NCBI GenBank assembly: GCA_011053055.1
Contig: DRHT01000052.1
Span: 1 to 64,000, forward strand
Source of the DNA: Halopseudomonas sabulinigri
Lineage (GTDB): Bacteria > Pseudomonadota > Gammaproteobacteria > Pseudomonadales > Pseudomonadaceae
DNA: 64,000 nucleotides
Direction of reading: 5' to 3'
The notes under the pieces are model-generated. The model made no database searches and was not told where the DNA came from. It saw only the letters and a program-made list of their open reading frames with translations. Each line of letters begins with the position of its first letter. Position 1 is the first letter of the stretch. This document shows, in pieces, positions 1-64,000 of the stretch. A program made the translations under genes and the position numbers.

Positions 1-10
1 GCTTATACCG

Positions 11-45
11 AATACCCTGATCAGCAATGATCAGGGTATTTTTTT
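11..45 (+). terminator. Rho-independent terminator of the gene left of the window
   Basis: A perfect 13-bp stem (11-23 with 28-40) closes on a GCAA tetraloop and runs into seven T residues at 39-45. This is a textbook intrinsic terminator reading rightward. It must end a transcription unit lying before position 1. Confidence 0.9.
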
Positions 46-447
46 GCGCGTAATAAACCACAGCGGTGAGAGTACCGGAGTGCCGGCCACCGGAGTGCCG
101 GCCAAATCATCGTCAAGCGCTTACACCAAAACCCCGGTTATCGAATCAGAAATAAGGTCGTGTGGTTCATCTTTGCGCGGCGGAAAATGGTCCGGCGAGT
201 ACTCTGTCAGCAAGCCTATTACCACCAAATCAATTTTAGGTTTCAGAGCTTTAAATTCTCGGGCACGACAATTTTTTGTGATCGTCTTGTGATAGATCGT
301 TAATTTCCACGCTAATTTCCTGCTTTCAGGGGATGGCACGACAGCTTTATTTTGTTCTATGATTTACGCGCCCGACGCAGGATCGCTCGGTGTAAAGGAC
401 CCTCCGCCAAGATGGCGGTTATTGTGATGAAATGGAGACTTACTAGG
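46..447. other. Intergenic region ahead of the outer-membrane protein gene
   Basis: About 400 bases without a convincing gene. It contains two perfect tandem copies of a 15-bp unit (74-88 and 89-103). The short open frames here have no recognisable domain and no ribosome site. The promoter of the porin-like gene at 448 is probably in the right-hand part, but no clear -35/-10 pair stands out. Confidence 0.5.
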
Positions 448-1053
448 ATGTTTAAAAAAGCACTATTTTCTGCCGCACTGATTAGCTTCGCATCTGCCTC
501 TACAGTTCTGCATGCCCAAGAAGCCAAGCCATACTTATTTGTAAGTGGTGGTCAGTCTGATGCTGATGTGCCTAAGAGTGATCTAGATAACTTTTGGGGT
601 GTTGGTCCTGGCATTAGCTCCTCCCTCGACACTGAAGATACCGCTTGGAAGATCGGTGCTGGATTGAAACTTAACCAGTACGTTGCTTTTGAGGCTGAGT
701 ACATTGATTTAGGTGAAGCAGCGTATAGCGCCACTGACGGAATCGATATTGCGCGCACTACCCTCGCTACCAAAGGTTATGGACTTAACACGGTTATCAC
801 CATGCCTTTAGATCGTTTTAGCCTTTCCGCAAAAGCGGGTTACCATCGGTTGGAAACGGAAGCTGACTTCAGCTTTTCTGGTTTTGACGTGATGAGTGAG
901 TCGGTTGAGGAGTGGGTGTTGTCATGGGGGCTTGGTGCTGGTTTTAACTTGACCGAACACTTTATGGTTGTCGCGGAATTTGAGCGCTACCGTGATGTTG
1001 CGGATGAATATGATGTTGATCTGATGTCGGCAGGTTTGCGTTACAACTTCTGA
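448..1053 (+). CDS. Small outer-membrane beta-barrel protein (OmpA/OmpW-like barrel)
   Basis: A 201-residue protein with a typical signal peptide: a KK pair, a hydrophobic stretch, then cleavage near AHA/QE at about residues 21-23. The mature part alternates polar and hydrophobic residues with many aromatic girdle residues and ends in a terminal Phe (LRYNF). That C-terminal signature is what the BAM machinery recognises. The size fits an eight-stranded barrel of the OmpA-like/Opacity type. The frame is open further upstream, but ATG 448 is preferred because it begins the signal peptide and has GGAG at 434-437. The gene stands alone between a long leader and a terminator. Ligand or function is not visible. 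Confidence 0.8.
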   Translation: MFKKALFSAALISFASASTVLHAQEAKPYLFVSGGQSDADVPKSDLDNFWGVGPGISSSLDTEDTAWKIGAGLKLNQYVAFEAEYIDLGEAAYSATDGIDIARTTLATKGYGLNTVITMPLDRFSLSAKAGYHRLETEADFSFSGFDVMSESVEEWVLSWGLGAGFNLTEHFMVVAEFERYRDVADEYDVDLMSAGLRYNF

Positions 1054-1076
1054 TCAGCTCTAAGTGGAAATGCTCC

Positions 1077-1106
1077 AAAAAAGAGAGGCTTTAGCCTCTC
1101 TTTTCA
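1077..1106 (+). terminator. Rho-independent terminator of the outer-membrane protein gene
   Basis: The inverted repeat AGAGAGGCT/AGCCTCTCT (1082-1090 and 1093-1101) is flanked by an A-run on the left and a T-run on the right. It can end the rightward gene at 1053 and also the leftward gene ending at 1134, so it is probably bidirectional. Confidence 0.85.
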
Positions 1107-1133
1107 TTGGCGTTGAGGATCAACGTTGAATGC

Positions 1134-2159
1134 TCAAGACTTGCTCATGAGTTGACGCAGCGCTTCAAGAATGTAGCGAGTATCCGCTGAGTTACGCCCA
1201 GGCGCTCCGGCGCAATGCCCCCATTCGGATTGCAGCGGATGAAAGGTCGCATCGACCATTTGTTCGGCTTCGTTTTGCGCATCTTCTGCGGTGAAATAAA
1301 AGTCGGTGGAGCTGGGCATGATAAGGGTGTTGGCTTTTATGGCTTTCAGTGCCTGAGCCATGTCTCCGTTGAAGCGGGAGTTATTACTGATGTCGCCGCA
1401 TTTCCAGGTATGCAGCACAGCAAGCAGGTTATTGGCATCTTGTTGCAGGTGATCCGCTTCCCAAAAGTTTAGCAGTTGCTCGATTGAGTCGAAGCCAAGC
1501 TCTCTATAGGTTTGGTTGCGGAAAAACGCTTGGCTGTATGCCCAGCCCGCATAGACTCGGCCGAAGGCTTTCAGGCCGGCGGCGGGTGGCTTTTGATAAT
1601 TCCCTCCCTGCCAAGCGGAGTCGCAAGTTAGCGCGGCTTTTACGCCTTCCAAGAAGACCTGGTTATGTGGCCAACAGTGCGCTGTGGCGCAAATGGCGGC
1701 AACCCGCTTCACCTGTTGCGGGTAAAGACATGCCCACTGCAGCGCTTGCATACCTCCCATGGACCAGCCTGCGACAAGAGCTATGTCGGCAACAGAAAAA
1801 CAACTTTCCAGCAGTTGATGCTGCAACTGTACGTTGTCGTACAGGCTGACGTACGGGAAGTTTGGTCCGCGATGTGATGGATGTGCATTGCTGGGGGAGG
1901 TTGATTGTCCGTTGCCGATCAGGTTGGGGATGACAATGCAGTGGCGTTCGGGGTCGATGGGGCCTTGCGCACCAATCAGGGGCAAGTTACCTGTGTGTGT
2001 ACCACCGTAGTACGTCGGCAGTAGGATTAGATTGTCGCGCGAGTCATTCAGTTCGCCGATTTGAAGGTAATGCAGACGTGTATCAAGCAGTATTTTGCCG
2101 CTTTGAAGGACGAAGTCGCCGGCGTGGTAGGTTTTCTCAACTGGCTGAATTGACTGCAT
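1134..2159 (-). CDS. Alpha/beta hydrolase of the homoserine O-acetyltransferase (MetX)-like family
   Basis: A 341-residue cytoplasmic alpha/beta hydrolase. The nucleophile elbow GWSMGG places the catalytic serine near residue 133. The acid is probably the aspartate in SSTDFYF (about 286) and the histidine is in EWGHCAG (about 315), followed by the PGRNSAD stretch typical of MetX-like proteins. True MetX makes O-acetylhomoserine, but many members of this size are esterases or amide hydrolases. It is divergent from a GlnT-type glutamine synthetase and next to a urea-type binding protein, so here a hydrolase acting on a nitrogen compound is as likely as methionine synthesis (inference). The start at 2159 follows a GAG-containing site. 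The longer frame to 2243 would run through the intergenic palindrome. Confidence 0.75.
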
Positions 2160-2225
2160 AAAATTAGTTTCTCGTGTTACTTGTGAATGGATTCTGATTG
2201 CACTGTATGCAGTTACTTGATTTTT

Positions 2226-2247
2226 ATACATGCATGCTGGCATGTAT
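2226..2247. promoter_or_regulatory. Inverted repeat in a divergent promoter region (candidate operator)
   Basis: The eight-base arms ATACATGC and GCATGTAT are separated by six bases, midway between the divergent hydrolase (start 2159) and the glutamine-synthetase-like gene (start 2311). The position suits a repressor controlling both genes. No cognate regulator is adjacent; the TetR gene at 4910 is a possible candidate. Confidence 0.45.
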
Positions 2248-2310
2248 GTTGTATGGAAGATTCATACCAGATGCCGCAGTGGGTGCGGCCAGAAACGTTG
2301 GAGTACCAGC

Positions 2311-3672
2311 ATGAGCCAGCAAGCGACAACCGAGCAACTCAAACAGACGCTGCAGGAGCAGGGCGTGAAATATGCCTTAGGTGGCTATGTCGATATACAC
2401 GGCATGATCAAGGGTAAGTTTGTACCTCTGGAGCACCTCGGAAGGATGATGAAGGGGTCTGAACTGTTTACTGGTGCTGCACTGGACGGCGTACCGCAGG
2501 AAATAAGTGATAACGAAGTGGCGGCGATGCCTGATCCGGCGACTATGACCGTCTGCCCCTGGAATAATGAGTTGGCGTGGTTTGCAAGCGACCTATATTT
2601 GGATGGTGCACCATTTGAAGCCTGTTCACGCAATATTCTCAAGCGGCAGGTAGCGCAGGCAGCGGAAATGGGCTTTACCTTCAACCTGGGTATCGAGACA
2701 GAGTTCTTCCTGTTTAAAGACACTGCCGACGGTGGTTTCGAGCCAATTAGCGCACGCGATACCTTAGCCAAGCCCTGTTACGATCCGCGCGCTTTAATGG
2801 ATAACCTACCGATTGTCGGTGAGTTGGTCGAAGCTATGAATACCATGGGCTGGGATGTTTATTCCTTCGATCATGAGGACGCTAACGGCCAATTTGAAAC
2901 CGACTTCACCTATACCGACGCTGTGGGTATGGCGGACCGTCTGGTTTTCTTCCGTCTGATGGCCAACGAAATTGCGCGTAAGCACGGCGGTTTCGCCAGC
3001 TTTATGCCAAAGCCCTCTGCAGACAGGACCGGTAGCGGTGCGCATTACAATATGTCGCTGGCAGATATCGAAACCGGTAAGAACCTGTTTGATCCCGCCA
3101 ACGGTAATGACCCCCACGGTTGTGGTGTAACCGAGATGGCGTATCACTTTATCGCTGGTGTGATGAAGCACGCGAAGGCGATCAGTGCGGTAATCGCGCC
3201 CACGGTTAACAGCTACAAGCGCTTGGTGCGAAAAGGCAGTATGTCAGGTTCCACCTGGGCTCCAGTGTTCGTGTGCTACGGCAACAACAATCGCACCAAT
3301 ATGTTGCGTATTCCATCGCAGGGCAGTCGCGTCGAATGTCGCGCAGCGGATATCGCCTGCAACCCCTACCTCGGCGCTGCAATGATTTTGGCTGCCGGCC
3401 TCGAAGGTATTCGCGAAAGCATGAACCCGGGCGAACCGCATCGGGAGAACATGTACAACTACACGGATCAGGAGGTGCGCGATATGGATATCGAGATGCT
3501 GCCCCAGAACTTGGGCGAGGCCGTCGAGGCGTTCGCTGCCGATCCGCTGTCCAAGGCTGTATTCGGTGAAGCGATGTTCGATAGCTTTGTTGCCTATAAG
3601 CGCCAAGAGTGGACTGAGTATCACACCCACGTGTCCGATTGGGAGCTGGATCGCTACCTGAAGTTTTTCTGA
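2311..3672 (+). CDS. glnT: Type III glutamine synthetase-like protein (GlnT / gamma-glutamylmethylamide synthetase family)
   Basis: A 453-residue glutamine-synthetase fold ligase. It has the N-terminal beta-grasp region with GYVDIHG, the GSELFTGAALDG stretch characteristic of the GlnT/GmaS branch, the metal-binding ETEFFLF strand, and the GSGAHYN segment that replaces the classical histidine-rich metal loop. This branch joins glutamate to ammonia or methylamine using ATP. The substrate cannot be told from sequence. ATG 2311 is chosen because GGAG lies at 2300-2303 and homologues begin just before this point. The neighbours are a MetX-like hydrolase and a urea-carboxylase-type binding protein, suggesting assimilation of nitrogen from an amide or amine. 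A terminator follows directly. Confidence 0.82.
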   Translation: MSQQATTEQLKQTLQEQGVKYALGGYVDIHGMIKGKFVPLEHLGRMMKGSELFTGAALDGVPQEISDNEVAAMPDPATMTVCPWNNELAWFASDLYLDGAPFEACSRNILKRQVAQAAEMGFTFNLGIETEFFLFKDTADGGFEPISARDTLAKPCYDPRALMDNLPIVGELVEAMNTMGWDVYSFDHEDANGQFETDFTYTDAVGMADRLVFFRLMANEIARKHGGFASFMPKPSADRTGSGAHYNMSLADIETGKNLFDPANGNDPHGCGVTEMAYHFIAGVMKHAKAISAVIAPTVNSYKRLVRKGSMSGSTWAPVFVCYGNNNRTNMLRIPSQGSRVECRAADIACNPYLGAAMILAAGLEGIRESMNPGEPHRENMYNYTDQEVRDMDIEMLPQNLGEAVEAFAADPLSKAVFGEAMFDSFVAYKRQEWTEYHTHVSDWELDRYLKFF

Positions 3673-3676
3673 TTCT

Positions 3677-3707
3677 ACTGGGCTGTGCGTTTGGCGGCCC
3701 AGTTTTT
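3677..3707 (+). terminator. Terminator after the glutamine-synthetase-like gene
   Basis: ACTGGGC (3677-3683) pairs with GCCCAGT (3697-3703) and is followed by a T-run. It separates the ligase gene from the binding-protein gene, so they are probably separate transcripts or only partly read through. Confidence 0.75.
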
Positions 3708-3757
3708 GCTGTCTGCCTACATCAAGGGTGATAACTAAAACCATCTGGAGTAGAACC

Positions 3758-4852
3758 ATGAAAAAGTCCGTACCTTTTGCACGACGTTTCAAGCAGGTCA
3801 TTTCCGGTGCATTAATTGCGTTGGCTGCATCCACAGTGATGGTTCCGGCGGCTTCTGCCGAAGAGAAGGATAGTTTCAAGCTGGCCTGGAGTATTTATGC
3901 GGGCTGGATTCCCTGGAAGTACATCGATGAATCCGGCTTGATGAAAAAGTGGGCCGACAAGTACGGCATTGAAGTCGAGATCGTGCAGATCAACGACTAT
4001 ATCGAATCCATTAATCAGTACAGCGCAGGCCAGTTTGATGGTGTTGTTGCCACCAGTATGGATGCGCTTTCGATCCCATCTGCCGGCGGAGTGGATACGA
4101 CTGCGCTGATCGTAGGCGACTACTCCAACGGTAACGACGGCCTCGTGATGAAGGGCAGCAGCGATCTCAGGGACCTCAAAGGTCAGCGGGTGAATCTGGT
4201 CGAGCTGTCGGTTTCCCACTATTTGTTGGCACGCGCCCTAGACTCAGTGGGAATGAGTGAAAGTGACGTTACTGTGGTTAACACCAGCGATGCTGACATG
4301 GTGGCTGCTTTCAATACGCCTGATGTGAAGAACGTCGTGACTTGGAACCCGCTGCTTGATGAAGTTCTGAGCATGCCGGGCGCTAACCGGGTGTTTGATT
4401 CCAGTCAGATCCCCGGCCACATCAAGGATCTGACCATCGTTAATACCCAGACACTGAAAGATAATCCTGCACTGGGTAAAGCCTTGGTCGGTGCCTGGTT
4501 TGAACTGATGACAGAGATGGGTACAGATAGCGAGGCAGGTCAGAAGGCCCGTGCTTTCCTTGGCGAAGCATCAGCTACCGACCAAGCGGGTTACGAAGCG
4601 CAACTGGCCGGAATGAAGATGTTCTGGCAGCCTAGCGATGCGTTGAAGTTCATTAGCAGCCAGGAAGCGGTCGATGCTATGGACAGCGTGCGTCAGTTCT
4701 CCTTCCAGAAAGGATTGTTAGGTGAGGGGGCGGATTCCGCTGATTTTGTGGGCATTGAATTGCCGAATGACAAAATCCTTGGTGATACCGGTAATATCAA
4801 ACTGCGTTTTGATACCGAGTATATGCAGATGGCGGCAGACGGCGCTCTCTGA
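3758..4852 (+). CDS. Periplasmic substrate-binding protein of the urea carboxylase-associated ABC family
   Basis: A 364-residue secreted protein with a signal peptide ending near ASA/EE (about residue 28). The mature part is of the NitT/TauT/SsuA-like type. The stretches WSIYAGWIPW, NDYIESINQY, AGQFDG and IVGDYSNGNDG match the periplasmic protein usually found with urea carboxylase and allophanate hydrolase genes, as remembered from the family. ATG 3758 has CTGGAG at 3745-3750. No permease or ATPase gene is adjacent, so it is an orphan or works with a transporter encoded elsewhere. Ligand is probably urea, an amide or guanidine-like compound (inference). Confidence 0.8.
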   Translation: MKKSVPFARRFKQVISGALIALAASTVMVPAASAEEKDSFKLAWSIYAGWIPWKYIDESGLMKKWADKYGIEVEIVQINDYIESINQYSAGQFDGVVATSMDALSIPSAGGVDTTALIVGDYSNGNDGLVMKGSSDLRDLKGQRVNLVELSVSHYLLARALDSVGMSESDVTVVNTSDADMVAAFNTPDVKNVVTWNPLLDEVLSMPGANRVFDSSQIPGHIKDLTIVNTQTLKDNPALGKALVGAWFELMTEMGTDSEAGQKARAFLGEASATDQAGYEAQLAGMKMFWQPSDALKFISSQEAVDAMDSVRQFSFQKGLLGEGADSADFVGIELPNDKILGDTGNIKLRFDTEYMQMAADGAL

Positions 4853-4909
4853 TTTAGCCTGATTGCTGCCGGTGGCCCCTGGTCGCCGACAGCGCCTGTT
4901 GGAACACCC

Positions 4910-5521
4910 ATGCGCAGAACCAAAGAAGACGCGGAAAAAACCCGCCTGAAAATTATTGAAGCCGCGCTGACCCTGTTTAGTCGCAACGGTTATTCGAACA
5001 CTACGCTCGCGATGATCGGCACTGAGGCTGGTTATAGTCGGGGTCCTATTTATTGGCACTTCAAGAACAAGGATGATTTGTTTCAGGCTGTGCTGGCCTA
5101 TTCGCAAGAGCCGCTGGAGCAATTGGTTGCGCAGGCACGCAACGGAGAATTAGCGCCGCTGGCAACGATTGAGCGTTTTGTGCGGCGTTGGTTTGATCTG
5201 CTGGTTGAAGACCCCTGGTTTCGTCAGTCGTTTGAGATTCTGCTGAACAAGACTGAGCTGACCGACGCTATGGCAGCCACGCTCAAGCGTGAGCGTAAGC
5301 TGACACGAAGCATGATAAGTACCTTGCAGGAACTATTGGTGGCAGCGAAGCGAGACGGGAGCGTGCCAGATGCGCAACCGACCGAGCAGTTGGCGCTGAT
5401 GATTTACACGCAGCTGATGGGGGTGACGCAGAGCTGGTTATTTGCGCCGCGTCTATTCAACCTGAGTAAGCAGCGCGGGTTCTTTACCGAGCGCTTATTG
5501 GTTGCTTTGCAACAGCCATAA
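4910..5521 (+). CDS. TetR/AcrR family transcriptional regulator
   Basis: A 203-residue repressor. The N-terminal helix-turn-helix is clear (residues about 10-56, ending AGYSRGPIYWHFKNKDDL), and the C-terminal part resembles the MAATS/AcrR ligand-binding domain common in efflux-pump regulators (AcrR, TtgR, MexL type). It lies 57 bases after the binding-protein gene in the same direction, so it may be cotranscribed. No efflux genes are near. Targets could be the neighbouring nitrogen genes, with the inverted repeat at 2226-2247 as a possible site, but this is only positional. Confidence 0.85.
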   Translation: MRRTKEDAEKTRLKIIEAALTLFSRNGYSNTTLAMIGTEAGYSRGPIYWHFKNKDDLFQAVLAYSQEPLEQLVAQARNGELAPLATIERFVRRWFDLLVEDPWFRQSFEILLNKTELTDAMAATLKRERKLTRSMISTLQELLVAAKRDGSVPDAQPTEQLALMIYTQLMGVTQSWLFAPRLFNLSKQRGFFTERLLVALQQP

Positions 5522-5560
5522 AAAAATACCCCTCTGCAGTTAACCTGCAAGGGGGTATCT
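5521..5560 (-). terminator. Terminator between converging genes (strongest leftward)
   Basis: ATACCCC (5526-5532) and GGGGTAT (5552-5558) form the base of a stem with further pairing of CTGCAG and CTGCA inside. Reading leftward it ends in a run of T, so it terminates the sulfatase gene ending at 5579. It may also serve the TetR gene. Confidence 0.8.
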
Positions 5561-5578
5561 ATTACAGCGTGGGACGGT

Positions 5579-7543
5579 TTAGTGCTTGACCGGCTCGACG
5601 ATGGGGAAGACTCCCGACGGTACTTCCAGCATTTGCAGCAGCCCGAAGAATGCATTGGGCTCACCCGACACCTTGATCTGACCGGACTTGACCGCTTCAG
5701 GGAAGGTAGTACGGCGCAGCAGAATCTGATTCAAGGTTTCTCTGGTCATGACCACGGTGGCTTGCGCAGCGTCATCCTGCTCATCTGCGCGGTAGGTCAG
5801 CGTAGAGTGCTCCAGGTTCAGACGGTAGTTCTCCTCGGTATCGCTCAACTGCCAGTTGATCACCAAGTGCTTGCCGGCAGCCTTGTCGGCGTCGAGGCGC
5901 ACCGCCATCAAATCGAAGAACATACCGGTATCCAGCGCCTGTAGCACATCTGGCGAGAGCGAACCGTCAGTCGGCTTGCTTGGTCCGTCGCGTAGCTCCA
6001 TCGCGCCGGTTAGGTAAGCGCCGCGCCAGGTGCCGGCCTCAGCCTGATAACCGAGTTGCTCCAGTGCGTCTGCGCCCAGCTCGCGCGCTGCCTGGTTGCC
6101 GGGTTCAGCAAACACCACCTGGCTCATGACCGAGGCGACCCAGCGATACTCACCGTTCGCGTAGTCCTTACGGGCCTGTTCGATAACCTTGTCAGCACCA
6201 CCCATGTACGAAACGGTTTTGGCAGCGTTCTGCTCAGGGGGTAGCGGGTTGAGGTTGGCAGGGTTGGCGTCGTACCAGCCCATGTAACGCTGATAAATAG
6301 CTTTGGCGTTGTGGCTCAGGGTGCCGTAGTAGCCGCGTGCGTACCATTCCTGATCAAGACTCTCGGGCAGTTTCAATTGCTCGGCGATGTCGCCCGGCAG
6401 ATACCCTTTGTTGATCATGCGCACCGATTGGTCGTGCATGTATTTGTATAGATCACGCTGTACCGACAGGAAGTGTTTAGTGTCTTCTTGATTCCACACG
6501 GGCCAGTGATGTTGACCGACCAGGATGTCGGTCTTGTCGCCAAAGCGCTCAAGCGCCAGATCAATATAGTGTGACCAGGCACTGGCATCGCGTACTGCGG
6601 CGCCGCGAATGGTGTAGACGTTATGCATGTGCTGGCTGGTGACTTCGCCCGTGTCCAAAACCTTGAATTTTGGGAAGTACATCATCATTTCCGACTCGGC
6701 CTCGGAGCCATGCGCCATTTGAAATTGTACTTCGATGCCGTCGATATTCAGGGTGGCGTTGTCCGGCACTGTGTCGGTGGGTGCGATCAATGAGCGAGAG
6801 CCGCGTGACAGCGCTTTGCCCAAGCCGGTGTCCACATGCCCACGTTCGCCCGGTGGCAACATGGCGCCAAACTGATAAGTCGCCCGGCGGCTCATGGCGG
6901 GGCCGGCAATCACGTTTTCGGACACGGCGTGCTCCATAAAGCCTGCCGGTGCGTAGACGTGTGCTTTACCGGCTTTGACATCGGCTTCGTCTAGGACGCC
7001 TTTTACGCCGCCCCAATGATCAACATGGTTGTGGGTATAGAGCACGGCGACGACAGGCTTTTTCGGACGGTTCTGGTAGTAGAGTTCCAGTCCGGCTTTA
7101 GCGGTAGAAGGGGATAGCAGTGGGTCGATGATGATCAGACCGGTATCGCCCTCGATGATGGTCATGTTCGCTAGGTCCATGCCGCGAATCTGATACATGC
7201 CATCGGTCACTTTGAACAAGCCATGAATGTTGTTCAATCGCGCTTGGCGCCAGAGGCTGGGGTTCACGGTGTCCGGCGCGGCTTCTTTGTTAAGAAACTC
7301 ATATTGGCTCATATCCCAGGCTACCGAGCCATCTTCATTCGTCACTTTGCCATCTGGCAGTTGTGCAACAAAACCCCGTTGGGCATCGGCAAAAGCTTGC
7401 TGATTGGCAAAAGGAAGTTGCTCCAGTACGGCCTTGTTGCTGGCGACGGTGCTGTCGGTAGCGGGGTTGGTGGCGGCGAGGGTGCTCAGGCTGATGCTGG
7501 CAGCCAAGGCGCTCAGGCAATGAATGAAAGTACGTGCTCGCAT
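5579..7543 (-). CDS. Secreted alkyl sulfatase, metallo-beta-lactamase fold (SdsA1 family)
   Basis: A 654-residue periplasmic or secreted enzyme with an N-terminal signal peptide (about residues 1-23). The metallo-beta-lactamase domain carries THNHVDHWGG (His171, His173, Asp175, His176), the two-zinc site, plus the HGSEAESEM segment. A helical dimerisation domain follows, and the C-terminus looks like the SCP2-like lipid-binding domain of SdsA1. Length matches SdsA1 (about 658). These enzymes hydrolyse primary alkyl sulfates such as SDS to alcohol and sulfate. An Asn replaces the more common Ser in the THSHVDH motif. It has its own terminator and is divergent from nspC. Confidence 0.88.
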   Translation of the reverse strand: MRARTFIHCLSALAASISLSTLAATNPATDSTVASNKAVLEQLPFANQQAFADAQRGFVAQLPDGKVTNEDGSVAWDMSQYEFLNKEAAPDTVNPSLWRQARLNNIHGLFKVTDGMYQIRGMDLANMTIIEGDTGLIIIDPLLSPSTAKAGLELYYQNRPKKPVVAVLYTHNHVDHWGGVKGVLDEADVKAGKAHVYAPAGFMEHAVSENVIAGPAMSRRATYQFGAMLPPGERGHVDTGLGKALSRGSRSLIAPTDTVPDNATLNIDGIEVQFQMAHGSEAESEMMMYFPKFKVLDTGEVTSQHMHNVYTIRGAAVRDASAWSHYIDLALERFGDKTDILVGQHHWPVWNQEDTKHFLSVQRDLYKYMHDQSVRMINKGYLPGDIAEQLKLPESLDQEWYARGYYGTLSHNAKAIYQRYMGWYDANPANLNPLPPEQNAAKTVSYMGGADKVIEQARKDYANGEYRWVASVMSQVVFAEPGNQAARELGADALEQLGYQAEAGTWRGAYLTGAMELRDGPSKPTDGSLSPDVLQALDTGMFFDLMAVRLDADKAAGKHLVINWQLSDTEENYRLNLEHSTLTYRADEQDDAAQATVVMTRETLNQILLRRTTFPEAVKSGQIKVSGEPNAFFGLLQMLEVPSGVFPIVEPVKH

Positions 7544-7862
7544 CGGGTGTCTCCGTGGATTGGCTGGCGTCGATTGGATGACGCGCTCTTGTTTTAGTCA
7601 GACAGCATAGAGATTGCTGCATTAACTATAGGTAGCGGAGCTGCGATCTGGCTAATGCATTTTTATTGTGGTTTTAATGCCATTAGCGCATGAGGGCGGG
7701 CGCTGAAGTGAAATTGAAGCATTGCCGGTGTACCCTTGGTTTCCACGTGTGGGTATTGGTGACGGATTTTTTTATCGAAGCAGCGGCTTCGTTAAACTAT
7801 AATCGCGCGCTTTCAAACGCCCGAGCGCAATGGGGTTTCGACAGCTGGAGGTAATAACCGAA
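7544..7862. other. Divergent intergenic region between alkylsulfatase and nspC
   Basis: About 320 bases with no gene. A small GAAGC/GCTTC hairpin lies at 7777-7790, and a perfect TATAAT is at 7798-7803 without a good -35 at the usual distance. That hexamer is the most likely -10 for the rightward nspC transcript. The GGAGG at 7847-7851 belongs to nspC. Confidence 0.4.
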
Positions 7863-8960
7863 TTGATCAAGACGCCGTACTATCTCATCGACAAAAGTAA
7901 GCTTAAGCAGAACATGGAGAGGATCGCATACGTGCGTGAACACTCCGGCGCCAAGGCCCTGTTGGCCCTCAAGTGTTTCGCCACCTGGTCCGTGTTCGAC
8001 TTCATGAGTGAGTATATGGATGGCACCACGTCCTCGTCATTGAACGAGGTCAAGCTGGGCCGCCTCAAGTTCGGCGGCGAAACCCATGCTTATAGTGTGG
8101 CCTATGCCGACGATGAGATTGAGGAAGTCCTGAGCAATGCGGACAAGATCATCTTTAACTCGATCAGCCAACTGACCCGTTTCAGCGACGCGTCCAACGA
8201 CACTGTTCGCGGCTTGCGTTTGAACCCAGGCGTCAGCAGTTCTGATTTTCTGATCGCAGATCCATCGCGTCCTTTCAGTCGTCTGGGCGAATGGGATGCG
8301 GACAAGATTGAAGCGGTATTGCCGTTGATCTCCGGTTTTATGATCCATAACAACTGCGAGAACGGCGACTTCGCATTGTTCGACGGTATGCTGCAGCAGA
8401 TCGAAGAACGTTTTGGTCACCTGTTACAGCAGGTTGAATGGGTCAGTCTCGGTGGCGGTATTCACTTCACTGGCGACGACTATCCGCTGGATCAGTTCTG
8501 TGCGCGGCTCAAAGCGTTCTCCAAGAAGTATGGCGTGCAAGTGTATCTGGAGCCCGGCGAAGCAGCGATCACCATGAGCACGTCTTTGGAAGTCACCGTG
8601 CTCGATACTCTCTACAACGGTAAGCAGCTCGCTGTGGTCGACAGTTCAATCGAAGCACACATGCTCGATCTGCTGATTTATCGTCAGGACGCCAAGATGG
8701 AGCCTTGCGCCGGCCCACATCAGTACATGGTGTGTGGCAAGTCTTGTCTGGCCGGGGATATCTTCGGCGAGTTCCAGTTTGATCGCGAACTGAACGTTGG
8801 CGATCGCCTCTCCTTTATCGATGCGGCCGGCTACACCATGGTCAAGAAAAATTGGTTCAACGGCGTGAATATGCCCGCCATTGCAATCAAGCAACTTGAT
8901 GGTGAGGTGCAAGTGGTTCGTGAATTCGGTTTCCAGGATTACCTAGAAAGCCTCTCCTGA
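7863..8960 (+). CDS. nspC: Carboxynorspermidine/carboxyspermidine decarboxylase
   Basis: A 365-residue PLP-dependent decarboxylase of the alanine-racemase fold III type. It converts carboxy(nor)spermidine to (nor)spermidine in the cytoplasm. The N-terminal KTPYYLID and LLALKCF (the PLP lysine) are followed by the glycine-rich SLGGGIHFTG, EPGEAA, and the C-terminal CGKSCLAGD and AAGYTM segments typical of NspC. An ATG at 7830 would add eleven residues with no ribosome site. TTG 7863 gives the family's usual N-terminus and has GGAGG 11 bases upstream, so I prefer it. The next gene encodes the preceding enzyme of the pathway. Confidence 0.9.
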   Translation: MIKTPYYLIDKSKLKQNMERIAYVREHSGAKALLALKCFATWSVFDFMSEYMDGTTSSSLNEVKLGRLKFGGETHAYSVAYADDEIEEVLSNADKIIFNSISQLTRFSDASNDTVRGLRLNPGVSSSDFLIADPSRPFSRLGEWDADKIEAVLPLISGFMIHNNCENGDFALFDGMLQQIEERFGHLLQQVEWVSLGGGIHFTGDDYPLDQFCARLKAFSKKYGVQVYLEPGEAAITMSTSLEVTVLDTLYNGKQLAVVDSSIEAHMLDLLIYRQDAKMEPCAGPHQYMVCGKSCLAGDIFGEFQFDRELNVGDRLSFIDAAGYTMVKKNWFNGVNMPAIAIKQLDGEVQVVREFGFQDYLESLS

Positions 8961-9006
8961 GGCACAACCCCAGCCTTTATCCAAGGAGGCGTTGCGAGGA
9001 AGAGTG

Positions 9007-10245
9007 ATGAAAAAAAACGTTCTGATTATCGGTGCCGGTGGCGTCGCTCAAGTGGTCGTGCATAAATGCGCGCAACATAATGATGTACTGGGCAGCATTC
9101 ATATTGCTTCACGTACTATCGAAAAGTGCCAGGCGCTGGTCGACAGCGTGCGCGAAAAGAACAGTCTGAAAACGGCTGGTGAGCTGCAGGCCCATGCGTT
9201 GGATGCGCTTGATGTAGAAGCCACCAAAGCCTTGATTGCCAAGACTGAGTCGCAAATTGTCATCAACGTGGGCTCGGCTTTCGTCAATATGACGGTACTG
9301 CAGGCTTGCATCGAAACCGGTGCAGCCTATCTTGATACCGCCATCCATGAAGATCCGAACAAGATTTGCGAGACTCCGCCGTGGTACGCCAACTATGAAT
9401 GGAAGCGCCGCGAACTCTGTGCCGCAAACAAGATAACCGCCATTCTGGGCATTGGTTTTGATCCGGGCGTGGTCAACGCTTACGCTAGTGTCGCGGTCAA
9501 TGAGTACTTCGACAGCGTAGATGAGATCGACATCATTGACATCAATGCCGGTAGCCACGGCAAGTATTTCGCCACCAACTTTGACCCGGAAATCAATTTC
9601 CGCGAGTTTACCGGCGAAGTTTGGTCATGGCAGAACAGCCAGTGGACCAGTAATAAGATGTTTGAGGTCAAGCGCACTGACGACCTGCCCGTGGTGGGCA
9701 CGCAGACCAGCTACATGACCGGGCATGATGAAGTGCATTCGCTGTCGCAGAACCTGAACGTACCCAATGTGCGCTTCTGGATGGGCTTTGGTGAGCACTA
9801 CATCAATGTGTTCACCGTGTTGAACAATCTGGGCCTGCTCTCCGAGCAGCCAGTGACCACCGCTGAAGGGTTGGAAGTGGTGCCGCTCAAGGTAGTCAAA
9901 GCCGTATTGCCTGATCCGTCATCCTTGGCCCCCAACTACAGCGGCAAAACCTGTATTGGTGATCTGGTTAAAGGCAAGAAAGACGGCAAGGACAAAGAAG
10001 TGTTTATCTACAACGTGGCGGATCATGCCGAGGCCTATGCCGAAGTGGGCAGCCAGGGTATTTCCTACACGGCGGGTGTGCCGCCGGTGGCTGCTGCCAT
10101 CCTGATCGCCAATGGCGCCTGGGATGTAGAGAAAATGGTCAACGTTGAAGAGCTGGACGCCAAGCCCTTTATTAACCTGTTGAACGAGATGGGGTTGCCG
10201 ACCCGTATCAAAGACGAGCAGGGTGACCGTGAGCTGAGTTTCTAA
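9007..10245 (+). CDS. Carboxynorspermidine synthase (saccharopine dehydrogenase-like)
   Basis: A 412-residue NAD(P)H-dependent reductase that condenses aspartate semialdehyde with a diamine to form carboxy(nor)spermidine, the substrate of NspC. It starts with a Rossmann motif (IIGAGGVAQVV) and has the saccharopine dehydrogenase C-terminal domain. ATG 9007 has AGGA six bases upstream. An in-frame TTG at 8992 is less likely, because the AAGGAGG before it is too close. It follows nspC by 46 bases and ends at a strong terminator, forming a two-gene operon that gives the cell a SpeE-independent route to triamines. Confidence 0.88.
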   Translation: MKKNVLIIGAGGVAQVVVHKCAQHNDVLGSIHIASRTIEKCQALVDSVREKNSLKTAGELQAHALDALDVEATKALIAKTESQIVINVGSAFVNMTVLQACIETGAAYLDTAIHEDPNKICETPPWYANYEWKRRELCAANKITAILGIGFDPGVVNAYASVAVNEYFDSVDEIDIIDINAGSHGKYFATNFDPEINFREFTGEVWSWQNSQWTSNKMFEVKRTDDLPVVGTQTSYMTGHDEVHSLSQNLNVPNVRFWMGFGEHYINVFTVLNNLGLLSEQPVTTAEGLEVVPLKVVKAVLPDPSSLAPNYSGKTCIGDLVKGKKDGKDKEVFIYNVADHAEAYAEVGSQGISYTAGVPPVAAAILIANGAWDVEKMVNVEELDAKPFINLLNEMGLPTRIKDEQGDRELSF

Positions 10246-10260
10246 ACACAGCGCCAGTCT

Positions 10261-10292
10261 AAAAAAGGCCAGCTGAACAGCTGGCCTTTTTA
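10261..10292. terminator. Bidirectional terminator between converging genes
   Basis: AAAAGGCCAGCTG (10263-10275) pairs perfectly with CAGCTGGCCTTTT (10278-10290). A-run on the left and T-run on the right allow it to end both the carboxynorspermidine synthase gene and the leftward lipoprotein gene at 10295. Confidence 0.9.
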
Positions 10293-10294
10293 CG

Positions 10295-12010
10295 TCAAGG
10301 GACGGGTGTTGATTGCCCCCAGGGCGCTAACAGAACTTCTAGCAGGGTGCCGTCGGCATCCTTGGCAAATCCGACCAGCTCGTCTTCCCGCCCGGCATCT
10401 TCAGACACCGCAGGTGTCTGTACTACGCGCTCACCCGCATCGTCGATAGTATCGATAAAGGCTTCTGGCGAGGCCGTGGCTATTTCCAGTTTTACGGGGT
10501 TGTCGGTGTAGTTGCGCACTGAACCGTTTGTCCAATTCATCAGCACCAACGCCGACCCGCCATAACCCTGCAGGATGTACTCGTTGTACTGGCCAGAAAT
10601 GGGCAAGAACAGCGACACCTTGAAGCCCAGCGTGTCGGCGTAGAAGGCCTTGGCGGCGGCGAGGTCGCTGACGCCGATACCGAAGGCGCCAAAGTAGGAC
10701 TCGGTGGCTGCGGCGTCACCGACGATCTCGATTAGATTATTGTCCACGTCGCGGCCAAATCCGACTACTGCATTGCCGAGCGCAGGGCCCTGATCCGCAG
10801 GCTCAACCAGAATGACGCCGCCAGCATCGCGGATATCCTGCGCAAACGTCGTTGGGTCTTTTGCGTAGAACACCAGTTTGCCCGGATTCTGTCGGTAGTT
10901 GGGAGTCGCCCCGTCGGTAAAGCCCATGAGAATGACCTGCGAGCCACGACCATCGGCAGATTCAAGCACCACTTCTTCGCGGTTATCACGAGTGCGACGT
11001 TCAACCTCGCGCATGCCCAAGCCCTCCGTATAGAAGGCCAAGGCTGTATCCAGATTGCTGACGCCAATGGCGGCGCCGCTCAGGTAGGCGCGAATCGATT
11101 GGCGAATCTCCAGCAAAGTGCCGTCGGCGTCAGACGCATAGCCCACTAGGGTTTTGTTCAAGTCGGCTTCCGCAGAGGGTGCAGGCTCCTGAGTCACAGT
11201 CTGTCCGGCAGCGGTAATGGCGTCGCTCAGGCGTTCAGGCTGCGCGGCGGCCAGCTCCAGTTTTACCGGGTTATCGGTGTAATTACGCGGCGTGGCGTTG
11301 GTCCAGTGCATCAGCACCAGCGCCGAACCACCGGGAACCGGCGAAGTCAGGATGTACTCGTCATATTGGCCGGGTATCTGCAGAAACTGGCTTTCTTCGA
11401 ACCCCAGCGTGTCGACGTAAAAATCGCGTGCTGTATCAAGGTCAGACACCCCAATGCCAAAGGCGCTGAAGTAGGAATCTTTAGCGTCGTCGCTGCCGGT
11501 AATCTCAATCAAGTTGTTGTCTTGATCGCGGCCGAAGCCAACCACAATACCGCCAACGCTGGCTTGCGGTGCTGGCGGCACGGTAATGCGCCCGCCGGCC
11601 AGTGCAAAGCGCGTGGCAAAGGCGGCGGGGTCGTTGGCGTAAAACACCAGCTTGCCCGGGTTCTGCAGGGTGTTGCGGCCAATTCCGTCGGTGTAACTCA
11701 TTAGCACTACGTACGAACCGCGCTTGTCGGCGGATTCCAGTATTACCTCAATGCGGTCATCGCGCGTGACACGTTCCACCTCGCGCATGCCCAAACCCTC
11801 GGTATAGATCTTGAGTGCAGCATCCAGATCAGCAACCCCGACGGCGGCAGCGCGCAGATAAAGGCTGTTTTCACGCTGGTCGGCGGCAGGGGGCGGCGGA
11901 GCCGTCTCATTATTTGAATCACTGCCGCCGCCGCTGCTTAAGCAACCAGACAGCAACAGTGCGAGCAGACCAAGGCTTAACCCTGAGCGGCGGCGGGTAA
12001 CTGATTTCAT
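10295..12010 (-). CDS. Lipoprotein with four VOC (glyoxalase/dioxygenase-fold) modules
   Basis: A 571-residue protein. The signal peptide ends in a lipobox, LLLSGC, with the lipid-bearing Cys near residue 22, followed by a Gly/Ser/Pro-rich linker. Four vicinal-oxygen-chelate modules follow in A-B-A'-B' order (about 50-175, 180-305, 310-430, 435-565). A and A' share GLGMREVER; B and B' share NYTDNPVKLE, so a roughly 260-residue unit has duplicated. Each module keeps the late NLIEI or TLLEI glutamate, but the first-strand histidine that normally binds metal is Ala or Gly in all four. A binding or scaffold role seems as likely as catalysis. ATG 12010 has AAAAAGG seven bases upstream. A TetR-like palindrome lies upstream. 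Confidence 0.8.
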   Translation of the reverse strand: MKSVTRRRSGLSLGLLALLLSGCLSSGGGSDSNNETAPPPPAADQRENSLYLRAAAVGVADLDAALKIYTEGLGMREVERVTRDDRIEVILESADKRGSYVVLMSYTDGIGRNTLQNPGKLVFYANDPAAFATRFALAGGRITVPPAPQASVGGIVVGFGRDQDNNLIEITGSDDAKDSYFSAFGIGVSDLDTARDFYVDTLGFEESQFLQIPGQYDEYILTSPVPGGSALVLMHWTNATPRNYTDNPVKLELAAAQPERLSDAITAAGQTVTQEPAPSAEADLNKTLVGYASDADGTLLEIRQSIRAYLSGAAIGVSNLDTALAFYTEGLGMREVERRTRDNREEVVLESADGRGSQVILMGFTDGATPNYRQNPGKLVFYAKDPTTFAQDIRDAGGVILVEPADQGPALGNAVVGFGRDVDNNLIEIVGDAAATESYFGAFGIGVSDLAAAKAFYADTLGFKVSLFLPISGQYNEYILQGYGGSALVLMNWTNGSVRNYTDNPVKLEIATASPEAFIDTIDDAGERVVQTPAVSEDAGREDELVGFAKDADGTLLEVLLAPWGQSTPVP

Positions 12011-12070
12011 GCTGATACCTTTTTTGTTGTTAGGGTCGCTGCGGTAGACAGCGTATTCACCAAGCAATAA

Positions 12071-12088
12071 TGAATGAATGTTCGTTCA
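12071..12088. promoter_or_regulatory. TetR-type operator-like palindrome upstream of the VOC lipoprotein
   Basis: An 18-bp palindrome reading TGAAyGAAyrTTCrTTCA, with 14 of 18 positions symmetric. The shape is typical of TetR-family operators. It sits about 60 bases upstream of the leftward lipoprotein start and about 150 bases before the rightward ligase gene. No TetR gene is adjacent; regulators of that family lie at 4910 and 27454. Confidence 0.5.
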
Positions 12089-12235
12089 TATTGCAAGCCC
12101 GCGCGTAGTTAAGCTTTGCAGCAATCTCGATCTGTAGCCTATAGGTGGCCCTGCTGGTTGGTCTCGCTGCAAGGGGATGGGGTATGATCCGGCAACGCCA
12201 TTTTCGGCAAATCGGTCAGCAAAGGTAGTAGCGTC

Positions 12236-13585
12236 ATGACGTCCCCATTGTCTGCAGTTCCCATGTCCGAGCGCTTGTCGGGTGTGGCTGATATTGAATG
12301 TGTAACCCCTGATTTGAACGGTATCCCGCGCGGCAAGGTGATGACCGTTGAAGGCTTCCTTAGTGACCGCCGCCTGCAATTGGCGCGAGGGGTTCTGCTG
12401 CAATGCATCATGGGCGGTTACCCCGAAGCCGAGTTTTATGGCTATGACGATGGTGATCTGGTGCTGCATCCGGACGTCGATCAGGTACACGTTTTACCTT
12501 GGCTGGATCAGTCGCGCGCGCTGGCCATTTGCGAAGCGGTGGAGTTGGATGGACAGCTGTCCGGGCTGTCGACTCGCGCGCTGCTGCGCAAAATAGTTAA
12601 TCAGTACGCCGAGCGCGGCTGGACGCCCGTGGTGGCGACCGAGTTGGAGTTCTTTCTGTTCGAGCCCAATCGTGACGACACACAGGCGTTTCAGCCGCCT
12701 ATCGGGCTAGACGGCCGCCGCGAGGTGGGAGCCGGCGCCTTTAGCGTCAGCACCAGCAATGGCCTGAAGCCCTTCTTCGATGAGATTAGCGCCGGTATGG
12801 CCGCGCTGGGTATTCCGCGCGACACCTTTATGCACGAGATGGGTGTTAGTCAGTTCGAGATCAATTTTGTGCACGGTGATCCGGTGTTGATCGCCGATCA
12901 GACCTTCCTGTTTAAGCACATGCTGCACGAGGTGGCGCTCAAGCATGGGCTGATCGCCGTGTGCATGGCCAAACCCTTGGCTCGTGTGCCGGGCTGCTCC
13001 ATGCATATTCACCAGAGCATCGTTGATCAGTGCAGCGGGCAGAACATTTTTACCGATGCAGACACGCAAGCGCCAACTGCGGCTTTTAATCACTTCATTG
13101 GGGGCCTGCAGCACTGCATGGCCGAGCTAACGTTGTTGATGGCGCCCTACGTCAACTCCTATCAGCGTTTTTGCCATGCCTACGCCTCACCAAATAATCT
13201 GTGCTGGTCGCACGACAATCGCGCCGCTGGTCTGCGCATTCCAGCCAGTGAGCCCGTTGCACGTCGAGTAGAGAACCGCTTGCCTGGTGCTGATGCCAAC
13301 CCCTATCTCGCTGTTGCTGCTTCCCTGGCTGCCGGCCTTTACGGTATGGACCACCGCTGTGAGCCTAGCGCCCCGGCGCAGGGCGAGTTCAATGCACCGG
13401 ATGAGCTGGTTCTGCCCAGCACCCTGCACGAGGCGATCAACCGCCTGGATCGCAGCGAGGTCGCCCGCGAGTTGTTCGGCGCCGAATTTATCAACGGCTA
13501 TCTCGCCACCAAGCGTATGGAGCTGGAAAGCTTTATGGACGAGATCACGCCCTGGGAAAGACGTTTTTTGGGTAGCCAGGTATAA
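12236..13585 (+). CDS. Gamma-glutamylpolyamine synthetase-like protein (PuuA/PauA, glutamine synthetase fold)
   Basis: A 449-residue glutamine-synthetase fold ligase that probably attaches glutamate to putrescine or another polyamine using ATP, the entry step of the gamma-glutamyl polyamine route. Visible are the beta-grasp segment with DLNGIPRGK, the metal strand ATELEFFLF, and the PGCSMHIHQSI histidine loop. The NRLPGADANPYL stretch is shared by PuuA and its Pseudomonas paralogues. Its start is ATG 12236 with AAAGG a few bases before. Pseudomonads carry several paralogues, so the amine specificity is uncertain. It stands alone upstream of recC; 85 bases separate them. Confidence 0.82.
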   Translation: MTSPLSAVPMSERLSGVADIECVTPDLNGIPRGKVMTVEGFLSDRRLQLARGVLLQCIMGGYPEAEFYGYDDGDLVLHPDVDQVHVLPWLDQSRALAICEAVELDGQLSGLSTRALLRKIVNQYAERGWTPVVATELEFFLFEPNRDDTQAFQPPIGLDGRREVGAGAFSVSTSNGLKPFFDEISAGMAALGIPRDTFMHEMGVSQFEINFVHGDPVLIADQTFLFKHMLHEVALKHGLIAVCMAKPLARVPGCSMHIHQSIVDQCSGQNIFTDADTQAPTAAFNHFIGGLQHCMAELTLLMAPYVNSYQRFCHAYASPNNLCWSHDNRAAGLRIPASEPVARRVENRLPGADANPYLAVAASLAAGLYGMDHRCEPSAPAQGEFNAPDELVLPSTLHEAINRLDRSEVARELFGAEFINGYLATKRMELESFMDEITPWERRFLGSQV

Positions 13586-13670
13586 CCGGCCTTTGTCTAT
13601 GACCTGCGACCGGCTTTGTCGCAGCGCTATGCCAGACTGCCACTGCTTTCACCGCTGATCAGGAACCACC

Positions 13671-16600
13671 ATGCAGGACGCCGATACGCTCACCCCCGGA
13701 TTGATGATCATCCACGGCAACCGCCTGGAAACCCTGCGTGAGCTGGTGGTGGACTGGATGCGTATGCATCCGCTCGGTCCCTTGGAAAACGAAGTGATAC
13801 TGGTACAGAGCAACGGGATTGCCCAGTGGCTGCAGATGGCGCTGGCGGCCGATCCGGATGACGGCGGCAGTGGCATTGCCGCCGCGCTTGATGTGCAGTT
13901 GCCCGCGCGCTTTTTATGGGACAGCTACCGGGGTGTGCTCGGCCGCGATGCGGTGCCGGAGCAGTCACCGCTCGACAAGCAGCCGCTGCTTTGGCGGTTG
14001 ATGCGGCTGTTGCCTGAGCTGCTGGAGCAACCGGCCTTTGCGCCGCTCAAACGCTTCCTGGCGGATGACAGTGATTGTCGTAAACGTTATCAACTTGCCG
14101 AGCGTTTGGCCGATCTGTTTGACCAATATCAGGTTTACCGTGCCGACTGGTTGAATGATTGGGCCGCTGGAGAGGACCGCATCGGTCTCGCGCGCGAAGG
14201 TTATCGTCCGCTGGAAGCCGAAGAGCTATGGCAGCCGGCGTTGTGGCGGGCGGTGCTGGCCGATGTGGGCATTGAGCGGTTGAGCGATAGCCGTGCTGGT
14301 ATTCATCCGCGTTTTGTTGAGCGCATGCTGAGCAGCGAGCAACGCCCGGCTGGCCTGCCGCGTCGGGTCATCGTGTTTGGCATTTCTTCCCTGCCGGCCC
14401 AGATGCTGGAAGCGCTGGCGGTAATTGGCCGGTTTTCACAGGTGCTACTCGGTGTACTCAACCCCTGCCAATTCCATTGGGGTGACATCGTTGCCGACCA
14501 GGATTTGCTGCGGCATCAATATCGCCGGCAACAACGCCGCCCTGGCTCGCCTGTGCAACTGGATGAAAATACCTTGCATCAACATGCGCATCCGTTGCTG
14601 GCGGCATGGGGCAAACAAGGCCGCGATTACATCAATTTGCTTGATCAGCATGATGAGCGTGCTGCTTATGAGACGCGCTTTGCCGTTATTAACGGCGGCC
14701 GCGTAGACCTGTTTGATGAGCCACAGAGCAACCATCTGTTGGCGCAACTGCAAAGCGATATTCTTGAGCTAAGGCCGCTAAGTGAAACCCGCGATCAGTG
14801 GCCGGCGCTGGATATCGAGCACGATTATTCGCTGCGCTTTCACATCGCCCACAGCCCGCAGCGCGAAGTGGAAATTCTGCACGACCAATTACTCGATGCA
14901 TTTGCCAGCGATCCAGAACTGAAACCACGCGACATCATTGTGATGGTGCCGGACGTGAATACCTACGCGCCGCACATCCAGGCGGTGTTCGGCCAATACA
15001 GTGCCGACGATCCGCGCGCCATTCCTTATACCCTGGCTGATCAAGGTCAGCGTGGGCAGGAGCCGCTGCTGATTGCGCTGGAGCATCTGTTGCGCCTGCC
15101 AGACAGCCGCCTGCCAGTGAGTGAAGTGTTTGATTTGCTGGACGTACCCGCACTGCGCAATCGCTTTGATCTGGTTGAGCTTGAGTTGCCCACGCTGCAC
15201 CGCTGGATCGAAGGCGCCGGTGTGCGCTGGGGGCTGGATCAGCAACGCCGTGAAGCGCTCGGGCTACCCGCCGGCCTGGAAGCCAACAGCTGGCGCTTTG
15301 GCCTGCGACGCATGCTTTTGGGCTACGCCGGAGGCGGCACAACCTCCTGGCAGGGCATAGAACCCTATGACGAAGTGGGCGGGCTGGACGCTGCGCTGAT
15401 CGGCCCACTCAGCCAGTTGCTGCAACGGCTGGATGAACACGAGCAGCAGCTACGCCAGCCAGCCGCGCCGATTGTTTGGGGCGAGCGTCTACGCCAGCTG
15501 TTGGATGACTTTTTTAACGCCGAAACCGAACGCGATCAGCTACTGCTGGCGCAGTTGCAAGAGAGCCTGGCCAGTTGGCTGGAGCTTTGCGAGGCCGTTG
15601 CGCTGGATACGCCCTTGCCGCTAAATGTGGTCGCGGAGGCGTGGCTGGACGGTGTTGGCCAGTCGCAACTAAGCCAACGTTTTCTCGCCGGCTCGGTTAA
15701 CGTCTGCACCCTGATGCCGATGCGCGCGATCCCGTTCAAGCGTATCTGTCTGCTCGGTATGAATGACGGCGATTATCCTCGCGCGCAGCCGCCGCTGGAC
15801 TTTGATCTGATGGGGCGTGATTACCGCCCCGGTGACCGCTCGCGCCGCGAGGATGACCGGTACCTGCTGTTGGAAGCGCTACTCTCCGCCCGCGACGGCC
15901 TCTATATAAGCTGGGTGGGCCGCAGCATTCGGGATAATAGCGAACGGCCGCCTTCGGTGCTGGTCGCGCAGCTGCGCGATCATTTAAAGGCCGGCTGGCG
16001 ATTGGCCAATGACGATGATCTGCTCGCAGCACTCACTATCGAGCATCCATTGCAGCCTTTCAGTCGTCGCTATTTTGATGCTGCCTCGCCGCTGTTCAGT
16101 TACGCCAGCGAGTGGCGCGCACTGCACGATAGCGCGCGGGCGCAGGAAGATAACGTAGCGCTACCGTCGCTGGCGCTTGAGGCGCCCATCGAGCTGGTAT
16201 CGCTACAACGTTTTCTGCGTCATCCAGTGGAGCACTTTTTTAACACTCGTCTTAAGGTCTGGCTGCAAGAGCAGGACGCCAGCGCAGAAGACGATGAGCC
16301 CTTCGCGCTGGATGGCCTGCAGCAGCACCAGCTCAGTCAGTGGCTGCTGGAACGGGTACAGCAAGCACCGCTGGACGCCGACTGGCAGGCGCTGCTCACG
16401 CAAGAGGCTGCGCGATTGCAGCAACGCGGCGAGCTGCCACTTGCCGGCTTTGGTGAGTTGGCTCGTGAACAGCTATTGAGCCCATTACAGGATCAACTTG
16501 AGCGTTATCGCCAGCAGGCGCTGCTCTGGGATCGTGTGCTGCCAAATCCGTTGGCCCTAGAGGCCAGTGCACCGGGTATAGCAGTCGTCAGTTGGTTGGC

Positions 16601-17150
16601 CGGCGTTCGCGAATCCACCGAGGTGGCTGGGTTGCTGCGGCTGCAGATGCTGACCGGTAAAGCGCTGGACGGCAAAGGCAAGAATAAGACGCCGCGCTGG
16701 CGCAAACTGTTGAATGAGCTGAGCCTGCACCTGCTGGCCGCCGCCAGTGGCCATCGCCTGACGACCTGTTTGATCTGCGCTGATGCGAGCATACACATGC
16801 TGCCGTTGGAGCAGTCACGCGCGGTGACCATTCTGCGCGATTGGTTGTTGGGTTGGTTAGAAGGCTTACGGCGGCCGTTGCCTGTCGCGGTGGAAACGGC
16901 GTTCGCCTATCTGCTTGAGCAAGACGAGAACAAGCAAATGGACAAGGCTCGTGCCTGTTACGAGGGCTCGGCTTACGCACTTGGCGAGCGCGACAAAAGT
17001 GTCGCGCTGCAGCGCAGCTACCCGGCTTTTGCCAGCTTGGTCGCTGACGAAGAGTTTGCCGGCTGGGCCGAGGCGCTGTATCAACCGCTGCTGCGAGGGC
17101 TGGATGACGGCTGGCTGGAATTCAGCGTAGTCGGGGAGGAAGCACAATGA
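13671..17150 (+). CDS. recC: Exodeoxyribonuclease V subunit gamma
   Basis: A 1159-residue RecC, the Chi-scanning subunit of the RecBCD helicase-nuclease that processes double-strand breaks. The N-terminus has IIHGNRLETL and VQSNGIAQWLQ, and the helicase-like domains and RecB-nuclease-like C-terminal domain (inactive in RecC) follow at normal length (E. coli about 1122). It is the first gene of a recC-recB-recD operon. Its TGA overlaps the recB start in an ATGA, so translation is coupled. Confidence 0.96.
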   Translation: MQDADTLTPGLMIIHGNRLETLRELVVDWMRMHPLGPLENEVILVQSNGIAQWLQMALAADPDDGGSGIAAALDVQLPARFLWDSYRGVLGRDAVPEQSPLDKQPLLWRLMRLLPELLEQPAFAPLKRFLADDSDCRKRYQLAERLADLFDQYQVYRADWLNDWAAGEDRIGLAREGYRPLEAEELWQPALWRAVLADVGIERLSDSRAGIHPRFVERMLSSEQRPAGLPRRVIVFGISSLPAQMLEALAVIGRFSQVLLGVLNPCQFHWGDIVADQDLLRHQYRRQQRRPGSPVQLDENTLHQHAHPLLAAWGKQGRDYINLLDQHDERAAYETRFAVINGGRVDLFDEPQSNHLLAQLQSDILELRPLSETRDQWPALDIEHDYSLRFHIAHSPQREVEILHDQLLDAFASDPELKPRDIIVMVPDVNTYAPHIQAVFGQYSADDPRAIPYTLADQGQRGQEPLLIALEHLLRLPDSRLPVSEVFDLLDVPALRNRFDLVELELPTLHRWIEGAGVRWGLDQQRREALGLPAGLEANSWRFGLRRMLLGYAGGGTTSWQGIEPYDEVGGLDAALIGPLSQLLQRLDEHEQQLRQPAAPIVWGERLRQLLDDFFNAETERDQLLLAQLQESLASWLELCEAVALDTPLPLNVVAEAWLDGVGQSQLSQRFLAGSVNVCTLMPMRAIPFKRICLLGMNDGDYPRAQPPLDFDLMGRDYRPGDRSRREDDRYLLLEALLSARDGLYISWVGRSIRDNSERPPSVLVAQLRDHLKAGWRLANDDDLLAALTIEHPLQPFSRRYFDAASPLFSYASEWRALHDSARAQEDNVALPSLALEAPIELVSLQRFLRHPVEHFFNTRLKVWLQEQDASAEDDEPFALDGLQQHQLSQWLLERVQQAPLDADWQALLTQEAARLQQRGELPLAGFGELAREQLLSPLQDQLERYRQQALLWDRVLPNPLALEASAPGIAVVSWLAGVRESTEVAGLLRLQMLTGKALDGKGKNKTPRWRKLLNELSLHLLAAASGHRLTTCLICADASIHMLPLEQSRAVTILRDWLLGWLEGLRRPLPVAVETAFAYLLEQDENKQMDKARACYEGSAYALGERDKSVALQRSYPAFASLVADEEFAGWAEALYQPLLRGLDDGWLEFSVVGEEAQ

Positions 17151-20100
17151 GTGTAGATCCTATGCCACTGGCCTTGCGTTGCCCGCTGCGCGGCAGCCGC
17201 TTGATTGAGGCGAGCGCCGGCACCGGTAAAACGTTCACCATCTCTGCACTTTACCTGCGCTTGGTACTCGGTCACGGGGATGAACATACCGCTTTTGGCC
17301 GCGAGCTTTTGCCGCCAGATATTTTGGTAGTGACCTTTACCGACGCGGCCACCCAAGAGCTGCGCGACCGTATCCGCGCGCGGCTGGTTGAGGCAGCGCA
17401 GGCGTTTCGTGATGAGTTGTCCGCCCCTGATCCGATCCTGACCCAGCTGGTTGCGGAAACGGCGCCAGAACAGCGACCCAGCTGCGCGCGCAAGTTGGAT
17501 ATCGCTGCGCAGTGGATGGATCAGGCGGCGGTCTCGACCATTCACAGCTGGTGTCAGCGCATGTTGCGTGAGCACGCCTTTGACAGCGGCAGTCTGTTTA
17601 CCCAAACCCTGGAAACCGATCAGCGAGAGTTGCTGGCCGAAGTCGCCCGTGATTATTGGCGGCTGCACTGCTATCACCTGCATGGCGCGGCATTGGGCTG
17701 GGTAAATCGCTTCTGGCAGCAGCCTGATGTGGTGCTCGGCAAAGCGCGGATCCTGTTGGATCAATATCTGCCGGAAGAAACACTGCCGCTGCAGGAGTTG
17801 ATCGAAACCGGTTTGCAGCAGGCCGGTCAGCAGTTGGCGGCATTAAAGGCTCCTTGGTTGAGCTGGTTGGATGAGCTGGAACCGCTGCTGGAAAAGGCGC
17901 GCGAGGCGAAGGCGTTTAACGGCACAAAAATGAACCGAGGTCACACTGCCGGCTGGTTCGAAAAATTGCGCACTTGGGCTGCCGATGACGAACAGCTCGC
18001 GCTGGACATCGGCAAGGGCTTTGAGCGTTTGACGCCGGATGGCCTTGCGGAAATCTGGAAAACCGGCTCGTCGCCAAAGCATCCTGCGCTGGATGCCATG
18101 GTGGGCTTGAAAGCGGCGCTGGACGCTATCCGTGGGCCAGAACAGGCGGCCCTTCGCCATGCGGCAGCCTGGATCAAAAACCGCTTCGAGGCAGAAAAGC
18201 GCCGCCGCGCGCAGATGGGCTTTGACGATATGCTCACCCGGCTGGATGCGGCGTTACAGGGCGATAACGGTGAGCGGCTAGCGCAGGTGATTCGCCAGCA
18301 ATTCCCGGTCGCGCTGATTGATGAGTTTCAGGATACCGACCCCTTGCAGTACCGCATCTTTGATCGCATTTATCGCGTTGAAGAAAACGATCAGGACACC
18401 GCTTTGTTGTTGATCGGTGACCCCAAGCAGGCGATTTATGCCTTCCGCGGTGCTGATATTTTCACTTACTTGGGCGCGCGCGCCGCGACGCAAGGACGGC
18501 ACGAAAACCTGGATACCAACTTCCGCTCCAGCGACGCTATGGTGGCGGCGGTTAATCGTGTTTTCGCGCATGCTGAAACGCAGTTCCCGCGCGCCGCTTT
18601 CTTGTTTCAGCGCGATGCAGCCAACCCGCTGCCGTTTCTGCCGGTCAAGGCGCGTGGGCGCAAAGAGGTCTGGACTGTCGAGGGCCAACCGGCTGCAGCG
18701 CTGACAGCATGGTACCTGCTCAGCGAGGAGCCGGTGAGTGCTGAGGTGTATCGTCGGCAGATGGCCGAGCGCTGCGCTTCCGCCATGACTGAACTGCTGT
18801 TGGCCGGACAACGCGGCGATGCCGGCTTCTTGCATCCGAACACAGGCTTGCAGGTGGTGCGGCCGGCGGACATGGCCGTGTTAGTGCGCACCGGGCGCGA
18901 AGCCCAGGCTATCCGGCAAGCCTTGGCCGCGCGCGGCGTGCGCAGCGTCTACCTGTCGGATAAAGATTCGGTGTTGAATACCCAGGAAGCGCAGGATTTA
19001 TTGCGCTGGCTGCGGGCCTGTGCCGAGCCAGGTCATGATCGCTTACTGCGCGCCGCTCTGGCCAGCAGCACGCTGGGGCTCGGCTGGGCTGATATGGAGC
19101 GGCTAAATCAGGATGAGCGGCTGTGGGAACAGCGCGTCGACCAGTTCCGCGACTATCGCCGTCGCTGGCAGCGCCAAGGCGTGCTGCCGATGTTGCATCG
19201 CTTGCTGCACGATTTTCAGCTGCCGGCTCACTTGCTGCAACAACCTGACGGCGAGCGCAGTCTGACCAACCTACTGCATTTGGCCGAGTTGCTGCAGCGC
19301 GCAGCACGCGAGCTGGACGGTGAGCAGGCATTGATTCGCCACCTGAGCGAGCTGATCCAGCAGGCTGGCGAGGGCGCCGGTGAAGATCAAGTGCTGCGGC
19401 TGGAAAGTGATGCCGAACTGGTCAAGGTAGTCACCATCCACAAGTCCAAAGGCTTGGAGTATCCGTTGGTATTCCTGCCATTCATTAGCCACAGCCGTCC
19501 GGCGAAGAAAGGCGAGCCCGTGCGGGTGCACGATGGTGTGCGCTCTCGGCTGGAGCTGGAGCCTGATGACGAGACGGTGCGCCAGGCTGACCAAGAGCGC
19601 CTCGGCGAAGATCTGCGCCTGCTTTATGTGGCGCTGACCCGCGCGCGCCATGCTTGTTGGCTGGGGTTGGCGGACTTGAAGAGTGGTCAGAATAAACAGT
19701 CTGTGCTGCACCGCAGCGCGGTGGCTTATTTGGCGGCGGGCGGTGCGCCACTACCCAGCAGTGAATCCCTAGTCACCTGGCTGCAGGCCTGGCAGCCGGA
19801 CGGGCAGGTAGTATCCGTGGTGCCGGCACCGGAAACACAATTACAGCGTTATCAGCCGCTGCATTCGGAAAGTTCAGAACTCAGTGCGCGTATGCCAGGG
19901 CATGCGCGCTTTGCTTCCTGGTGGATTGGTTCCTACAGCGCTCTAACCATCAGCGCCGATCAGCCCAGCTTACCCGCCGATACCGCGCTGGCCGAACGTA
20001 TGACCGATGACGAGCGCAGCTCACGCTTTGTGCCGTTGCGTGCCGGCGAGCCTGCCAGTATTCATCGTTTTCCACGTGGTCCGCAGCCCGGCACTTTTAT

Positions 20101-20800
20101 TCACGGTCTGCTGGAATTGGCCGCCGCCGAAGGTTTTGCTGCGTTGGCTGAGCCTGCGCGTGCACTTGAATTGCTATATCCACGTTGTCAGCGCCGTGGT
20201 TGGGGCGACTGGGCGCCGTGCTTGGCCGGTTGGCTGAGCACCTTGCTGAGCCGCCCCGGTCTGGTGCCGGGCTCCTCGTTGGCGCTGGCGGACTTGCAGC
20301 CAAGTGCCTATCAGAGCGAGATGGAATTTATGTTCAGCGCTTCACGGGTGGATGTGCAGCAGATCGATAAGCTGGTCTGTGCCCATACGCTGGATGGGAT
20401 GAGCCGACCAGCCTTGCAGCGTGATCGCTTGAATGGGCTGTTCAAGGGCTTTATCGACTTGGTTTTTGAGCACCAGGGCCGCTATTACGTGGTGGATTAC
20501 AAATCTAACTGGCTGGGGCAGGGTGCCGAGGATTACACCGAAGAGACCATGCGCCGGGTGATGGCGGAACACCGCTACGATTTGCAATACGTGTTTTATA
20601 TTCTGGCATTGCATCGCCAGCTGCGCGCGCGGCTGCCGGATTATGACTATGAGCAGCATATTGGCGGCGCGCTTTACTGGTTTGTGCGCGGTGTTGAGTC
20701 AACCGCTGGCGGCCTATGGCAGGACCGTCCGCCGCGTGCATTGATCGAGGCGCTGGACCGAATGTTTGCCGGCCAGCCGGATCTGGAGGTCAGCGCATGA
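17147..20800 (+). CDS. recB: Exodeoxyribonuclease V subunit beta
   Basis: A 1217-residue RecB, the 3'-5' helicase and nuclease subunit. Walker A is EASAGTGKTF (about 21-30). Later come DEFQDTD (Walker B/motif II), GDPKQAIYAFRGAD (motif III), THKSKGLEYP-like motif V read here as TIHKSKGLEYP, and LYVALTRA (motif VI). The C-terminal nuclease domain keeps the VVDYKSNWLG motif with catalytic Asp and Lys. All expected active-site motifs are intact. It overlaps recC and recD by four bases on each side. Confidence 0.97.
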   Translation: MSVDPMPLALRCPLRGSRLIEASAGTGKTFTISALYLRLVLGHGDEHTAFGRELLPPDILVVTFTDAATQELRDRIRARLVEAAQAFRDELSAPDPILTQLVAETAPEQRPSCARKLDIAAQWMDQAAVSTIHSWCQRMLREHAFDSGSLFTQTLETDQRELLAEVARDYWRLHCYHLHGAALGWVNRFWQQPDVVLGKARILLDQYLPEETLPLQELIETGLQQAGQQLAALKAPWLSWLDELEPLLEKAREAKAFNGTKMNRGHTAGWFEKLRTWAADDEQLALDIGKGFERLTPDGLAEIWKTGSSPKHPALDAMVGLKAALDAIRGPEQAALRHAAAWIKNRFEAEKRRRAQMGFDDMLTRLDAALQGDNGERLAQVIRQQFPVALIDEFQDTDPLQYRIFDRIYRVEENDQDTALLLIGDPKQAIYAFRGADIFTYLGARAATQGRHENLDTNFRSSDAMVAAVNRVFAHAETQFPRAAFLFQRDAANPLPFLPVKARGRKEVWTVEGQPAAALTAWYLLSEEPVSAEVYRRQMAERCASAMTELLLAGQRGDAGFLHPNTGLQVVRPADMAVLVRTGREAQAIRQALAARGVRSVYLSDKDSVLNTQEAQDLLRWLRACAEPGHDRLLRAALASSTLGLGWADMERLNQDERLWEQRVDQFRDYRRRWQRQGVLPMLHRLLHDFQLPAHLLQQPDGERSLTNLLHLAELLQRAARELDGEQALIRHLSELIQQAGEGAGEDQVLRLESDAELVKVVTIHKSKGLEYPLVFLPFISHSRPAKKGEPVRVHDGVRSRLELEPDDETVRQADQERLGEDLRLLYVALTRARHACWLGLADLKSGQNKQSVLHRSAVAYLAAGGAPLPSSESLVTWLQAWQPDGQVVSVVPAPETQLQRYQPLHSESSELSARMPGHARFASWWIGSYSALTISADQPSLPADTALAERMTDDERSSRFVPLRAGEPASIHRFPRGPQPGTFIHGLLELAAAEGFAALAEPARALELLYPRCQRRGWGDWAPCLAGWLSTLLSRPGLVPGSSLALADLQPSAYQSEMEFMFSASRVDVQQIDKLVCAHTLDGMSRPALQRDRLNGLFKGFIDLVFEHQGRYYVVDYKSNWLGQGAEDYTEETMRRVMAEHRYDLQYVFYILALHRQLRARLPDYDYEQHIGGALYWFVRGVESTAGGLWQDRPPRALIEALDRMFAGQPDLEVSA

Positions 20801-22887
20801 TCGGCGATCAGCTGGACCTGCTCGGAGATGCTTCCAGCAGTGAACCATTTGTTAGCAGCACATCGTTGGCCAGCCCTTTGGCCGACAGCCAGACGCTACT
20901 GCCCCGGCTGCAAGAGTGGCAGGCCAATGGCTGGCTGCGCGCGCTGGATATGGCCTTTGCCGGCTTTTTGTTGGAGCAGGCGCCGGATACGTCCGCCAGT
21001 GTATTGTTAGCGGCTGCGCTGGTCAGTCATCAGCTGGGGCATGGTCACGTGTGCCTGGATTTGCCCGCCACCCTGCTAGCGCCAGACTACGCGCTGTCGT
21101 TGCCACCGGAAGGTGACACTGAAGGCAGTAGCCTTTTGCCCTCGCAGCTGTTGGCGGGTTTGAGTTTTGAGCAGTGGCAGCAGCAACTGGCGCAGAGCCG
21201 CGTGGTGGACACTTCAGAAACAGCGCGACAGGGTAGTCGGCCACTGGTTTTGATTGGCCAGCGGCTTTACTTGCGGCGTTACTGGCAATACGAGCGGCAG
21301 GTGGTTGAAGGCCTGCGCGCGCGCTTGCAGCCCATGCCGATACCGGACGACCTGCCGGCACGGTTGCAGGCGTTGTTTGCCGACAGCCAACAGCACCCGG
21401 ACTGGCAGCGGATTGCCTGCGCGCTGGCGGCACGTGGCCGTTTTAGCATCATTACTGGCGGCCCCGGTACCGGCAAAACCACCACGGTGGTGCGCTTGCT
21501 GGCGCTGCTGCAAACGCCAGCCATTGAGCGCGGCCAGCCGCTGCGTATTCGGCTGGCTGCGCCGACTGGCAAGGCTGCGGCGCGCTTGACCGAGTCCATT
21601 GGCAAACAGGTTGGCGCGCTGCCGGTCGATCAAGCCGTTAAGGACGAAATCCCCAAAGAGGTCGGCACCCTGCACCGGCTATTAGGTAGTCTGCCGAACA
21701 GTCGCCACTTCCGACATCATGCGGGCAACCCGTTGGCGCTGGATGTGCTGGTGGTAGACGAAGCCTCGATGATTGATCTGGAAATGATGGCCAAGGTGCT
21801 CGAGGCCTTGCCGCCGGGTGCGCGGCTGATCATGCTCGGCGACAAGGACCAGTTGGCCTCGGTAGAGGCGGGCGCCGTGTTGGGCGACTTGTGCCGCGAC
21901 GCGGACGCCGGTTTTTACAGCGAGCAGACCCGCGACTGGCTGGAACATGTCAGCGGACAGTCCTTGGCGGGGGCACAACTGCAGACCGGCGACGAGCAGC
22001 AACACGCGCTGGCGCAACAGACAGCTATGCTGCGACATTCCCATCGCTTTGGTGCCGACAGCGGCATTGGCGAGCTGGCGCGCGCGGTTAATCGCTGCGC
22101 GGCTGAGCGCGCGCGGGAACTGCTCAGCCGGGGTGGTTTCAATGATATTCGCAGTCAGCGGTTGGCAAGCCCGAATGATGCCGGTTTTGCTACGCTAGCG
22201 CTGGGGAGTGAGACCGGATTGCCGGGCTACGCCGCTTACCTACAGGTGCTGAACGAGGAGCGCCCGGCAGCCTCCACGGCGGCCGCAGATCCGCTCTGGC
22301 AGGAATGGTCTAGCGCCGTTCTTAACACATTTGATCGTTTTCAATTGCTCTGTGCGGTCAGGCGCGGCGACTGGGGTGTGGAGGCGGTCAATCAGCGGGT
22401 GGCTGCGCTCTTGCAGCGGCGCGGACTGCTGCGCAGTGAGCAGCTCTGGTATGAAGGTCGTCCGGTTTTGGTGACGCGTAACGATTACAGCCTTGGCTTG
22501 ATGAACGGCGACATCGGCATCGCCCTGAGAATTCGTGAGCCGACTTTGGTGCCGGGGCAGGCGGAGTCCGAAGCATTGCGGGTGGCGTTCGCGCGCAACG
22601 ATGGCAGCGGCAGCATTCGTTTTGTACTGCCCAGTCGTTTGCCGGAGGTCGAAACGGTATTTGCGATGACGGTGCACAAAAGCCAGGGTTCGGAGTTTGA
22701 GCATGCGGCACTGGTGTTGCCGGAGGCGCGTAACCCGGTGTTGACCAAGGAGCTGGTCTACACCGCCATTACCCGTGCGAGCCAGCATTTTACCTTGCTG
22801 GAAAGCCGCCCCGGGGTATTTGAGGCAGCGGTGCAAACGCCGGTAAGGCGGATCAGTGGGCTAGATTTGATGCCTGCGGCGGACTGA
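20797..22887 (+). CDS. recD: Exodeoxyribonuclease V subunit alpha
   Basis: A 696-residue RecD, the fast 5'-3' SF1B helicase of RecBCD. Walker A is GGPGTGKTTT (221-230), Walker B is VVDEASMID, and GDKDQLASVEAGAVLGD and VHKSQGSEF are the later helicase motifs. The start is ATG 20797, overlapping the recB stop, with GGAGG at 20784-20788. An upstream in-frame start at 20716 lies inside recB and is rejected. Length fits the Pseudomonas RecD. Confidence 0.96.
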   Translation: MIGDQLDLLGDASSSEPFVSSTSLASPLADSQTLLPRLQEWQANGWLRALDMAFAGFLLEQAPDTSASVLLAAALVSHQLGHGHVCLDLPATLLAPDYALSLPPEGDTEGSSLLPSQLLAGLSFEQWQQQLAQSRVVDTSETARQGSRPLVLIGQRLYLRRYWQYERQVVEGLRARLQPMPIPDDLPARLQALFADSQQHPDWQRIACALAARGRFSIITGGPGTGKTTTVVRLLALLQTPAIERGQPLRIRLAAPTGKAAARLTESIGKQVGALPVDQAVKDEIPKEVGTLHRLLGSLPNSRHFRHHAGNPLALDVLVVDEASMIDLEMMAKVLEALPPGARLIMLGDKDQLASVEAGAVLGDLCRDADAGFYSEQTRDWLEHVSGQSLAGAQLQTGDEQQHALAQQTAMLRHSHRFGADSGIGELARAVNRCAAERARELLSRGGFNDIRSQRLASPNDAGFATLALGSETGLPGYAAYLQVLNEERPAASTAAADPLWQEWSSAVLNTFDRFQLLCAVRRGDWGVEAVNQRVAALLQRRGLLRSEQLWYEGRPVLVTRNDYSLGLMNGDIGIALRIREPTLVPGQAESEALRVAFARNDGSGSIRFVLPSRLPEVETVFAMTVHKSQGSEFEHAALVLPEARNPVLTKELVYTAITRASQHFTLLESRPGVFEAAVQTPVRRISGLDLMPAAD

Positions 22888-22929
22888 TTTTATTGGTCAG
22901 CTCGCAGACCGTTTATTACATGCCGTACA

Positions 22930-23517
22930 TTACATGCCGTTCATAAAGTCAGCAGGAGGGCTGCGATGCTTCTCGTGCAGGTCGCGCATGGCATTGGCGT
23001 AATCCAGCAGCAACTGCAGCGACCACTCTGCGCGGGCGCGGATGCGTTGATCATCTTCACCAGTGACGGTCTCGCCCATCACCGACTCTACATGGCGCAC
23101 AATCAGGTGGTCCGGCAGATAGCAGAGACGGCAGTTCTTGTAACTCGATGAGCGCATTTCGGCGATCGGATAAGCGCCGCCCTGTCCGCTGGACACCCCT
23201 ACCAGCAGCGCTGGCTTGTGCGCCAACTCGCGACGTCCGGCGTAGAGAAACAGGTTTTTCAGTGCCGGGCAGGCCATGCCGTGCCATTCCGGCGTGATTA
23301 CCACCACCGCCTGCGCCGCGCGCAGGCTTTCGGCAAAGCGCGGCCAAGGACTGGAAGCTGACTCCTCTGGCCACAGCGGCAAAGGCTCTGCCGCCAGATC
23401 GATGATGTCGGTTTCGACGTTCAGCTGCTGTAGGCGTTGCGCAAGATACTGCGCAACTCGCCCGCTTTGGCTGTCACTACGATTGGAACCGGCAATTAGG
23501 GTAATACGCATACTCAT
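22930..23517 (-). CDS. NAD(P)H-dependent FMN reductase (flavodoxin-like fold)
   Basis: A 195-residue flavodoxin-fold protein. The phosphate-binding loop AGSNRSDSQSGR near the N-terminus and ITPEWHGMACPALKNLFLYA correspond to the FMN-binding strands of the NADPH-dependent FMN reductase/azoreductase family (ChrR, SsuE-like). Its start codon overlaps the stop of the upstream fatty-acid hydroxylase gene (ATGA at 23514-23517), so the two are translated together. A role supplying reduced flavin or electrons to the di-iron hydroxylase is an attractive inference from this coupling. Confidence 0.85.
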   Translation of the reverse strand: MSMRITLIAGSNRSDSQSGRVAQYLAQRLQQLNVETDIIDLAAEPLPLWPEESASSPWPRFAESLRAAQAVVVITPEWHGMACPALKNLFLYAGRRELAHKPALLVGVSSGQGGAYPIAEMRSSSYKNCRLCYLPDHLIVRHVESVMGETVTGEDDQRIRARAEWSLQLLLDYANAMRDLHEKHRSPPADFMNGM

Positions 23518-24371
23518 GAAGATACCTCTGTCTGTTGGGTGGCCGGCTTCTTGACGCGTGCCGGTTTACGTACCAACGGCCAGAATAGCTCTTGCTGCCA
23601 GCTTGCAGGGCGAATGTTTTCGATGCCGAACTCGGTTGGGCGGCGGCGGGTGATCTTCGCGGTGCCAAACAGGACGTCCCAGAAGAACAGCAGGTTGCCG
23701 AAGTTGCCCTTGTAGTTGGTCACGCCGTCTTCGGCGTTCAGGCCGTGATGCGCTGAATGGGTTGATGGGGTTGAAATAGTGCGCTCGACAATCCACATCA
23801 GCGGTCGCAGTGCTTTGATCTTATACAACTTGGCATCCCAGGGCACACTGCTGTGGGCACCGAAAATGACGCTCAATTTGATGATCAGGTAAACGAAATA
23901 CACGTGCGCTAGGCCCATATAGATCAGCATGCCGGACAGCCAGATACCGGGCATCAACAGGTAGTAAATACTGTTGTTGCGATAGACGATGCGGATGCTC
24001 ATGTACTTGGCTGAGTGATGTGCGCGGTGCAGGTCGTAAAGCCATGGCACGCGATGCGCCAGACGGTGCCACCAATACTGGGTCATGTCATCCAGCAGCA
24101 GGAACAGGGCAAAACCGGCGATCCAGGGAATGCCCGCTAGACTGTCTTTCCACTCTGGCAAAAACAGGCTCATCAAGTACGCAGAGGCGAAGGTAATCGC
24201 GGGTACGGTTACGCCCAGCAGCAGGGTAGAGCCGATGGTTTCGAGCAGCGCGTCGCGTCGTTCGCCCTTCGGTTGAAAGAAGCGACCAAGGATCATCTCG
24301 AGCAGAATGAAGCCAAAGAAAATACCGGCTACAACTACCGTGGGGTTCAAATTTGTTATTGTTGTTTCCAT
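23514..24371 (-). CDS. Sterol desaturase/fatty acid hydroxylase family membrane protein
   Basis: A 285-residue inner-membrane protein with several hydrophobic segments. The histidine clusters expected of this di-iron superfamily are all present: HRLAH, HRAHH, and HSAHHG. These enzymes hydroxylate or desaturate lipids. The frame is open much further upstream, but the downstream ATG at 24371 has GAGG six bases before it and begins the first membrane segment, while the extension reads through the promoter region of the divergent AraC gene. The downstream FMN reductase is translationally coupled. Substrate cannot be told from sequence. Confidence 0.85.
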   Translation of the reverse strand: METTITNLNPTVVVAGIFFGFILLEMILGRFFQPKGERRDALLETIGSTLLLGVTVPAITFASAYLMSLFLPEWKDSLAGIPWIAGFALFLLLDDMTQYWWHRLAHRVPWLYDLHRAHHSAKYMSIRIVYRNNSIYYLLMPGIWLSGMLIYMGLAHVYFVYLIIKLSVIFGAHSSVPWDAKLYKIKALRPLMWIVERTISTPSTHSAHHGLNAEDGVTNYKGNFGNLLFFWDVLFGTAKITRRRPTEFGIENIRPASWQQELFWPLVRKPARVKKPATQQTEVSS

Positions 24372-24440
24372 GCTAACCTCGTTAAGCATTGGGTTTAAGT
24401 CAGGACATAACAATGAGAAACCAAATCGGATTGGCCCAAC

Positions 24441-25397
24441 ATGCGCAGTGAGGACAAAAATGACGTTGAAGTGGTCAAAACGCCAATTCAGCGCTATCAC
24501 CATGGCCCGCTTGGTAAAGTGCTGCAGCGCTTTCTGCAGGAGCGAGGAGGCCGGCAGGACTTTGACCTGATCGCGCTGGAACAGTTGTGGCAGCGTGCTG
24601 CCCAACATGATCCGGCAATCGGCCTGCACCTTTTTCCATTCTTCACCCGGCAAGATTGGCACGTACTTTCATGCCTAGGTTTTTTTGCGGCAGATGCCGC
24701 TCAGTCGCTGGCCAGTTGGGAGCGCTATCAAGTGCTGGCATCCTCGCTGGATTCGATTCGTGGCGTGCACGCCGACGGGATCGCGGGAGTGGCCATGAAG
24801 GTTGACGCATCGGCTGACCTGGAGCGGTATATGGTCGAGCACTACATGACCATGGCGACGACGCAGGTCTCCGCTGCATTGGGTACTCAACTGGTGCCTG
24901 TTCGAGTATGTCTGCGGCATCCGCGCCCGCGCTACTGGGAGGCATACAGGCCTTTGCTGGGCGAGTATCTGGAATTTTCAGCAGAGGAAAATCAGCTGTG
25001 GTTCAGTTGCGAGGATCTGGCGCTGCCGAATCCGGGATCCAATGAGGGCATGTTCGAGGTGGTTTGCTGCGAGCTGGACCGTCGTTTGGTACAGCACAAG
25101 CGTCAGGGCGGCATGGCCGGTAGGGTCGCTGAACAGGTGCGTGCGGGCATGCTGGAGGGAGTTCAGGTGACTCTTGAGGATGTCGCCGAGCAATTGCATC
25201 TCACGGCCCGCACCTTGCGCCGTCGCCTGCAGGAGCAAGATCTCAACTTCCGGCAGCTCCTGGATCAGGTGCGTGCCGAACTCGATCAATATCTGACCTT
25301 GCAGGGGCTCAGTCGTGCACTGGTAGCCGAACGTTTGGGCTACAGTGATACGGCGGCCTATTTGCACGCGCGCAAACGTTGGGTGTTGGACGTCTAG
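24441..25397 (+). CDS. AraC family regulator with arabinose-binding-like N-terminal domain
   Basis: A 318-residue regulator divergent from the hydroxylase/flavin-reductase operon, which is its probable target. The N-terminal 200 residues match the helical ligand domain found in OruR-type Pseudomonas AraC proteins. The double helix-turn-helix is at about 230-315 (EDVAEQLHLTARTLRRRL and AERLGYSDTAAYLHARKRW). The protein stops right after KRW, lacking the usual tail of about 10-15 residues (FGxSPxxYR). Its stop codon overlaps the end of the converging amidotransferase gene by four bases. The short tail may be natural or due to a 3' truncation. Confidence 0.85.
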   Translation: MRSEDKNDVEVVKTPIQRYHHGPLGKVLQRFLQERGGRQDFDLIALEQLWQRAAQHDPAIGLHLFPFFTRQDWHVLSCLGFFAADAAQSLASWERYQVLASSLDSIRGVHADGIAGVAMKVDASADLERYMVEHYMTMATTQVSAALGTQLVPVRVCLRHPRPRYWEAYRPLLGEYLEFSAEENQLWFSCEDLALPNPGSNEGMFEVVCCELDRRLVQHKRQGGMAGRVAEQVRAGMLEGVQVTLEDVAEQLHLTARTLRRRLQEQDLNFRQLLDQVRAELDQYLTLQGLSRALVAERLGYSDTAAYLHARKRWVLDV

Positions 25398-26074
25398 GTT
25401 GGCTCGCCGGTTTCCCGCGCCGCGGTTACCAGCGCTTTAAATAATCGCCGCTGCCGGTGCATAAATAGCAAAAATTCCGGATGCCACTGTACGCCAATAA
25501 CGAAGCGCCGCCCGGGTGCTTCAATGGCTTGGGTAATGTTGTCCAGATCCCGCGCGCTGATTACCAGGCCTTCACCCACCTGATCAATTGCCTGATTGTG
25601 CAGGCTGTTGATCTTGCCACGTTCGAGGCCTAGAAGGCGTGCCAGATGGCTGTCGGTCTCCAGGCAGAGAGTTTTCAGTGGCAGAAGGGTGCGACGGTTG
25701 GAGGTGAGTTTGCGGCGTGACTTGAGGTCCTGGAACAGGTTGCCGCCACAGCGCACGTTGAGCAATTGCGCGCCGCGGCAGATACCCAGCAGCGGTAGCT
25801 CGCGGGCCAGAGCATCGTCGATGATGGCGGATTCCAGCGTATCGCGAGCGGCGTCATACTTAGGCTTCACCTCGGGCTCGGCGGCGTAGAGCACTGGATC
25901 GATGTCATGTCCGCCAGTAACGACGACGCCTTGGTATTGCTGCGATTTTTGTTCGTCGCCGGGACGCAGTTGCAAGGGTTCGCCGCCGTAATAACGAATC
26001 GCTTGAGCCACCAAAAATCGCGGACCGACAGCGCCCTTGCTTGGGCCGGTAATGGCAATAACGGGTTTGCTCAT
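25394..26074 (-). CDS. Class I glutamine amidotransferase-like hydrolase (PuuD-like)
   Basis: A 226-residue peptidase C26-type protein. TGGHDIDP, the nucleophile elbow LGICRGAQ (catalytic Cys) and the GVQWHPE histidine/glutamate pair form a complete triad. Relatives such as PuuD cleave gamma-glutamyl-GABA. ATG 26074 is chosen because it overlaps the amidoligase stop codon (26071-26074). The longer frame to 26173 would overlap the upstream gene heavily. The tight coupling to an amidoligase suggests it hydrolyses or supplies ammonia to the product of that enzyme rather than acting in polyamine breakdown. Confidence 0.85.
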   Translation of the reverse strand: MSKPVIAITGPSKGAVGPRFLVAQAIRYYGGEPLQLRPGDEQKSQQYQGVVVTGGHDIDPVLYAAEPEVKPKYDAARDTLESAIIDDALARELPLLGICRGAQLLNVRCGGNLFQDLKSRRKLTSNRRTLLPLKTLCLETDSHLARLLGLERGKINSLHNQAIDQVGEGLVISARDLDNITQAIEAPGRRFVIGVQWHPEFLLFMHRQRRLFKALVTAARETGEPT

Positions 26075-27075
26075 GAGACGTCGGGCAGCCAGTTTTGGAT
26101 GAGGCGGTCGGGCCAGCTGTCCAGCAGGCGCCCTATGCCTTGACTCAAATAAGCTTGATAGGCGCAGCAGCAACCTTGCAGTCGGCCTTGATCATTGGCG
26201 AGCTTTTCTACTTCAAGCCAATCGTTCCAAGCGGGTGTGAGATCCCAGCCGGGCTGATCGATCAGGCAGTCGGGCAATCGGTAATGAAAGGTGGGGCGCG
26301 CTTTGATTAGCTCGTCTTGGGTGTATTTCAGCACCCGTGGTTCGTCCAGATGGCGAAATAGTGGCAGCATGTCTAGCGCGCGGTTCCGGGTCGGGTTGTG
26401 CAGCAGGTAATCATCAATCAGCGTTGGCAGATCGGGCCAATAGTCAGGCGCGGTTACTTTGCGCACATAGGCTCCGGGGAAGGGGTCTACGTAGGTAGTA
26501 ACGCGGCGGGCGAAGTTGATGCTGGCGCGCTGATTGATCCAGTCGTAAAGGCACAAAAAGGCTTTCAGATAAGCTGTCAGGGTGCGCGCATCAGTAGCCG
26601 GCACCTCCGGGTTGAACTGCATGCCGAAGGCGTTGGTTAATCGGTCGGCGGTGCCTTTGGCGCCGGATTCGCGCAGTAGTGCGATGAGCTCGTTGATCAC
26701 GCCTAACCGATCCAGCGGCAGCGGCGGACTGACTAGCTCGTAAGGCACCAGCGTTTCAGCTACCCACATGATGGCATCTTCTGCAGAGCTGATCAGATCC
26801 GCAGAAGTAGATGCCTGCGGTCGTTCGGCGCGGCCCATTTTCTTCAACAGACTGGAATCCAGCTCAACAATCCAGTCGCCGGCAGGATCACCCTTTAGGC
26901 TGCGCTCATAGCGACTGGTCTTTTCGATACTGCAGCCACAATGTTCGGCCACCAGCGTCGCTAGCTGATCAAGATCCAGGCCGTTCATTTCCAGCTCCAC
27001 ACCGACTCTGCGCATCGCGCCATCGGCGGTTTTGGTCAGCGGGGGCAGGGTCAGCGCAGGCGGCTCGGGCTGCAT
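26071..27075 (-). CDS. Putative amidoligase (Amidoligase_2 family, glutamine-synthetase-related fold)
   Basis: A 334-residue protein beginning with a Pro-rich stretch and then RRVGVELEMNGL, the strand with the VGVELE acid pair diagnostic of the Amidoligase_2 family. A second conserved block, DWIVELDSSLL, and FGMQFNPE supply the further metal/ATP residues. These COOH-NH2 ligases are predicted to form amide bonds in small metabolites or peptides. Comparative genomics has linked them to glutamine amidotransferase-like partners, exactly as here. It is the first gene of a two-gene operon. Substrate is unknown. Confidence 0.8.
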   Translation of the reverse strand: MQPEPPALTLPPLTKTADGAMRRVGVELEMNGLDLDQLATLVAEHCGCSIEKTSRYERSLKGDPAGDWIVELDSSLLKKMGRAERPQASTSADLISSAEDAIMWVAETLVPYELVSPPLPLDRLGVINELIALLRESGAKGTADRLTNAFGMQFNPEVPATDARTLTAYLKAFLCLYDWINQRASINFARRVTTYVDPFPGAYVRKVTAPDYWPDLPTLIDDYLLHNPTRNRALDMLPLFRHLDEPRVLKYTQDELIKARPTFHYRLPDCLIDQPGWDLTPAWNDWLEVEKLANDQGRLQGCCCAYQAYLSQGIGRLLDSWPDRLIQNWLPDVS

Positions 27076-27232
27076 AGGAAGGGTTCTCTGCTTCGGTGGT
27101 TATTGGCTTTAGCCTAACATGCACTCCTTTACCCTGCTAAGACAGCGACAGCTGCAAGCGTGACCAGTTGGTGTAGAATCCAGACAATAATCTTTCACCC
27201 TTGCGTGTTTACCCTTTTTTGACAGGTAGCTT

Positions 27233-27424
27233 ATGAGCAAATTGTCCGAATTTCGTGCGGCTGAGCGTCAGCTAGCCGATCAGTTGGCGCAGTTGGAGAA
27301 CTTGAAGCAGGATGCTGGCTTAAAGGAAGAAATTGCCTTCAACGATGAATTGAAGGCATTGATCAAGGAATACGGTTTCAGTGCCAAACAAGTGCTGCAG
27401 ATTATTGAATCGCAGCCGCGCTGA
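27233..27424 (+). CDS. Short MvaT/MvaU-like protein with only the oligomerisation domain
   Basis: A 63-residue, highly charged coiled-coil protein (SEFRAAERQLADQLAQLENL onward) resembling the first half of MvaT, the Pseudomonas H-NS analogue of about 120 residues. The C-terminal DNA-binding domain is absent: the frame stops after ESQPR and the next 30 bases lead into another gene, with no trace of the missing half in other frames. Such truncated forms could pair with full MvaT and modulate silencing, as H-NST does with H-NS (inference). It could also be an unrelated coiled coil. A GGT-containing site precedes ATG 27233. Confidence 0.7.
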   Translation: MSKLSEFRAAERQLADQLAQLENLKQDAGLKEEIAFNDELKALIKEYGFSAKQVLQIIESQPR

Positions 27425-27453
27425 GATGCTTCAGCAGACCGGATTGGAGTCGC

Positions 27454-28149
27454 ATGAAGGATAAATCCAAGGATGGCACTCGTCCCACCGAGGCCCCAGG
27501 CAAGCGGGCCTTGATGGAAGCAGCGGTGCGTCTGGCCGCCAGCAGCCGCTGCATCACCAGCCTTGGGCTGCGTGAGTTGGCGCGCGAAGCAGGCCTTAAC
27601 CCCAATACCTTTTATCGTCACTTTCGCAACATGGAAGATTTGGGTTTGCAGCTGCTGCGTGAGGGCAATGAGCGCCTGCGCGGTCCGCTGCGTGCCTTAC
27701 GCTCCAATGCTGCGCAGGAGAGTATGGCCGACAGCGCGATTGAACCTTCGCGGGAAGAGATGCAGCGCGGTCGTCGGGTTTCTCAGCAAACCGTAAAACT
27801 TTACTTCGATTATATGCTGGAGCATCGCGACACTGTGGTGATCGCCATCCGCGAGCTGCATGGCCCCTCCGAACTGCTGCGCGCCGAACTGCGCAAGCAA
27901 ATGGATGGTTTTGCTGATGATATGACGGCGGATATTCTGGCGCTGCGGCTGGCGCCAGCCGGGATTTGCCCTGCGCGCATCCAGCAAATAGCCACCTTGC
28001 TCAGTCGTAATACGTTCTATTTAGCGCTGGATTACATCGCTGAGCCGGAGCGCCGTGAGGCGATTCTCGAGTTAGCCCAAGAGCAGATCAGTATGTTGTT
28101 TGCCGGGGCTTACCTGCTCGATGAAGTAGCCAGGAAAAGAGCGCAATAA
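27454..28149 (+). CDS. TetR family regulator, FabR/DesT-like
   Basis: A 231-residue regulator with GGAG at 27443-27446 ahead of ATG 27454. Its helix-turn-helix contains LGLRELAREAGLNPNTFYRHFRNMEDLG (given here in parts: LRELAREAGL, NPNTFYRHF), the version seen in FabR and DesT, regulators of unsaturated fatty acid synthesis. The C-terminal domain is of the same group. It follows the MvaT-like gene by 29 bases and may be cotranscribed. No desaturase or fab gene is adjacent, so targets are probably elsewhere; the hydroxylase at 23514 is 3 kb away. Confidence 0.83.
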   Translation: MKDKSKDGTRPTEAPGKRALMEAAVRLAASSRCITSLGLRELAREAGLNPNTFYRHFRNMEDLGLQLLREGNERLRGPLRALRSNAAQESMADSAIEPSREEMQRGRRVSQQTVKLYFDYMLEHRDTVVIAIRELHGPSELLRAELRKQMDGFADDMTADILALRLAPAGICPARIQQIATLLSRNTFYLALDYIAEPERREAILELAQEQISMLFAGAYLLDEVARKRAQ

Positions 28150-28424
28150 CCGGTCAAATTCGGCGAATTTACTGTGCCGAAGCTTTCCCGCGATTTCCCT
28201 AATGGCGTTCTAATGGCTATCATGTGAGCAGCTACACGCTAAAAAGAAGCTGAACAGTGTTATTAACCGCTTGGCGGTAAGCGCTGCTATACCAACATGC
28301 GCGTTACACATCATTGGCCTCTTTGGGGCTGTCATATTTTGCAGTTGCTTCGCTTTTGCGGGACGACTCGCACTCTATTTGCGGTTTTTTTTAACCGTTT
28401 CACTTGCACATCGGAGCCCTTCAA
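28150..28424. other. Leader region of the BCCT transporter gene
   Basis: 275 bases with no gene. A small CCGC-TTG-GCGG hairpin occurs near 28267 and a T8 run near 28384. I see no clear promoter, but an osmoregulated promoter for the transporter is expected here. Confidence 0.3.
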
Positions 28425-30095
28425 ATGGCGATAGAACCATTGAATGATCACGACCCCTTAAAGGAGCAGGCCAATCATGATGGCATTCCTGCTCCTAGCG
28501 GCGAATCAAACTTGATTGACACGGATTACGTCATCGGCCAGGACAATATCTCTGGCAACTATTTCTTCAATCTGGATATTCACGGCAAAGTTTTCACCAT
28601 CTCTTCGCTGGCAGTCGTACTCTTCGTAGTGCTGACGCTGGCGCTGCAGAGCGAGGTGGCACCGCTGTTTTCCGCTCTACGCGATTGGCTCACCGGGAAC
28701 CTTGCCTGGTTCTTTATTGGTGCTGCCAATATCTTCGTACTGTTGTGTTTGTTCCTGATCGTCTCACCGCTCGGCAAAGTACGTCTTGGCGGTATGGACG
28801 CAAAGCCTGATTACAATTACCTCGGCTGGTTTTCAATGCTGTTTGCCGCGGGTATGGGTATCGGCTTGATGTTCTACGGCGTCTCCGAGCCGATGTCCCA
28901 CTTCTCATCATCGCTGGGCGGTGTGACTGTGGGTGCAGATGGCCTGCGTACCGACTGGGCGCCGCTGGGTGGTGCCGTAGGCGACACCGAGGCAGCCGCA
29001 CGTCTCGGCATGGCTGCAACGATTTTCCATTGGGGCTTGCACCCATGGGCAATCTACGCGGTCGTTGCTTTGGCACTGGCGCTGTTTTCTTTTAACAAAG
29101 GCTTGCCGCTGACCATTCGTTCAATCTTCTATCCACTCCTCGGGGAGCGGATCTGGGGATGGCCGGGTCATATTATCGACATTCTGGCGGTACTGGCCAC
29201 GCTGTTCGGTCTGGCTACCTCGCTGGGTTTCGGAGCTGAGCAGGCTACAGCCGGTCTGAATTATCTGTTCGGCTTTAGCACTGGCAACGTAACGAAGGTG
29301 CTGCTGATTACCGGTATCACCGGCTTGGCGCTGCTGTCAGTCATCGCGGGCTTGGACAAAGGCGTCAAGCGGCTTTCTGAAATCAACATGGTGCTGGCCA
29401 TCGTGTTGCTGGGCTTTGTTATCATCGTTGGCCCAACGGTAGCTATTGCTACAGGGTTCTTCGATAACCTGGCGGCCTATGTTACCAATCTGCCGGCGTT
29501 GTCTAATCCGCTTGGTCGTGAGGATGCCAACTTCACCCAGGGCTGGACTGCCTTCTACTGGGCATGGTGGATCAGCTGGTCACCTTTTGTTGGTATGTTT
29601 ATCGCGCGGGTTAGCCGCGGTCGTACTGTGCGTGAGTTTTTGATTGCTGTGCTGCTGGTGCCTTCATTGGTATCGGTACTTTGGATGACGGCTTTCGGTG
29701 GTACTGCTATCGGCCAGTTCGTGACTGACGGCTTTACCGGTGTGCAGGATGCGGCGTTGGAACTGAAGCTGTTTGCCATGCTGGGTGAGCTGCCATTGAC
29801 GGAGATCACCTCCTTTATCGGCATCGTGCTGGTCATCGTATTCTTTGTGACCTCATCGGATTCAGGCTCCTTGGTGATTGATACCATCACCGCCGGTGGT
29901 AAGGTCAATGCACCTGTCCCGCAGCGGATATTTTGGGTCATCAGTGAAGGCGTAGTGGCCATTGCGCTGCTGTTGGGTGGGGGTCTTACCGCGCTACAGG
30001 CAATGTCGGTCTCTACGGGACTGCCATTCACCATTGTGCTATTGGTGGGTTGTATCGCCATCGTTAAAGGCTTGATGAGCGAACCGCGCAAGTAG
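28425..30095 (+). CDS. BCCT family transporter (glycine betaine/choline/carnitine type)
   Basis: A 556-residue inner-membrane secondary transporter with about twelve transmembrane helices and a soluble N-terminal tail of about 45 residues. The family's tryptophan-rich segment is visible (FYWAWWISWSPFVGMFIAR), together with GMGIGLMFYGVSEP and the GLATSLGFGAEQ stretch. BCCT proteins import trimethylammonium osmolytes with Na+ or H+. It lacks the long C-terminal osmosensing domain of BetT2-type carriers. ATG 28425 with GGAG at 28412-28415 is preferred to the ATG at 28404. It is a single-gene unit ending at a strong terminator. Confidence 0.9.
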   Translation: MAIEPLNDHDPLKEQANHDGIPAPSGESNLIDTDYVIGQDNISGNYFFNLDIHGKVFTISSLAVVLFVVLTLALQSEVAPLFSALRDWLTGNLAWFFIGAANIFVLLCLFLIVSPLGKVRLGGMDAKPDYNYLGWFSMLFAAGMGIGLMFYGVSEPMSHFSSSLGGVTVGADGLRTDWAPLGGAVGDTEAAARLGMAATIFHWGLHPWAIYAVVALALALFSFNKGLPLTIRSIFYPLLGERIWGWPGHIIDILAVLATLFGLATSLGFGAEQATAGLNYLFGFSTGNVTKVLLITGITGLALLSVIAGLDKGVKRLSEINMVLAIVLLGFVIIVGPTVAIATGFFDNLAAYVTNLPALSNPLGREDANFTQGWTAFYWAWWISWSPFVGMFIARVSRGRTVREFLIAVLLVPSLVSVLWMTAFGGTAIGQFVTDGFTGVQDAALELKLFAMLGELPLTEITSFIGIVLVIVFFVTSSDSGSLVIDTITAGGKVNAPVPQRIFWVISEGVVAIALLLGGGLTALQAMSVSTGLPFTIVLLVGCIAIVKGLMSEPRK

Positions 30096-30113
30096 GTTTC
30101 ACATCAGGTGAGA

Positions 30114-30145
30114 AAAAGCCGGGCCCTGGTGGCCCGGCTTTTTTG
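30114..30145 (+). terminator. Terminator of the BCCT transporter gene
   Basis: AAGCCGGGCC (30116-30125) pairs perfectly with GGCCCGGCTT (30131-30140) around a five-base loop, with T-run after and A-run before. It may act in both directions, also ending the leftward exonuclease gene at 30148. Confidence 0.92.
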
Positions 30146-30147
30146 TG

Positions 30148-30885
30148 TCAGCTCCACAATCGACTAACTGACACCTGCGGGCTGTAATGCGTGAGCGCCT
30201 GAGCTTGCAGTAACTCGGCGGTGGCGATGGCGTCGGTCAAAGCGTGATGCGCTTGGTATAGCGGTAGGTTGTAGCGCAGGCGGCTGTCGGCCAGACGGAT
30301 CGACTGGTGGCGTTTACCGAACAGGCGTTGAAACCAGCTGGGTTCGCCGTCGCCGCGATGCAGGCGGGCTTCCAGCTCCATTGTGTCGATGACGGGGAAT
30401 TGTAGCCCTTCACCCAGGTGCTGGCGGCAGGCTTGATCAAGAAAGCCTCGCTCGATGGCGCGGTAATGCACTACCACCAGTTTACCCGCGAGCGCTTCCA
30501 GTACGGTTTCGATCACACTGGCCACGCGCGGTGCCTGGTTGATGTCGGAGTGAGTAATGCGGTGGAAGGTAATGGACTCTTCGCTCAGCTCGCTGGTCGG
30601 TTTAACCACCTGATATAGCGCGTCACTGCACCGAATGCGGTTTAACCGAAACGGCGCCAGCCCCAGGCTAACAATCGCATCGCGGCGTGAGTTCAGGCCG
30701 GTAGTCTCGATATCCAATGCGATCAGTGGCGCATCCTCCAAGGGGCAGTCAGCGGCCGGACAACCCGCTTGATAGAACGCCTGCAAGGCCGGATGCTGGG
30801 CTTGCCCGGCGAGTTGCGCCAGTTGCCTCGGCCAGTCTGGAGGTGCGCTGGCTGGCTGGGGTGCGCCGGGGTTAAAACGGATCAT
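30148..30885 (-). CDS. DEDDh 3'-5' exonuclease (DNA polymerase III epsilon-like)
   Basis: A 245-residue exonuclease. ExoI is ALDIETTGL (catalytic Asp and Glu) and ExoIII is the HHALTDAIATAELL block with the histidine and last aspartate of the DEDDh set; the ExoII aspartate is less clear. It is not the replicative DnaQ, which is larger in its C-terminus and binds the clamp. It overlaps the upstream DUF294 gene by four bases. This pair recurs in pseudomonads, often beside acetate-permease genes. A role in nucleotide or DNA turnover tied to the signalling protein is inference. Confidence 0.87.
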   Translation of the reverse strand: MIRFNPGAPQPASAPPDWPRQLAQLAGQAQHPALQAFYQAGCPAADCPLEDAPLIALDIETTGLNSRRDAIVSLGLAPFRLNRIRCSDALYQVVKPTSELSEESITFHRITHSDINQAPRVASVIETVLEALAGKLVVVHYRAIERGFLDQACRQHLGEGLQFPVIDTMELEARLHRGDGEPSWFQRLFGKRHQSIRLADSRLRYNLPLYQAHHALTDAIATAELLQAQALTHYSPQVSVSRLWS

Positions 30886-32795
30886 AACGGACGAGTCACT
30901 GCCAGGTGGGGATAGCGGAAGCGCAGAAATTTTTGCGCATTGCTTAACACCTGGAAGGCATCCTTTAGCGCTTGCCGCTCGGCGGGTGAGCTGTTTTCCG
31001 GTTCTACGTCGTTGTCGGGCTCTATCGATTCTTCGATGGCCAACGCCTGGTGTCGAATCCGCACCAGCGAAAGAAATTCCAACGCGTAGCGCAGCCGTTC
31101 CAGCGCATCGGGCGGCATCAGCTTGGTTGCGGAGATGGCATCCAGTCGCTCGAAGGAGTTCTGCGCGCGTGAGCCACAGGCCAGCGCGTGGACGCGGATC
31201 AGGTCGGTCAGCGGTGCGGTGCCGCGGCGCTTCAGGTTGATCACGTTTTTGTGTTCGCCATCTTTTTCCATTACAAAGGTGCGGAAGAAGCCTAATGGCG
31301 GTGTGCGGTTCAAGGCGTTGCGCGACAGGCTGCCGAGGAATGCTTCGTTGCGGCTGGCTTTCTCGGCAAGCAACTCCTGCAGTTCTTCGACCATCGCCGA
31401 TTCGCCGTAGACGCTGTCGAGGTCAAAGAAGATGCAGCTGTTGAGCAAGGCCTCGGGCTTGGGATTCTCGATCCAATCAGTGAAGTACTTGCGCCATACC
31501 TTGAGTGGCTGGCGCCATTTTGGATTGGTCGCCATGATGCCGCCCTTGCAGTAGGTGTAACCGCAGGCGGCGAGACCGTCACTGACAAAGGTAGCCAGCT
31601 TGAAAAAGTAGTCGTCGTGCAGCTTGGGGTCGAAGCTGTCATCCAATACCAGCGCATTGTCCTGGTCGGTTACCACCAACTGCTCATCGCGGGCCATCGA
31701 ACCCAGTGCCATGAAAGAGTAAGGCACCGGTGGCGGCCCGAACTGGTCTTCGGCCAGCTCTAGTAACCGTTGGCTAAAGCCCCGGCCAATGCCGGACATG
31801 GCGCTGCCGATCATGTGCGCGCTGGCTTCATCCCGTGCCATGCGTACAAAGGTGGCCCTTACATCAGGTAGCAGACTTTGCAGCTCGGCCACTGATTGTT
31901 TGTTGTAGATGCTACTGACCAGATACAGGCTGCTCTGCGATTCGTACTTGATGATGTCGCTGAGATTGATCAAGCCAATAGGCCGGCGCCGTTGTACTAC
32001 CGGCAGGTGGTGAATGTTGTTGCGCAGCATGCTGAGCATGGCTTCAAACACGGTGTCGTCGCCCTGTACTGTGATGGGGTTGGGCGACATGATGTCGGCT
32101 ACTGGAGTGTCCAGTGGCAACCCTTCTGCTAGTACACGGGTACGGAAGTCTCTATCGGTCATGATGCCGACCATGACCGCGTGCTGCTGCTCTGCTACTG
32201 GCACTCGCTCGGGGTCGGGCCAGGCCATATGCGGATCGACGACGACCAATGAGGAGACGCTCTGCTCGGTCATCACCCGCGCGGCTTGCTGCACTGTGGT
32301 GGTCAGCGGCACTGTGACCGGCAGGCGCGAGATCAACTTACGTACCTTGATCTTCATCAGTTCGCTGGCGCGGCCATTGTCGACAGCGGCCTTTAGGCGC
32401 GATTGGCCCTCGGCTTCGACAAAGTCAGCGAAGGTTTCGTGTTGTTCGCAGAGCTGATCGAACAGCACGCCGGGAATGTAATAGAGCAGGGTGTCTTCAA
32501 TCGCGCGTGCCGGAAAGCGCACGCGATTGTGCCGCAGCAGCCCGAAGTGGCCGAAAACGCCGCCTTCGGTCAGGCGGTTGTAGAGGTCGCCGTTGCGCCG
32601 AAAAATATCCACCGCGCCGCTACGGACATAGTGCAGCTCGTGAATCTCTTGGTTGAACGTGAGAATCTCGGTACCGGCCTTGAAGTAGGCGATCTCGACC
32701 TGCCGGGCGACGTCATTGAGCACCTCTTCGGGCAGCTCGTCGAATGGCGGAAAGCGACTCAGGTGGTCGCGTATCTCGATCAGTTCAATCTGCAT
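30882..32795 (-). CDS. Signalling protein: cyclic-nucleotide-binding, CBS pair and DUF294 nucleotidyltransferase domains
   Basis: A 637-residue cytoplasmic protein. In order: a cNMP-binding-like domain (about 10-130; FKAGTEILTFNQE), two CBS domains (about 150-285; SVSSLVVVD and MTDRDFRTRV), a DUF294 putative nucleotidyltransferase domain with GSMARDEQLVVTDQDNALV (the GS...DxD nucleotidyl-transfer motif), and the DUF294 C-terminal helical domain. The architecture is known in many proteobacteria, where a relation to GlnD-type uridylyltransferases is suspected. It is coupled to the exonuclease gene. The ligand and target are not known. Confidence 0.9.
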   Translation of the reverse strand: MQIELIEIRDHLSRFPPFDELPEEVLNDVARQVEIAYFKAGTEILTFNQEIHELHYVRSGAVDIFRRNGDLYNRLTEGGVFGHFGLLRHNRVRFPARAIEDTLLYYIPGVLFDQLCEQHETFADFVEAEGQSRLKAAVDNGRASELMKIKVRKLISRLPVTVPLTTTVQQAARVMTEQSVSSLVVVDPHMAWPDPERVPVAEQQHAVMVGIMTDRDFRTRVLAEGLPLDTPVADIMSPNPITVQGDDTVFEAMLSMLRNNIHHLPVVQRRRPIGLINLSDIIKYESQSSLYLVSSIYNKQSVAELQSLLPDVRATFVRMARDEASAHMIGSAMSGIGRGFSQRLLELAEDQFGPPPVPYSFMALGSMARDEQLVVTDQDNALVLDDSFDPKLHDDYFFKLATFVSDGLAACGYTYCKGGIMATNPKWRQPLKVWRKYFTDWIENPKPEALLNSCIFFDLDSVYGESAMVEELQELLAEKASRNEAFLGSLSRNALNRTPPLGFFRTFVMEKDGEHKNVINLKRRGTAPLTDLIRVHALACGSRAQNSFERLDAISATKLMPPDALERLRYALEFLSLVRIRHQALAIEESIEPDNDVEPENSSPAERQALKDAFQVLSNAQKFLRFRYPHLAVTRPL

Positions 32796-32849
32796 GCGGG
32801 TTTCAGCCTGGAGAGTATGGGGTCAGTGTAATGGCTGTCGCCGCTTTGG

Positions 32850-33794
32850 TCAGGTTTGTGGCGGTGTTTGTGCCTGCAATAGGGCTAATTCACGACGTAG
32901 AAACTCACGAAATACCCGCACTCGCGCCGGTGCTTCTGCGCCCCCCAGACTGATTGCATACAGACTGCCGCGGCTGACATGCCATTCAGGTAATACGGGC
33001 AGCAAAGCACCACTGGCAAGGCTGCGGGCAGCGACCAAATCTGGCAATGGCCCGATACCGGCACCCGCCAGCAACAGCCGCTGGGCGCTGGCGTAGTCGC
33101 TGGTGCGGATGCTCGGTTGCAGCAATAGTTCGGTGCTTCGGCCACGGCTGTGGGTCAACTGCAGGCCGGTGGCGCCTACCAGTTCCCGACAGGTGATGAC
33201 GGAATGATCAGCTAATTGCTGTGGCGTTTGGGGGGCGTCGGTTTGGCGTAGGTAGCCGTGCCCAGCGTAGAGACTAATGGTGAAGCCGCTGAGGACCGAA
33301 GCGCGGTAATTCATGTTCGGCAGGTTGCCGGGGGTGGCGCGTAACGCCAAATCAATCCGATTGGCGGCCAGATCCAGCGTGCTGTCGGTGAGTAACAGTT
33401 CGACGCTAATTTGCGGATGTAATTCGCGAAAGTGCACCAGCATCGGCGGCAGTATGTCTATACCGATATCCATAGGTGCGGTGATGCGCAGGTGCCCTTG
33501 TGGTACGGAGCCAGACTGACGTGCATCGTTGGTTGCCTCAGCCAGCAGCGACAGCGCATCACGTGTTTTCAGGTAAAACGCGGTGCCTTCTTCGGTGGCG
33601 CTGACTGCACGCGACGTGCGGGCCAGTAGCGCGGCACCCAAACGTGATTCGAGGCGAGAGATGCGCCGGCTGACGCCGCCTTTAGTTTCTTGCAGCTGGC
33701 GCGCGGCCGCCGAAATGCTGCCAAACTCGATGACCGCGCAGAACGCTTGTAAGTCTTCCAGCGCGCCACCGAGGGTTTCTGATTCGTCAACCAT
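32850..33794 (-). CDS. LysR family transcriptional regulator
   Basis: A 314-residue regulator with an N-terminal winged helix (about 10-70; SISAAARQLQETKGGVSRRISRLE in parts) and a LysR substrate-binding domain. It is divergent from a DoxX/dioxygenase pair and probably controls it. ATG 33794 is used; an in-frame TTG nine bases upstream is possible. The spacing to the divergent DoxX gene is about 105 bases, enough for a LysR operator, but no clean T-N11-A palindrome was identified by eye. Confidence 0.88.
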   Translation of the reverse strand: MVDESETLGGALEDLQAFCAVIEFGSISAAARQLQETKGGVSRRISRLESRLGAALLARTSRAVSATEEGTAFYLKTRDALSLLAEATNDARQSGSVPQGHLRITAPMDIGIDILPPMLVHFRELHPQISVELLLTDSTLDLAANRIDLALRATPGNLPNMNYRASVLSGFTISLYAGHGYLRQTDAPQTPQQLADHSVITCRELVGATGLQLTHSRGRSTELLLQPSIRTSDYASAQRLLLAGAGIGPLPDLVAARSLASGALLPVLPEWHVSRGSLYAISLGGAEAPARVRVFREFLRRELALLQAQTPPQT

Positions 33795-33899
33795 GAGTTC
33801 CAATCCTGCAGTCTTATGCGTATTCGTAAACGATTATAGGATGTCTTCCAACAACACAGACAACCTATTTTTCGGCAAATATGCCGGCGGAGAAACATC

Positions 33900-34364
33900 A
33901 TGAGCAACCAAAATCTCACCACTACTGCCACCCCGGGACCGGCCTTTATCGCGCGCTTGGCACCGCTCGGTTACCCCCTGATTCGTATAACCGCGGGTCT
34001 GATGCTGATGCCGCATGGTGCGCAAAAGCTGTTCGGCTGGTTTGGCGGCTACGGTCTGCAGGGTACTGGCCAGTTCTTCGGTGAAACCCTGGGCATGCAG
34101 CCGGGTGTGCTGTTTGCGCTATTGGCTGGATCGGTGGAGTTTTTTGGTGGTCTGGCGCTGGTGCTTGGTTTGCTGACTCGTCCGGCTGCGTTGGCAGTCA
34201 CCTTTATGTTGGGTGTCGCGTTAACGGTTCATACGGCCAACGGCTTTTTCTGGACCAGCGGCGGTGTTGAGTACCCCTTACTGTGGGCGCTAACAGCGTT
34301 CGGTATTTTCCTGCGCGGCGGTGATCGCTTCTCGCTGGATGCCCGCCTGCGTTTGCCTATCTAA
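33900..34364 (+). CDS. DoxX family membrane protein
   Basis: A 154-residue protein with four predicted membrane helices and the HGAQKLFGWFGGYG stretch typical of the DoxX/YphA group. A CGGAGA ribosome site precedes ATG 33900. DoxX proteins are linked to quinone or thiosulfate oxidation and oxidative stress, but most are uncharacterised. It is 34 bases from the ring-cleaving dioxygenase gene, a common pairing in proteobacteria, and probably cotranscribed with it under the divergent LysR protein. Confidence 0.85.
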   Translation: MSNQNLTTTATPGPAFIARLAPLGYPLIRITAGLMLMPHGAQKLFGWFGGYGLQGTGQFFGETLGMQPGVLFALLAGSVEFFGGLALVLGLLTRPAALAVTFMLGVALTVHTANGFFWTSGGVEYPLLWALTAFGIFLRGGDRFSLDARLRLPI

Positions 34365-34398
34365 AGTCGATTAACAACTGATAAGCGAGGAGTCGAAC

Positions 34399-35211
34399 AT
34401 GTCTACTAAACTTATGCCGACCGTCTTTCTGCCTCACGGCGCAGGTCCCTGCTTCTTTATGGAGTGGGAGCCTGCTGATACCTGGCAACGCATGGAGACC
34501 TGGTTGCGCGAGTTACTGCCAACACTGGGCGTTAAGCCCCGCGCGCTGCTGGTGATCTCTGCCCATTGGGAAGAGCCGGTTTTTACCCTGAACAGCCAGC
34601 CCGCTCCTGGGCTGCTGTATGACTACTACGGGTTTCCTGCGCATACTTACCAGTTGCAATGGCCGGCACCGGGAGCGCCCGAGCTGGCAACTCAGGTGGC
34701 TGGATTGCTTGACGAAGTGGGTTTAGCGGTTGCCACCGATCATCAACGTGGGTTTGATCACGGCGTTTTCGTACCGCTTAAATTGGTCTGCCCCCAGGCT
34801 GATATTCCGGTACTGCAGCTATCGCTGCGGGCGGATATGGATGCCGCTGCACATATCGCTTTAGGTCAAGCCCTAGCACCGATGCGTGAACAGGGTGTAC
34901 TGATTATCGGTAGTGGCATGAGCTTTCACAACATTTCGTTGATGCGCGCGAATTTGGCCAAATCTAACCCCGCGGGGCAAGTATTCGATGAATGGCTGGC
35001 CGAGGCGGTGACCTTGCCTGAGGTTGAGCGCAACCAAGCTCTTACGGACTGGCTGCAGGCGCCCGGCGCACGCTTGGCGCACCCGGATGCTGAACACCTC
35101 TTGCCGTTGCATGTGGTTACTGGCGCGGCAGGTGTTGATGTTGGTGTTGTGGCTTTCCGCGAAGTGGTAATGGGGGTGCCGTTGGCGGGGTATGTATTTG
35201 GTGGGCACTAG
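34399..35211 (+). CDS. Class III extradiol ring-cleavage dioxygenase (DODA/YgiD type)
   Basis: A 270-residue enzyme of the LigB superfamily in the branch of plant DOPA dioxygenase and E. coli YgiD. The expected metal-binding histidines are in FLPHGAG (near residue 13), ISAHWEE (about 55), and a later histidine in DHGVFVPL; the catalytic histidine is in the EHLLPLHVV region. These non-haem iron or zinc enzymes open catechol-type rings. Physiological substrate is unknown. ATG 34399 follows a GAGGAG-like site (gcgaggag). Confidence 0.88.
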   Translation: MSTKLMPTVFLPHGAGPCFFMEWEPADTWQRMETWLRELLPTLGVKPRALLVISAHWEEPVFTLNSQPAPGLLYDYYGFPAHTYQLQWPAPGAPELATQVAGLLDEVGLAVATDHQRGFDHGVFVPLKLVCPQADIPVLQLSLRADMDAAAHIALGQALAPMREQGVLIIGSGMSFHNISLMRANLAKSNPAGQVFDEWLAEAVTLPEVERNQALTDWLQAPGARLAHPDAEHLLPLHVVTGAAGVDVGVVAFREVVMGVPLAGYVFGGH

Positions 35212-35500
35212 GGTTCGTCATTTGTTGTGCTGAGCTATTTTTCAAGAGCAGTGAATAGGTTCATTGGAGGTTTCGCCTAGGGCCCCCCAACTGCGCGGCC
35301 CTGAGGATTTGCTGCGTTGCTCGATCTGCCGGGAGTGTGCGTAAACTCGTCGCGCGGCTTCTCAGGCGGGGACTTTGGGGCCGTGCATTCGGTTGGTTTT
35401 GGGGTAAGACTGGAGGTCAAAAATCTGTACGGACTGGAGGAGAGCCCTCCAGTGAGCCAGTTGACTCCAATCCATGATACTCCGCGAGGATGGACTATTT

Positions 35501-36286
35501 ATGACGAGCCAAAGTGCCGATGTGCAACTGCGCGACCCGGGGTTGCAAGCCGCGCTGTGTGCGGCCCAGCGGGTGGTGGTTTTCAGTGGCGCGGGGGTAT
35601 CGGCGGAAAGCGGTATAGCAACCTTTCGCGATAGCCTGATTGGGCTTTGGCAGAATTTTGACCCCGCTCGACTGGCCACAGTGGCAGCCTTTGAGCAGGA
35701 CCCGGAACTGGTCTGGGGCTGGTACGAGTGGCGGCGTATGCAAGTATTGGCCGCGCAGCCGAACGCGGCGCATCTGGCCATCGCGGCGTTGGCGAACACT
35801 AACCTTGAGTTGACGGTGATTACGCAGAACGTGGATGACCTACACGAGCGTGCGGGCAGTGCCCAGGTGTTGCACCTGCACGGGAGCTTGCATCAGCCGC
35901 GGTGCCATGCGTGTGGGGAGGCGCACCGATTGCCGCCTGAGGCGCCTCGCGAGCCGACCGGTGGGCGTCGGTTGTCGCCGCCGATCTGTGCGCACTGTGC
36001 CGGCATGGTGCGTCCAGGCGTTGTCTGGTTTGGTGAGGCTTTACCGGAGCACAGCTTGCAGCAAGCGTTTGAGACTGCTGCGGACTGTGATCTGTTACTG
36101 TCGGTGGGCACCTCAGGTGTGGTTTACCCTGCGGCTCAAGTCCCGGAAATCGCGCTGCGCTCGGGAGCTGCGGTTATTCATATCAATCCGCAACGTCAAC
36201 TGCTAGGTATCGGTAGGGAATGGGCGCTGGCAGGGCCGGCAGCCGAGTGGATGCCGAGACTGGTCAAAACGTTGTTGAGCAGGTGA
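35501..36286 (+). CDS. cobB: Sirtuin NAD-dependent deacylase, class III type
   Basis: A 261-residue sirtuin that removes acyl groups from lysines using NAD+. It has the NAD motif GAGVSAESGIATFRD, TQNVDDLHERAGS, and the catalytic histidine at about 127 (LHGSLH). The zinc cysteines are CHAC (135, 138) and CAHC (163, 166). Tyr75 and Arg78 (YEWR) fit the class III signature that favours succinyl- or malonyl-lysine. ATG 35501 with GAGGA ten bases upstream is preferred to an earlier start at 35474. It is a lone gene before nnrS. Confidence 0.9.
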   Translation: MTSQSADVQLRDPGLQAALCAAQRVVVFSGAGVSAESGIATFRDSLIGLWQNFDPARLATVAAFEQDPELVWGWYEWRRMQVLAAQPNAAHLAIAALANTNLELTVITQNVDDLHERAGSAQVLHLHGSLHQPRCHACGEAHRLPPEAPREPTGGRRLSPPICAHCAGMVRPGVVWFGEALPEHSLQQAFETAADCDLLLSVGTSGVVYPAAQVPEIALRSGAAVIHINPQRQLLGIGREWALAGPAAEWMPRLVKTLLSR

Positions 36287-36344
36287 GCCCTCGAATGTGC
36301 GCCTTCAGCTACTCTGCGCTGTGTAAGACTCCAATGAGATACCC

Positions 36345-37514
36345 ATGAAACCAATTGTATTGTCCGTGTTTAATCTGGCCTTCAGGCCTTTCTTTCTGCT
36401 TGGCAGTTTACTGGCCCTGCTCGGCGTGGCGCTTTGGGTATCGGCGCTCAGCGGTCATCCCTTAGGTGATCAGCCAGTGGGTGGCTGGCTGGTGTGGCAT
36501 CAGCACGAACTGGTTTTTGGTTTCACCGGCGCCATCATCGGTGGCTTCCTGTTAACCGCGGTACAAAGCTGGACGGGTCGACCGGGGCTAGCCGGCTTCC
36601 CTTTAGCGTTGCTGGTCCTGTTGTGGTTGCTGGGTCGTATAAGCTGGTTTCAATCAATCCCGCCGGTGTTGTTGCTGGTGCTTAATCTGTCGTTTTTGCT
36701 GGGCGTGGCGGTAGTCATGGCCCGCATGTTGTGGGCGGTCCGACAGGCGCGTAATTATCCAATTGTGCTGGTGTTGCTGCTCCTAACCGGCGTGCAAGGT
36801 ATGCAGCTATACGGCGTCGCTAGTGGCGATTATGCATTGGCACAACGTGCTGTGCTGGCGGCTATCTGGCTAGTGGCGGCAATGATGGGTTTGATTGGCG
36901 GGCGGGTAATTCCCTTTTTTACCCAGCGCGGCTTGGGCCATGAGCAGGGCGTTAGTGCGTGGCCTTGGTTGGACTGGGCGCTGCTGTTGGGTAGCGTGTT
37001 GGTTGCGGTATTGTTCGCTCTAGGCTTTGCACTGTACCCCCATCCGTTGACCGGCCTGCTATTTGGGCTCCTGGCGGCGGGGCACATGGTGCGTCTGCTG
37101 CGCTGGTTTAGTCCGGCGTTACTGCGAGTTCCACTGTTGTGGTCCCTGCATCTGGCCTATGCCTGGATGGTGCTGGCCTTCGCAGGTGCGGCGTTGTGGC
37201 AGTGCGGCTGGCTGACGAACTTAAGTACGCTGGTGCATGCGCTGACTGTGGGCGGCATTGGCGGCATGATTCTGGCCATGCTGGCGCGGGTAACACTAGG
37301 GCATACGGGACGAGCGCTGACGTTACCGCGCGGCTTTGTCGCGGCGCTGGTGCTGATTAATTTAGCGGCAGTGGTGCGGGTTTTTGGCGTTGATCTTTGG
37401 TACTTGCCGTCGCTATGGCTGGCGGCGGTAAGTTGGAGTGCAGCTTTTGGGCTGTATCTGATCGTTTATGGACCAATGCTGCTACGCCCCAGACCAGACG
37501 GTAAGGCAGGCTAA
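36345..37514 (+). CDS. nnrS: NnrS family haem/copper membrane protein
   Basis: A 389-residue integral membrane protein with about twelve helices. The N-terminal FNLAFRPFFLLGSL and WHQHELVFGFTGAIIGGFLLTA blocks and the later GGRVIPFFTQRGL are hallmarks of NnrS, which contains haem and copper and protects against nitric oxide stress. No denitrification genes are in view, so the role here is probably protective. It starts 58 bases after the sirtuin gene. Confidence 0.9.
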   Translation: MKPIVLSVFNLAFRPFFLLGSLLALLGVALWVSALSGHPLGDQPVGGWLVWHQHELVFGFTGAIIGGFLLTAVQSWTGRPGLAGFPLALLVLLWLLGRISWFQSIPPVLLLVLNLSFLLGVAVVMARMLWAVRQARNYPIVLVLLLLTGVQGMQLYGVASGDYALAQRAVLAAIWLVAAMMGLIGGRVIPFFTQRGLGHEQGVSAWPWLDWALLLGSVLVAVLFALGFALYPHPLTGLLFGLLAAGHMVRLLRWFSPALLRVPLLWSLHLAYAWMVLAFAGAALWQCGWLTNLSTLVHALTVGGIGGMILAMLARVTLGHTGRALTLPRGFVAALVLINLAAVVRVFGVDLWYLPSLWLAAVSWSAAFGLYLIVYGPMLLRPRPDGKAG

Positions 37515-37544
37515 ACAGGCAGCAGCATGACAGCTGCTGCCTGT
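37515..37544. terminator. Hairpin between converging nnrS and a small zinc-finger gene
   Basis: A perfect 12-bp stem, ACAGGCAGCAGC (37515-37526) with GCTGCTGCCTGT (37533-37544). There is no T-run rightward; leftward it is followed by TTTAGCC. It can weakly end the small gene at 37554 and fold the end of the nnrS transcript. Confidence 0.55.
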
Positions 37545-37553
37545 GCAAATAAC

Positions 37554-37832
37554 TCAAACGTAGGACTGATTGCCAAAACCACGCGGCAGCCGCTGCGGGC
37601 CCTTGATCTCTGCCAAACGGTTGCTCCACGCGGCACGCCAAGCGCTGGAATGTGTGTGCTCGTTTTTGCGTGCAGCTCTGCGCGCGGCGTTACGTTGGTC
37701 TTTACGTGCTTGCTTGTACACGTCGGTATTACGGCAGTTGCGGCATTTGACCTTGTTCAGAGTGGTGCTGCTTGTGAGGTCGCCTTCGCGGCCACAGGCA
37801 AGATGTCCGTCGTGCATGAAATGCGTAATCAT
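37554..37832 (-). CDS. Small zinc-finger-like protein, basic C-terminal half
   Basis: A 92-residue protein not recognised as a named family. His10, Cys13, Cys30 and Cys33 (H-x2-C then VKCRNC) look like a CHCC zinc site; similar short proteins occur in phages and plasmids. The second half is rich in Arg, Lys and Ala (KDQRNAARRAARKNE) and probably helical and nucleic-acid binding. A strong AAGGAGA lies seven bases before ATG 37832, which supports a real gene. It sits alone between nnrS and a Cache protein with a bidirectional terminator nearby. Function cannot be assigned. Confidence 0.65.
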   Translation of the reverse strand: MITHFMHDGHLACGREGDLTSSTTLNKVKCRNCRNTDVYKQARKDQRNAARRAARKNEHTHSSAWRAAWSNRLAEIKGPQRLPRGFGNQSYV

Positions 37833-37964
37833 GGGTACTTCTCCTTGTTATTGACTGTGGAGCCGACAGCGCGTGCACATGGATTCGGCACTTTTCTGTG
37901 GCACTGTTGATATGGACCTGCGCGCTTCGCTTAGGTTCGCAGAGGTGGCGTTTAATGAGACCTG

Positions 37965-38010
37965 TGCAACAAAAAACCGGCCTATAAATGCGGGCCGGTT
38001 TTTGTTGTTG
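37965..38010. terminator. Bidirectional terminator for the Cache protein gene
   Basis: CAAC and A-run plus ACCGGCC on the left mirror GGCCGGTTTTTGTTG on the right, giving a long stem around a ten-base loop (ATAAATGC region). It ends the leftward gene at 38035 and could block readthrough in the other direction. Confidence 0.85.
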
Positions 38011-38034
38011 CCGATGGGTTAAAGCCGTTTGGCG

Positions 38035-38913
38035 TTACTCTGCCGCAGGCTCGATCTCTTGGTAGTAACCGACCGCTACCAGATAATCACCCACCTTGCG
38101 GATCAGCGTTTCTTTCTCCTCGGTTTTACCCGTTACCGGATTAGGCCACTCGTAAGTCACTGAGTTTTCGCCGGCTTCGGCGGCATCGATCAGCTTCTGA
38201 CCCACGCGGATACCGTCCTGGTTTTTCATGTCCGGAAAGTGGATGCCGATCAGGCGACGGTTGTAGCCGTGTGCGACCATGGTTTGGCTGTCGAGGTCAG
38301 CTACGAAGACGTACAAATCATCGCGGTTGAACTCAGGATCCAGACGGTTGACGCGCTCTATGGTGCCTTTGGCATCGGTTTGTACTGCTTGGGCAGCGTC
38401 GTCCAGCAGTTGTTCGGCGGCAGCTGGGCTGGAGCGGTTGACGAAATAACCCACAGCGAATGACTTGTCGTCATACAGTTGATAATAAACGCGCTTGCGC
38501 TCGACCTTGCCGTCACGCCAGTTTTTCCAGCGGTACTCGTCGCTGTGGATCTGCTCTGAATCTGGCTGTTGCAGTGCAGTGGCCAAATGCTGCTTCAGCT
38601 CATCATCCAGCAGCGGTGAAATATCACGGCCGATCAAGGCGGCAGAAGGGCCGCCGGCGGCGAGCATGTGGCCTTCGCGATCCATGACGTAGACGTACAA
38701 ATCACCATCGGTAAACTCGCCCTGACGACTAAATTTGGCGAAGGCGGTATTGCCTTCCTCTTTGTAAAGGTCGACGGCTTTGTGCAGCAACGCCGAGGCG
38801 CGGGCAGCTTCTTCTTCGTAGCCGGGGGCAACCGACGTATCTGCCATGCTGGTGGTAGATAGCAATGACAGCAGAGCCATCGCAGCAAGCAGGGCGGGGG
38901 TAAATAATTTCAT
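38035..38913 (-). CDS. Periplasmic protein with two Cache-type sensor domains
   Basis: A 292-residue secreted protein: signal peptide to about residue 25 (SMADTS), then two Cache_2-like modules. Each has the DLYVYVMDREG or DLYVFVADLDS strand and a following GPSAALIGRD or YNRRLIGIHF segment, so one is a duplicate of the other. There is no second membrane helix, HAMP, kinase or chemoreceptor part, so it is a soluble periplasmic ligand binder that needs a partner. AGAGGA is six bases before ATG 38913, favouring it over the ATG at 38919. Ligand unknown. Confidence 0.82.
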   Translation of the reverse strand: MKLFTPALLAAMALLSLLSTTSMADTSVAPGYEEEAARASALLHKAVDLYKEEGNTAFAKFSRQGEFTDGDLYVYVMDREGHMLAAGGPSAALIGRDISPLLDDELKQHLATALQQPDSEQIHSDEYRWKNWRDGKVERKRVYYQLYDDKSFAVGYFVNRSSPAAAEQLLDDAAQAVQTDAKGTIERVNRLDPEFNRDDLYVFVADLDSQTMVAHGYNRRLIGIHFPDMKNQDGIRVGQKLIDAAEAGENSVTYEWPNPVTGKTEEKETLIRKVGDYLVAVGYYQEIEPAAE

Positions 38914-39119
38914 ATGCATTCCTCTGCGGGATTTGAACGTCTTGTTGGACGCATAGATACGCGTCCCTGTTCCAGCTTAGGAGTATACCCAGCTCTGTCT
39001 AGGGTCTGTTGACGTTTCATCGTAACCGCTCTGGCTGGGGCCAATTCGTCTTGGGTCGTGACGGCATAACAGCAGGTCCCGATGGCTGCCGTTATGCGCT
39101 GGAGCAATACCTTCTGGAA

Positions 39120-40517
39120 TTAGAGGTAAATCCGCTGCATCACTTTCTCGTGTTCACGCAGTAGAGTGGGAATCTGATGATCGATCAGACGTCCCTCGGC
39201 CACCCGCATACGGCCATTGACCCAACTGTGACTGGTGGTGAAAGGGCCACACATGATGAGTGCGGCAAGTGGGTCACGCTGGGTGCCTGCAAAAGACAGG
39301 TGCTCGGTGCTCACGGCAATGATGTCTGCGCTCATGCCGGCAGCCAGATAACCGATGTCATCCCGCCCGAGCAATCTAGCACCGCCACGGGTGGCCATTT
39401 CCAGCGCTTCGCGGGCCGATAGCGCGCCCGGATCGCCACCGAAACCGCCGCGCCCACCGGGTGCTTCCGAGCCGTAGCGCGCGGGCGCAACGCGCTGGAG
39501 CAACTGGGCCAAACGAGCCTCCAGAAAAAGATTGCTGGAGTCATTGGATGCGGAGCCGTCCACGCCCAGGCCCACCGGTACGCCGGCATCGAGCATCTGT
39601 CGTACTTTGGCGATGCCCTGACCGCAACGCATATTGGCGCTTGGGCAATGGGTAACGCCGGTTCCGGTTTGTGCAAAGAGGGCAATCTCGGCGTCATCCA
39701 GAAAAATGCCATGCGCGAACCAAACGTCGTCGCCAATCCAATCGACCGATTCGGCGAAGGCAACCGAGCGCATACCGTAGATCTGCTGGCAGTACTCCTC
39801 TTCGTCCAGCTCTTCCGCCAGATGCGAATGCAGGCGCACGCCAGGGTACTTGCGCGCCAGTTGCGCGGCGTCCTTCATCAGTCCGGGGGTAACCGAGAAT
39901 GGGGAACAGGGCGCCAGGGTGATGCGCAGCATCGATTGCGCTGCCGGGTCGTGATAGCGCTGAATCAGGCGTTCAGCGTCACGCAGTATGTCTTCTTCTT
40001 TCTCCACGCAGTTATCCGGCGGCAGCCCGCCCTGGCTCTGGCCGCGTGACATAGCGCCGCGCGAAGCGTGGAAGCGAATACCCATTTCGTCGGCTGCGGC
40101 GATCTGACTATCGAGCGTTGAGCCGTTGGGCAACATGTACAGATGGTCTGCTGCGGTGGTGCAGCCGGACAGCAGCAACTCGGCCATGGCGACCTTACTG
40201 CTGACGTGAATGGCATTGTCGTCGAGCTTGGCCCAGATCGGGTACAGCGTATTCAGCCAGGTAAACAGCTCGTCATCCTGCGCCATCACACGGGTGAGGT
40301 TCTGATACATGTGGTGGTGGGTATTGACCATGCCGGGCATCACCACGTGGCCGCGCAGATCGTGTGTCTGCGTGACGGCGATATCCGGTTTGTCGGCGCT
40401 GGCGCCCACCCAGAGGATGGTGTTGCCGTCGATCAAAATGGCGCCGTCGCGGATTTCGCGGCGCTGATCGTCAAAGGTGGCGAGGTAATCGATATGGTCG
40501 AGTAGTTGAATGCTCAT
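39120..40517 (-). CDS. 8-oxoguanine deaminase-like amidohydrolase
   Basis: A 465-residue metal-dependent amidohydrolase. The HHHMYQNL segment near residue 67 is characteristic of the 8-oxoguanine/isocytosine deaminase group. Later residues SHLAEE (His), AHGIFLD (His) and LGVDGSASND (Asp) complete the mononuclear metal site. It probably deaminates 8-oxoguanine or a related purine to urate or a similar product. ATG 40517 has AAGG seven bases upstream. The longer frame to 40556 adds residues with no support. It is alone, with coding-like debris upstream. Confidence 0.85.
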   Translation of the reverse strand: MSIQLLDHIDYLATFDDQRREIRDGAILIDGNTILWVGASADKPDIAVTQTHDLRGHVVMPGMVNTHHHMYQNLTRVMAQDDELFTWLNTLYPIWAKLDDNAIHVSSKVAMAELLLSGCTTAADHLYMLPNGSTLDSQIAAADEMGIRFHASRGAMSRGQSQGGLPPDNCVEKEEDILRDAERLIQRYHDPAAQSMLRITLAPCSPFSVTPGLMKDAAQLARKYPGVRLHSHLAEELDEEEYCQQIYGMRSVAFAESVDWIGDDVWFAHGIFLDDAEIALFAQTGTGVTHCPSANMRCGQGIAKVRQMLDAGVPVGLGVDGSASNDSSNLFLEARLAQLLQRVAPARYGSEAPGGRGGFGGDPGALSAREALEMATRGGARLLGRDDIGYLAAGMSADIIAVSTEHLSFAGTQRDPLAALIMCGPFTTSHSWVNGRMRVAEGRLIDHQIPTLLREHEKVMQRIYL

Positions 40518-40914
40518 GGCTGTGCCTTGTTCAGTGCCAGCCGGCGTGGCTGACATGCAGTCGTATCCGCCAGCGCGTGGGCGATGGCGGTGCAGAGGTT
40601 GTTCAAGTTGGGTGCGTTACGAGGCTGCAGGTCAGCTGAGCTGAAAGGGGAAGGCGGTTTCCTGCCAATGCGGCACATAGCACGCCTGCCAAGCCGCGCG
40701 GCGCAGGCGGTCGGCGTTGGCATTAAGCAGAGTGCTCAGGGAGGAATTCATGTTGCTTGGAGTCCGATTAGTTCATGGGGTGCTAGGCAGCAGAAAATAA
40801 CCAGCAAGGGTTATGCCAGCGTGGGAGTACGTGACGGCAAGATCACCCGCACGGATCTCTGGAACGACAGCGCCTAGTGGATACTCGCTCTTTAGGTCGC
40901 AAAGCCCTGAGCCG
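40518..40914. other. Intergenic stretch with coding-like debris
   Basis: About 400 bases without a full gene. A 39-codon leftward frame (40632-40751) and a rightward frame ending at 40877 (last residues VRDGKITRTDLWNDSA) both show biased, gene-like codons but no clear start signals or domains. They may be the two ends of decayed genes. No promoter is obvious. Confidence 0.4.
40632..40751 (-). CDS. Possible small or remnant open frame, 39 residues
   Basis: The frame has strongly biased third positions and a plausible sequence (NANADRLRRAAWQACYVPHW in part), but the ribosome site is weak and nothing is recognised. It could be the N-terminal remnant of a lost gene upstream of the deaminase, a real micro-protein, or chance. 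Treat as tentative. Confidence 0.3.
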   Translation of the reverse strand: MNSSLSTLLNANADRLRRAAWQACYVPHWQETAFPFQLS

Positions 40915-41745
40915 TTAGGGTTGGCGTGCGATGTGCGTTGGCGATAAATGCTCGGGTAGGTCGCCAAAAGCGCTAGGGGTAACGCCGAGGTGCTTGCGAA
41001 AGGCAGCAATGAAGGCCGAGGTGGAATCGTAGCCGCAGGCCAATGCCACGTCTGTTACCCGCTCGCCTTGCTGCAAGAGGGGTAGGGCGCTGAGTAACCG
41101 CAGGCGCTGGCGCCAGGCGCGAAAGCTGAGGCCGGTATGTTGCTGGAATAAGCGGGTTAATGTCTTTTCTGACAGCCTCAGTTGATCTGCCCAGTCGCCC
41201 AGCTTCTGCGGCAGATCGGGGGTTTGATACAGCGCTTCGCAGAGTGGTTGCAGACGCGGATCGGCCGGCCAGGGTAGATACAACCCGGTTTCTGCGGCGG
41301 CTTGCAGTTGGTCCAGTAGTACGCAGACCAGACGACCGTCGGCACTCTGCTCATCGTACTCGGCGGGCAAGCCGCCAAACTGGCTGATCAACTCACGGGT
41401 CAACGGGTTGATTTCCAGTACTTTGCAATGGCTGGCTGCCCAGGGGATGGCGCTGCGTTCAATATACAGGCTGCGCATTTCGGTGGCGGGCGAGCTGATG
41501 ACCGCGTGCGGCAAATCGGGTGGTACGAGGATTGCTCGTTGCGGTGGTGCAATAAAACGCCCGCGCTGAGTATGTACCGAAAGCACCCCGCGAATTGCGT
41601 AGGATAATTGTGCCCAAGGATGGCTATGCCACTCCGTTGCGGCGCTGCGCTGCAGTGACTCTACGCGGGCGTAGAGTGGCCTCGGCAAGCTGCCTAGGGC
41701 GGGTACCGCACGATGGATTGGCAAGCTTTGTCCGTTTTTCGACAT
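40915..41745 (-). CDS. AraC family regulator with cupin-type N-terminal domain
   Basis: A 276-residue regulator. The N-terminal cupin contains WHSHPWAQLSYAIRG, typical of this small-molecule-responsive group. Two helix-turn-helix motifs are at the C-terminus (LSEKTLTRLFQQHTGLSF and DVALACGYDSTSAFIAAFRKH, ending LGVTPSAF). It is divergent from the SBF-like transporter and probably controls it. The start is uncertain: ATG 41745 gives the usual length, but no strong ribosome site is seen; a GTG at 41784 is possible. Confidence 0.85.
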   Translation of the reverse strand: MSKNGQSLPIHRAVPALGSLPRPLYARVESLQRSAATEWHSHPWAQLSYAIRGVLSVHTQRGRFIAPPQRAILVPPDLPHAVISSPATEMRSLYIERSAIPWAASHCKVLEINPLTRELISQFGGLPAEYDEQSADGRLVCVLLDQLQAAAETGLYLPWPADPRLQPLCEALYQTPDLPQKLGDWADQLRLSEKTLTRLFQQHTGLSFRAWRQRLRLLSALPLLQQGERVTDVALACGYDSTSAFIAAFRKHLGVTPSAFGDLPEHLSPTHIARQP

Positions 41746-41838
41746 TGTGTGGTCAGATCGCGTTAGTCGGTCGTTGAGGTACACAGTAGACTGCAGCCTT
41801 CAACAGTGACAAGTCCCATTATAAAAAGAGAGTTGATT

Positions 41839-42828
41839 ATGGCCAGACCACGTTTTCTCCCCGACAACCTCACCCTTTGCCTTATTGCAGTAGTGATCAC
41901 TGCCAGCGTATTTCCGGTGCATGGGCAGGTAGCCGTGGCCTTTGATGGGCTTACCAATGCAGCTATTGCGCTGTTGTTCTTCATGCATGGTGCCAAGCTG
42001 TCGCGTGAAGCCATCGTTACCGGCATGACGCACTGGAGACTGCATTTTTTGGTGTTCGCCTGCACCTTCATTCTGTTTCCGCTACTGGGTTTGGCCCTTA
42101 AACCGGTGCTGGTGCCACTGGTTGGTGATGAGCTGTATTTAGGAATTCTATTTCTATGCGCCTTGCCTGCTACTGTGCAGTCAGCGATTGCTTTCACCTC
42201 GTTGGCTCGTGGCAACGTCGCGGCGGCTGTTTGTAGCGCCGCCACATCAAGCTTGCTGGGTATCTTCGTCACGCCGCTGCTGGTGCTGCTGATGATTGGT
42301 GCGCAGGCCGGAGATTCCAGCACGTTGGACTCCATTGGCAAAATCGTAGTGCAGTTGCTGCTGCCCTTTATCGCCGGTCAGATCGCCCGTCGCTGGATTG
42401 GTGAGTGGGTCACGCGCAATAAGGCTTGGCTGAAGTCGGTGGATCAAGGCTCTATTCTGTTGGTGGTATTCGGTGCCTTTAGTCATGCGGTAGTGGAGGG
42501 GATCTGGCAGCAGGTGCCACTAGTGCAATTGGCTGGACTGGTGGTGGCGTGTTGTCTGCTGCTGGCGCTGGTACTGTTCATCGTCGCCTTTCTCGCCCGC
42601 CGCGCTGGCTTTAATACCGAGGACCGCATTACCATCCTGTTTGCAGGTTCGAAAAAGAGCCTAGCGACCGGTGTGCCCATGGCGCAGGTGTTGTTTGCCG
42701 GTGGCGCTATCGGCGCGCTGATTCTGCCGCTGATGCTGTTTCACCAGATTCAGTTGATGGTCTGTGCGGTATTGGCGGAGCGTTATGCGCGGCGCCCTGA
42801 AGTGGCGGAGTCAGTAGCTGAAGTGTGA
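41839..42828 (+). CDS. SBF-like transporter (bile acid:sodium symporter superfamily, YfeH-like)
   Basis: A 329-residue membrane protein with about ten helices. The sequence MHGAKLSREAI and AGSKKSLATGVPMAQVLF are typical of the SBF_like/DUF4137 CPA-type branch to which E. coli YfeH belongs. These move organic anions or arsenite-like substrates with Na+; the exact cargo is unknown. ATG 41839, after a weak AGAG site, is preferred to an earlier frame start at 41806. Divergent from the AraC gene. Confidence 0.86.
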   Translation: MARPRFLPDNLTLCLIAVVITASVFPVHGQVAVAFDGLTNAAIALLFFMHGAKLSREAIVTGMTHWRLHFLVFACTFILFPLLGLALKPVLVPLVGDELYLGILFLCALPATVQSAIAFTSLARGNVAAAVCSAATSSLLGIFVTPLLVLLMIGAQAGDSSTLDSIGKIVVQLLLPFIAGQIARRWIGEWVTRNKAWLKSVDQGSILLVVFGAFSHAVVEGIWQQVPLVQLAGLVVACCLLLALVLFIVAFLARRAGFNTEDRITILFAGSKKSLATGVPMAQVLFAGGAIGALILPLMLFHQIQLMVCAVLAERYARRPEVAESVAEV

Positions 42829-42855
42829 GCTTTCACTTAAGGTGCTAAATCTGCG

Positions 42856-42888
42856 AGGGCTGCTCATTCTGTATGGGCGGCCCTTTTT
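42856..42888 (+). terminator. Terminator of the SBF-like transporter gene
   Basis: AGGGCTGCTC and GGGCGGCCCT form an imperfect GC-rich stem followed by TTTTT at 42884-42888. The leftward LysR gene ends just beyond at 42901. Confidence 0.7.
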
Positions 42889-42900
42889 ATTACCGAGTGA

Positions 42901-43803
42901 TTACTCGCTTTCTGCCCGATAGCGCTCTGCCTCGCCTGTCAACCAATCCCGAAACACCAGCAGCGCGGCCGACTCTGCCTTGCGTTCAGGGATAACCAAA
43001 AAATAACTGTTAGTGCTGTCGAAGCTGCGCTCGCAAGGGCTGATCAGGCGACCATCGGCCAGCTCCTGACGGATCAAGAAAGGCGGAATCAGCGCCACAC
43101 CCAAACCATGCATGGCCGCCTGCGCGAGCATGGAAAACAGCTCCAGCCGCGTGCCGTTCAGGTCGTGCTCTACGCGCATTTCGACTGCTGCGAACCATTG
43201 TCGCCAGGCGTAAGGCCGGGTTGTTTGCTGCAGTAGTGGCAAGTTAGCAATCTGCTCTGGGCTGAGCTGCTGTTGTGGCGCAATCAGCGCCGGACTGCAC
43301 ACTGGGATCGGCGACTCTTTCATCAAAAAATGCGTTTGCGTACCTGACCACTCGCCGTCACCAAAATAGATAGCAGCGTCGAACTCGGTATCCGCGAATA
43401 GAAAGGGGCGGGTGCGGTTAGTCAGGTTAACGGTAATTTGCGGATGCTGTTTAAGAAAGCCGCCGAGGCGTGGCAATAGCCATTGGGTACCAAAGGTAGG
43501 CACCAGCGCCAGCTCTAATGTGGCCGTCCCCTGGTTGCCCATTACCGACAGGGTGTCGCGTTCAACAGCATCCAAGCGGCTGGCAATACGCCGGCTGTAG
43601 GTTTGCCCAGCATCGGTCAGCTTGACTCCGCGGCGCGTGCGGCGGAATAACTGGATGTCGAGAAACTCTTCCAGGTTGGCTATCTGCCGGCACACCGCGC
43701 TCTGGGTCAGCGACAGTTCTTCCGCCGCCTTGGTAAAGCTTTCGTGGCGGGCAGAGGACTCAAAACAGATAAGGGCTTGAGTTGGCGGAATTTTGCGGCG
43801 CAT
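42901..43803 (-). CDS. gcdR: LysR family regulator of glutarate catabolism (GcdR-like)
   Basis: A 300-residue GcvA-type LysR protein: N-terminal winged helix (SFTKAAEELSLTQSAVCRQ) and a type-2 periplasmic-binding-like effector domain. It is divergent from gcdH, as in Pseudomonas, where GcdR activates glutaryl-CoA dehydrogenase genes in response to glutarate. The assignment rests on this context and the family, not on a diagnostic motif. The 238-base gap to gcdH is AT-rich and should contain its operator. Confidence 0.82.
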   Translation of the reverse strand: MRRKIPPTQALICFESSARHESFTKAAEELSLTQSAVCRQIANLEEFLDIQLFRRTRRGVKLTDAGQTYSRRIASRLDAVERDTLSVMGNQGTATLELALVPTFGTQWLLPRLGGFLKQHPQITVNLTNRTRPFLFADTEFDAAIYFGDGEWSGTQTHFLMKESPIPVCSPALIAPQQQLSPEQIANLPLLQQTTRPYAWRQWFAAVEMRVEHDLNGTRLELFSMLAQAAMHGLGVALIPPFLIRQELADGRLISPCERSFDSTNSYFLVIPERKAESAALLVFRDWLTGEAERYRAESE

Positions 43804-44041
43804 GGTCTATGCTGTCCTGATCATTAAAAGCCTTGAGTGTCGCCTTGGCGCTATTCTCGGAATGCTTAAAAATTGAGCTTAAAGACGAATTTTGCCGAAT
43901 ATCGCTGTTTCGGAATTCCAATTTAGCACAGGTTGTTGCGAAAAAGACGGTTGTTGCCCCCAGCCAGTCTGGTTAGCATCCATGTCATTCCACGCCCCGC
44001 TGGCCGGGTCGTTCCACCCAATAATTCAGATTGGAGTTTTC

Positions 44042-45226
44042 ATGTCCGCATCCAAAGCAAGTTTCAACTGGGAAGATCCATTGTTGCTAGACCAGCAACT
44101 GACTGAGGAAGAGCGCATGGTGCGTGACACTGCACGTCAGTACTGCCAGGACAAGTTGATGCCTCGGGTACTCAACTCGTTTCGTAACGAGCAGACCGAT
44201 GTTGAGATCTTCCGTGAAATGGGTGATCTAGGCCTGTTGGGTGCAACGATTCCGGAAGAATACGGCGGAAGCGGACTGAATTACGTGTGCTACGGCCTGA
44301 TTGCCCGTGAAGTGGAGCGTGTAGATTCCGGTTACCGCTCAATGATGAGCGTGCAGTCATCCTTGGTGATGGTGCCAATCAACGAGTTTGGTACTGAAGA
44401 GCAGAAGCAGAAGTATCTGCCCAAGCTGGCGTCTGGTGAGCACGTCGGCTGCTTTGGTCTGACCGAGCCGAACCACGGTTCTGATCCGGGTTCCATGATC
44501 ACTCGCGCACGTACCACTGAAGGCGGTTATCTGCTGAAAGGCGCCAAGATGTGGATTACTAACAGCCCCATCGCAGACGTCTTTGTGGTCTGGGCAAAAA
44601 CCGACGACGACGTGATTCGCGGTTTCATCCTGGAAAAAGGCTGGAAAGGCCTGAGCGCGCCAGCGATCAAAGGTAAGGTTGGCCTGCGTACCTCCATCAC
44701 CGGTGAAATCGTGATGGAAGATGTCTTCGTTCCGGAAGAAAACATGTTCCCGCACGTCACCGGCCTGAAAGGTCCGTTTACCTGCTTGAACTCTGCCCGT
44801 TACGGTATCTCCTGGGGCGCTCTGGGTGCTGCCGAGTTCTGCTGGCACACCGCTCGCCAGTACACCATGGACCGTATGCAGTTTGGCCGTCCGCTGGCGC
44901 AAACCCAGCTGGTACAGAAGAAGCTGGCTGACATGCAGACCGAAATCACGCTGGCGCTGCAAGGCTGCCTGCGCTTGGGCCGCATGAAAGATGAAGGCAC
45001 CGCAGCGGTAGAAATCACTTCGATCATGAAGCGTAACTCCTGCGGCAAATCGCTGGACATCGCCCGCGTTGCTCGCGACATGCTAGGCGGTAACGGTATC
45101 TCCGATGAGTACGGCGTAATTCGCCACGTGGTTAACCTGGAAGTGGTTAACACCTACGAAGGCACCCACGACGTACACGCGCTGATCCTGGGCCGTGCGC
45201 AGACCGGCTTGCAAGCGTTCTTCTAA
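44042..45226 (+). CDS. gcdH: Glutaryl-CoA dehydrogenase
   Basis: A 394-residue FAD enzyme that oxidises and decarboxylates glutaryl-CoA to crotonyl-CoA in lysine, glutarate and benzoate breakdown. The acyl-CoA dehydrogenase signatures [13 protein letters not shown] and the catalytic glutamate in [18 protein letters not shown] are present. ATG 44042 with GGAG five bases upstream gives the normal N-terminus; an in-frame start at 43892 would add 50 residues through the promoter and is rejected. A terminator and gcdG follow. Confidence 0.94.
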
Positions 45227-45292
45227 GCCGCGCTACTTCGTGTAGCTAACCATTGGCCGGCGTTACGCTGGGTTAATGGTGGTCATCTGATC

Positions 45293-45325
45293 AGGGGTCG
45301 TCGGCATTTGCCTGCGGCCCCTTTT
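45293..45325 (+). terminator. Terminator between gcdH and gcdG
   Basis: AGGGGTCG (45293-45300) pairs with CGGCCCCT followed by TTTT. It lies between gcdH and gcdG, so gcdG may be expressed partly by readthrough. Confidence 0.65.
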
Positions 45326-45362
45326 CGTAACAGCTCTACTGCTTTTTCCTATAGGTGTTGAT

Positions 45363-46556
45363 ATGTCTGGTGCACTCGCCGGCCTCAAGGTGCTCGATCT
45401 TTCGCGCGTATTAGCCGGCCCCTGGGCCGGACAGATGCTGGCTGACCTGGGCGCTGATGTGGTCAAGGTTGAGCGGCCTGAGGTGGGCGACGATACCCGT
45501 GCCTGGGGGCCGCCTTACCTGCAGGATGCGGACGGCCGCGATACCTCTGAGGCTGCATATTTCTTGTCGGCGAATCGCAACAAACGCTCTATCACCATCG
45601 ACTTTACCCAGGCGGCAGGTCAGCAGCAGGTGCGTGAATTGGTTGCTGAGGCCGATGTGCTGATTGAGAACTTCAAGGTAGGCGGTTTGGCCGCCTATGG
45701 ACTGGATTACGCCAGTCTGCAGCAGCTTAATCCGCGTTTGATCTATTGCTCTATTACCGGCTTCGGCCAGACTGGGCCATACGCGAAACGGGCAGGTTAC
45801 GATTTTATGATTCAGGCCATGGGCGGTCTGATGAGTGTGACAGGCAAGGCAGCGGATGAAGAGGGCGGTGGGCCAGTCAAAGTGGGTGTGGCGCTGACCG
45901 ATATTCTCACCGGTCTGTACGCCAGTAATGCGGTATTGGCCGCACTGGCTGAGCGCGAGCGTAGCGGGCAGGGGCAATATATTGATCTGGCGCTGCTGGA
46001 TGTACAGGTGGCTTGCTTAGGCAATCAGGCGCTCAATTACCTCACCACCGGTGTGCCGCCCCAGCGGCTCGGTAACGCGCATCCGAATATTGTGCCTTAT
46101 CAGGATTTCCCGACCGCCGATGGCGATTTCATCCTGACGGTTGGCAACGACGGCCAGTTCCGACGCTTTTGCGAGGTGGCGGGCCATGCGGAGTGGGCCG
46201 ATGATGCGCGTTTCGCCAGCAATGCGCAGCGGGTTGCGCACCGAGCTGAGCTGGTTCCGTTGATCCGGCAGGCCACGGTGTTTCGCACCACCGCCGAGTG
46301 GATCATCGCGCTGGAGCAGGCCGGTGTGCCCTGCGGGCCGATCAATGATTTGGCGCAGGTATTTGATGATGCGCAGATCAAAGCGCGCGGTGTGCAGATC
46401 AGTCTGCCGCATGCGCTGTCTGGCGAAGTGAAACTGGTCGCCAACCCGATACGCTTATCGCGCACGCCGGTGGAATACCGCAGTGCGCCGCCGCTGCTGG
46501 GTGAGCACAACGCTGAAGTGCTCGGCGACTGGCTTGGCGGTACGGCAAAGCGCTGA
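45363..46556 (+). CDS. gcdG: CaiB/BaiF CoA-transferase, probable succinyl-CoA:glutarate CoA-transferase
   Basis: A 397-residue class III CoA-transferase. The N-terminal LKVLDLSRVLAGPWAGQMLADLGADVVKVE and GYDFMIQAMGGLM are typical, and the catalytic aspartate in VALTDILTG (about residue 180) is present. Placed after gcdH, it probably activates glutarate with succinyl-CoA, feeding GcdH. It is separated from gcdH by a likely terminator, so its level may be set apart from gcdH. Confidence 0.9.
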   Translation: MSGALAGLKVLDLSRVLAGPWAGQMLADLGADVVKVERPEVGDDTRAWGPPYLQDADGRDTSEAAYFLSANRNKRSITIDFTQAAGQQQVRELVAEADVLIENFKVGGLAAYGLDYASLQQLNPRLIYCSITGFGQTGPYAKRAGYDFMIQAMGGLMSVTGKAADEEGGGPVKVGVALTDILTGLYASNAVLAALAERERSGQGQYIDLALLDVQVACLGNQALNYLTTGVPPQRLGNAHPNIVPYQDFPTADGDFILTVGNDGQFRRFCEVAGHAEWADDARFASNAQRVAHRAELVPLIRQATVFRTTAEWIIALEQAGVPCGPINDLAQVFDDAQIKARGVQISLPHALSGEVKLVANPIRLSRTPVEYRSAPPLLGEHNAEVLGDWLGGTAKR

Positions 46557-46569
46557 TTAGGCTCTACTG

Positions 46570-47346
46570 TTAGTGCTTCGGTGAGCGCTCGCGGCGCTGC
46601 GAGCGGGCCAGGCGCACGCTTTCTTGCTGGCTCTGGTCCAGCACTTCTTGCACGTAGCTGATGTGTTCGCTAGCCAGGCGGCGAGCCTCATCGGCGCGTC
46701 CGTGCATGATCGCCTCAAACAATGCGCCATGCTGCGTGACCAGCATGCGGCGGCTTTCTTCGCGCAATGCATACATGCCGCCAATATTGGTCACCACATT
46801 GCGCTTGAGCAGATCGAACAGACCGCGAATGGTGTGCAGCAACACGATGTTGTGGCTGGCCTCGGCAATGGCTAGGTGAAAGCGCGCATCGGCCGCGCCT
46901 TCCTCCGTTCGGTTTGCTTTACTATCAGCGGCATAGCATGCCTGCAGCTTGTCATAAGCCGTTTGCAGGTGTTCACGATCCAGTTCGGTGGCGCGCATCG
47001 CAGCGTAATAGGCGCAGTCAGCTTCCAGCGTATGGCGAAATTCCAGTAAGTCGCGCTGCGCTTCCGGGCGACCTTCCAGCAGGCCCAGCAGCGGATCGCT
47101 AAAGCTGGAGCCCAGCGTTTCACTCACATAATTACCGCCACCCTGACGGCTGATCAGCAACCCCTTGGCAACCAGCTTCTGTACCGCTTCGCGCAGCGAC
47201 GGGCGCGACACGCCAAACTGCTCGGCCAGCGCGCGCTCTGCCGGCAGGCGTTCCCCCGGCTGCAGCGCACCTTCAAGAATCATGGTTTCCAGCTGCTCGA
47301 CGATGTTGTCAGACAGTCGCCGCTGACGAATGTGACCCACTTCCAT
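46570..47346 (-). CDS. lldR: GntR/FadR family regulator of lactate use
   Basis: A 258-residue regulator. The N-terminal winged helix includes LPAERALAEQFGVSRPSLREAV, and the C-terminal FCD domain is helical and probably binds L-lactate at a metal site. It lies divergent from lldP, with one palindrome next to each start (47358-47370 and 47493-47515), the arrangement known for LldR. ATG 47346 has AAGGA seven bases upstream; the 33 residues before it in the frame are discarded. Confidence 0.9.
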   Translation of the reverse strand: MEVGHIRQRRLSDNIVEQLETMILEGALQPGERLPAERALAEQFGVSRPSLREAVQKLVAKGLLISRQGGGNYVSETLGSSFSDPLLGLLEGRPEAQRDLLEFRHTLEADCAYYAAMRATELDREHLQTAYDKLQACYAADSKANRTEEGAADARFHLAIAEASHNIVLLHTIRGLFDLLKRNVVTNIGGMYALREESRRMLVTQHGALFEAIMHGRADEARRLASEHISYVQEVLDQSQQESVRLARSQRRERSPKH

Positions 47347-47357
47347 GCCTGTTCCTT

Positions 47358-47370
47358 TTGGTCTTACCAA
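47358..47370. promoter_or_regulatory. LldR/FadR-type operator next to the lldR start
   Basis: TTGGTCTTACCAA, a near-perfect TTGGT-N3-ACCAA site just upstream of the lldR ribosome site. It should allow autoregulation and, with the stronger site at 47493, DNA looping across the promoters. Confidence 0.7.
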
Positions 47371-47492
47371 TCTGCGAATTCTGTCTGGCTTGAGCGCGTT
47401 GAGCAAGCCTTGGGCTAAACCCCATATACCAAAGTCTACATTCACAAGTTTGACAGCGGGCTGATGCTTTTTTAATCTGACTGCCCTGAATT

Positions 47493-47515
47493 GTAAATTG
47501 GTATTACCAATTTAC
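47493..47515. promoter_or_regulatory. LldR/FadR-type operator before lldP
   Basis: A perfect 23-bp palindrome centred on TTGGTATTACCAA, with ten further matched bases outside the core. It lies 48 bases before the lldP start codon and matches the TTGGT-N3-ACCAA operator of LldR. It should repress the lldPD-dld operon in the absence of lactate. Confidence 0.85.
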
Positions 47516-47562
47516 GTAAGCCACTGCAGAACAACAACTAGAAACCCCTACAGGAGCTCCCC

Positions 47563-49257
47563 ATGTCATCTGGATTTCTGGCCTTGCTGGCCTTCACTCC
47601 CATCTTGCTGGCGAGCATTTTACTGGTGGGGCTGCGCTGGCCTGCGCGGCGCGCCATGCCGCTGGTGTATTTGGTCAGTGCGCTGATCGCGCTGTACGGC
47701 TGGGACATGAGCTTCAACCGCGTAATGGCCTCTACACTGCAGGGGCTGGTGGTCACCCTCGGTCTGCTGTGGATCATCTTCGGTGCCATCTTGCTACTCA
47801 ATACGCTTAAACATTCTGGTGGCATCGCCGTGATTCGCGCGGGCTTTACCACCATTAGTCCTGATCCTCGTATTCAGGCGATCATCATTGCCTGGCTGTT
47901 TGGTTGCTTCATTGAAGGTGCATCCGGTTTTGGTACTACAGCTGCCATTGCTGCGCCGCTGCTGGTCGCGATCGGCTTCCCGGCCATGGCGGCGGTGTTG
48001 ATGGGCATGTTGGTACAAAGCACGCCAGTGTCCTTTGGCGCGGTGGGTACACCCATTGTGGTGGGCATTACCACCGGGCTGGATAACGCCACCATCAGCC
48101 AGCAGCTGATTGCCAACGGCTCCAGCTGGGAGGCCTACCTGCAACTGATCACCAGCCAGGTCGCCATCATCCATGCGCTGGTGGGCACTATCATGCCGCT
48201 GATCATGGTCATCATGCTGGTGCGCTTTTTCGGCCGGGAGAAGAGCTGGCGTGCTGTGTTTGAGGTGCTGCCTTTTGCGTTGTTCGCTGGCTTGGCGATG
48301 ACCATTCCCTATGTGCTGACCGGCATCTGGCTGGGCCCGGAGTTTCCCTCGCTGGTCGGCGGCCTGGTCGGTCTGGCAGTGGTTACCACTGCGGCGCGTG
48401 CCGGTTTTCTGGTGCCCAAAAACATCTGGTCGTTTGCGGACCGCAAGGACTGGCCCGCCGAGTGGATAGGCACCATCGAAATGAAGCTCGATGAGCTGAC
48501 CGCTCGCCCTATGAGCAGCTTTCGGGCATGGCTACCTTACCTTTTGGTTGGCGTCATTCTAGTAATCAGCCGGGTGTTCCCCGAGGTTACGGCGCTGTTC
48601 AAGTCGATCTCGTTCAGCGCCAACGATCTGCTCGGCGAGGCGGGCGTTAGCGCTGGCGTTCAGCCGCTCTACTTGCCAGGCGGTATTCTGGTGATGGTTG
48701 TGCTGATGACCTTCTTTTTGCACCGCATGCAGCTGCGTGACCTGGGCAATGCGGTCAAGGAGTCAGGGGGTGTGTTGTTGAGCGCCGGTTTTGTACTGCT
48801 GTTTACCGTACCTATGGTGCGTATCCTGATTAACTCAGGTGTTAACGCGACCGATCTGCCCAGCATGCCGATTGTGATGGCGCGCTATGTGGCAGACAGC
48901 GTGGGCGGCATCTATCCGCTGTTTGCGCCCGCCATTGGCGCGCTGGGTGCTTTCCTAGCTGGCTCCAACACGGTATCCAACATGATGTTCAGCCAGTTTC
49001 AGTTTGGCGTTGCTCAGAACCTGGGGCTGTCGACGGCATTGGTCGTAGCGGGTCAGGCCATTGGCGCCGCAGCGGGTAACATGATTGCGATTCACAACGT
49101 AGTAGCCGCATCGGCTACTGTCGGCTTGCTGGGGCGCGAAGGCACCACTTTGCGCCGCACTATCTGGCCGACGCTTTACTATGTGCTGGCCACGGGGCTG
49201 ATCGCGCTGTTTGCGGTTTATGTGCTCAACGTCAACGATCCGCTGCTGGCCGGCTGA
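47563..49257 (+). CDS. lldP: L-lactate permease
   Basis: A 564-residue inner-membrane transporter with twelve or more helices, matching the LctP/LldP family in length. ATG 47563 has AGGAG a few bases upstream (acaggagctcccc). The characteristic ASGFGTTAAIAAPLLVA and GSNTVSNMMFSQFQF segments are present. It imports lactate and glycolate with protons. First gene of the lldP-lldD-dld operon under LldR. Confidence 0.94.
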   Translation: MSSGFLALLAFTPILLASILLVGLRWPARRAMPLVYLVSALIALYGWDMSFNRVMASTLQGLVVTLGLLWIIFGAILLLNTLKHSGGIAVIRAGFTTISPDPRIQAIIIAWLFGCFIEGASGFGTTAAIAAPLLVAIGFPAMAAVLMGMLVQSTPVSFGAVGTPIVVGITTGLDNATISQQLIANGSSWEAYLQLITSQVAIIHALVGTIMPLIMVIMLVRFFGREKSWRAVFEVLPFALFAGLAMTIPYVLTGIWLGPEFPSLVGGLVGLAVVTTAARAGFLVPKNIWSFADRKDWPAEWIGTIEMKLDELTARPMSSFRAWLPYLLVGVILVISRVFPEVTALFKSISFSANDLLGEAGVSAGVQPLYLPGGILVMVVLMTFFLHRMQLRDLGNAVKESGGVLLSAGFVLLFTVPMVRILINSGVNATDLPSMPIVMARYVADSVGGIYPLFAPAIGALGAFLAGSNTVSNMMFSQFQFGVAQNLGLSTALVVAGQAIGAAAGNMIAIHNVVAASATVGLLGREGTTLRRTIWPTLYYVLATGLIALFAVYVLNVNDPLLAG

Positions 49258-49272
49258 AGCCCAGTTTGAGCG

Positions 49273-49297
49273 CGCCCCGGTACTAACCGGGGCGTTT
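49273..49297 (+). terminator. Hairpin between lldP and lldD
   Basis: CGCCCCGGT (49273-49281) pairs perfectly with ACCGGGGCG (49286-49294) around ACTA, followed by only TTT. It resembles an attenuator or mRNA-stability element inside the operon rather than a full terminator. Confidence 0.6.
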
Positions 49298-49325
49298 GCC
49301 GTACAAGTGAACACGGGACACCCAC

Positions 49326-50465
49326 ATGATCATTTCTGCCTCTACCGATTACCGTGCAGCCGCCAAGCGCCGCTTGCCGCCGTTCCTTTTTCATTACATC
49401 GATGGCGGTGCTTACGCTGAGTACACGCTCAAGCGCAATGTTGACGATCTGGCTGCCATTGCCCTGCGTCAGCGGGTGCTGAACAACATGTCCGAGTTGA
49501 GCCTGGAGACGCAGTTGTTTGGCGAGACCCTGGCCATGCCGGTTGCGCTCGCGCCGGTTGGTTTGACGGGCATGTACGCACGCCGGGGTGAGGTGCAGGC
49601 AGCCCGTGCGGCCGAGGCCAAGGGCATTCCCTTTACCCTGTCCACGGTATCGGTTTGCCCGATTGAAGAGGTCGCGCCAGCTATTCAGCGGCCCATGTGG
49701 TTCCAGCTCTATGTGTTGAAAGATCGCGGCTTTATGAAGAATGCTTTGGAGCGAGCGAAGGCCGCAGGTGTAACCACCCTGGTGTTTACCGTCGATATGC
49801 CCGTGCCTGGCGCACGTTACCGTGATGCACATTCGGGTATGAGCGGCCCGAACGCTGCACTGCGCCGCATGCTGCAGGCGTGTACCCATCCGCGTTGGGC
49901 GCTCGACGTAGGGCTGCTCGGCAAACCGCACGACCTGGGCAATATCTCGGCCTATCGCGGTAACCCGACCGGGCTGGCGGACTATATCGGCTGGCTGGGT
50001 GCGAATTTCGACCCGTCGATCTGCTGGAAAGATCTGGAATGGATTCGCGAATATTGGGACGGCCCTATGGTGATCAAAGGCATTCTGGATGCCGATGATG
50101 CGCGTGATGCCGTGAGCTTTGGTGCCGACGGCATTGTGGTGTCCAACCACGGCGGCCGTCAGCTCGACGGCGTGCTTTCCACTGCCCGCGCGCTGCCAGC
50201 GATTGCAGACGCAGTAAAAGGCCAAATCAAGATTTTTGCTGACTCCGGTGTGCGCACTGGACTGGATGTCGTGCGCATGCTGGCGCTGGGTGCCGACTGC
50301 GCCATGCTGGGCCGTGCCTTTATCTATGCACTGGCCGCCGATGGGGAAGCCGGGGTAGCGAACCTGCTGGATCTGATCGACAAGGAAATGCGCGTCGCCA
50401 TGGTGCTCACGGGCGCCAAGACGATAGCTGATATCAATACCGACATGCTGGTACGTGCCTTATGA
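49326..50465 (+). CDS. lldD: L-lactate dehydrogenase (FMN-dependent, quinone-linked)
   Basis: A 379-residue FMN enzyme of the glycolate oxidase/L-lactate dehydrogenase family at the membrane. The N-terminal FHYIDGGAY, the catalytic histidine in [11 protein letters not shown], and the arginine in the same loop are intact. It oxidises L-lactate to pyruvate and passes electrons to quinone. Its TGA overlaps the dld start by four bases. Confidence 0.95.
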
Positions 50466-52195
50466 GCGCTGTAAACACCCCCCAACGTAGCGAATTGCTG
50501 GAGCACTTTCTGGCCCTGGTAGGGCAGCGTCACGTACTGACCGGCGACCAGCAGACCCGGCGGTTTCGCAAGGGTCATCGCACGGGTGAAGGGCAGGTAC
50601 TGGCGGTAGTACAACCCGGTACGCTGCTGGAGCAATGGAAGGTGTTAGAAGCCGCAGTCGCGGCCGATTGCATCGTCATCATGCAGGCCGCCAACACCGG
50701 CCTGACCGGCGGCTCCACGCCGGATGGCGACAACTACGAGCGCGATATTGTGCTGATCAGCACTCGGCGGTTGGATGGCGTGCAGCTGGTTAATCAGGGC
50801 GAGCAGGTGGTGTGTTTGCCCGGCGCCACGCTGGATCGGCTGGAACGGGAGCTGGCGCCGCTGGGCCGTGAACCGCATTCGGTGATTGGCTCCTCCTGCA
50901 TCGGCGCCTCGGTGCTCGGCGGCGTGTGTAATAACTCCGGCGGTGCTCTGGTACGCCGTGGCCCGGCGTACACCGAGCTGGCGCTCTATGCGCAGGTACA
51001 GGCCGATGGCAGCCTGACGCTGGTCAATCATCTGGGTATCGAGTTGGGCGACAGCCCGGAAGAGATTCTCACGCGTTTACAGAAAGGCGACTACAGCCCG
51101 GCAGCCGTGCGCAACGAGGCCGCTAGCGCCTCCGATGCGGGCTATGCCGAGCATGTGCGCGATGTGGATGCCGATACCCCGGCGCGTTTCAATGCCGATC
51201 CCTCGCGGTTGTTTGAAGCCTCGGGTTCCGCTGGCAAGCTCTGCCTGTTTGCCGTGCGGCTGGATACCTTCGTCAAGGAGTCCAGCACCGTGTTCTATAT
51301 TGGCAGTAACGATCCACAGGATCTGACCGACCTGCGCCGCTACCTGCTGACCAGTCTGCCGAGCCTGCCCATCGCCGGTGAGTACATCCATCGCACCGCC
51401 TTCGACATTGGCGAGCGCTACGGCAAGGACACCTATCTGGTTATCGACCGCTTTGGCACCGCACGGGTCCCCACCGCTTTTGCGCTCAAGAGCCGCGTCG
51501 ATGGGTTATTTGAACGTGTGGGATTGCGTGGCGTCAGCGACCGCATCATCCAGAAACTCATGGACCTGCTGCCCAGCCACCTGCCAGCGCGCATGCGCGA
51601 ATACCGCGACCGATACGAGCATCACCTGCTGCTGCGCGTCTCTAACGACACCGCCGAACAGACGCGCGAGCATCTCAAGGGCTTTTTCGCCGGACGTGAC
51701 AGTGGCAGTTACTTTGAGTGCGATGAAGACGAAGGCCGCCGCGCCTTTCTGCACCGCTTCGCCATCGCCGGCGCCGCTATCCGTTACCGCGAAGTGCACC
51801 GAAAAGACGTGGAAGACATAGTCGCACTCGACATCGCCCTGCGCCGCAACGACCGCGAGTGGGTAGAAACCCTGCCGCCCGAGCTGGAACAGGACATGGT
51901 GCACAAGCTGTATTACGGTCACTTCTTCTGCCACGTCTTCCATCAGGATTACATCGTGCGCAAAGGCGTCGACCCACTCGCCATGGAGCACCGCATGTGG
52001 GCGCTACTGGACGAGCGCCGCGCCGAATACCCCGCCGAACACAACGTCGGCCACCTCTACGTCGCCAAACCCGCGCTGGCCGACTTCTACCGCGAACTCG
52101 ACCCAACCAACAGCTTCAATCCGGGTATTGGCCATACGTCCCGACAGCGGGGCTGGGGTGAGTGTTGTGGTGGGCATGACGGGGAGGCGGGTTGA
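50462..52195 (+). CDS. dld: D-lactate dehydrogenase (quinone-dependent, FAD, membrane-associated)
   Basis: A 577-residue FAD enzyme of the Dld type (E. coli 571). The FAD loop [12 protein letters not shown] and [19 protein letters not shown] are present, followed by the membrane-binding region. It oxidises D-lactate to pyruvate. Overlap with lldD at ATGA 50462 shows translational coupling. The C-terminus ends GGHDGEAG. Beyond it the accessory segment starts. Confidence 0.93.
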
Positions 52196-52286
52196 GAGTT
52201 GTTGGTGCTTTAGGCGACGGCCCTGTTTTCTGTCTGCCCACATTAAAGATCGGCATGATCGGCTGAAAGAAATACGGTAAAGCTAT

Positions 52287-52316
52287 GTAAAATGTAGCCC
52301 AGGAGCTACATTTTAC
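52287..52316. promoter_or_regulatory. Perfect inverted repeat upstream of an XRE regulator
   Basis: GTAAAATGTAGC (52287-52298) and GCTACATTTTAC (52305-52316) are perfectly complementary around six bases. It lies 37 bases before the XRE gene start and looks like its autoregulatory operator, possibly overlapping the promoter. The stem could also form in RNA. Confidence 0.65.
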
Positions 52317-52352
52317 GGTCTATATCTATTTTTTGATGCTCAAGGGCTACAA

Positions 52353-52622
52353 ATGACAACCCTCTACGACGTTTCTGCAATGCTCAAACAGGCGCGACGC
52401 GATGCGAACCTAAGCCAGGAAGCTTTGGCCCGCAGTGCCGGCGTATCGCGTTCAACAGTGGCGCGTATGGAAACAATGGCCAAGGGCGATATGAGCGTTT
52501 CTGCTTTGGTTCGTTTGCTGGAAGCGGCCGGATGCGAACTGAAGCTCATCAAGATCGGCCATCAGCGTACGATTGAAGACATCCTTGAAGAGCAACGATC
52601 AGGGCAAGGCTACGCCAATTAG
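52353..52622 (+). CDS. XRE-type helix-turn-helix regulator (HipB/antitoxin-like)
   Basis: An 89-residue DNA-binding protein. The helix-turn-helix is clear: LSQEALARSAGVSRSTVARME (split: LSQEALARSAG, VSRSTVARME). The C-terminal half, SALVRLLEAAGCELKLIKIG, is like HipB- and HigA-type antitoxins. No hipA follows; the next gene encodes a Fic protein. A perfect inverted repeat lies upstream. It could repress itself, or be an antitoxin that has lost its toxin, or a partner of Fic. Confidence 0.82.
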   Translation: MTTLYDVSAMLKQARRDANLSQEALARSAGVSRSTVARMETMAKGDMSVSALVRLLEAAGCELKLIKIGHQRTIEDILEEQRSGQGYAN

Positions 52623-52626
52623 ACAG

Positions 52627-52703
52627 TGAGCCGAATAATCGGCATTATCAGCTCATGTAATGAGCCGAATAGATTCGCTAATCGGCTCACAGATGAGCGA
52701 ATC
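52627..52703. promoter_or_regulatory. Multi-half-site operator region of the Fic gene
   Basis: The half-site TGAGCCGAAT occurs at 52627-52636 and 52661-52670 on the top strand. A related inverted copy (ATTCGCTAATCGGCTCA, 52673-52689) and a TGAGCGAATC copy at 52694-52703 overlap the Fic start. Four related half-sites in 77 bases suggest cooperative binding, perhaps by the winged helix at the C-terminus of the Fic protein itself. Confidence 0.6.
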
Positions 52704-53856
52704 TATGACCGACCCTCTCTGGATCTGGCAGCAACCTGACTGGCCGCGCTTCACTTGGCAAGCTGAACCGCTTGCTCCGCTGCTGCGCGCCTGTACCCAG
52801 GCGCAAGGTCGGCTGATCGGCATGCTTGGTGCTGTCGGCAATGACACAGAAGCGCAAAGCAGCCTCGATGCCATGCTGCAGAACATCGTTACCTCATCCG
52901 CTATCGAAGGCGAACAGCTGAATGTCGGCTCAGTACGCTCCTCTCTGGCAAAGCGACTGGGAGTAAGCGAGGAGGGCCGAACCACTGCGCGCTCAGAAGG
53001 CTTGGCGCAATTGCTGCTCGACGCCACGCAGGCACATCAGCAGCCATTAGACCTGGAGCGGCTATACGCTTGGCACCGCTGGTTATTCCCGGACGACGAC
53101 AGCCTTATTGCACGTCCGCTGCTCATTGGCGCGCTGCGTGGTGATGAGCCCATGCAGGTTGTTTCCGGGCGTCTCGACCGCCCCACCGTGCACTTTGAAG
53201 CGCCACCCCGCGCCGGGCTTGAACAGCAACTGGCCGATTTTCTGGATTGGTTCGAGCGCAGCCGCAGCGACGCCAGCCTCGACCCCTTGCTACGCGCCGG
53301 CATCGCCCATTTCTGGTTCGTAACCCTGCATCCCTTCGATGACGGTAACGGCAGGCTTACCCGCGCCATAACCGATCTGGCATTGGCTCAGGGAGAGCAT
53401 CAAACCATCCGTTTTTACGCCATGTCTGCCAGCATCCTCGACGACCGCGCCGGTTATTACCGCATCCTGGAGGCCAGCCAGAAAGGCCCGCTGGGTATCA
53501 CCGCCTGGCTGCAGTGGTTTCTCGCTACGCTGCTCAATAGCCTGGAGCAGGCACTGGCGCGCATTGACCGCGTGCTGATCAAAGCGCGCTTCTGGCAGAC
53601 GTATCGCAGCCAAACCTTTAGCGCCGAGCAGACCAAAGTACTGAACCGCCTACTTGATGGAGGCGAACGCGGTTTTGAGGCAGGTATCAGTGCTGCTCAA
53701 TATCAGGCCGTAGCCAAGGTATCCAAAGCAACAGCCACTCGCCACCTCAGCGACCTTGTAGCGAAAGGCTGCATCATCCGACTGCCTGGAGGTGGGCGCA
53801 GTACACGCTATCAGGTGAATAACGCAGGCAATGCTGCAACCTACAGTGCTCCATGA
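52693..53856 (+). CDS. Fic family AMP-transferase with DUF4172 N-terminus and C-terminal winged helix (class II)
   Basis: A 387-residue protein. The DUF4172-like start has WIWQQPDWPRFTW. The inhibitory motif (S/T)xxxE(G/N) is SSAIEG at 68-73, in front of the Fic core, so this is a class II autoinhibited protein. The active site HPFDDGNGR (213-221) is canonical. The C-terminal 70 residues look like a winged helix (ATATRHLSDLVAKG). It may AMPylate a host protein and bind its own promoter. The start is chosen at ATG 52693; 52660 would run through the repeat array, and 52705 is also possible. No good ribosome site is seen, so it may be leaderless. Confidence 0.85.
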   Translation: MSESMTDPLWIWQQPDWPRFTWQAEPLAPLLRACTQAQGRLIGMLGAVGNDTEAQSSLDAMLQNIVTSSAIEGEQLNVGSVRSSLAKRLGVSEEGRTTARSEGLAQLLLDATQAHQQPLDLERLYAWHRWLFPDDDSLIARPLLIGALRGDEPMQVVSGRLDRPTVHFEAPPRAGLEQQLADFLDWFERSRSDASLDPLLRAGIAHFWFVTLHPFDDGNGRLTRAITDLALAQGEHQTIRFYAMSASILDDRAGYYRILEASQKGPLGITAWLQWFLATLLNSLEQALARIDRVLIKARFWQTYRSQTFSAEQTKVLNRLLDGGERGFEAGISAAQYQAVAKVSKATATRHLSDLVAKGCIIRLPGGGRSTRYQVNNAGNAATYSAP

Positions 53857-53991
53857 CGTGGCCTCATGGCTAATGGCCGCAATATTATCGTGCTATCAAA
53901 CTAAATTTAGGTACTATCCAGTTAAACCGGGTTCGTAAAATTAGGCCATGCAACTCAGGCCAGTTGACTCAGAATAACGGAAGGACAGGAA

Positions 53992-54762
53992 ATGGATTTC
54001 TCTCCCATCATCGCGCCGCTATGGGGCATGCTCGGCTGGCTTATTCCGCTGATGTTCCTAGCCGGCCTGCTCAAGTCGCCTTGGTTCAAGGGCTATATCG
54101 GTGAGCTGCTGGTGCGGCTATTCGCACATTGGCAGTTGGATAAGCAGGTCTACCGCCGCCTGCATAACGTCACCCTGAATACCCCAGACGGCACCACGCA
54201 GATCGACCACGTTTTTCTCTCGCCCTATGGCATCTTCGTGCTGGAAACGAAGAACATGAGCGGCTGGATTTTTGGCAGCGAAAAACAGGCCCAGTGGACG
54301 CAGAAGCTCTACAAGCGCAGCTTCAAATTCCAAAACCCGCTGCGGCAAAACTACAAACACCTCAAAGCGATGGAAGCCACGCTGGGCCTCAACCCCCAGC
54401 ACCTGCACTCGGTGATTACCTTTGTTGGCGGCAGCACCTTCAAAACCGAGCTGCCCGCCAACGTGACCCAGGGCATCGGATTTATCCGCTATATCAAATC
54501 ATTCCAGCAACGCGTGTTCAGCGAGGCGGAAGTCGCAGCCATGCTCAAATCCCTTCAAACCGGCCGCCTTGCACCCAGCCTGGCCACGCACCGCGAGCAT
54601 GTGCAAAACCTCAAGCGTCGAAATGATCCGACAGCGGAGCGGCAATGTCCGAAGTGTGGCAGTGCTTTGTTGATTCGGACTGTGAAGTCAGGGGCGAAAG
54701 CTGGGCAGCAGTTTTGGGGGTGTTCGGCGTTTCCGAAGTGCCGAATGATGCAAAGCCTTTAA
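53992..54762 (+). CDS. NERD-domain protein with C-terminal zinc ribbon
   Basis: A 256-residue protein anchored by an N-terminal hydrophobic segment (LIPLMFLAGLL). The NERD (nuclease-related) domain covers about 35-150, with GELLVRLF, IDHVFLSPYGIFVLETKN and the following Lys, similar to the PD-(D/E)XK core (Asp and ETK). The C-terminus is a topoisomerase-type zinc ribbon: CPKCGS, then CSAFPKC. Such proteins are common in accessory regions, and a DNA-binding nuclease role is likely but unproven. A typical GGAAGGACAGGAA site precedes ATG 53992. Confidence 0.8.
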   Translation: MDFSPIIAPLWGMLGWLIPLMFLAGLLKSPWFKGYIGELLVRLFAHWQLDKQVYRRLHNVTLNTPDGTTQIDHVFLSPYGIFVLETKNMSGWIFGSEKQAQWTQKLYKRSFKFQNPLRQNYKHLKAMEATLGLNPQHLHSVITFVGGSTFKTELPANVTQGIGFIRYIKSFQQRVFSEAEVAAMLKSLQTGRLAPSLATHREHVQNLKRRNDPTAERQCPKCGSALLIRTVKSGAKAGQQFWGCSAFPKCRMMQSL

Positions 54763-55136
54763 CATGCGGCCTCCATATCGAACCTGCGCGCGCTCAAAAG
54801 CCTGAGTCAGATAAGCATTTTATTGAGCGGGAAAACAATGAGGTTAGGAATCCAGTTTGACCAGTAAAAAAGCAGAAAATTAATGTTCATCTGCCCCCAA
54901 TTCCTTGCAGAACGCATCACGTCAGCCTTAAAACGATGCAGTTGGAATAGATGGCACCGTATTTTCCACATCTGCTTTAGTCACAACTGATTGTGATAGA
55001 TATCAAAGTTATGGGATTATTTGATCTACGTGGCTTCGATGTGTGTTGTGTGGGTTTTTATGTTGTGACGCACAAATGACAGGTCTCACGCGGCTGAACT
55101 GGCGATCAATGACTTCCGATGAATGGCGATTTCTCA
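54763..55136. other. Intergenic stretch at the edge of the AT-rich methyltransferase unit
   Basis: About 370 bases without a supported gene, changing to AT-rich composition from about 54,850. A sequence at 54993-55006, GTGAT-N4-ATCAA, resembles an Anr/FNR box and overlaps a weaker CRP-like TGTGA-N6-TCAAA. A TTGTG-ACG-CACAA palindrome is nearby around 55062. These may be the promoter region of the methyltransferase gene. Confidence 0.35.
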
Positions 55137-56162
55137 ATGACTTATGACTTAACTGCGCTAGATTTATTTTCTGGCTGCGGGGGCTTAACTCAAGGGCTAA
55201 AAAATGCTGGCTACAAGGTGATCGGCGCAGTAGAGATCAATGAAAAAGCGCGACATACCTATTCTTTGAATCATGGTGACGTTCCTCTGGTTGGTACGGA
55301 TATAAAGGGTGTGAACGCAGATGACCTGATGAGTTTATTAGGCATAAATGTAGGTGAGCTAGATTTGCTCGCAGGCTGTCCCCCATGCCAAGGTTTTTCG
55401 ACAATGCGTTCACGGAATGGACGCGAACCTGTAGCTGATGATCGAAATTTTCTTATAGACGAGTTCGCCAGAATCGCTTTCGCGACGATGCCTAAAATGA
55501 TAATGATGGAAAATGTTCCCTCGCTTGCAAAGTTTGAGCGTTTCACCGACTTTGTAGAGCGTCTTACTAAGGCCGGGTATACCGTAATACACAAGGTATT
55601 AGATGTCTCTAAGTTCGGTGTCCCTCAGCGGCGTAAGCGCTTGATTTTGTCCGCTAGTAGAGTTGGCGCCGCTGCATTGGCTGAAGATTTTTCTGGAAAA
55701 GTCACGGTAAGAGATACAATCGAACAGCTACCGCAAGCTGGAACTAGCGGAGATTCTGCACATGACTACTCATCTCCTAGGCGAAGCGAAAAGGTAAAAG
55801 CTCTTATTGCAGCTATTCCAAAAGATGGTGGTAGTAGGGATAGCTTACCGATGGAGATGCGCCTCAAATGTCACTTGAGAACGAATGGCTTCAATGATGT
55901 GTACGGAAGAATGCGGTGGGATGAAATATCTCCAACAATTACAAGCGGTTGTATAAATCCTTCTAAAGGCCGCTTCTTGCATCCAGAAGAAGATAGGCCT
56001 ATAACCCTTAGAGAGGCGGCCTTGTTACAAGGTTTTCCAGTTACGTACAAGTTTGATATTTCACATGGTAAAGAAGCAATCAGTTTAATGATTGGCAATG
56101 CTCTTCCGCCTCCGTTTATTGCAGCTCATGGAAGAGCGATGGCGAAGATGTTAATGCGATGA
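55137..56162 (+). CDS. DNA (cytosine-5-)-methyltransferase
   Basis: A 341-residue C5-cytosine methyltransferase. Motif I is LDLFSGCGGL (9-18), motif IV is the catalytic AGCPPCQGFS (Cys84), motif VI is MMENVP (Glu125), motif VIII is PQRRKRL, motif IX is REAALLQGFP and motif X is IGNALPPP. All are intact, so it should be active. Its target-recognition region is unremarkable and the recognised sequence is unknown. ATG 55137 is preferred because motif I lies about nine residues in, as usual; an ATG at 55119 is possible and neither has a good ribosome site. It overlaps the next gene by four bases, in an AT-rich unit unlike its surroundings. Confidence 0.93.
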   Translation: MTYDLTALDLFSGCGGLTQGLKNAGYKVIGAVEINEKARHTYSLNHGDVPLVGTDIKGVNADDLMSLLGINVGELDLLAGCPPCQGFSTMRSRNGREPVADDRNFLIDEFARIAFATMPKMIMMENVPSLAKFERFTDFVERLTKAGYTVIHKVLDVSKFGVPQRRKRLILSASRVGAAALAEDFSGKVTVRDTIEQLPQAGTSGDSAHDYSSPRRSEKVKALIAAIPKDGGSRDSLPMEMRLKCHLRTNGFNDVYGRMRWDEISPTITSGCINPSKGRFLHPEEDRPITLREAALLQGFPVTYKFDISHGKEAISLMIGNALPPPFIAAHGRAMAKMLMR

Positions 56163-57907
56163 GTAAATCTCAAGAGCTTATCGGTCAGATTAAGAAAAGT
56201 TTTATTAACAAAGATTTTGACAAGTTTATCCATGAAATAAATTTCCCCAACTTTAAAAGTTTTGCGGCCAACACGAAAATTAAATTTAACTTTCCCGTTA
56301 CGGTGGTGGTCGGCCCAAACGGCGGAGGTAAAAGCTCGTTGCTCCAGGCTGCTTGGGGAATGCCGCTAAAATTTAGCACTTCGCGATTCTGGTTTTCTAC
56401 CCCAGTAGATCCGATAGGTTTTGGTAAGGGGCGGCAGAATAGATATTGGTACTCCCATTATATAAAAAATATCGACCAGACTGTTCAATGCCGCAAAATG
56501 AGCGGGCTTAAAAGGCACGGATATTGGGAGCCTACCCGACCTGCCCAAAAAGAAAATATGAGCAAAATGCCGCCAAAAACCGCGAAAAACATGGCATATA
56601 TGAGCGATACTGGGGATAGGTGGAGCCAGGTTGAACGCATACCGCATTATATTAATTCAAAGAACGACTCCAGCGCATTTGAAAGGTATTTTCACTCAGC
56701 CGAAAGTTCTACATTGGAAAAAAGACAAGACAGGTTTGTAAAGTATTCTCGTCAACTTAAAATTGCGATCGACACGAAAAGTCAAAAGCTTAGCTATTAT
56801 CGTAAGGAGCGGATTAAAGAAAATTTTGATATTAGCCCAGATAAGCTTTCTGCGATAAACTCTATTTTGCAAAAAAAGTATAAATCGGCCAGATATATCA
56901 ATCATTCACTGTATGATCGTAACTTCTCAGGCAGTGTTATATTTGAAACCGAGGAGCGAAGTTACTCGGAATGTTTTGCGGGAAGCGGAGAGTTGGCGGT
57001 GGTGAATTACGTTTTATCTCTCGGAAAGGTGAATAAATATGATTTGGTTCTTTTAGATGAGCCCGAAACATCGCTTCACCCAGGCGCACAGGCTAGGCTT
57101 CTAGAGTATATTTTAGAAATAACCAAGAAAAAGTATTTGCAAGTTATAATTTCATCGCATGCTCCAACCTTTGTTGAGTTGTTGCCAGCTGAAGCGCTGA
57201 TTGTTCTAGACGAAACTCCGGGCGGGGTTACGGCCAGAAATGAACCAACTAAAGCATCCGCGTTTCATCGATTAGGCCACATTGAAAGCAATAAGATCAC
57301 GCTGATTACAGAGGACGTTTTATTGGAGGCCTTAACTAAGAGGTCGTTGAAGTATATACCGATAGAGCTGAAAAGAAAGGTTGTGGTGGTCGCTGCTGAA
57401 GTAGGTGCGTCCGAGATGCTATCGAATCAGGCGCGAGCGTATGCGCAAGCCGAGGCTGCTGTGATAATGGTGCTTGACGGAGACCAGAGAAAGATTGGTG
57501 AAGTTATTGATCTGGATCCAGCGCTTCTGTCCCAGAAAGTGATCGAGGAGAGCGTTGCACTTTTAAAAGATAATAATGTCTCTATTGTGGGAACGCGTCA
57601 AGATTTGGGAAAATGGATAAGTTGGTGTAAAGGCCATGTTTTATTTATCGATGAAACTTGTCCGGAAGAAATATTTTTAGAGATTCTTAACTCCTCCCAC
57701 CCGCTCCTCAGTAATCCAAAAGCCACTAATGGTAAGTTCAAAGAGGCTGTGAGGAATGAACTTCATAAGATTAGTGCGCAAAGAACTCTCTCAGCTCAAG
57801 CGATTTTGTTTGACTATCTATTGGGTAAAGAATGCGAAGGCTCAAAAGTTGATAAAAAAATTAAGTCGCTTGCAACTAGCTTGGAAAAAAAATTAAAAAA
57901 ACTTTAA
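56159..57907 (+). CDS. OLD-like ATPase with TOPRIM-like C-terminal domain
   Basis: A 582-residue protein translationally coupled to the methyltransferase (ATGA at 56159). Walker A is GPNGGGKSS (52-60), the ABC-type signature is GSGEL (276-280), Walker B is LVLLDEPETSLHPG (296-309), and the switch histidine is in SSHAPT (334). The C-terminal half resembles an OLD-type TOPRIM domain: an acidic ITED (Glu385) and VMVLDGD (Asp440, Asp442). The long, Lys- and Tyr-rich insert at 110-260 is unusual. OLD nucleases take part in phage defence (OLD, Gabija, retron partners). Here the partner is a methyltransferase, so restriction or abortive infection is plausible, unproven. Confidence 0.8.
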   Translation: MSKSQELIGQIKKSFINKDFDKFIHEINFPNFKSFAANTKIKFNFPVTVVVGPNGGGKSSLLQAAWGMPLKFSTSRFWFSTPVDPIGFGKGRQNRYWYSHYIKNIDQTVQCRKMSGLKRHGYWEPTRPAQKENMSKMPPKTAKNMAYMSDTGDRWSQVERIPHYINSKNDSSAFERYFHSAESSTLEKRQDRFVKYSRQLKIAIDTKSQKLSYYRKERIKENFDISPDKLSAINSILQKKYKSARYINHSLYDRNFSGSVIFETEERSYSECFAGSGELAVVNYVLSLGKVNKYDLVLLDEPETSLHPGAQARLLEYILEITKKKYLQVIISSHAPTFVELLPAEALIVLDETPGGVTARNEPTKASAFHRLGHIESNKITLITEDVLLEALTKRSLKYIPIELKRKVVVVAAEVGASEMLSNQARAYAQAEAAVIMVLDGDQRKIGEVIDLDPALLSQKVIEESVALLKDNNVSIVGTRQDLGKWISWCKGHVLFIDETCPEEIFLEILNSSHPLLSNPKATNGKFKEAVRNELHKISAQRTLSAQAILFDYLLGKECEGSKVDKKIKSLATSLEKKLKKL

Positions 57908-58320
57908 AGGGTTGGTTGATAGAGGATTTTACTAGCGCCCGGAATTAAGTTTCATGTGGATGGGCGATGCGTTTTATTAAAGTTAGATGGGTTGCTCATC
58001 CTACTTTAGAGCTATTGCTAAAGCTTGGCTGCGAGAGATCGGCAATTTTCTAGGAAAACGGCCGCTCGAAAGTTGCCAGTTCAATGTGTCAGATTGCTAG
58101 GTCTTAATCGTTTGCAGACCCCGAATTAGCACTGCAGAATTTTATTACCCGGATTACGCTCATATCCACATATAGCGTTGAGTACCGATAGGCGCCTCAA
58201 CTTCAGCCAATTATGCTTGTCCATCCTACGCTACGCTCGACTTTATCCCGCATACAGCGCCTCTAGGCATGCAGTAATCCTCTCGCTCTTAGCACCGTAC
58301 GTTAACTTGGTTTTGCTTCC
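57908..58320. repeat. Non-coding spacer with degenerate intergenic repeats
   Basis: No supported gene in about 400 bases. Between 57958-57971 and 57986-58001 lie imperfect inverted copies of GGATGgGC...GATGGGTTGCTCATCC. A related CCATCCTACGCTACG occurs near 58214-58228. Such GGATGGG/CCATCCTACG elements recur in pseudomonad intergenic regions, so I take this as a decayed repeat cluster at the right end of the accessory segment. Confidence 0.4.
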
Positions 58321-58983
58321 TCAATCCTCCCACTGCGCATCCCGCCGGGTAATACAAGCCGCCAACAACGCCTCCAACGACGCCTGCAACTCCTGCATAA
58401 ATACATTACTGTCCTCACCCGGAGTCAGCGCTTCACCAATCACCACATCACAGTTGAACGGCACCAGCATGGATTCGCCTTTGGGCAGAGCGCGGCCGAG
58501 GCCGTGCATGGCGATGGGGGTGACGGTGGTGCCGGGGTGGCTGCGGGCTAGGTGGTAGATGCCTTTGCGCAGTGGTTGCAGTTGTTCGGCTTCGCCGCGG
58601 CTGCCTTCAGGGAAGAGCAGCAGGATTTCTTCGTTGGCGAGTGCCTGTTGGCAGAGGTCAAACACCTTTTCCTTGTCGACCTGGCTTTGCCGGTCGAGCG
58701 GGATGATGCCGATGACGTTGAGCGATAGCCAGGCGGTAAAACGGTTGCGCAGGAAGTAGTCGGCGGCGGCGACCGGGCGTACGCGGTGCAACTGGCTGAG
58801 CGGGTAGAGCGCCATCAGCACCAGTGTATCTAGGTGGCTGTTGTGGTTGGCTGCGAGGATCGCCGGCCCGCGTGCGGGCAGGCGCTGTACGGAGTAAATG
58901 TTGAGCCCCAGCAGCAGATACACCACGGGTTTGACGATCAGCATAAAAAACAGCCGCTTAGGCAGACGCTTAAAAAATGACAT
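58321..58983 (-). CDS. 1-acylglycerol-3-phosphate acyltransferase-like protein (PlsC family)
   Basis: A 220-residue acyltransferase. Motif I is NHNSHLD (NHx4D type), and motif III is LLFPEGSRGE. It probably uses acyl-CoA or acyl-ACP to acylate a lysolipid at the membrane; an N-terminal hydrophobic segment is present (FFMLIVKPVVYLLLG). ATG 58983 with GAGG upstream is preferred over the frame start at 59010, which overlaps cdsA-like coding. It lies last in a four-gene phospholipid operon and precedes the accessory region boundary. Confidence 0.87.
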   Translation of the reverse strand: MSFFKRLPKRLFFMLIVKPVVYLLLGLNIYSVQRLPARGPAILAANHNSHLDTLVLMALYPLSQLHRVRPVAAADYFLRNRFTAWLSLNVIGIIPLDRQSQVDKEKVFDLCQQALANEEILLLFPEGSRGEAEQLQPLRKGIYHLARSHPGTTVTPIAMHGLGRALPKGESMLVPFNCDVVIGEALTPGEDSNVFMQELQASLEALLAACITRRDAQWED

Positions 58984-58990
58984 GGCGGCC

Positions 58991-59947
58991 TCAGTAGCTG
59001 GTGTAAACAAGAAAGTGGAAGAACAGCGGCGCGGTGTACATCAGGCTGTCGATACGGTCGAGAATACCGCCGTGGCCGGGAATCAGCTGGCTGGTGTCCT
59101 TGATGCGCAGGTCACGCTTGACCGCAGAGATGGTCAGATCGCCGATAAAGCCCGCGATGCCGATCAGCAGGCCGGCGGCCAGCCCCTGCCAGAAACTCAG
59201 TGGCGTGAGCCAGGGTGCGAGCATGCCGCCCAGCAGCGTGGTGGTGGCTACGCCGCCAAGAAAACCAGCCCAGGTTTTGTTGGGGCTGATGGTGGGCACT
59301 ATCTTGCGCTCGCCAAACTTCTTACCCCAGATGTACTGCGCTACATCGTTGAACTGGGTGAGGAAGACCAGATACAGCACCAGACCGACGCCGCCACCGG
59401 ACGCATTTTGATCGGCTGGCAGCATCAGCAGATAGGCCACGTGGCTGATGGCGAATACGGTGGTCATGATTGCCCATTGGTAGGAGCCCACCGCGCGGAT
59501 AAAGCCCTTGGTTTCGCCCAGCATCAGCAGGCCGAAGGGGATCAGCAGGAACAGGTACACCGGAATAAACACGATGAACATGCCGTACCAGTCGGTGGCA
59601 ATCCAGTAATACTGCAGCGGCACCATCAGGTAGAGCGCGAGGATCAGGCGGCGGTCGGTGATGCGTACGGGCAAGATCGAGAATATTTCCCGCAGCGCAA
59701 TAAAGCTGAGTAAGGCGAAGAAAATCAGCGAGGCGACCTGGCCAATCATCAGTGCGGTAAACACCACCGCGACCATGACCCACCAGGAGTTAATGCGCTG
59801 TTTGAGTTCCAGATGCGCTTCCGGGCTGAGGCGTGAGCGCAGGCGCCACTGGGTGATGGAGGCCACCACTAGCATTGCCAGCACTACCAGCATGGCCCCA
59901 AGTGCATTGGGGGTGAGGTCGAGCATAAAGGCCAGGCCGATATCCAT
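58991..59947 (-). CDS. CdsA-like phosphatidate cytidylyltransferase
   Basis: A 318-residue membrane protein with about eight helices. It ends with the CTP-transferase signature SAVKRDLRIKDTSQLIPGHGG and the DRIDSL segment, the CdsA diagnostic. It makes CDP-diacylglycerol from phosphatidate and CTP. This is a second, non-essential-type copy: essential cdsA is normally beside bamA/uppS. ATG 59947 has GTGGAG nine bases upstream. It directly precedes the acyltransferase gene (7-base gap) and follows the CDP-alcohol phosphotransferase (1-base gap). Confidence 0.92.
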   Translation of the reverse strand: MDIGLAFMLDLTPNALGAMLVVLAMLVVASITQWRLRSRLSPEAHLELKQRINSWWVMVAVVFTALMIGQVASLIFFALLSFIALREIFSILPVRITDRRLILALYLMVPLQYYWIATDWYGMFIVFIPVYLFLLIPFGLLMLGETKGFIRAVGSYQWAIMTTVFAISHVAYLLMLPADQNASGGGVGLVLYLVFLTQFNDVAQYIWGKKFGERKIVPTISPNKTWAGFLGGVATTTLLGGMLAPWLTPLSFWQGLAAGLLIGIAGFIGDLTISAVKRDLRIKDTSQLIPGHGGILDRIDSLMYTAPLFFHFLVYTSY

Positions 59948-59948
59948 C

Positions 59949-60611
59949 TTAGTTGGCTCCACGTTGTTGCAGGCGCAGATAGGCGCCAATCAGGCGGCGC
60001 ATCGCGGTCATCGCGCTACCCACCACCAGCAGGATCAGGCTGATCCAGAGCACCATGCCGTAGTGCCCCCAGAAGATTTCCAATGCGCTAATCACCGCAG
60101 CCACGGTGATCAGCGCCATGCGTTGCTGCTTGGCCATCGGGCCGCGAAAATCTGCGGGCAGGCCGAGCGAGACGCCCAGCACGCGGATATAAGCCGTCAT
60201 GACCGCCAGCAAGGCGCCGAGCCAGGCAAGCCACATGGCGCTAGGGTAATCTGGCAGCGCAAAGCCGCAGGCGATGATCAGCAACGGATCGGCTATGCGG
60301 TCAGGCACATCGTTGAACAGCTCGCCGGCCAGCGTTTGCTTGCCACCTTCCATCGCGACCATGCCATCGAACAGGTTGCACAGCAGGCGCAATTGAATCA
60401 GCAGCGCAGCGGCCAGAAACCACAGTGAGCGCTCACCCGCTAGCGCCTGCCCGGCCATCACCAGCGCAGCGCCGCCGCCCAGGGCAAAGACCACACTGAG
60501 CACCGATATCTGGTTGGGCGTGACACTGCGGCGACTGAGCCAGGCTGCGAAGCGTCGCATCAGTTGCTGATCGCGAATCTTCAAGGGGCGGCGGTTGCTG
60601 AGGTCGGTCAT
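59949..60611 (-). CDS. CDP-alcohol phosphatidyltransferase family protein
   Basis: A 220-residue membrane enzyme. The catalytic motif DG-x2-A-R-x8-G-x3-D-x3-D reads DGMVAM...GELFNDVPD, so the conserved Arg is Met and one of the Asp positions is Asn, with a neighbouring Asp. It probably transfers a phosphatidyl group from CDP-DAG to an alcohol, but the altered residues suggest a special subfamily, or reduced activity. It sits in an operon with a CdsA-like enzyme that makes its donor and an acyltransferase. Confidence 0.83.
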   Translation of the reverse strand: MTDLSNRRPLKIRDQQLMRRFAAWLSRRSVTPNQISVLSVVFALGGGAALVMAGQALAGERSLWFLAAALLIQLRLLCNLFDGMVAMEGGKQTLAGELFNDVPDRIADPLLIIACGFALPDYPSAMWLAWLGALLAVMTAYIRVLGVSLGLPADFRGPMAKQQRMALITVAAVISALEIFWGHYGMVLWISLILLVVGSAMTAMRRLIGAYLRLQQRGAN

Positions 60612-60614
60612 GGT

Positions 60615-61010
60615 TTACTGCTCCGAAGAACTGGCGCTGGCATCACGCGCCAGCGAAAAAGTGAGATACAGGCAATAGGCAAAGGCCAATGCGCTGGGCG
60701 GCAATATGGTGGCCCAAAGCGCGGGCGTGGCATTGGCAGTATGGGCTAACCAAAGTGCGCTGAAGCTGACCGATACGATCAGCAGGGGCGGCAGAATGAT
60801 GCGTAATACAGGGCCGGGCAGGCGTTCAAATAAGGCATTGGCGCAGGCAGCCATCAACAGAGTAAGAACGGCGCTGGCGGAGCCTTGCAGTAAACCGGCG
60901 ATCAGCGCTTCCTGATGGCCCGCCGACCAGTTGGCTAGCAGCGCCCAACCACCCCAGAGTAGAAAGGCCAATGCAGCGGCAGCCAGGCGGCCAGGCGCGA
61001 CGGCACTCAT
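60615..61010 (-). CDS. Uncharacterised small membrane protein
   Basis: A 131-residue protein with about four hydrophobic segments and no recognised domain. It is the first gene of the phospholipid operon, four bases before the phosphotransferase. ATG 61010 is used because it starts the first helix; a TTG at 61082 would add 24 residues without a ribosome site. It may be a small accessory to the pathway. Confidence 0.6.
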   Translation of the reverse strand: MSAVAPGRLAAAALAFLLWGGWALLANWSAGHQEALIAGLLQGSASAVLTLLMAACANALFERLPGPVLRIILPPLLIVSVSFSALWLAHTANATPALWATILPPSALAFAYCLYLTFSLARDASASSSEQ

Positions 61011-61242
61011 CGCGTCTGGCCTGTTGCACAGGGCATTGTGTGAGTATTCAAGGACGCTGAGAAGGTAAGCGGCAGGGAGCAAAAGAAGCGCTGTACTGGC
61101 AAAAGGAGCATGCCCTGAAATCCTGTTCGATCGGCAATCAAGAGGAGCAGCTTAACGCATATGCTGAGCAGCGCACGAGTGCGCGCTGTTCAGGCTGTGA
61201 CGGTCATCATGCGGTATAGAGCAATGCGGCGCGGGTTTTAAC

Positions 61243-61854
61243 TCAGTTGAGCGTTTCGACCTGCACGTCGCCGCAGTCGCTGGCGACCCATGTGCTGGTT
61301 TCGCGGTGTTCTACTTTCACTGGGCCGTTGAGCTCTTCGCTCAGACCACCGGTGAGCTGCTCGGAAACCTGATAGGTGCCGTCACCCCGAAAGGTTGAGC
61401 GCATTTCGCGACTGCTAACCATCTGCATGTCGCCTTGCATGGTGCCGGTAAAACCCTCGGTGTTTGCGCATTCGCCGCTGAACTCCAGGCGGTCGTCCGC
61501 ATTTTGCGCCACTTTAAGCTTACAGCCGGGTATCTGCTGCTGGGCGTCTGCTAATAAGGTGTCTGGATCGGTCATTTGCTGCGCCAGCTCGCTGGTAATA
61601 CAGCGTTTGTGGCCTGCGGCTTCGGCATCCCCCATCATTTGTTCGACCATGGCGCGCTGTTCGGCAGGCATATTGGCGAGCATGGCCTCACGTGCTTCGC
61701 GCATTTTTTTCTGCATGTCTACGCCATTGATCAGAGTGGTGCTGTCACTGTTCCAAAGGCCGGGTTCGGGAGCGGGTTCGATGTTGGCTGCGTAGAGCGG
61801 GGCGGTTGCGGTCAGTAACAGGCAGGCGATCAGGTGATGTGGGGTGAATTTCAT
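61243..61854 (-). CDS. DUF3617 family periplasmic protein
   Basis: A 203-residue exported protein with a signal peptide (APLYAAN). The mature part has the GLWNSDSTT start, a Met-rich helix, a few Cys (CITSEL, PGCKL, GECANT) and TGTMQGDM, matching DUF3617. Function is unknown. ATG 61854 with AAGGAG five bases upstream is preferred to a GTG six bases earlier. Confidence 0.82.
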   Translation of the reverse strand: MKFTPHHLIACLLLTATAPLYAANIEPAPEPGLWNSDSTTLINGVDMQKKMREAREAMLANMPAEQRAMVEQMMGDAEAAGHKRCITSELAQQMTDPDTLLADAQQQIPGCKLKVAQNADDRLEFSGECANTEGFTGTMQGDMQMVSSREMRSTFRGDGTYQVSEQLTGGLSEELNGPVKVEHRETSTWVASDCGDVQVETLN

Positions 61855-61961
61855 GTGCACTCCTTGCTTGGTCAGGTCGATTAAATGAAGTCGTATCTAA
61901 CTATAGAAGCGAGGGGCGGAAACGCCATCCCGGTGTTGTGCTGTGGGCGGCAAAACCTGTG

Positions 61962-61994
61962 CAAAGTTGACCAAGCACTGCTTGGTCAACTTTG
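61962..61994. repeat. Perfect 33-bp palindrome downstream of ppnN
   Basis: CAAAGTTGACCAAGCA (61962-61977), one central base, and its perfect reverse complement (61979-61994). It lies between the ppnN stop (62040) and the DUF3617 start. It would form a strong RNA hairpin in leftward transcripts, with a weak T-rich tract about ten bases on, so it may be a terminator, but a binding site or mobile-element end is also possible. Confidence 0.65.
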
Positions 61995-62039
61995 ACGCGC
62001 GGGTAAACAAGGCTGAATGCGAGCGACTGTCGCCGGACT

Positions 62040-63413
62040 TCAGCTCACCACCCGATAACAAGGCACATAGTCAGCGCCGCCCGGTAGCTTCATCCGGTGC
62101 TGGCTCACAAACGCTTGGAGCAGACGATCTAGCGGCTGCATTACCTCGGCATCGCCATGAATTTCGTAAGGCCCATACTGCTCGATACGGCGGATACCCT
62201 GGTCCTTGACGTTGCCGGCGACAATGCCGGAAAAGGCGCGGCGCAGGTTGGCGGCCAGTTCGTGCGGAGGGAGGTCGCGGCTCAATTGCAGGCTCGCCAT
62301 ATTTTCATGGGTGGGATCGAAGGGACGTTGAAAACTTTCTTCGATGCGCAGCAGCCAGTTGAAGTGAAACGCGTCATGACGCTCGCGGCGGAATTGTTCT
62401 ACTTCCTGCAGGCCGCGGGTCATCTGCCGTGCAACTTCAGACGGATCATCAATGATGATCTCGTAATGCTGCTGTGCGGCTTCACCCAGAGTGGCGCCAA
62501 CAAACGCGTTTAACTGCTGCAAGTAAGCTTCAGCGCTTTTGGGGCCGGTGAGAATGACCGGGAAGGGCAAACCTTTGTTAGCCGGGTGCATCAGGATGCC
62601 GAGTAGGTAAAGGAACTCTTCGGCGGTACCGGCGCCGCCGGGGAAGATGATGATGCCATGGCCCACGCGTACGAATGCTTCTAGACGCTTTTCGATATCG
62701 GGCAGAATAACCAGCTCGTTAACGATAGGGTTGGGCGCCTCGGCGGCAATGATGCCCGGCTCGGTGAGGCCCAGATAACGACCTTCCAGAATCCGCTGTT
62801 TGGCATGGGCGATGGTGGCGCCCTTCATTGGGCCTTTCATTACGCCGGGCCCGCAACCGGTGCAGATATCCAGACTGCGCAGGCCCAGTTCGTGGCCGAC
62901 CTTTTTGGTGTACTTGTATTCTTCTGTGCTTATCGAGTGGCCGCCCCAACACACCACCATCTTCGGCTCTACCGCAGGGCGCAAGGTGCGCGCGTTACGC
63001 AATAAGTGAAACACGTAATCGGTGATGCCCTCGGAGCTGCTTAGATCGATGCGCTGGCTATCGATCTCGCTCTCGGTATACACAATGTCGCGCAGCGCGC
63101 TGAAGAGCATTTCACGGGTGCTGGCAATCATCTGGCCATCAACGAAGGCATCCGCTGGTGCGTTCAACAATTCCAGCCGCACGCCCCGGTCTTGCTGATG
63201 AATATGCACTTCAAAGTCATGGTAGGCCTCAAGAATAGTCTTGGCGTTATCGACATGAGCGCCGGTATTGAGGATGGCCAATGCACACTGGCGGAATAGG
63301 GTGTAGGTGCTGCCTGAGCCGGCTGCACTGAGTTGTTGTACTTCACGTTGCGAGAGCGTTTCCAGGCTGCCCTTGGGGCTGACGGACGCGTTGATAACCT
63401 TCTTTGCTGGCAT
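62040..63413 (-). CDS. ppnN: Pyrimidine/purine nucleotide 5'-monophosphate nucleosidase (LOG family)
   Basis: A 457-residue cytoplasmic enzyme that splits nucleotide monophosphates into base and ribose 5-phosphate, known to respond to (p)ppGpp in E. coli (YgdH). The LOG-family core has CTGCGPGVMKGPMKGA and FPGGAGTAEE(F/L)L, with an N-terminal ATP-cone-like part and a C-terminal extension, as in PpnN (about 454 residues). ATG 63413 has AGGA seven bases upstream; the frame is open to 63596 but adds no recognised sequence. Confidence 0.93.
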   Translation of the reverse strand: MPAKKVINASVSPKGSLETLSQREVQQLSAAGSGSTYTLFRQCALAILNTGAHVDNAKTILEAYHDFEVHIHQQDRGVRLELLNAPADAFVDGQMIASTREMLFSALRDIVYTESEIDSQRIDLSSSEGITDYVFHLLRNARTLRPAVEPKMVVCWGGHSISTEEYKYTKKVGHELGLRSLDICTGCGPGVMKGPMKGATIAHAKQRILEGRYLGLTEPGIIAAEAPNPIVNELVILPDIEKRLEAFVRVGHGIIIFPGGAGTAEEFLYLLGILMHPANKGLPFPVILTGPKSAEAYLQQLNAFVGATLGEAAQQHYEIIIDDPSEVARQMTRGLQEVEQFRRERHDAFHFNWLLRIEESFQRPFDPTHENMASLQLSRDLPPHELAANLRRAFSGIVAGNVKDQGIRRIEQYGPYEIHGDAEVMQPLDRLLQAFVSQHRMKLPGGADYVPCYRVVS

Positions 63414-63706
63414 GCAGTTTTCCTGAAGCGGGGTACAACCGAAATGGATATTCATCTGTTGTCTGTATTCTCCTCGGGATGCGCGGTGTAACGCAAACAC
63501 TGCGCGCTTGTATGGTCCTCTACGGAAAATTTGTTGATCTTCGCACTCGTCCGCCGCAAGAAATAAATAGGAATAATTTATTTTTAAGGCGAGCACTGCG
63601 TTACCGTAGTTGTCTCATTTTGGTCAAAAAAGGCCTTGGTACTGATTGAGGCCTATAGTTAAGAAACAATCAAAATAGCGGGCTGATAACCGCTAAAGGA
63701 TGATTT
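63414..63706. other. Divergent promoter region between ppnN and a molybdenum hydroxylase gene
   Basis: 293 bases with no gene. It includes an AT-rich patch around 63560-63580 and two AGGCCT copies (near 63627 and 63648). A possible rightward promoter is expected in the AT-rich patch, but no -35/-10 pair is convincing. Confidence 0.35.
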
Positions 63707-64000
63707 ATGTCCAACCGTGATATGTCCCGGCGCTCATTTCTGCAGGGTAGTGTGGTGGCTGGTGTGACCGTGACGCTTATACCGCTCAGTAATCAGGCCT
63801 TCGCCGCATTGAAGGAAGAGAGCGTAACCATGCCTTCCGAGCAGTGGCTTGGCACCAATGGTAAGGCTCGATCGCGTAATGACGCCTTGTCCAAGGTGTG
63901 TGGCGGCAAAGTGTTTGCACGTGATATCCGTGCCAAGGATATGCCCGGCTGGCCCGAGCAGCAGGGGCACGCCATGCTGCTGAAAATAACCAAGGCTGAT
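63707..64000 (+). CDS. Tat-exported molybdopterin-binding subunit of a xanthine dehydrogenase/aldehyde oxidase-type enzyme (partial)
   Basis: Only the first 98 residues are in the window. A twin-arginine signal (SRRSFLQG) and a hydrophobic stretch precede a mature start, followed by GGKVFARDIRAKDMPG, the first part of the a/b hammerhead domain of molybdenum hydroxylases. The full protein should bind molybdopterin and oxidise an aldehyde or heterocycle in the periplasm. AAGGA lies six bases before ATG 63707. The gene continues past 64000, and its FeS and FAD partners probably follow. Confidence 0.85.
   Translation, partial: MSNRDMSRRSFLQGSVVAGVTVTLIPLSNQAFAALKEESVTMPSEQWLGTNGKARSRNDALSKVCGGKVFARDIRAKDMPGWPEQQGHAMLLKITKAD

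Follow-up and report, generated by a model that had tools for sequence, protein, structure and literature searches.

A gene for a C5-cytosine methyltransferase (MTase) and a gene for an ABC-ATPase/TOPRIM protein of the OLD type, both intact, lie together in inserted DNA of the window, by which we mean the whole stretch of 64,000 nucleotides from Halopseudomonas sabulinigri that was analysed. Genes of these two kinds are found side by side in many bacteria and prophages, and this suggests an as yet uncharacterised defence of the restriction type. From the sequence evidence we lean towards the view that the pair would be a mobile two-gene, ATP-dependent restriction-modification-like defence system, with the OLD nuclease as its restriction arm. 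The initial annotation had proposed a candidate defence or modification system, and the comparisons below support that reading of the sequence.

The locus and the methyltransferase

The features of the locus are as follows.

54756 to 58318, no strand: stretch bearing the pair, lying between the NERD and plsC-like genes, compared with sister genomes L236 and L235
55137 to 56162, plus strand: C5-cytosine DNA methyltransferase, 341 aa (open reading frame; PF00145, E 1.2e-57)
55386 to 55388, plus strand: codon of the catalytic Cys84 (PPCQ), from the sequence
55641 to 56000, plus strand: target-recognition region, residues 169-288, between motifs VIII and IX, from identity comparison
56159 to 56162, plus strand: ATGA overlap of the MTase stop (TGA, 56160-56162) and the OLD start (ATG, 56159-56161)
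56159 to 57907, plus strand: OLD-type protein, 582 aa, with an ABC ATPase and a C-terminal TOPRIM-like and helical region (open reading frame, Pfam, model)

The four-base overlap and the AT-rich sequence unlike its flanks had both been noticed before and were confirmed. The GC content is 0.453 in the MTase gene and 0.415 in the OLD gene, against 0.564-0.626 in the NERD, Fic, lldD and dld genes, and GC3 is 0.39 and 0.42, respectively. The AT-rich DNA around the pair is inserted. At the equivalent site, sister genome G668 (L236) has 118 bp and lacks the pair, and sister genome G688 (L235) carries an Mrr restriction gene. None of the other 36 genomes searched within the genus had a match to it.

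In the window the neighbours of the pair are the NERD and acyltransferase genes. A small regulator gene between NERD and MTase was rejected because no open reading frame of at least 80 aa starts in that interval. Consensus promoters and terminators at the locus were not above shuffles. An alternative start of the MTase is possible at an ATG 18 bases upstream (55119).

By its domain, its PCQ, ENV and QRR motifs and its target-recognition region, the first protein is a predicted C5-cytosine DNA methyltransferase. The Pfam domain DNA_methylase spans residues 6-335, and the intact motifs claimed in the initial annotation, with Cys84, were found as described. PPCQ, ENVP and QRR are invariant across 14 aligned MTase sequences, and the protein also matched the PADLOC models DruM2 (E 8.3e-80) and MTase_II (E 1.7e-79). 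In the target-recognition region, 22 OLD-linked core members were 50-66% identical to the window, the GHKL-linked L030 was 57% identical and the other rows were 17-44% identical. The methyltransferase component of a Type II restriction-modification system is present in the window; no Pfam restriction enzyme was found among the seven window proteins scanned, and the OLD protein occupies that place.

Motifs and fold of the OLD-type protein

Pfam found AAA_21/AAA_15 ATPase domains in the second protein, whose key residues were compared in 35 aligned sequences.

56312 to 56338, plus strand: Walker A, residues 52-60, with Lys58; G52, N54, G55 and K58 in 35/35
56978 to 56992, plus strand: ABC signature-like AGSGE, residues 274-278; A274, G275, G277 and E278 in 35/35
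57041 to 57067, plus strand: Walker B, residues 295-303, with D300-E301; D300, E301, P302 and E303 in 35/35
57311 to 57316, plus strand: TOPRIM glutamate E385, plus D386; 35/35
57476 to 57484, plus strand: TOPRIM DxD, D440-G441-D442; 35/35
57665 to 57667, plus strand: E503, candidate equivalent of the Bp OLD metal-B ligand E508; E in 32 and D in 3 of 35
57740 to 57742, plus strand: K528, candidate equivalent of Bp OLD K562; 35/35

The predicted ATPase carries the motifs of the OLD family, namely Walker A and B, the signature and the H-loop, of which H334 is the histidine. The Walker motifs and the ABC-like signature of the first annotation stand, except that the lysine of Walker A is Lys58 rather than Lys59. 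Signature position 276 is S in 32 sequences and T in 3.

The predicted nuclease domain carries the C-terminal TOPRIM pattern of the OLD family, Glu, Gly and DxD, the glycine (G416) being kept in 34/35 sequences. This agrees with the TOPRIM-like C-terminus claimed earlier. The spacing from E385 to the first D of DxD is 55 residues, and PMC6755086, in the part available, gives the same 55 residues for E400-D455 of Bp OLD. Within the Bp OLD set of E400, E404, D455, D457, T506, E508 and K562, the Glu, the DxD, E/D503 and K528 fit by order. The position of the metal-B ligand E404 is here A in 31, L in 3 and V in 1 of 35, and no equivalent of T506 was identified in the clade alignment. No DNA-recognition domain was identified in the protein.

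The AF2 model has a pLDDT of 89.1. The best PDB match of the whole model is 6p74, an OLD nuclease (E 1.9e-11), and several PtuA, Rad50 and SMC ATPases score close to it. For the C-terminal model the top five PDB matches are all solved OLD C-terminal regions (prob 0.97-1.00, TM 0.29-0.36); they are weak, at E 3.5e-3 to 2.1e-2 with none reaching 0.001, and the next match stands at 6.3e-2. At the sequence level, neither Pfam nor the PDB yielded a significant match to the C-terminal part. In BFVD, 8 structures matched at E ≤0.001; they were AAA/ABC-type or unnamed, and none was a clear full-length relative.

Linkage and partner exchange across genomes

The clade was found with an alignment of the window OLD protein and six homologues without adjacent MTase (in L018 an MTase lies 0.6-0.9 kb away). 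The window OLD protein alone gave no relative in the scan of viral and genome contigs, nor did the window MTase alone in viral contigs. A tblastn search with the window OLD protein hit 12 plasmid records, all of them below 80% coverage, and no phages; 80% coverage was not reached by any record for the OLD proteins of L135, L046 and L134 (plasmids) or of L046 (phages). Nothing in E. coli genomes matched the window DNA. The genome scan with the alignment covered the best 80 of 289 relatives, and its 28 is a lower bound (at least 28). The clade was cut at a gap in E-value, 4e-79 to 1e-20 in one scan and 3e-45 to 7e-21 in the genome scan; of the further loci from a later search, ten at ≤5e-54 were added and the three weak ones, L317-L319, were dropped. 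An MTase was called by blastp to the window MTase (E 1e-6) or to three MTases (E 1e-12), criteria that would overlook a divergent or non-C5 methyltransferase in clade and control loci alike.

Among the matches listed, 47 clade loci (43 at 90% clustering) were ascertained with the ATPase protein, and in 43 of them a C5 MTase lies within 100 bp of the OLD gene. Three more (L135, L142, L307) have a C5 MTase in the same gene cluster, farther than 100 bp, and the remaining one, L149, lies at a contig end. An adjacent C5 MTase was found in 0/119 distant OLD homologues, also among the matches listed; these controls are 124 minus 5 without an OLD ORF match, include matches as weak as E 4e-5 and some stretches cut short where contigs end, and stand apart from the 12 distant loci L009-L020. 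Joint conservation of the pair, asked for by the initial annotation, is thus borne out, and the pairing recurs far beyond one genome and more than by chance. It occurs in eight phyla by record title, several records being metagenome bins, and in three arrangements: MTase first, OLD first and convergent. The recurrent third genes were sought among 258 flanking ORFs (at least 80 aa, within 4 kb, 34 loci) compared all against all, and no family was in more than 4 loci. In L151 and L152 the OLD gene is split by a frameshift. The MTase and OLD distances of 32 pairs were correlated (r 0.72; 0/5000 permutations as high), a correlation that shared descent alone could produce.

Clade loci were found in prophage and island locations. 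For ten neighbour genes chosen by eye, 6/10 had a PADLOC match (E 1e-10) and 7/10 a PHROG match (E 1e-5); the defence context of the pair is supported by chosen examples and not by a statistical test.

The OLD protein sits where close kin of the MTase have other ATPase restriction arms, as seen from position and partner exchange. Among 39 loci of the MTase clade on viral contigs (≥48% identity), the partner within 100 bp was a GHKL protein in 17 and an OLD protein in 13, with another or none in 9; by cluster the 17 to 13 of GHKL against OLD becomes 9 to 11 or 12. The MTase tree of 41 required at least 5 label changes for OLD, 3 of them forced by starred branches, in a count that left out the rows without a named partner (L257, L277, L306); for L260 the UvrD label is uncertain, its contig ending just upstream of the MTase. 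The pattern suggests that a single MTase lineage has combined with ATPase arms unrelated to each other (OLD, GHKL, HEF_HK plus response regulator and perhaps UvrD/PD-(D/E)XK), and restriction-modification thereby looks modular.

Some OLD genes have further company. In L135 the order MTase, R.HpaII, OLD is contiguous; in L142 and L307 OLD lies tail to tail with an operon of MTase, HEF_HK and response regulator; and in L134 it is accompanied by a GHKL gene (REase_II model). In L047 and L126 a UvrD/PD-(D/E)XK gene overlaps the MTase gene beside OLD, and in L127 a UvrD/GajB-like gene lies 187 bp upstream of OLD. As these loci have another possible restriction arm or helicase, the OLD protein may be accessory, which counts against the restriction-arm reading.

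Proposed mechanism and known systems

In the proposed mechanism, the C5 methyltransferase would mark a short target on host DNA. A dimer of the OLD ATPase may scan or clamp DNA, and the ATPase would license the TOPRIM site to nick DNA without the mark or to degrade it, for example when phage DNA enters. Host methylation, directly or via the methyltransferase, would keep the OLD protein off. More tentatively, the pair may represent a restriction-modification class in which an ABC-ATPase drives an OLD-family TOPRIM nuclease and C5 methylation is the self mark, that is, an MTase-linked OLD class outside Classes 1-3, alternating on one MTase lineage with GHKL (MutL/MORC-like) arms. How Gabija tells invader from host DNA is described as unknown in the part of PMC12407980 available, and in the MTase-linked clade the methyl mark offers a concrete, testable answer to how OLD proteins could distinguish the two.

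A rather unlikely alternative is that the OLD protein is blind to methylation and watches the MTase or another restriction system as a guard or back-up arm, a phage inhibitor triggering abortive infection through the TOPRIM site as in PARIS. The restriction-type systems adjoining OLD in L135, L142 and L307 speak for it, as do the reports in the part of PMC12839542 available that OLD-ABC modules are back-up effectors of BREX and that AriA detects the anti-restriction protein Ocr. However, such a guard would not need so close a link with a C5 methyltransferase, the TOPRIM protein of PARIS is a separate one, and most of the 34 loci with a full OLD gene have no known other restriction gene beside the pair, most neighbours there being without identification. 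It is improbable that the pair is mainly an addiction module, OLD attacking any unmarked DNA and killing cells that lose the prophage or island, with defence secondary; the mobile locations and the MTase in the gene cluster of 46/47 clade loci (the 47th being the one at a contig end), so that an MTase was clearly lacking for none of the clade OLD genes, would fit, yet sequence cannot separate this from restriction-modification. Still less probable is an OLD protein acting, like Mrr or McrBC, on foreign or misplaced cytosine modification, with a separate role for the MTase: the Mrr gene at the same site in G688 points that way, but pairing a C5 MTase with a 5mC-dependent nuclease would be self-destructive if the two did not act at different sites, and Pfam shows no modified-base reader domain in the OLD protein. 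That the two genes are co-inherited passengers of unrelated function is hardly credible, since, although both occur as prophage and island cargo, they have re-paired across eight phyla, in three arrangements and with members of different MTase groups, against no adjacent MTase in the controls.

We compared the pair with known systems. The Class 1-3 scheme of OLD proteins is that of PMC10568477, in the part available. Like Class 1 (P2 Old, Ts OLD) and Class 2 (Gabija GajA, Bp OLD), the window protein has an ABC ATPase followed by a TOPRIM-like and helical region and the Glu, DxD and lysine pattern, and these classes give its first PDB matches. It differs in its C5 methyltransferase partner, in a 'VED' without an acidic residue four places on, and in a C-terminal part without sequence-level match. 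Class 1 requires a single isolated gene and was rejected because the OLD gene is paired with the MTase; Class 2/Gabija was rejected for lack of an adjacent UvrD/PcrA/Rep-like helicase. Class 3/retron was rejected because Pfam found no reverse transcriptase among the seven window proteins scanned and an Rfam scan of 52000-60000 gave nothing at gathering score. None of Classes 1-3 accommodates the pair, and the MTase-linked clade adds a group beyond them. UvrD-type genes do adjoin the pair in three clade loci, L047, L126 and L127.

PARIS (AriA/AriB) shares the OLD-type ABC ATPase and TOPRIM nuclease; it was rejected because it has these as two polypeptides, AriB being separate, without a methyltransferase, whereas the window has one polypeptide plus a methyltransferase. 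The candidate system Hma, with helicase, m5C methyltransferase and ATPase, is known to us by description, from the part of PMC8565338 available; it is alike in joining an m5C methyltransferase to an ATPase and was rejected because no helicase lies beside the window pair.

Another comparison is with the pairs of MTase and GHKL/MutL-like ATPase in Pantoea (L030), B. glumae (L033) and C. coli (L035). The L030 MTase is 54% identical to that of the window, its GHKL partner has the same position as the window OLD, and the partners of all three match PADLOC REase_II models (E 1.2e-58 to 7.9e-38), whereas the window partner is an OLD ABC ATPase with TOPRIM. Clusters of HEF_HK, Response_reg_2 and C5 methylase (PMC8011034) are alike in that same-clade MTases occur with HEF_HK in L269 and L299 and with a related HATPase protein in L266 and L286, and that such an operon lies beside clade OLD genes in L142 and L307; they are unlike the window pair, which has no HEF_HK or response-regulator gene beside it. 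In R-M2 of plasmid pP62BP1, ORF27, an OLD/SMC-like ATPase of 619 aa, lies beside a C5 MTase and a PD-(D/E)XK REase, the latter being the difference, and the near-identical R-M1 adjoins a MutL-like ORF; ORF27 is likened to the window protein by description, and in the part of PMC3346939 available the authors assign it no function.

The initial annotation knew of no characterised system with just these two components, and we found no description of an MTase-OLD pair in open-licence literature; the ABC-ATPase survey of Krishnan and colleagues (2020) may list it. The best PADLOC model for the window protein is HEC-04 (E 5e-34), with the same motif order; the match is partial, the best stretch being residues 189-446 against model 128-381 of 494, and membership was rejected because the model is not matched over most of its length. 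Four homologues without adjacent MTase match it over most of its length (150-171 bits), whereas the window protein and six other clade proteins (five with adjacent MTase, plus L135) match mainly the middle (106-147 bits).

Gene pair and insertion site

The genes concerned in the window are the following.
52353-53856: HTH gene and Fic/DUF4172 gene, upstream of the pair
55137-56162: C5-cytosine methyltransferase (MTase), 341 aa, Pfam DNA_methylase E 1.2e-57
56159-57907: OLD-type protein, 582 aa, Pfam AAA_21/AAA_15 ATPase domains

The initial annotation placed the MTase gene here, with its stop codon in a four-base ATGA overlap with the start of the second gene, and took the second protein for an ATPase, and all of this was confirmed. 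The position of MTase Cys84 was also correct, while the Walker A lysine of the OLD protein is Lys58 and not Lys59 as claimed. The pair was described as AT-rich and unlike its flanks, which is matched with GC contents of 0.453 (MTase) and 0.415 (OLD) versus 0.564-0.626 in four nearby genes.

The pair has a NERD-domain gene on one side and a plsC-like gene on the other, and is an insertion in a variable site. Within the genus, genome G668 has 118 bp in place of window stretch 54756-58318, and genome G688 has there a restriction gene, Mrr (Mrr_cat E 1.3e-37). G688 has an HTH gene then a HipA gene (2830-4532 of its locus L235) where the window has the Fic gene after its HTH gene, so the position upstream of the pair also looks variable. 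The window OLD protein had no match at E 1e-10 in 36 other searched genomes of the genus. Its clade of close relatives is rare: at E 1e-40, the clade profile A2 detected it in a single genome among 369 from the class, namely the one the window comes from, and in three among 398 from the phylum, that one included.

The OLD-type protein

Across 35 aligned clade members there is no variation in Walker A, Walker B, the H-loop histidine, the TOPRIM residues E385, D440 and D442, or K528. Position 503 holds E in 32 of them and D in three, and G416 is kept in 34. According to PMC6755086, the active site of Bp OLD consists of E400, E404, D455, D457, T506, E508 and K562; its Glu-to-DxD spacing is 55, as in the clade. 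At the position of E404 the clade has A, L or V, while its D386 is invariant.

The AlphaFold2 model (pLDDT 89.1) matched best, as a whole, with Ts OLD (6p74, E 1.9e-11), with PtuA, Rad50 and SMC ATPases close behind. For the TOPRIM-like C-terminus proposed initially, the conserved residues and the five best structural matches, all OLD C-termini (E 3.5e-3 to 2.1e-2), speak in favor. On the other side, none of the C-terminal matches reached E 0.001, RadA came next at 6.3e-2, TM-scores were 0.29-0.36, and the C-terminal part had no significant sequence-profile match. TOPRIM is therefore well supported, if not certain. The OLD branch of the window is unusually long (2.51 versus a median end branch of 0.62), and its MTase branch is ordinary (0.64 versus 0.64).

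Conservation of the pair and exchange of partners

The bait alignment A1 contained the window protein and six homologues (20-25% identical) without adjacent MTase, which means that linked loci were not the basis of the search; one homologue, L018, has an MTase 0.6-0.9 kb away. It gave eight relatives in viral contigs over about 500 residues at 33-39% identity (clade members E 4e-79 or better, next match 1e-20), and at least 28 clade relatives in genome contigs among the best 80 of 289 (E 3e-45 or better, next 7e-21 among the matches listed). A second viral scan with A2 added ten loci, and the genome search with A2 one, L251, its other match (G946) being the contig of L133. The clade holds at least 47 loci, or 43 clusters at 90% identity.

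Joint conservation was found: a C5 MTase lies within 100 bp of OLD in 43 of the 47 clade loci among the matches listed (33/36 of the first set, 9/10 of the second viral set, and L251). The other four are L135, L142 and L307, described below, and L149. In L149 the sequence starts 140 bp before the OLD gene, and no MTase end lies within those 140 bp. The MTase comes first in 17 and OLD in 16 of 33 co-directional loci, and the genes are convergent in L251, L313, L315 and L316. By record title, adjacent pairs belong to Pseudomonadota, Bacteroidota, Bacillota, Actinomycetota, Planctomycetota, Cyanobacteriota, Gemmatimonadota and Myxococcota. As control we used 124 more distant loci that the two A1 scans had brought up, 72 from viral contigs and 52 from genome contigs, the latter among the best 80 of 289 relatives. 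Among the matches listed, none of the 119 with an OLD ORF match had an adjacent C5 MTase, and only L116 had one, 3.9 kb away; in twelve further distant loci, only L018 had one within the fetched stretch. By these sequence comparisons the MTase-OLD association is strong. The two genes form a genuine mobile system that is widespread though rare.

In L135 (Echinicola pacifica, 5603-9713), a contiguous run of C5 MTase, R.HpaII (RE_HpaII E 4.4e-135) and OLD joins the OLD gene to a classical restriction-modification system. L142 (Flavobacteriales bin, 7953-15449) and L307 (viral contig, 5968-13343) share one layout, in which the OLD gene lies tail to tail with an operon that encodes an MTase, a HEF_HK protein and a protein of response-regulator type. 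In L144 (Streptococcus sp., 6896-11044), a second C5 MTase gene (406 aa) gives the order MTase-OLD-MTase.

MTase and OLD distances were correlated over 32 pairs including the window (r 0.72; 0/5000 permutations as high). The L047 OLD shares 67-68% identity with its L048 and L146 counterparts, but the L047 MTase only 51-53% with theirs, and the gene order is opposite; clade members therefore seem to have swapped partners.

Pantoea plasmid locus L030 carries an MTase 54% identical to that of the window; the gene after it, which overlaps it, encodes a GHKL ATPase (HATPase_c_3 E 7e-24; PADLOC REase_II E 3.2e-49). Searching viral contigs with the core MTase alignment A4 and keeping loci at 48% identity or more gave 39 loci (28 clusters at 90%), whose partner within 100 bp was GHKL in 17, OLD in 13 and other or none in nine: HEF_HK-type (L269, L299), a related HATPase type (L266, L286), UvrD/PD-(D/E)XK (L260, L281), contig edges (L257, L306), and L277, with an OLD fragment 721 bp from the MTase. 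In a tree built from 41 core MTases, the distribution of the OLD label requires five changes or more, three of them forced by starred branches. The target-recognition region of GHKL-linked L030 is 57% identical to the window's, versus 50-66% in 22 OLD-linked core members. One MTase lineage, which probably has one target, is thus joined to an OLD arm in some loci and to a GHKL arm in others. More distant MTases (about 34-43% identity) adjoin GHKL, DUF262 and HEPN, or DrmD-type genes, the partners being judged by size and order only in part of the genomes. In L035 (Campylobacter coli plasmid, 138-2118), predicted aminoglycoside and Cfr(C) resistance genes are found at a distance of a few kb from the MTase-GHKL pair.

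Possible function and neighbourhood

The reading that we favour, by a modest degree, is restriction-modification in which an ATP-driven OLD nuclease serves as restriction arm. The data show which genes are present, how they are linked, that partners are exchanged, that residues of active-site type are conserved, and what fold is predicted. In this reading the MTase would methylate a target, the OLD protein would cut DNA, and methylation would inhibit this cutting. The main rival, OLD as a guard or back-up arm, draws on L135, L142 and L307, loci in which a further system of restriction type stands beside OLD; we consider it rather improbable.

No description of a methyltransferase-OLD two-gene system was found in titles and abstract starts of open-licence literature, among the matches listed. 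The Krishnan 2020 survey may list the pairing already, and neighbourhood surveys may mention it. PMC10568477 divides OLD proteins into Classes 1 to 3 (solitary, Gabija, retron), and the window pair fits none as given there. One plasmid is reported to carry two R-M systems that are nearly identical, of which one adjoins a MutL-like ORF and the other an OLD/SMC-like ORF (PMC3346939). MORC/paraMORC are described with methylases (PMC2292703), clusters of HEF_HK, Response_reg_2 and C5 methylase in PMC8011034, and Hma is named (PMC8565338). In four homologues that lack an adjacent MTase, the PADLOC HEC-04 model covers most of the protein; in seven clade proteins the fit is mainly in the middle.

Neighbours outside the window were picked by eye, and their counts are no enrichment test. 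In the scan for prophage-type genes seven of ten had a PHROG match, and in that for defence-type genes four of ten lacked a PADLOC match at E 1e-10. Prophage-type neighbours included a CI-like repressor (L046), an anti-repressor (L051), an O-like replication protein (L049), and an integrase with tail fibre (L052). Defence-type neighbours included a large CARF/kinase/AAA protein in L131 (4172-7852; PADLOC CARF6/STK/AAA, 1358.8 bits), with a homologous large gene beside the pair in L146 (11037-14777), and UvrD/GajB-like genes in L047, L126 and L127. L134 has a REase_II-type GHKL gene, and L137 a PDC-S41 match.

A UvrD-helicase/PD-(D/E)XK gene overlaps or closely follows the MTase gene in L047 (8855-11791), L126 (10794-13697; this copy compared with PADLOC GajB models only), L260 (1074-3980) and L281 (7001-10189), and in L047 and L126 the OLD gene lies on the opposite side of the MTase. 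In L127 (2666-5083), the UvrD/GajB-like gene is 187 bp upstream of OLD in an MTase-linked pair, an arrangement that is a possible bridge to Gabija.
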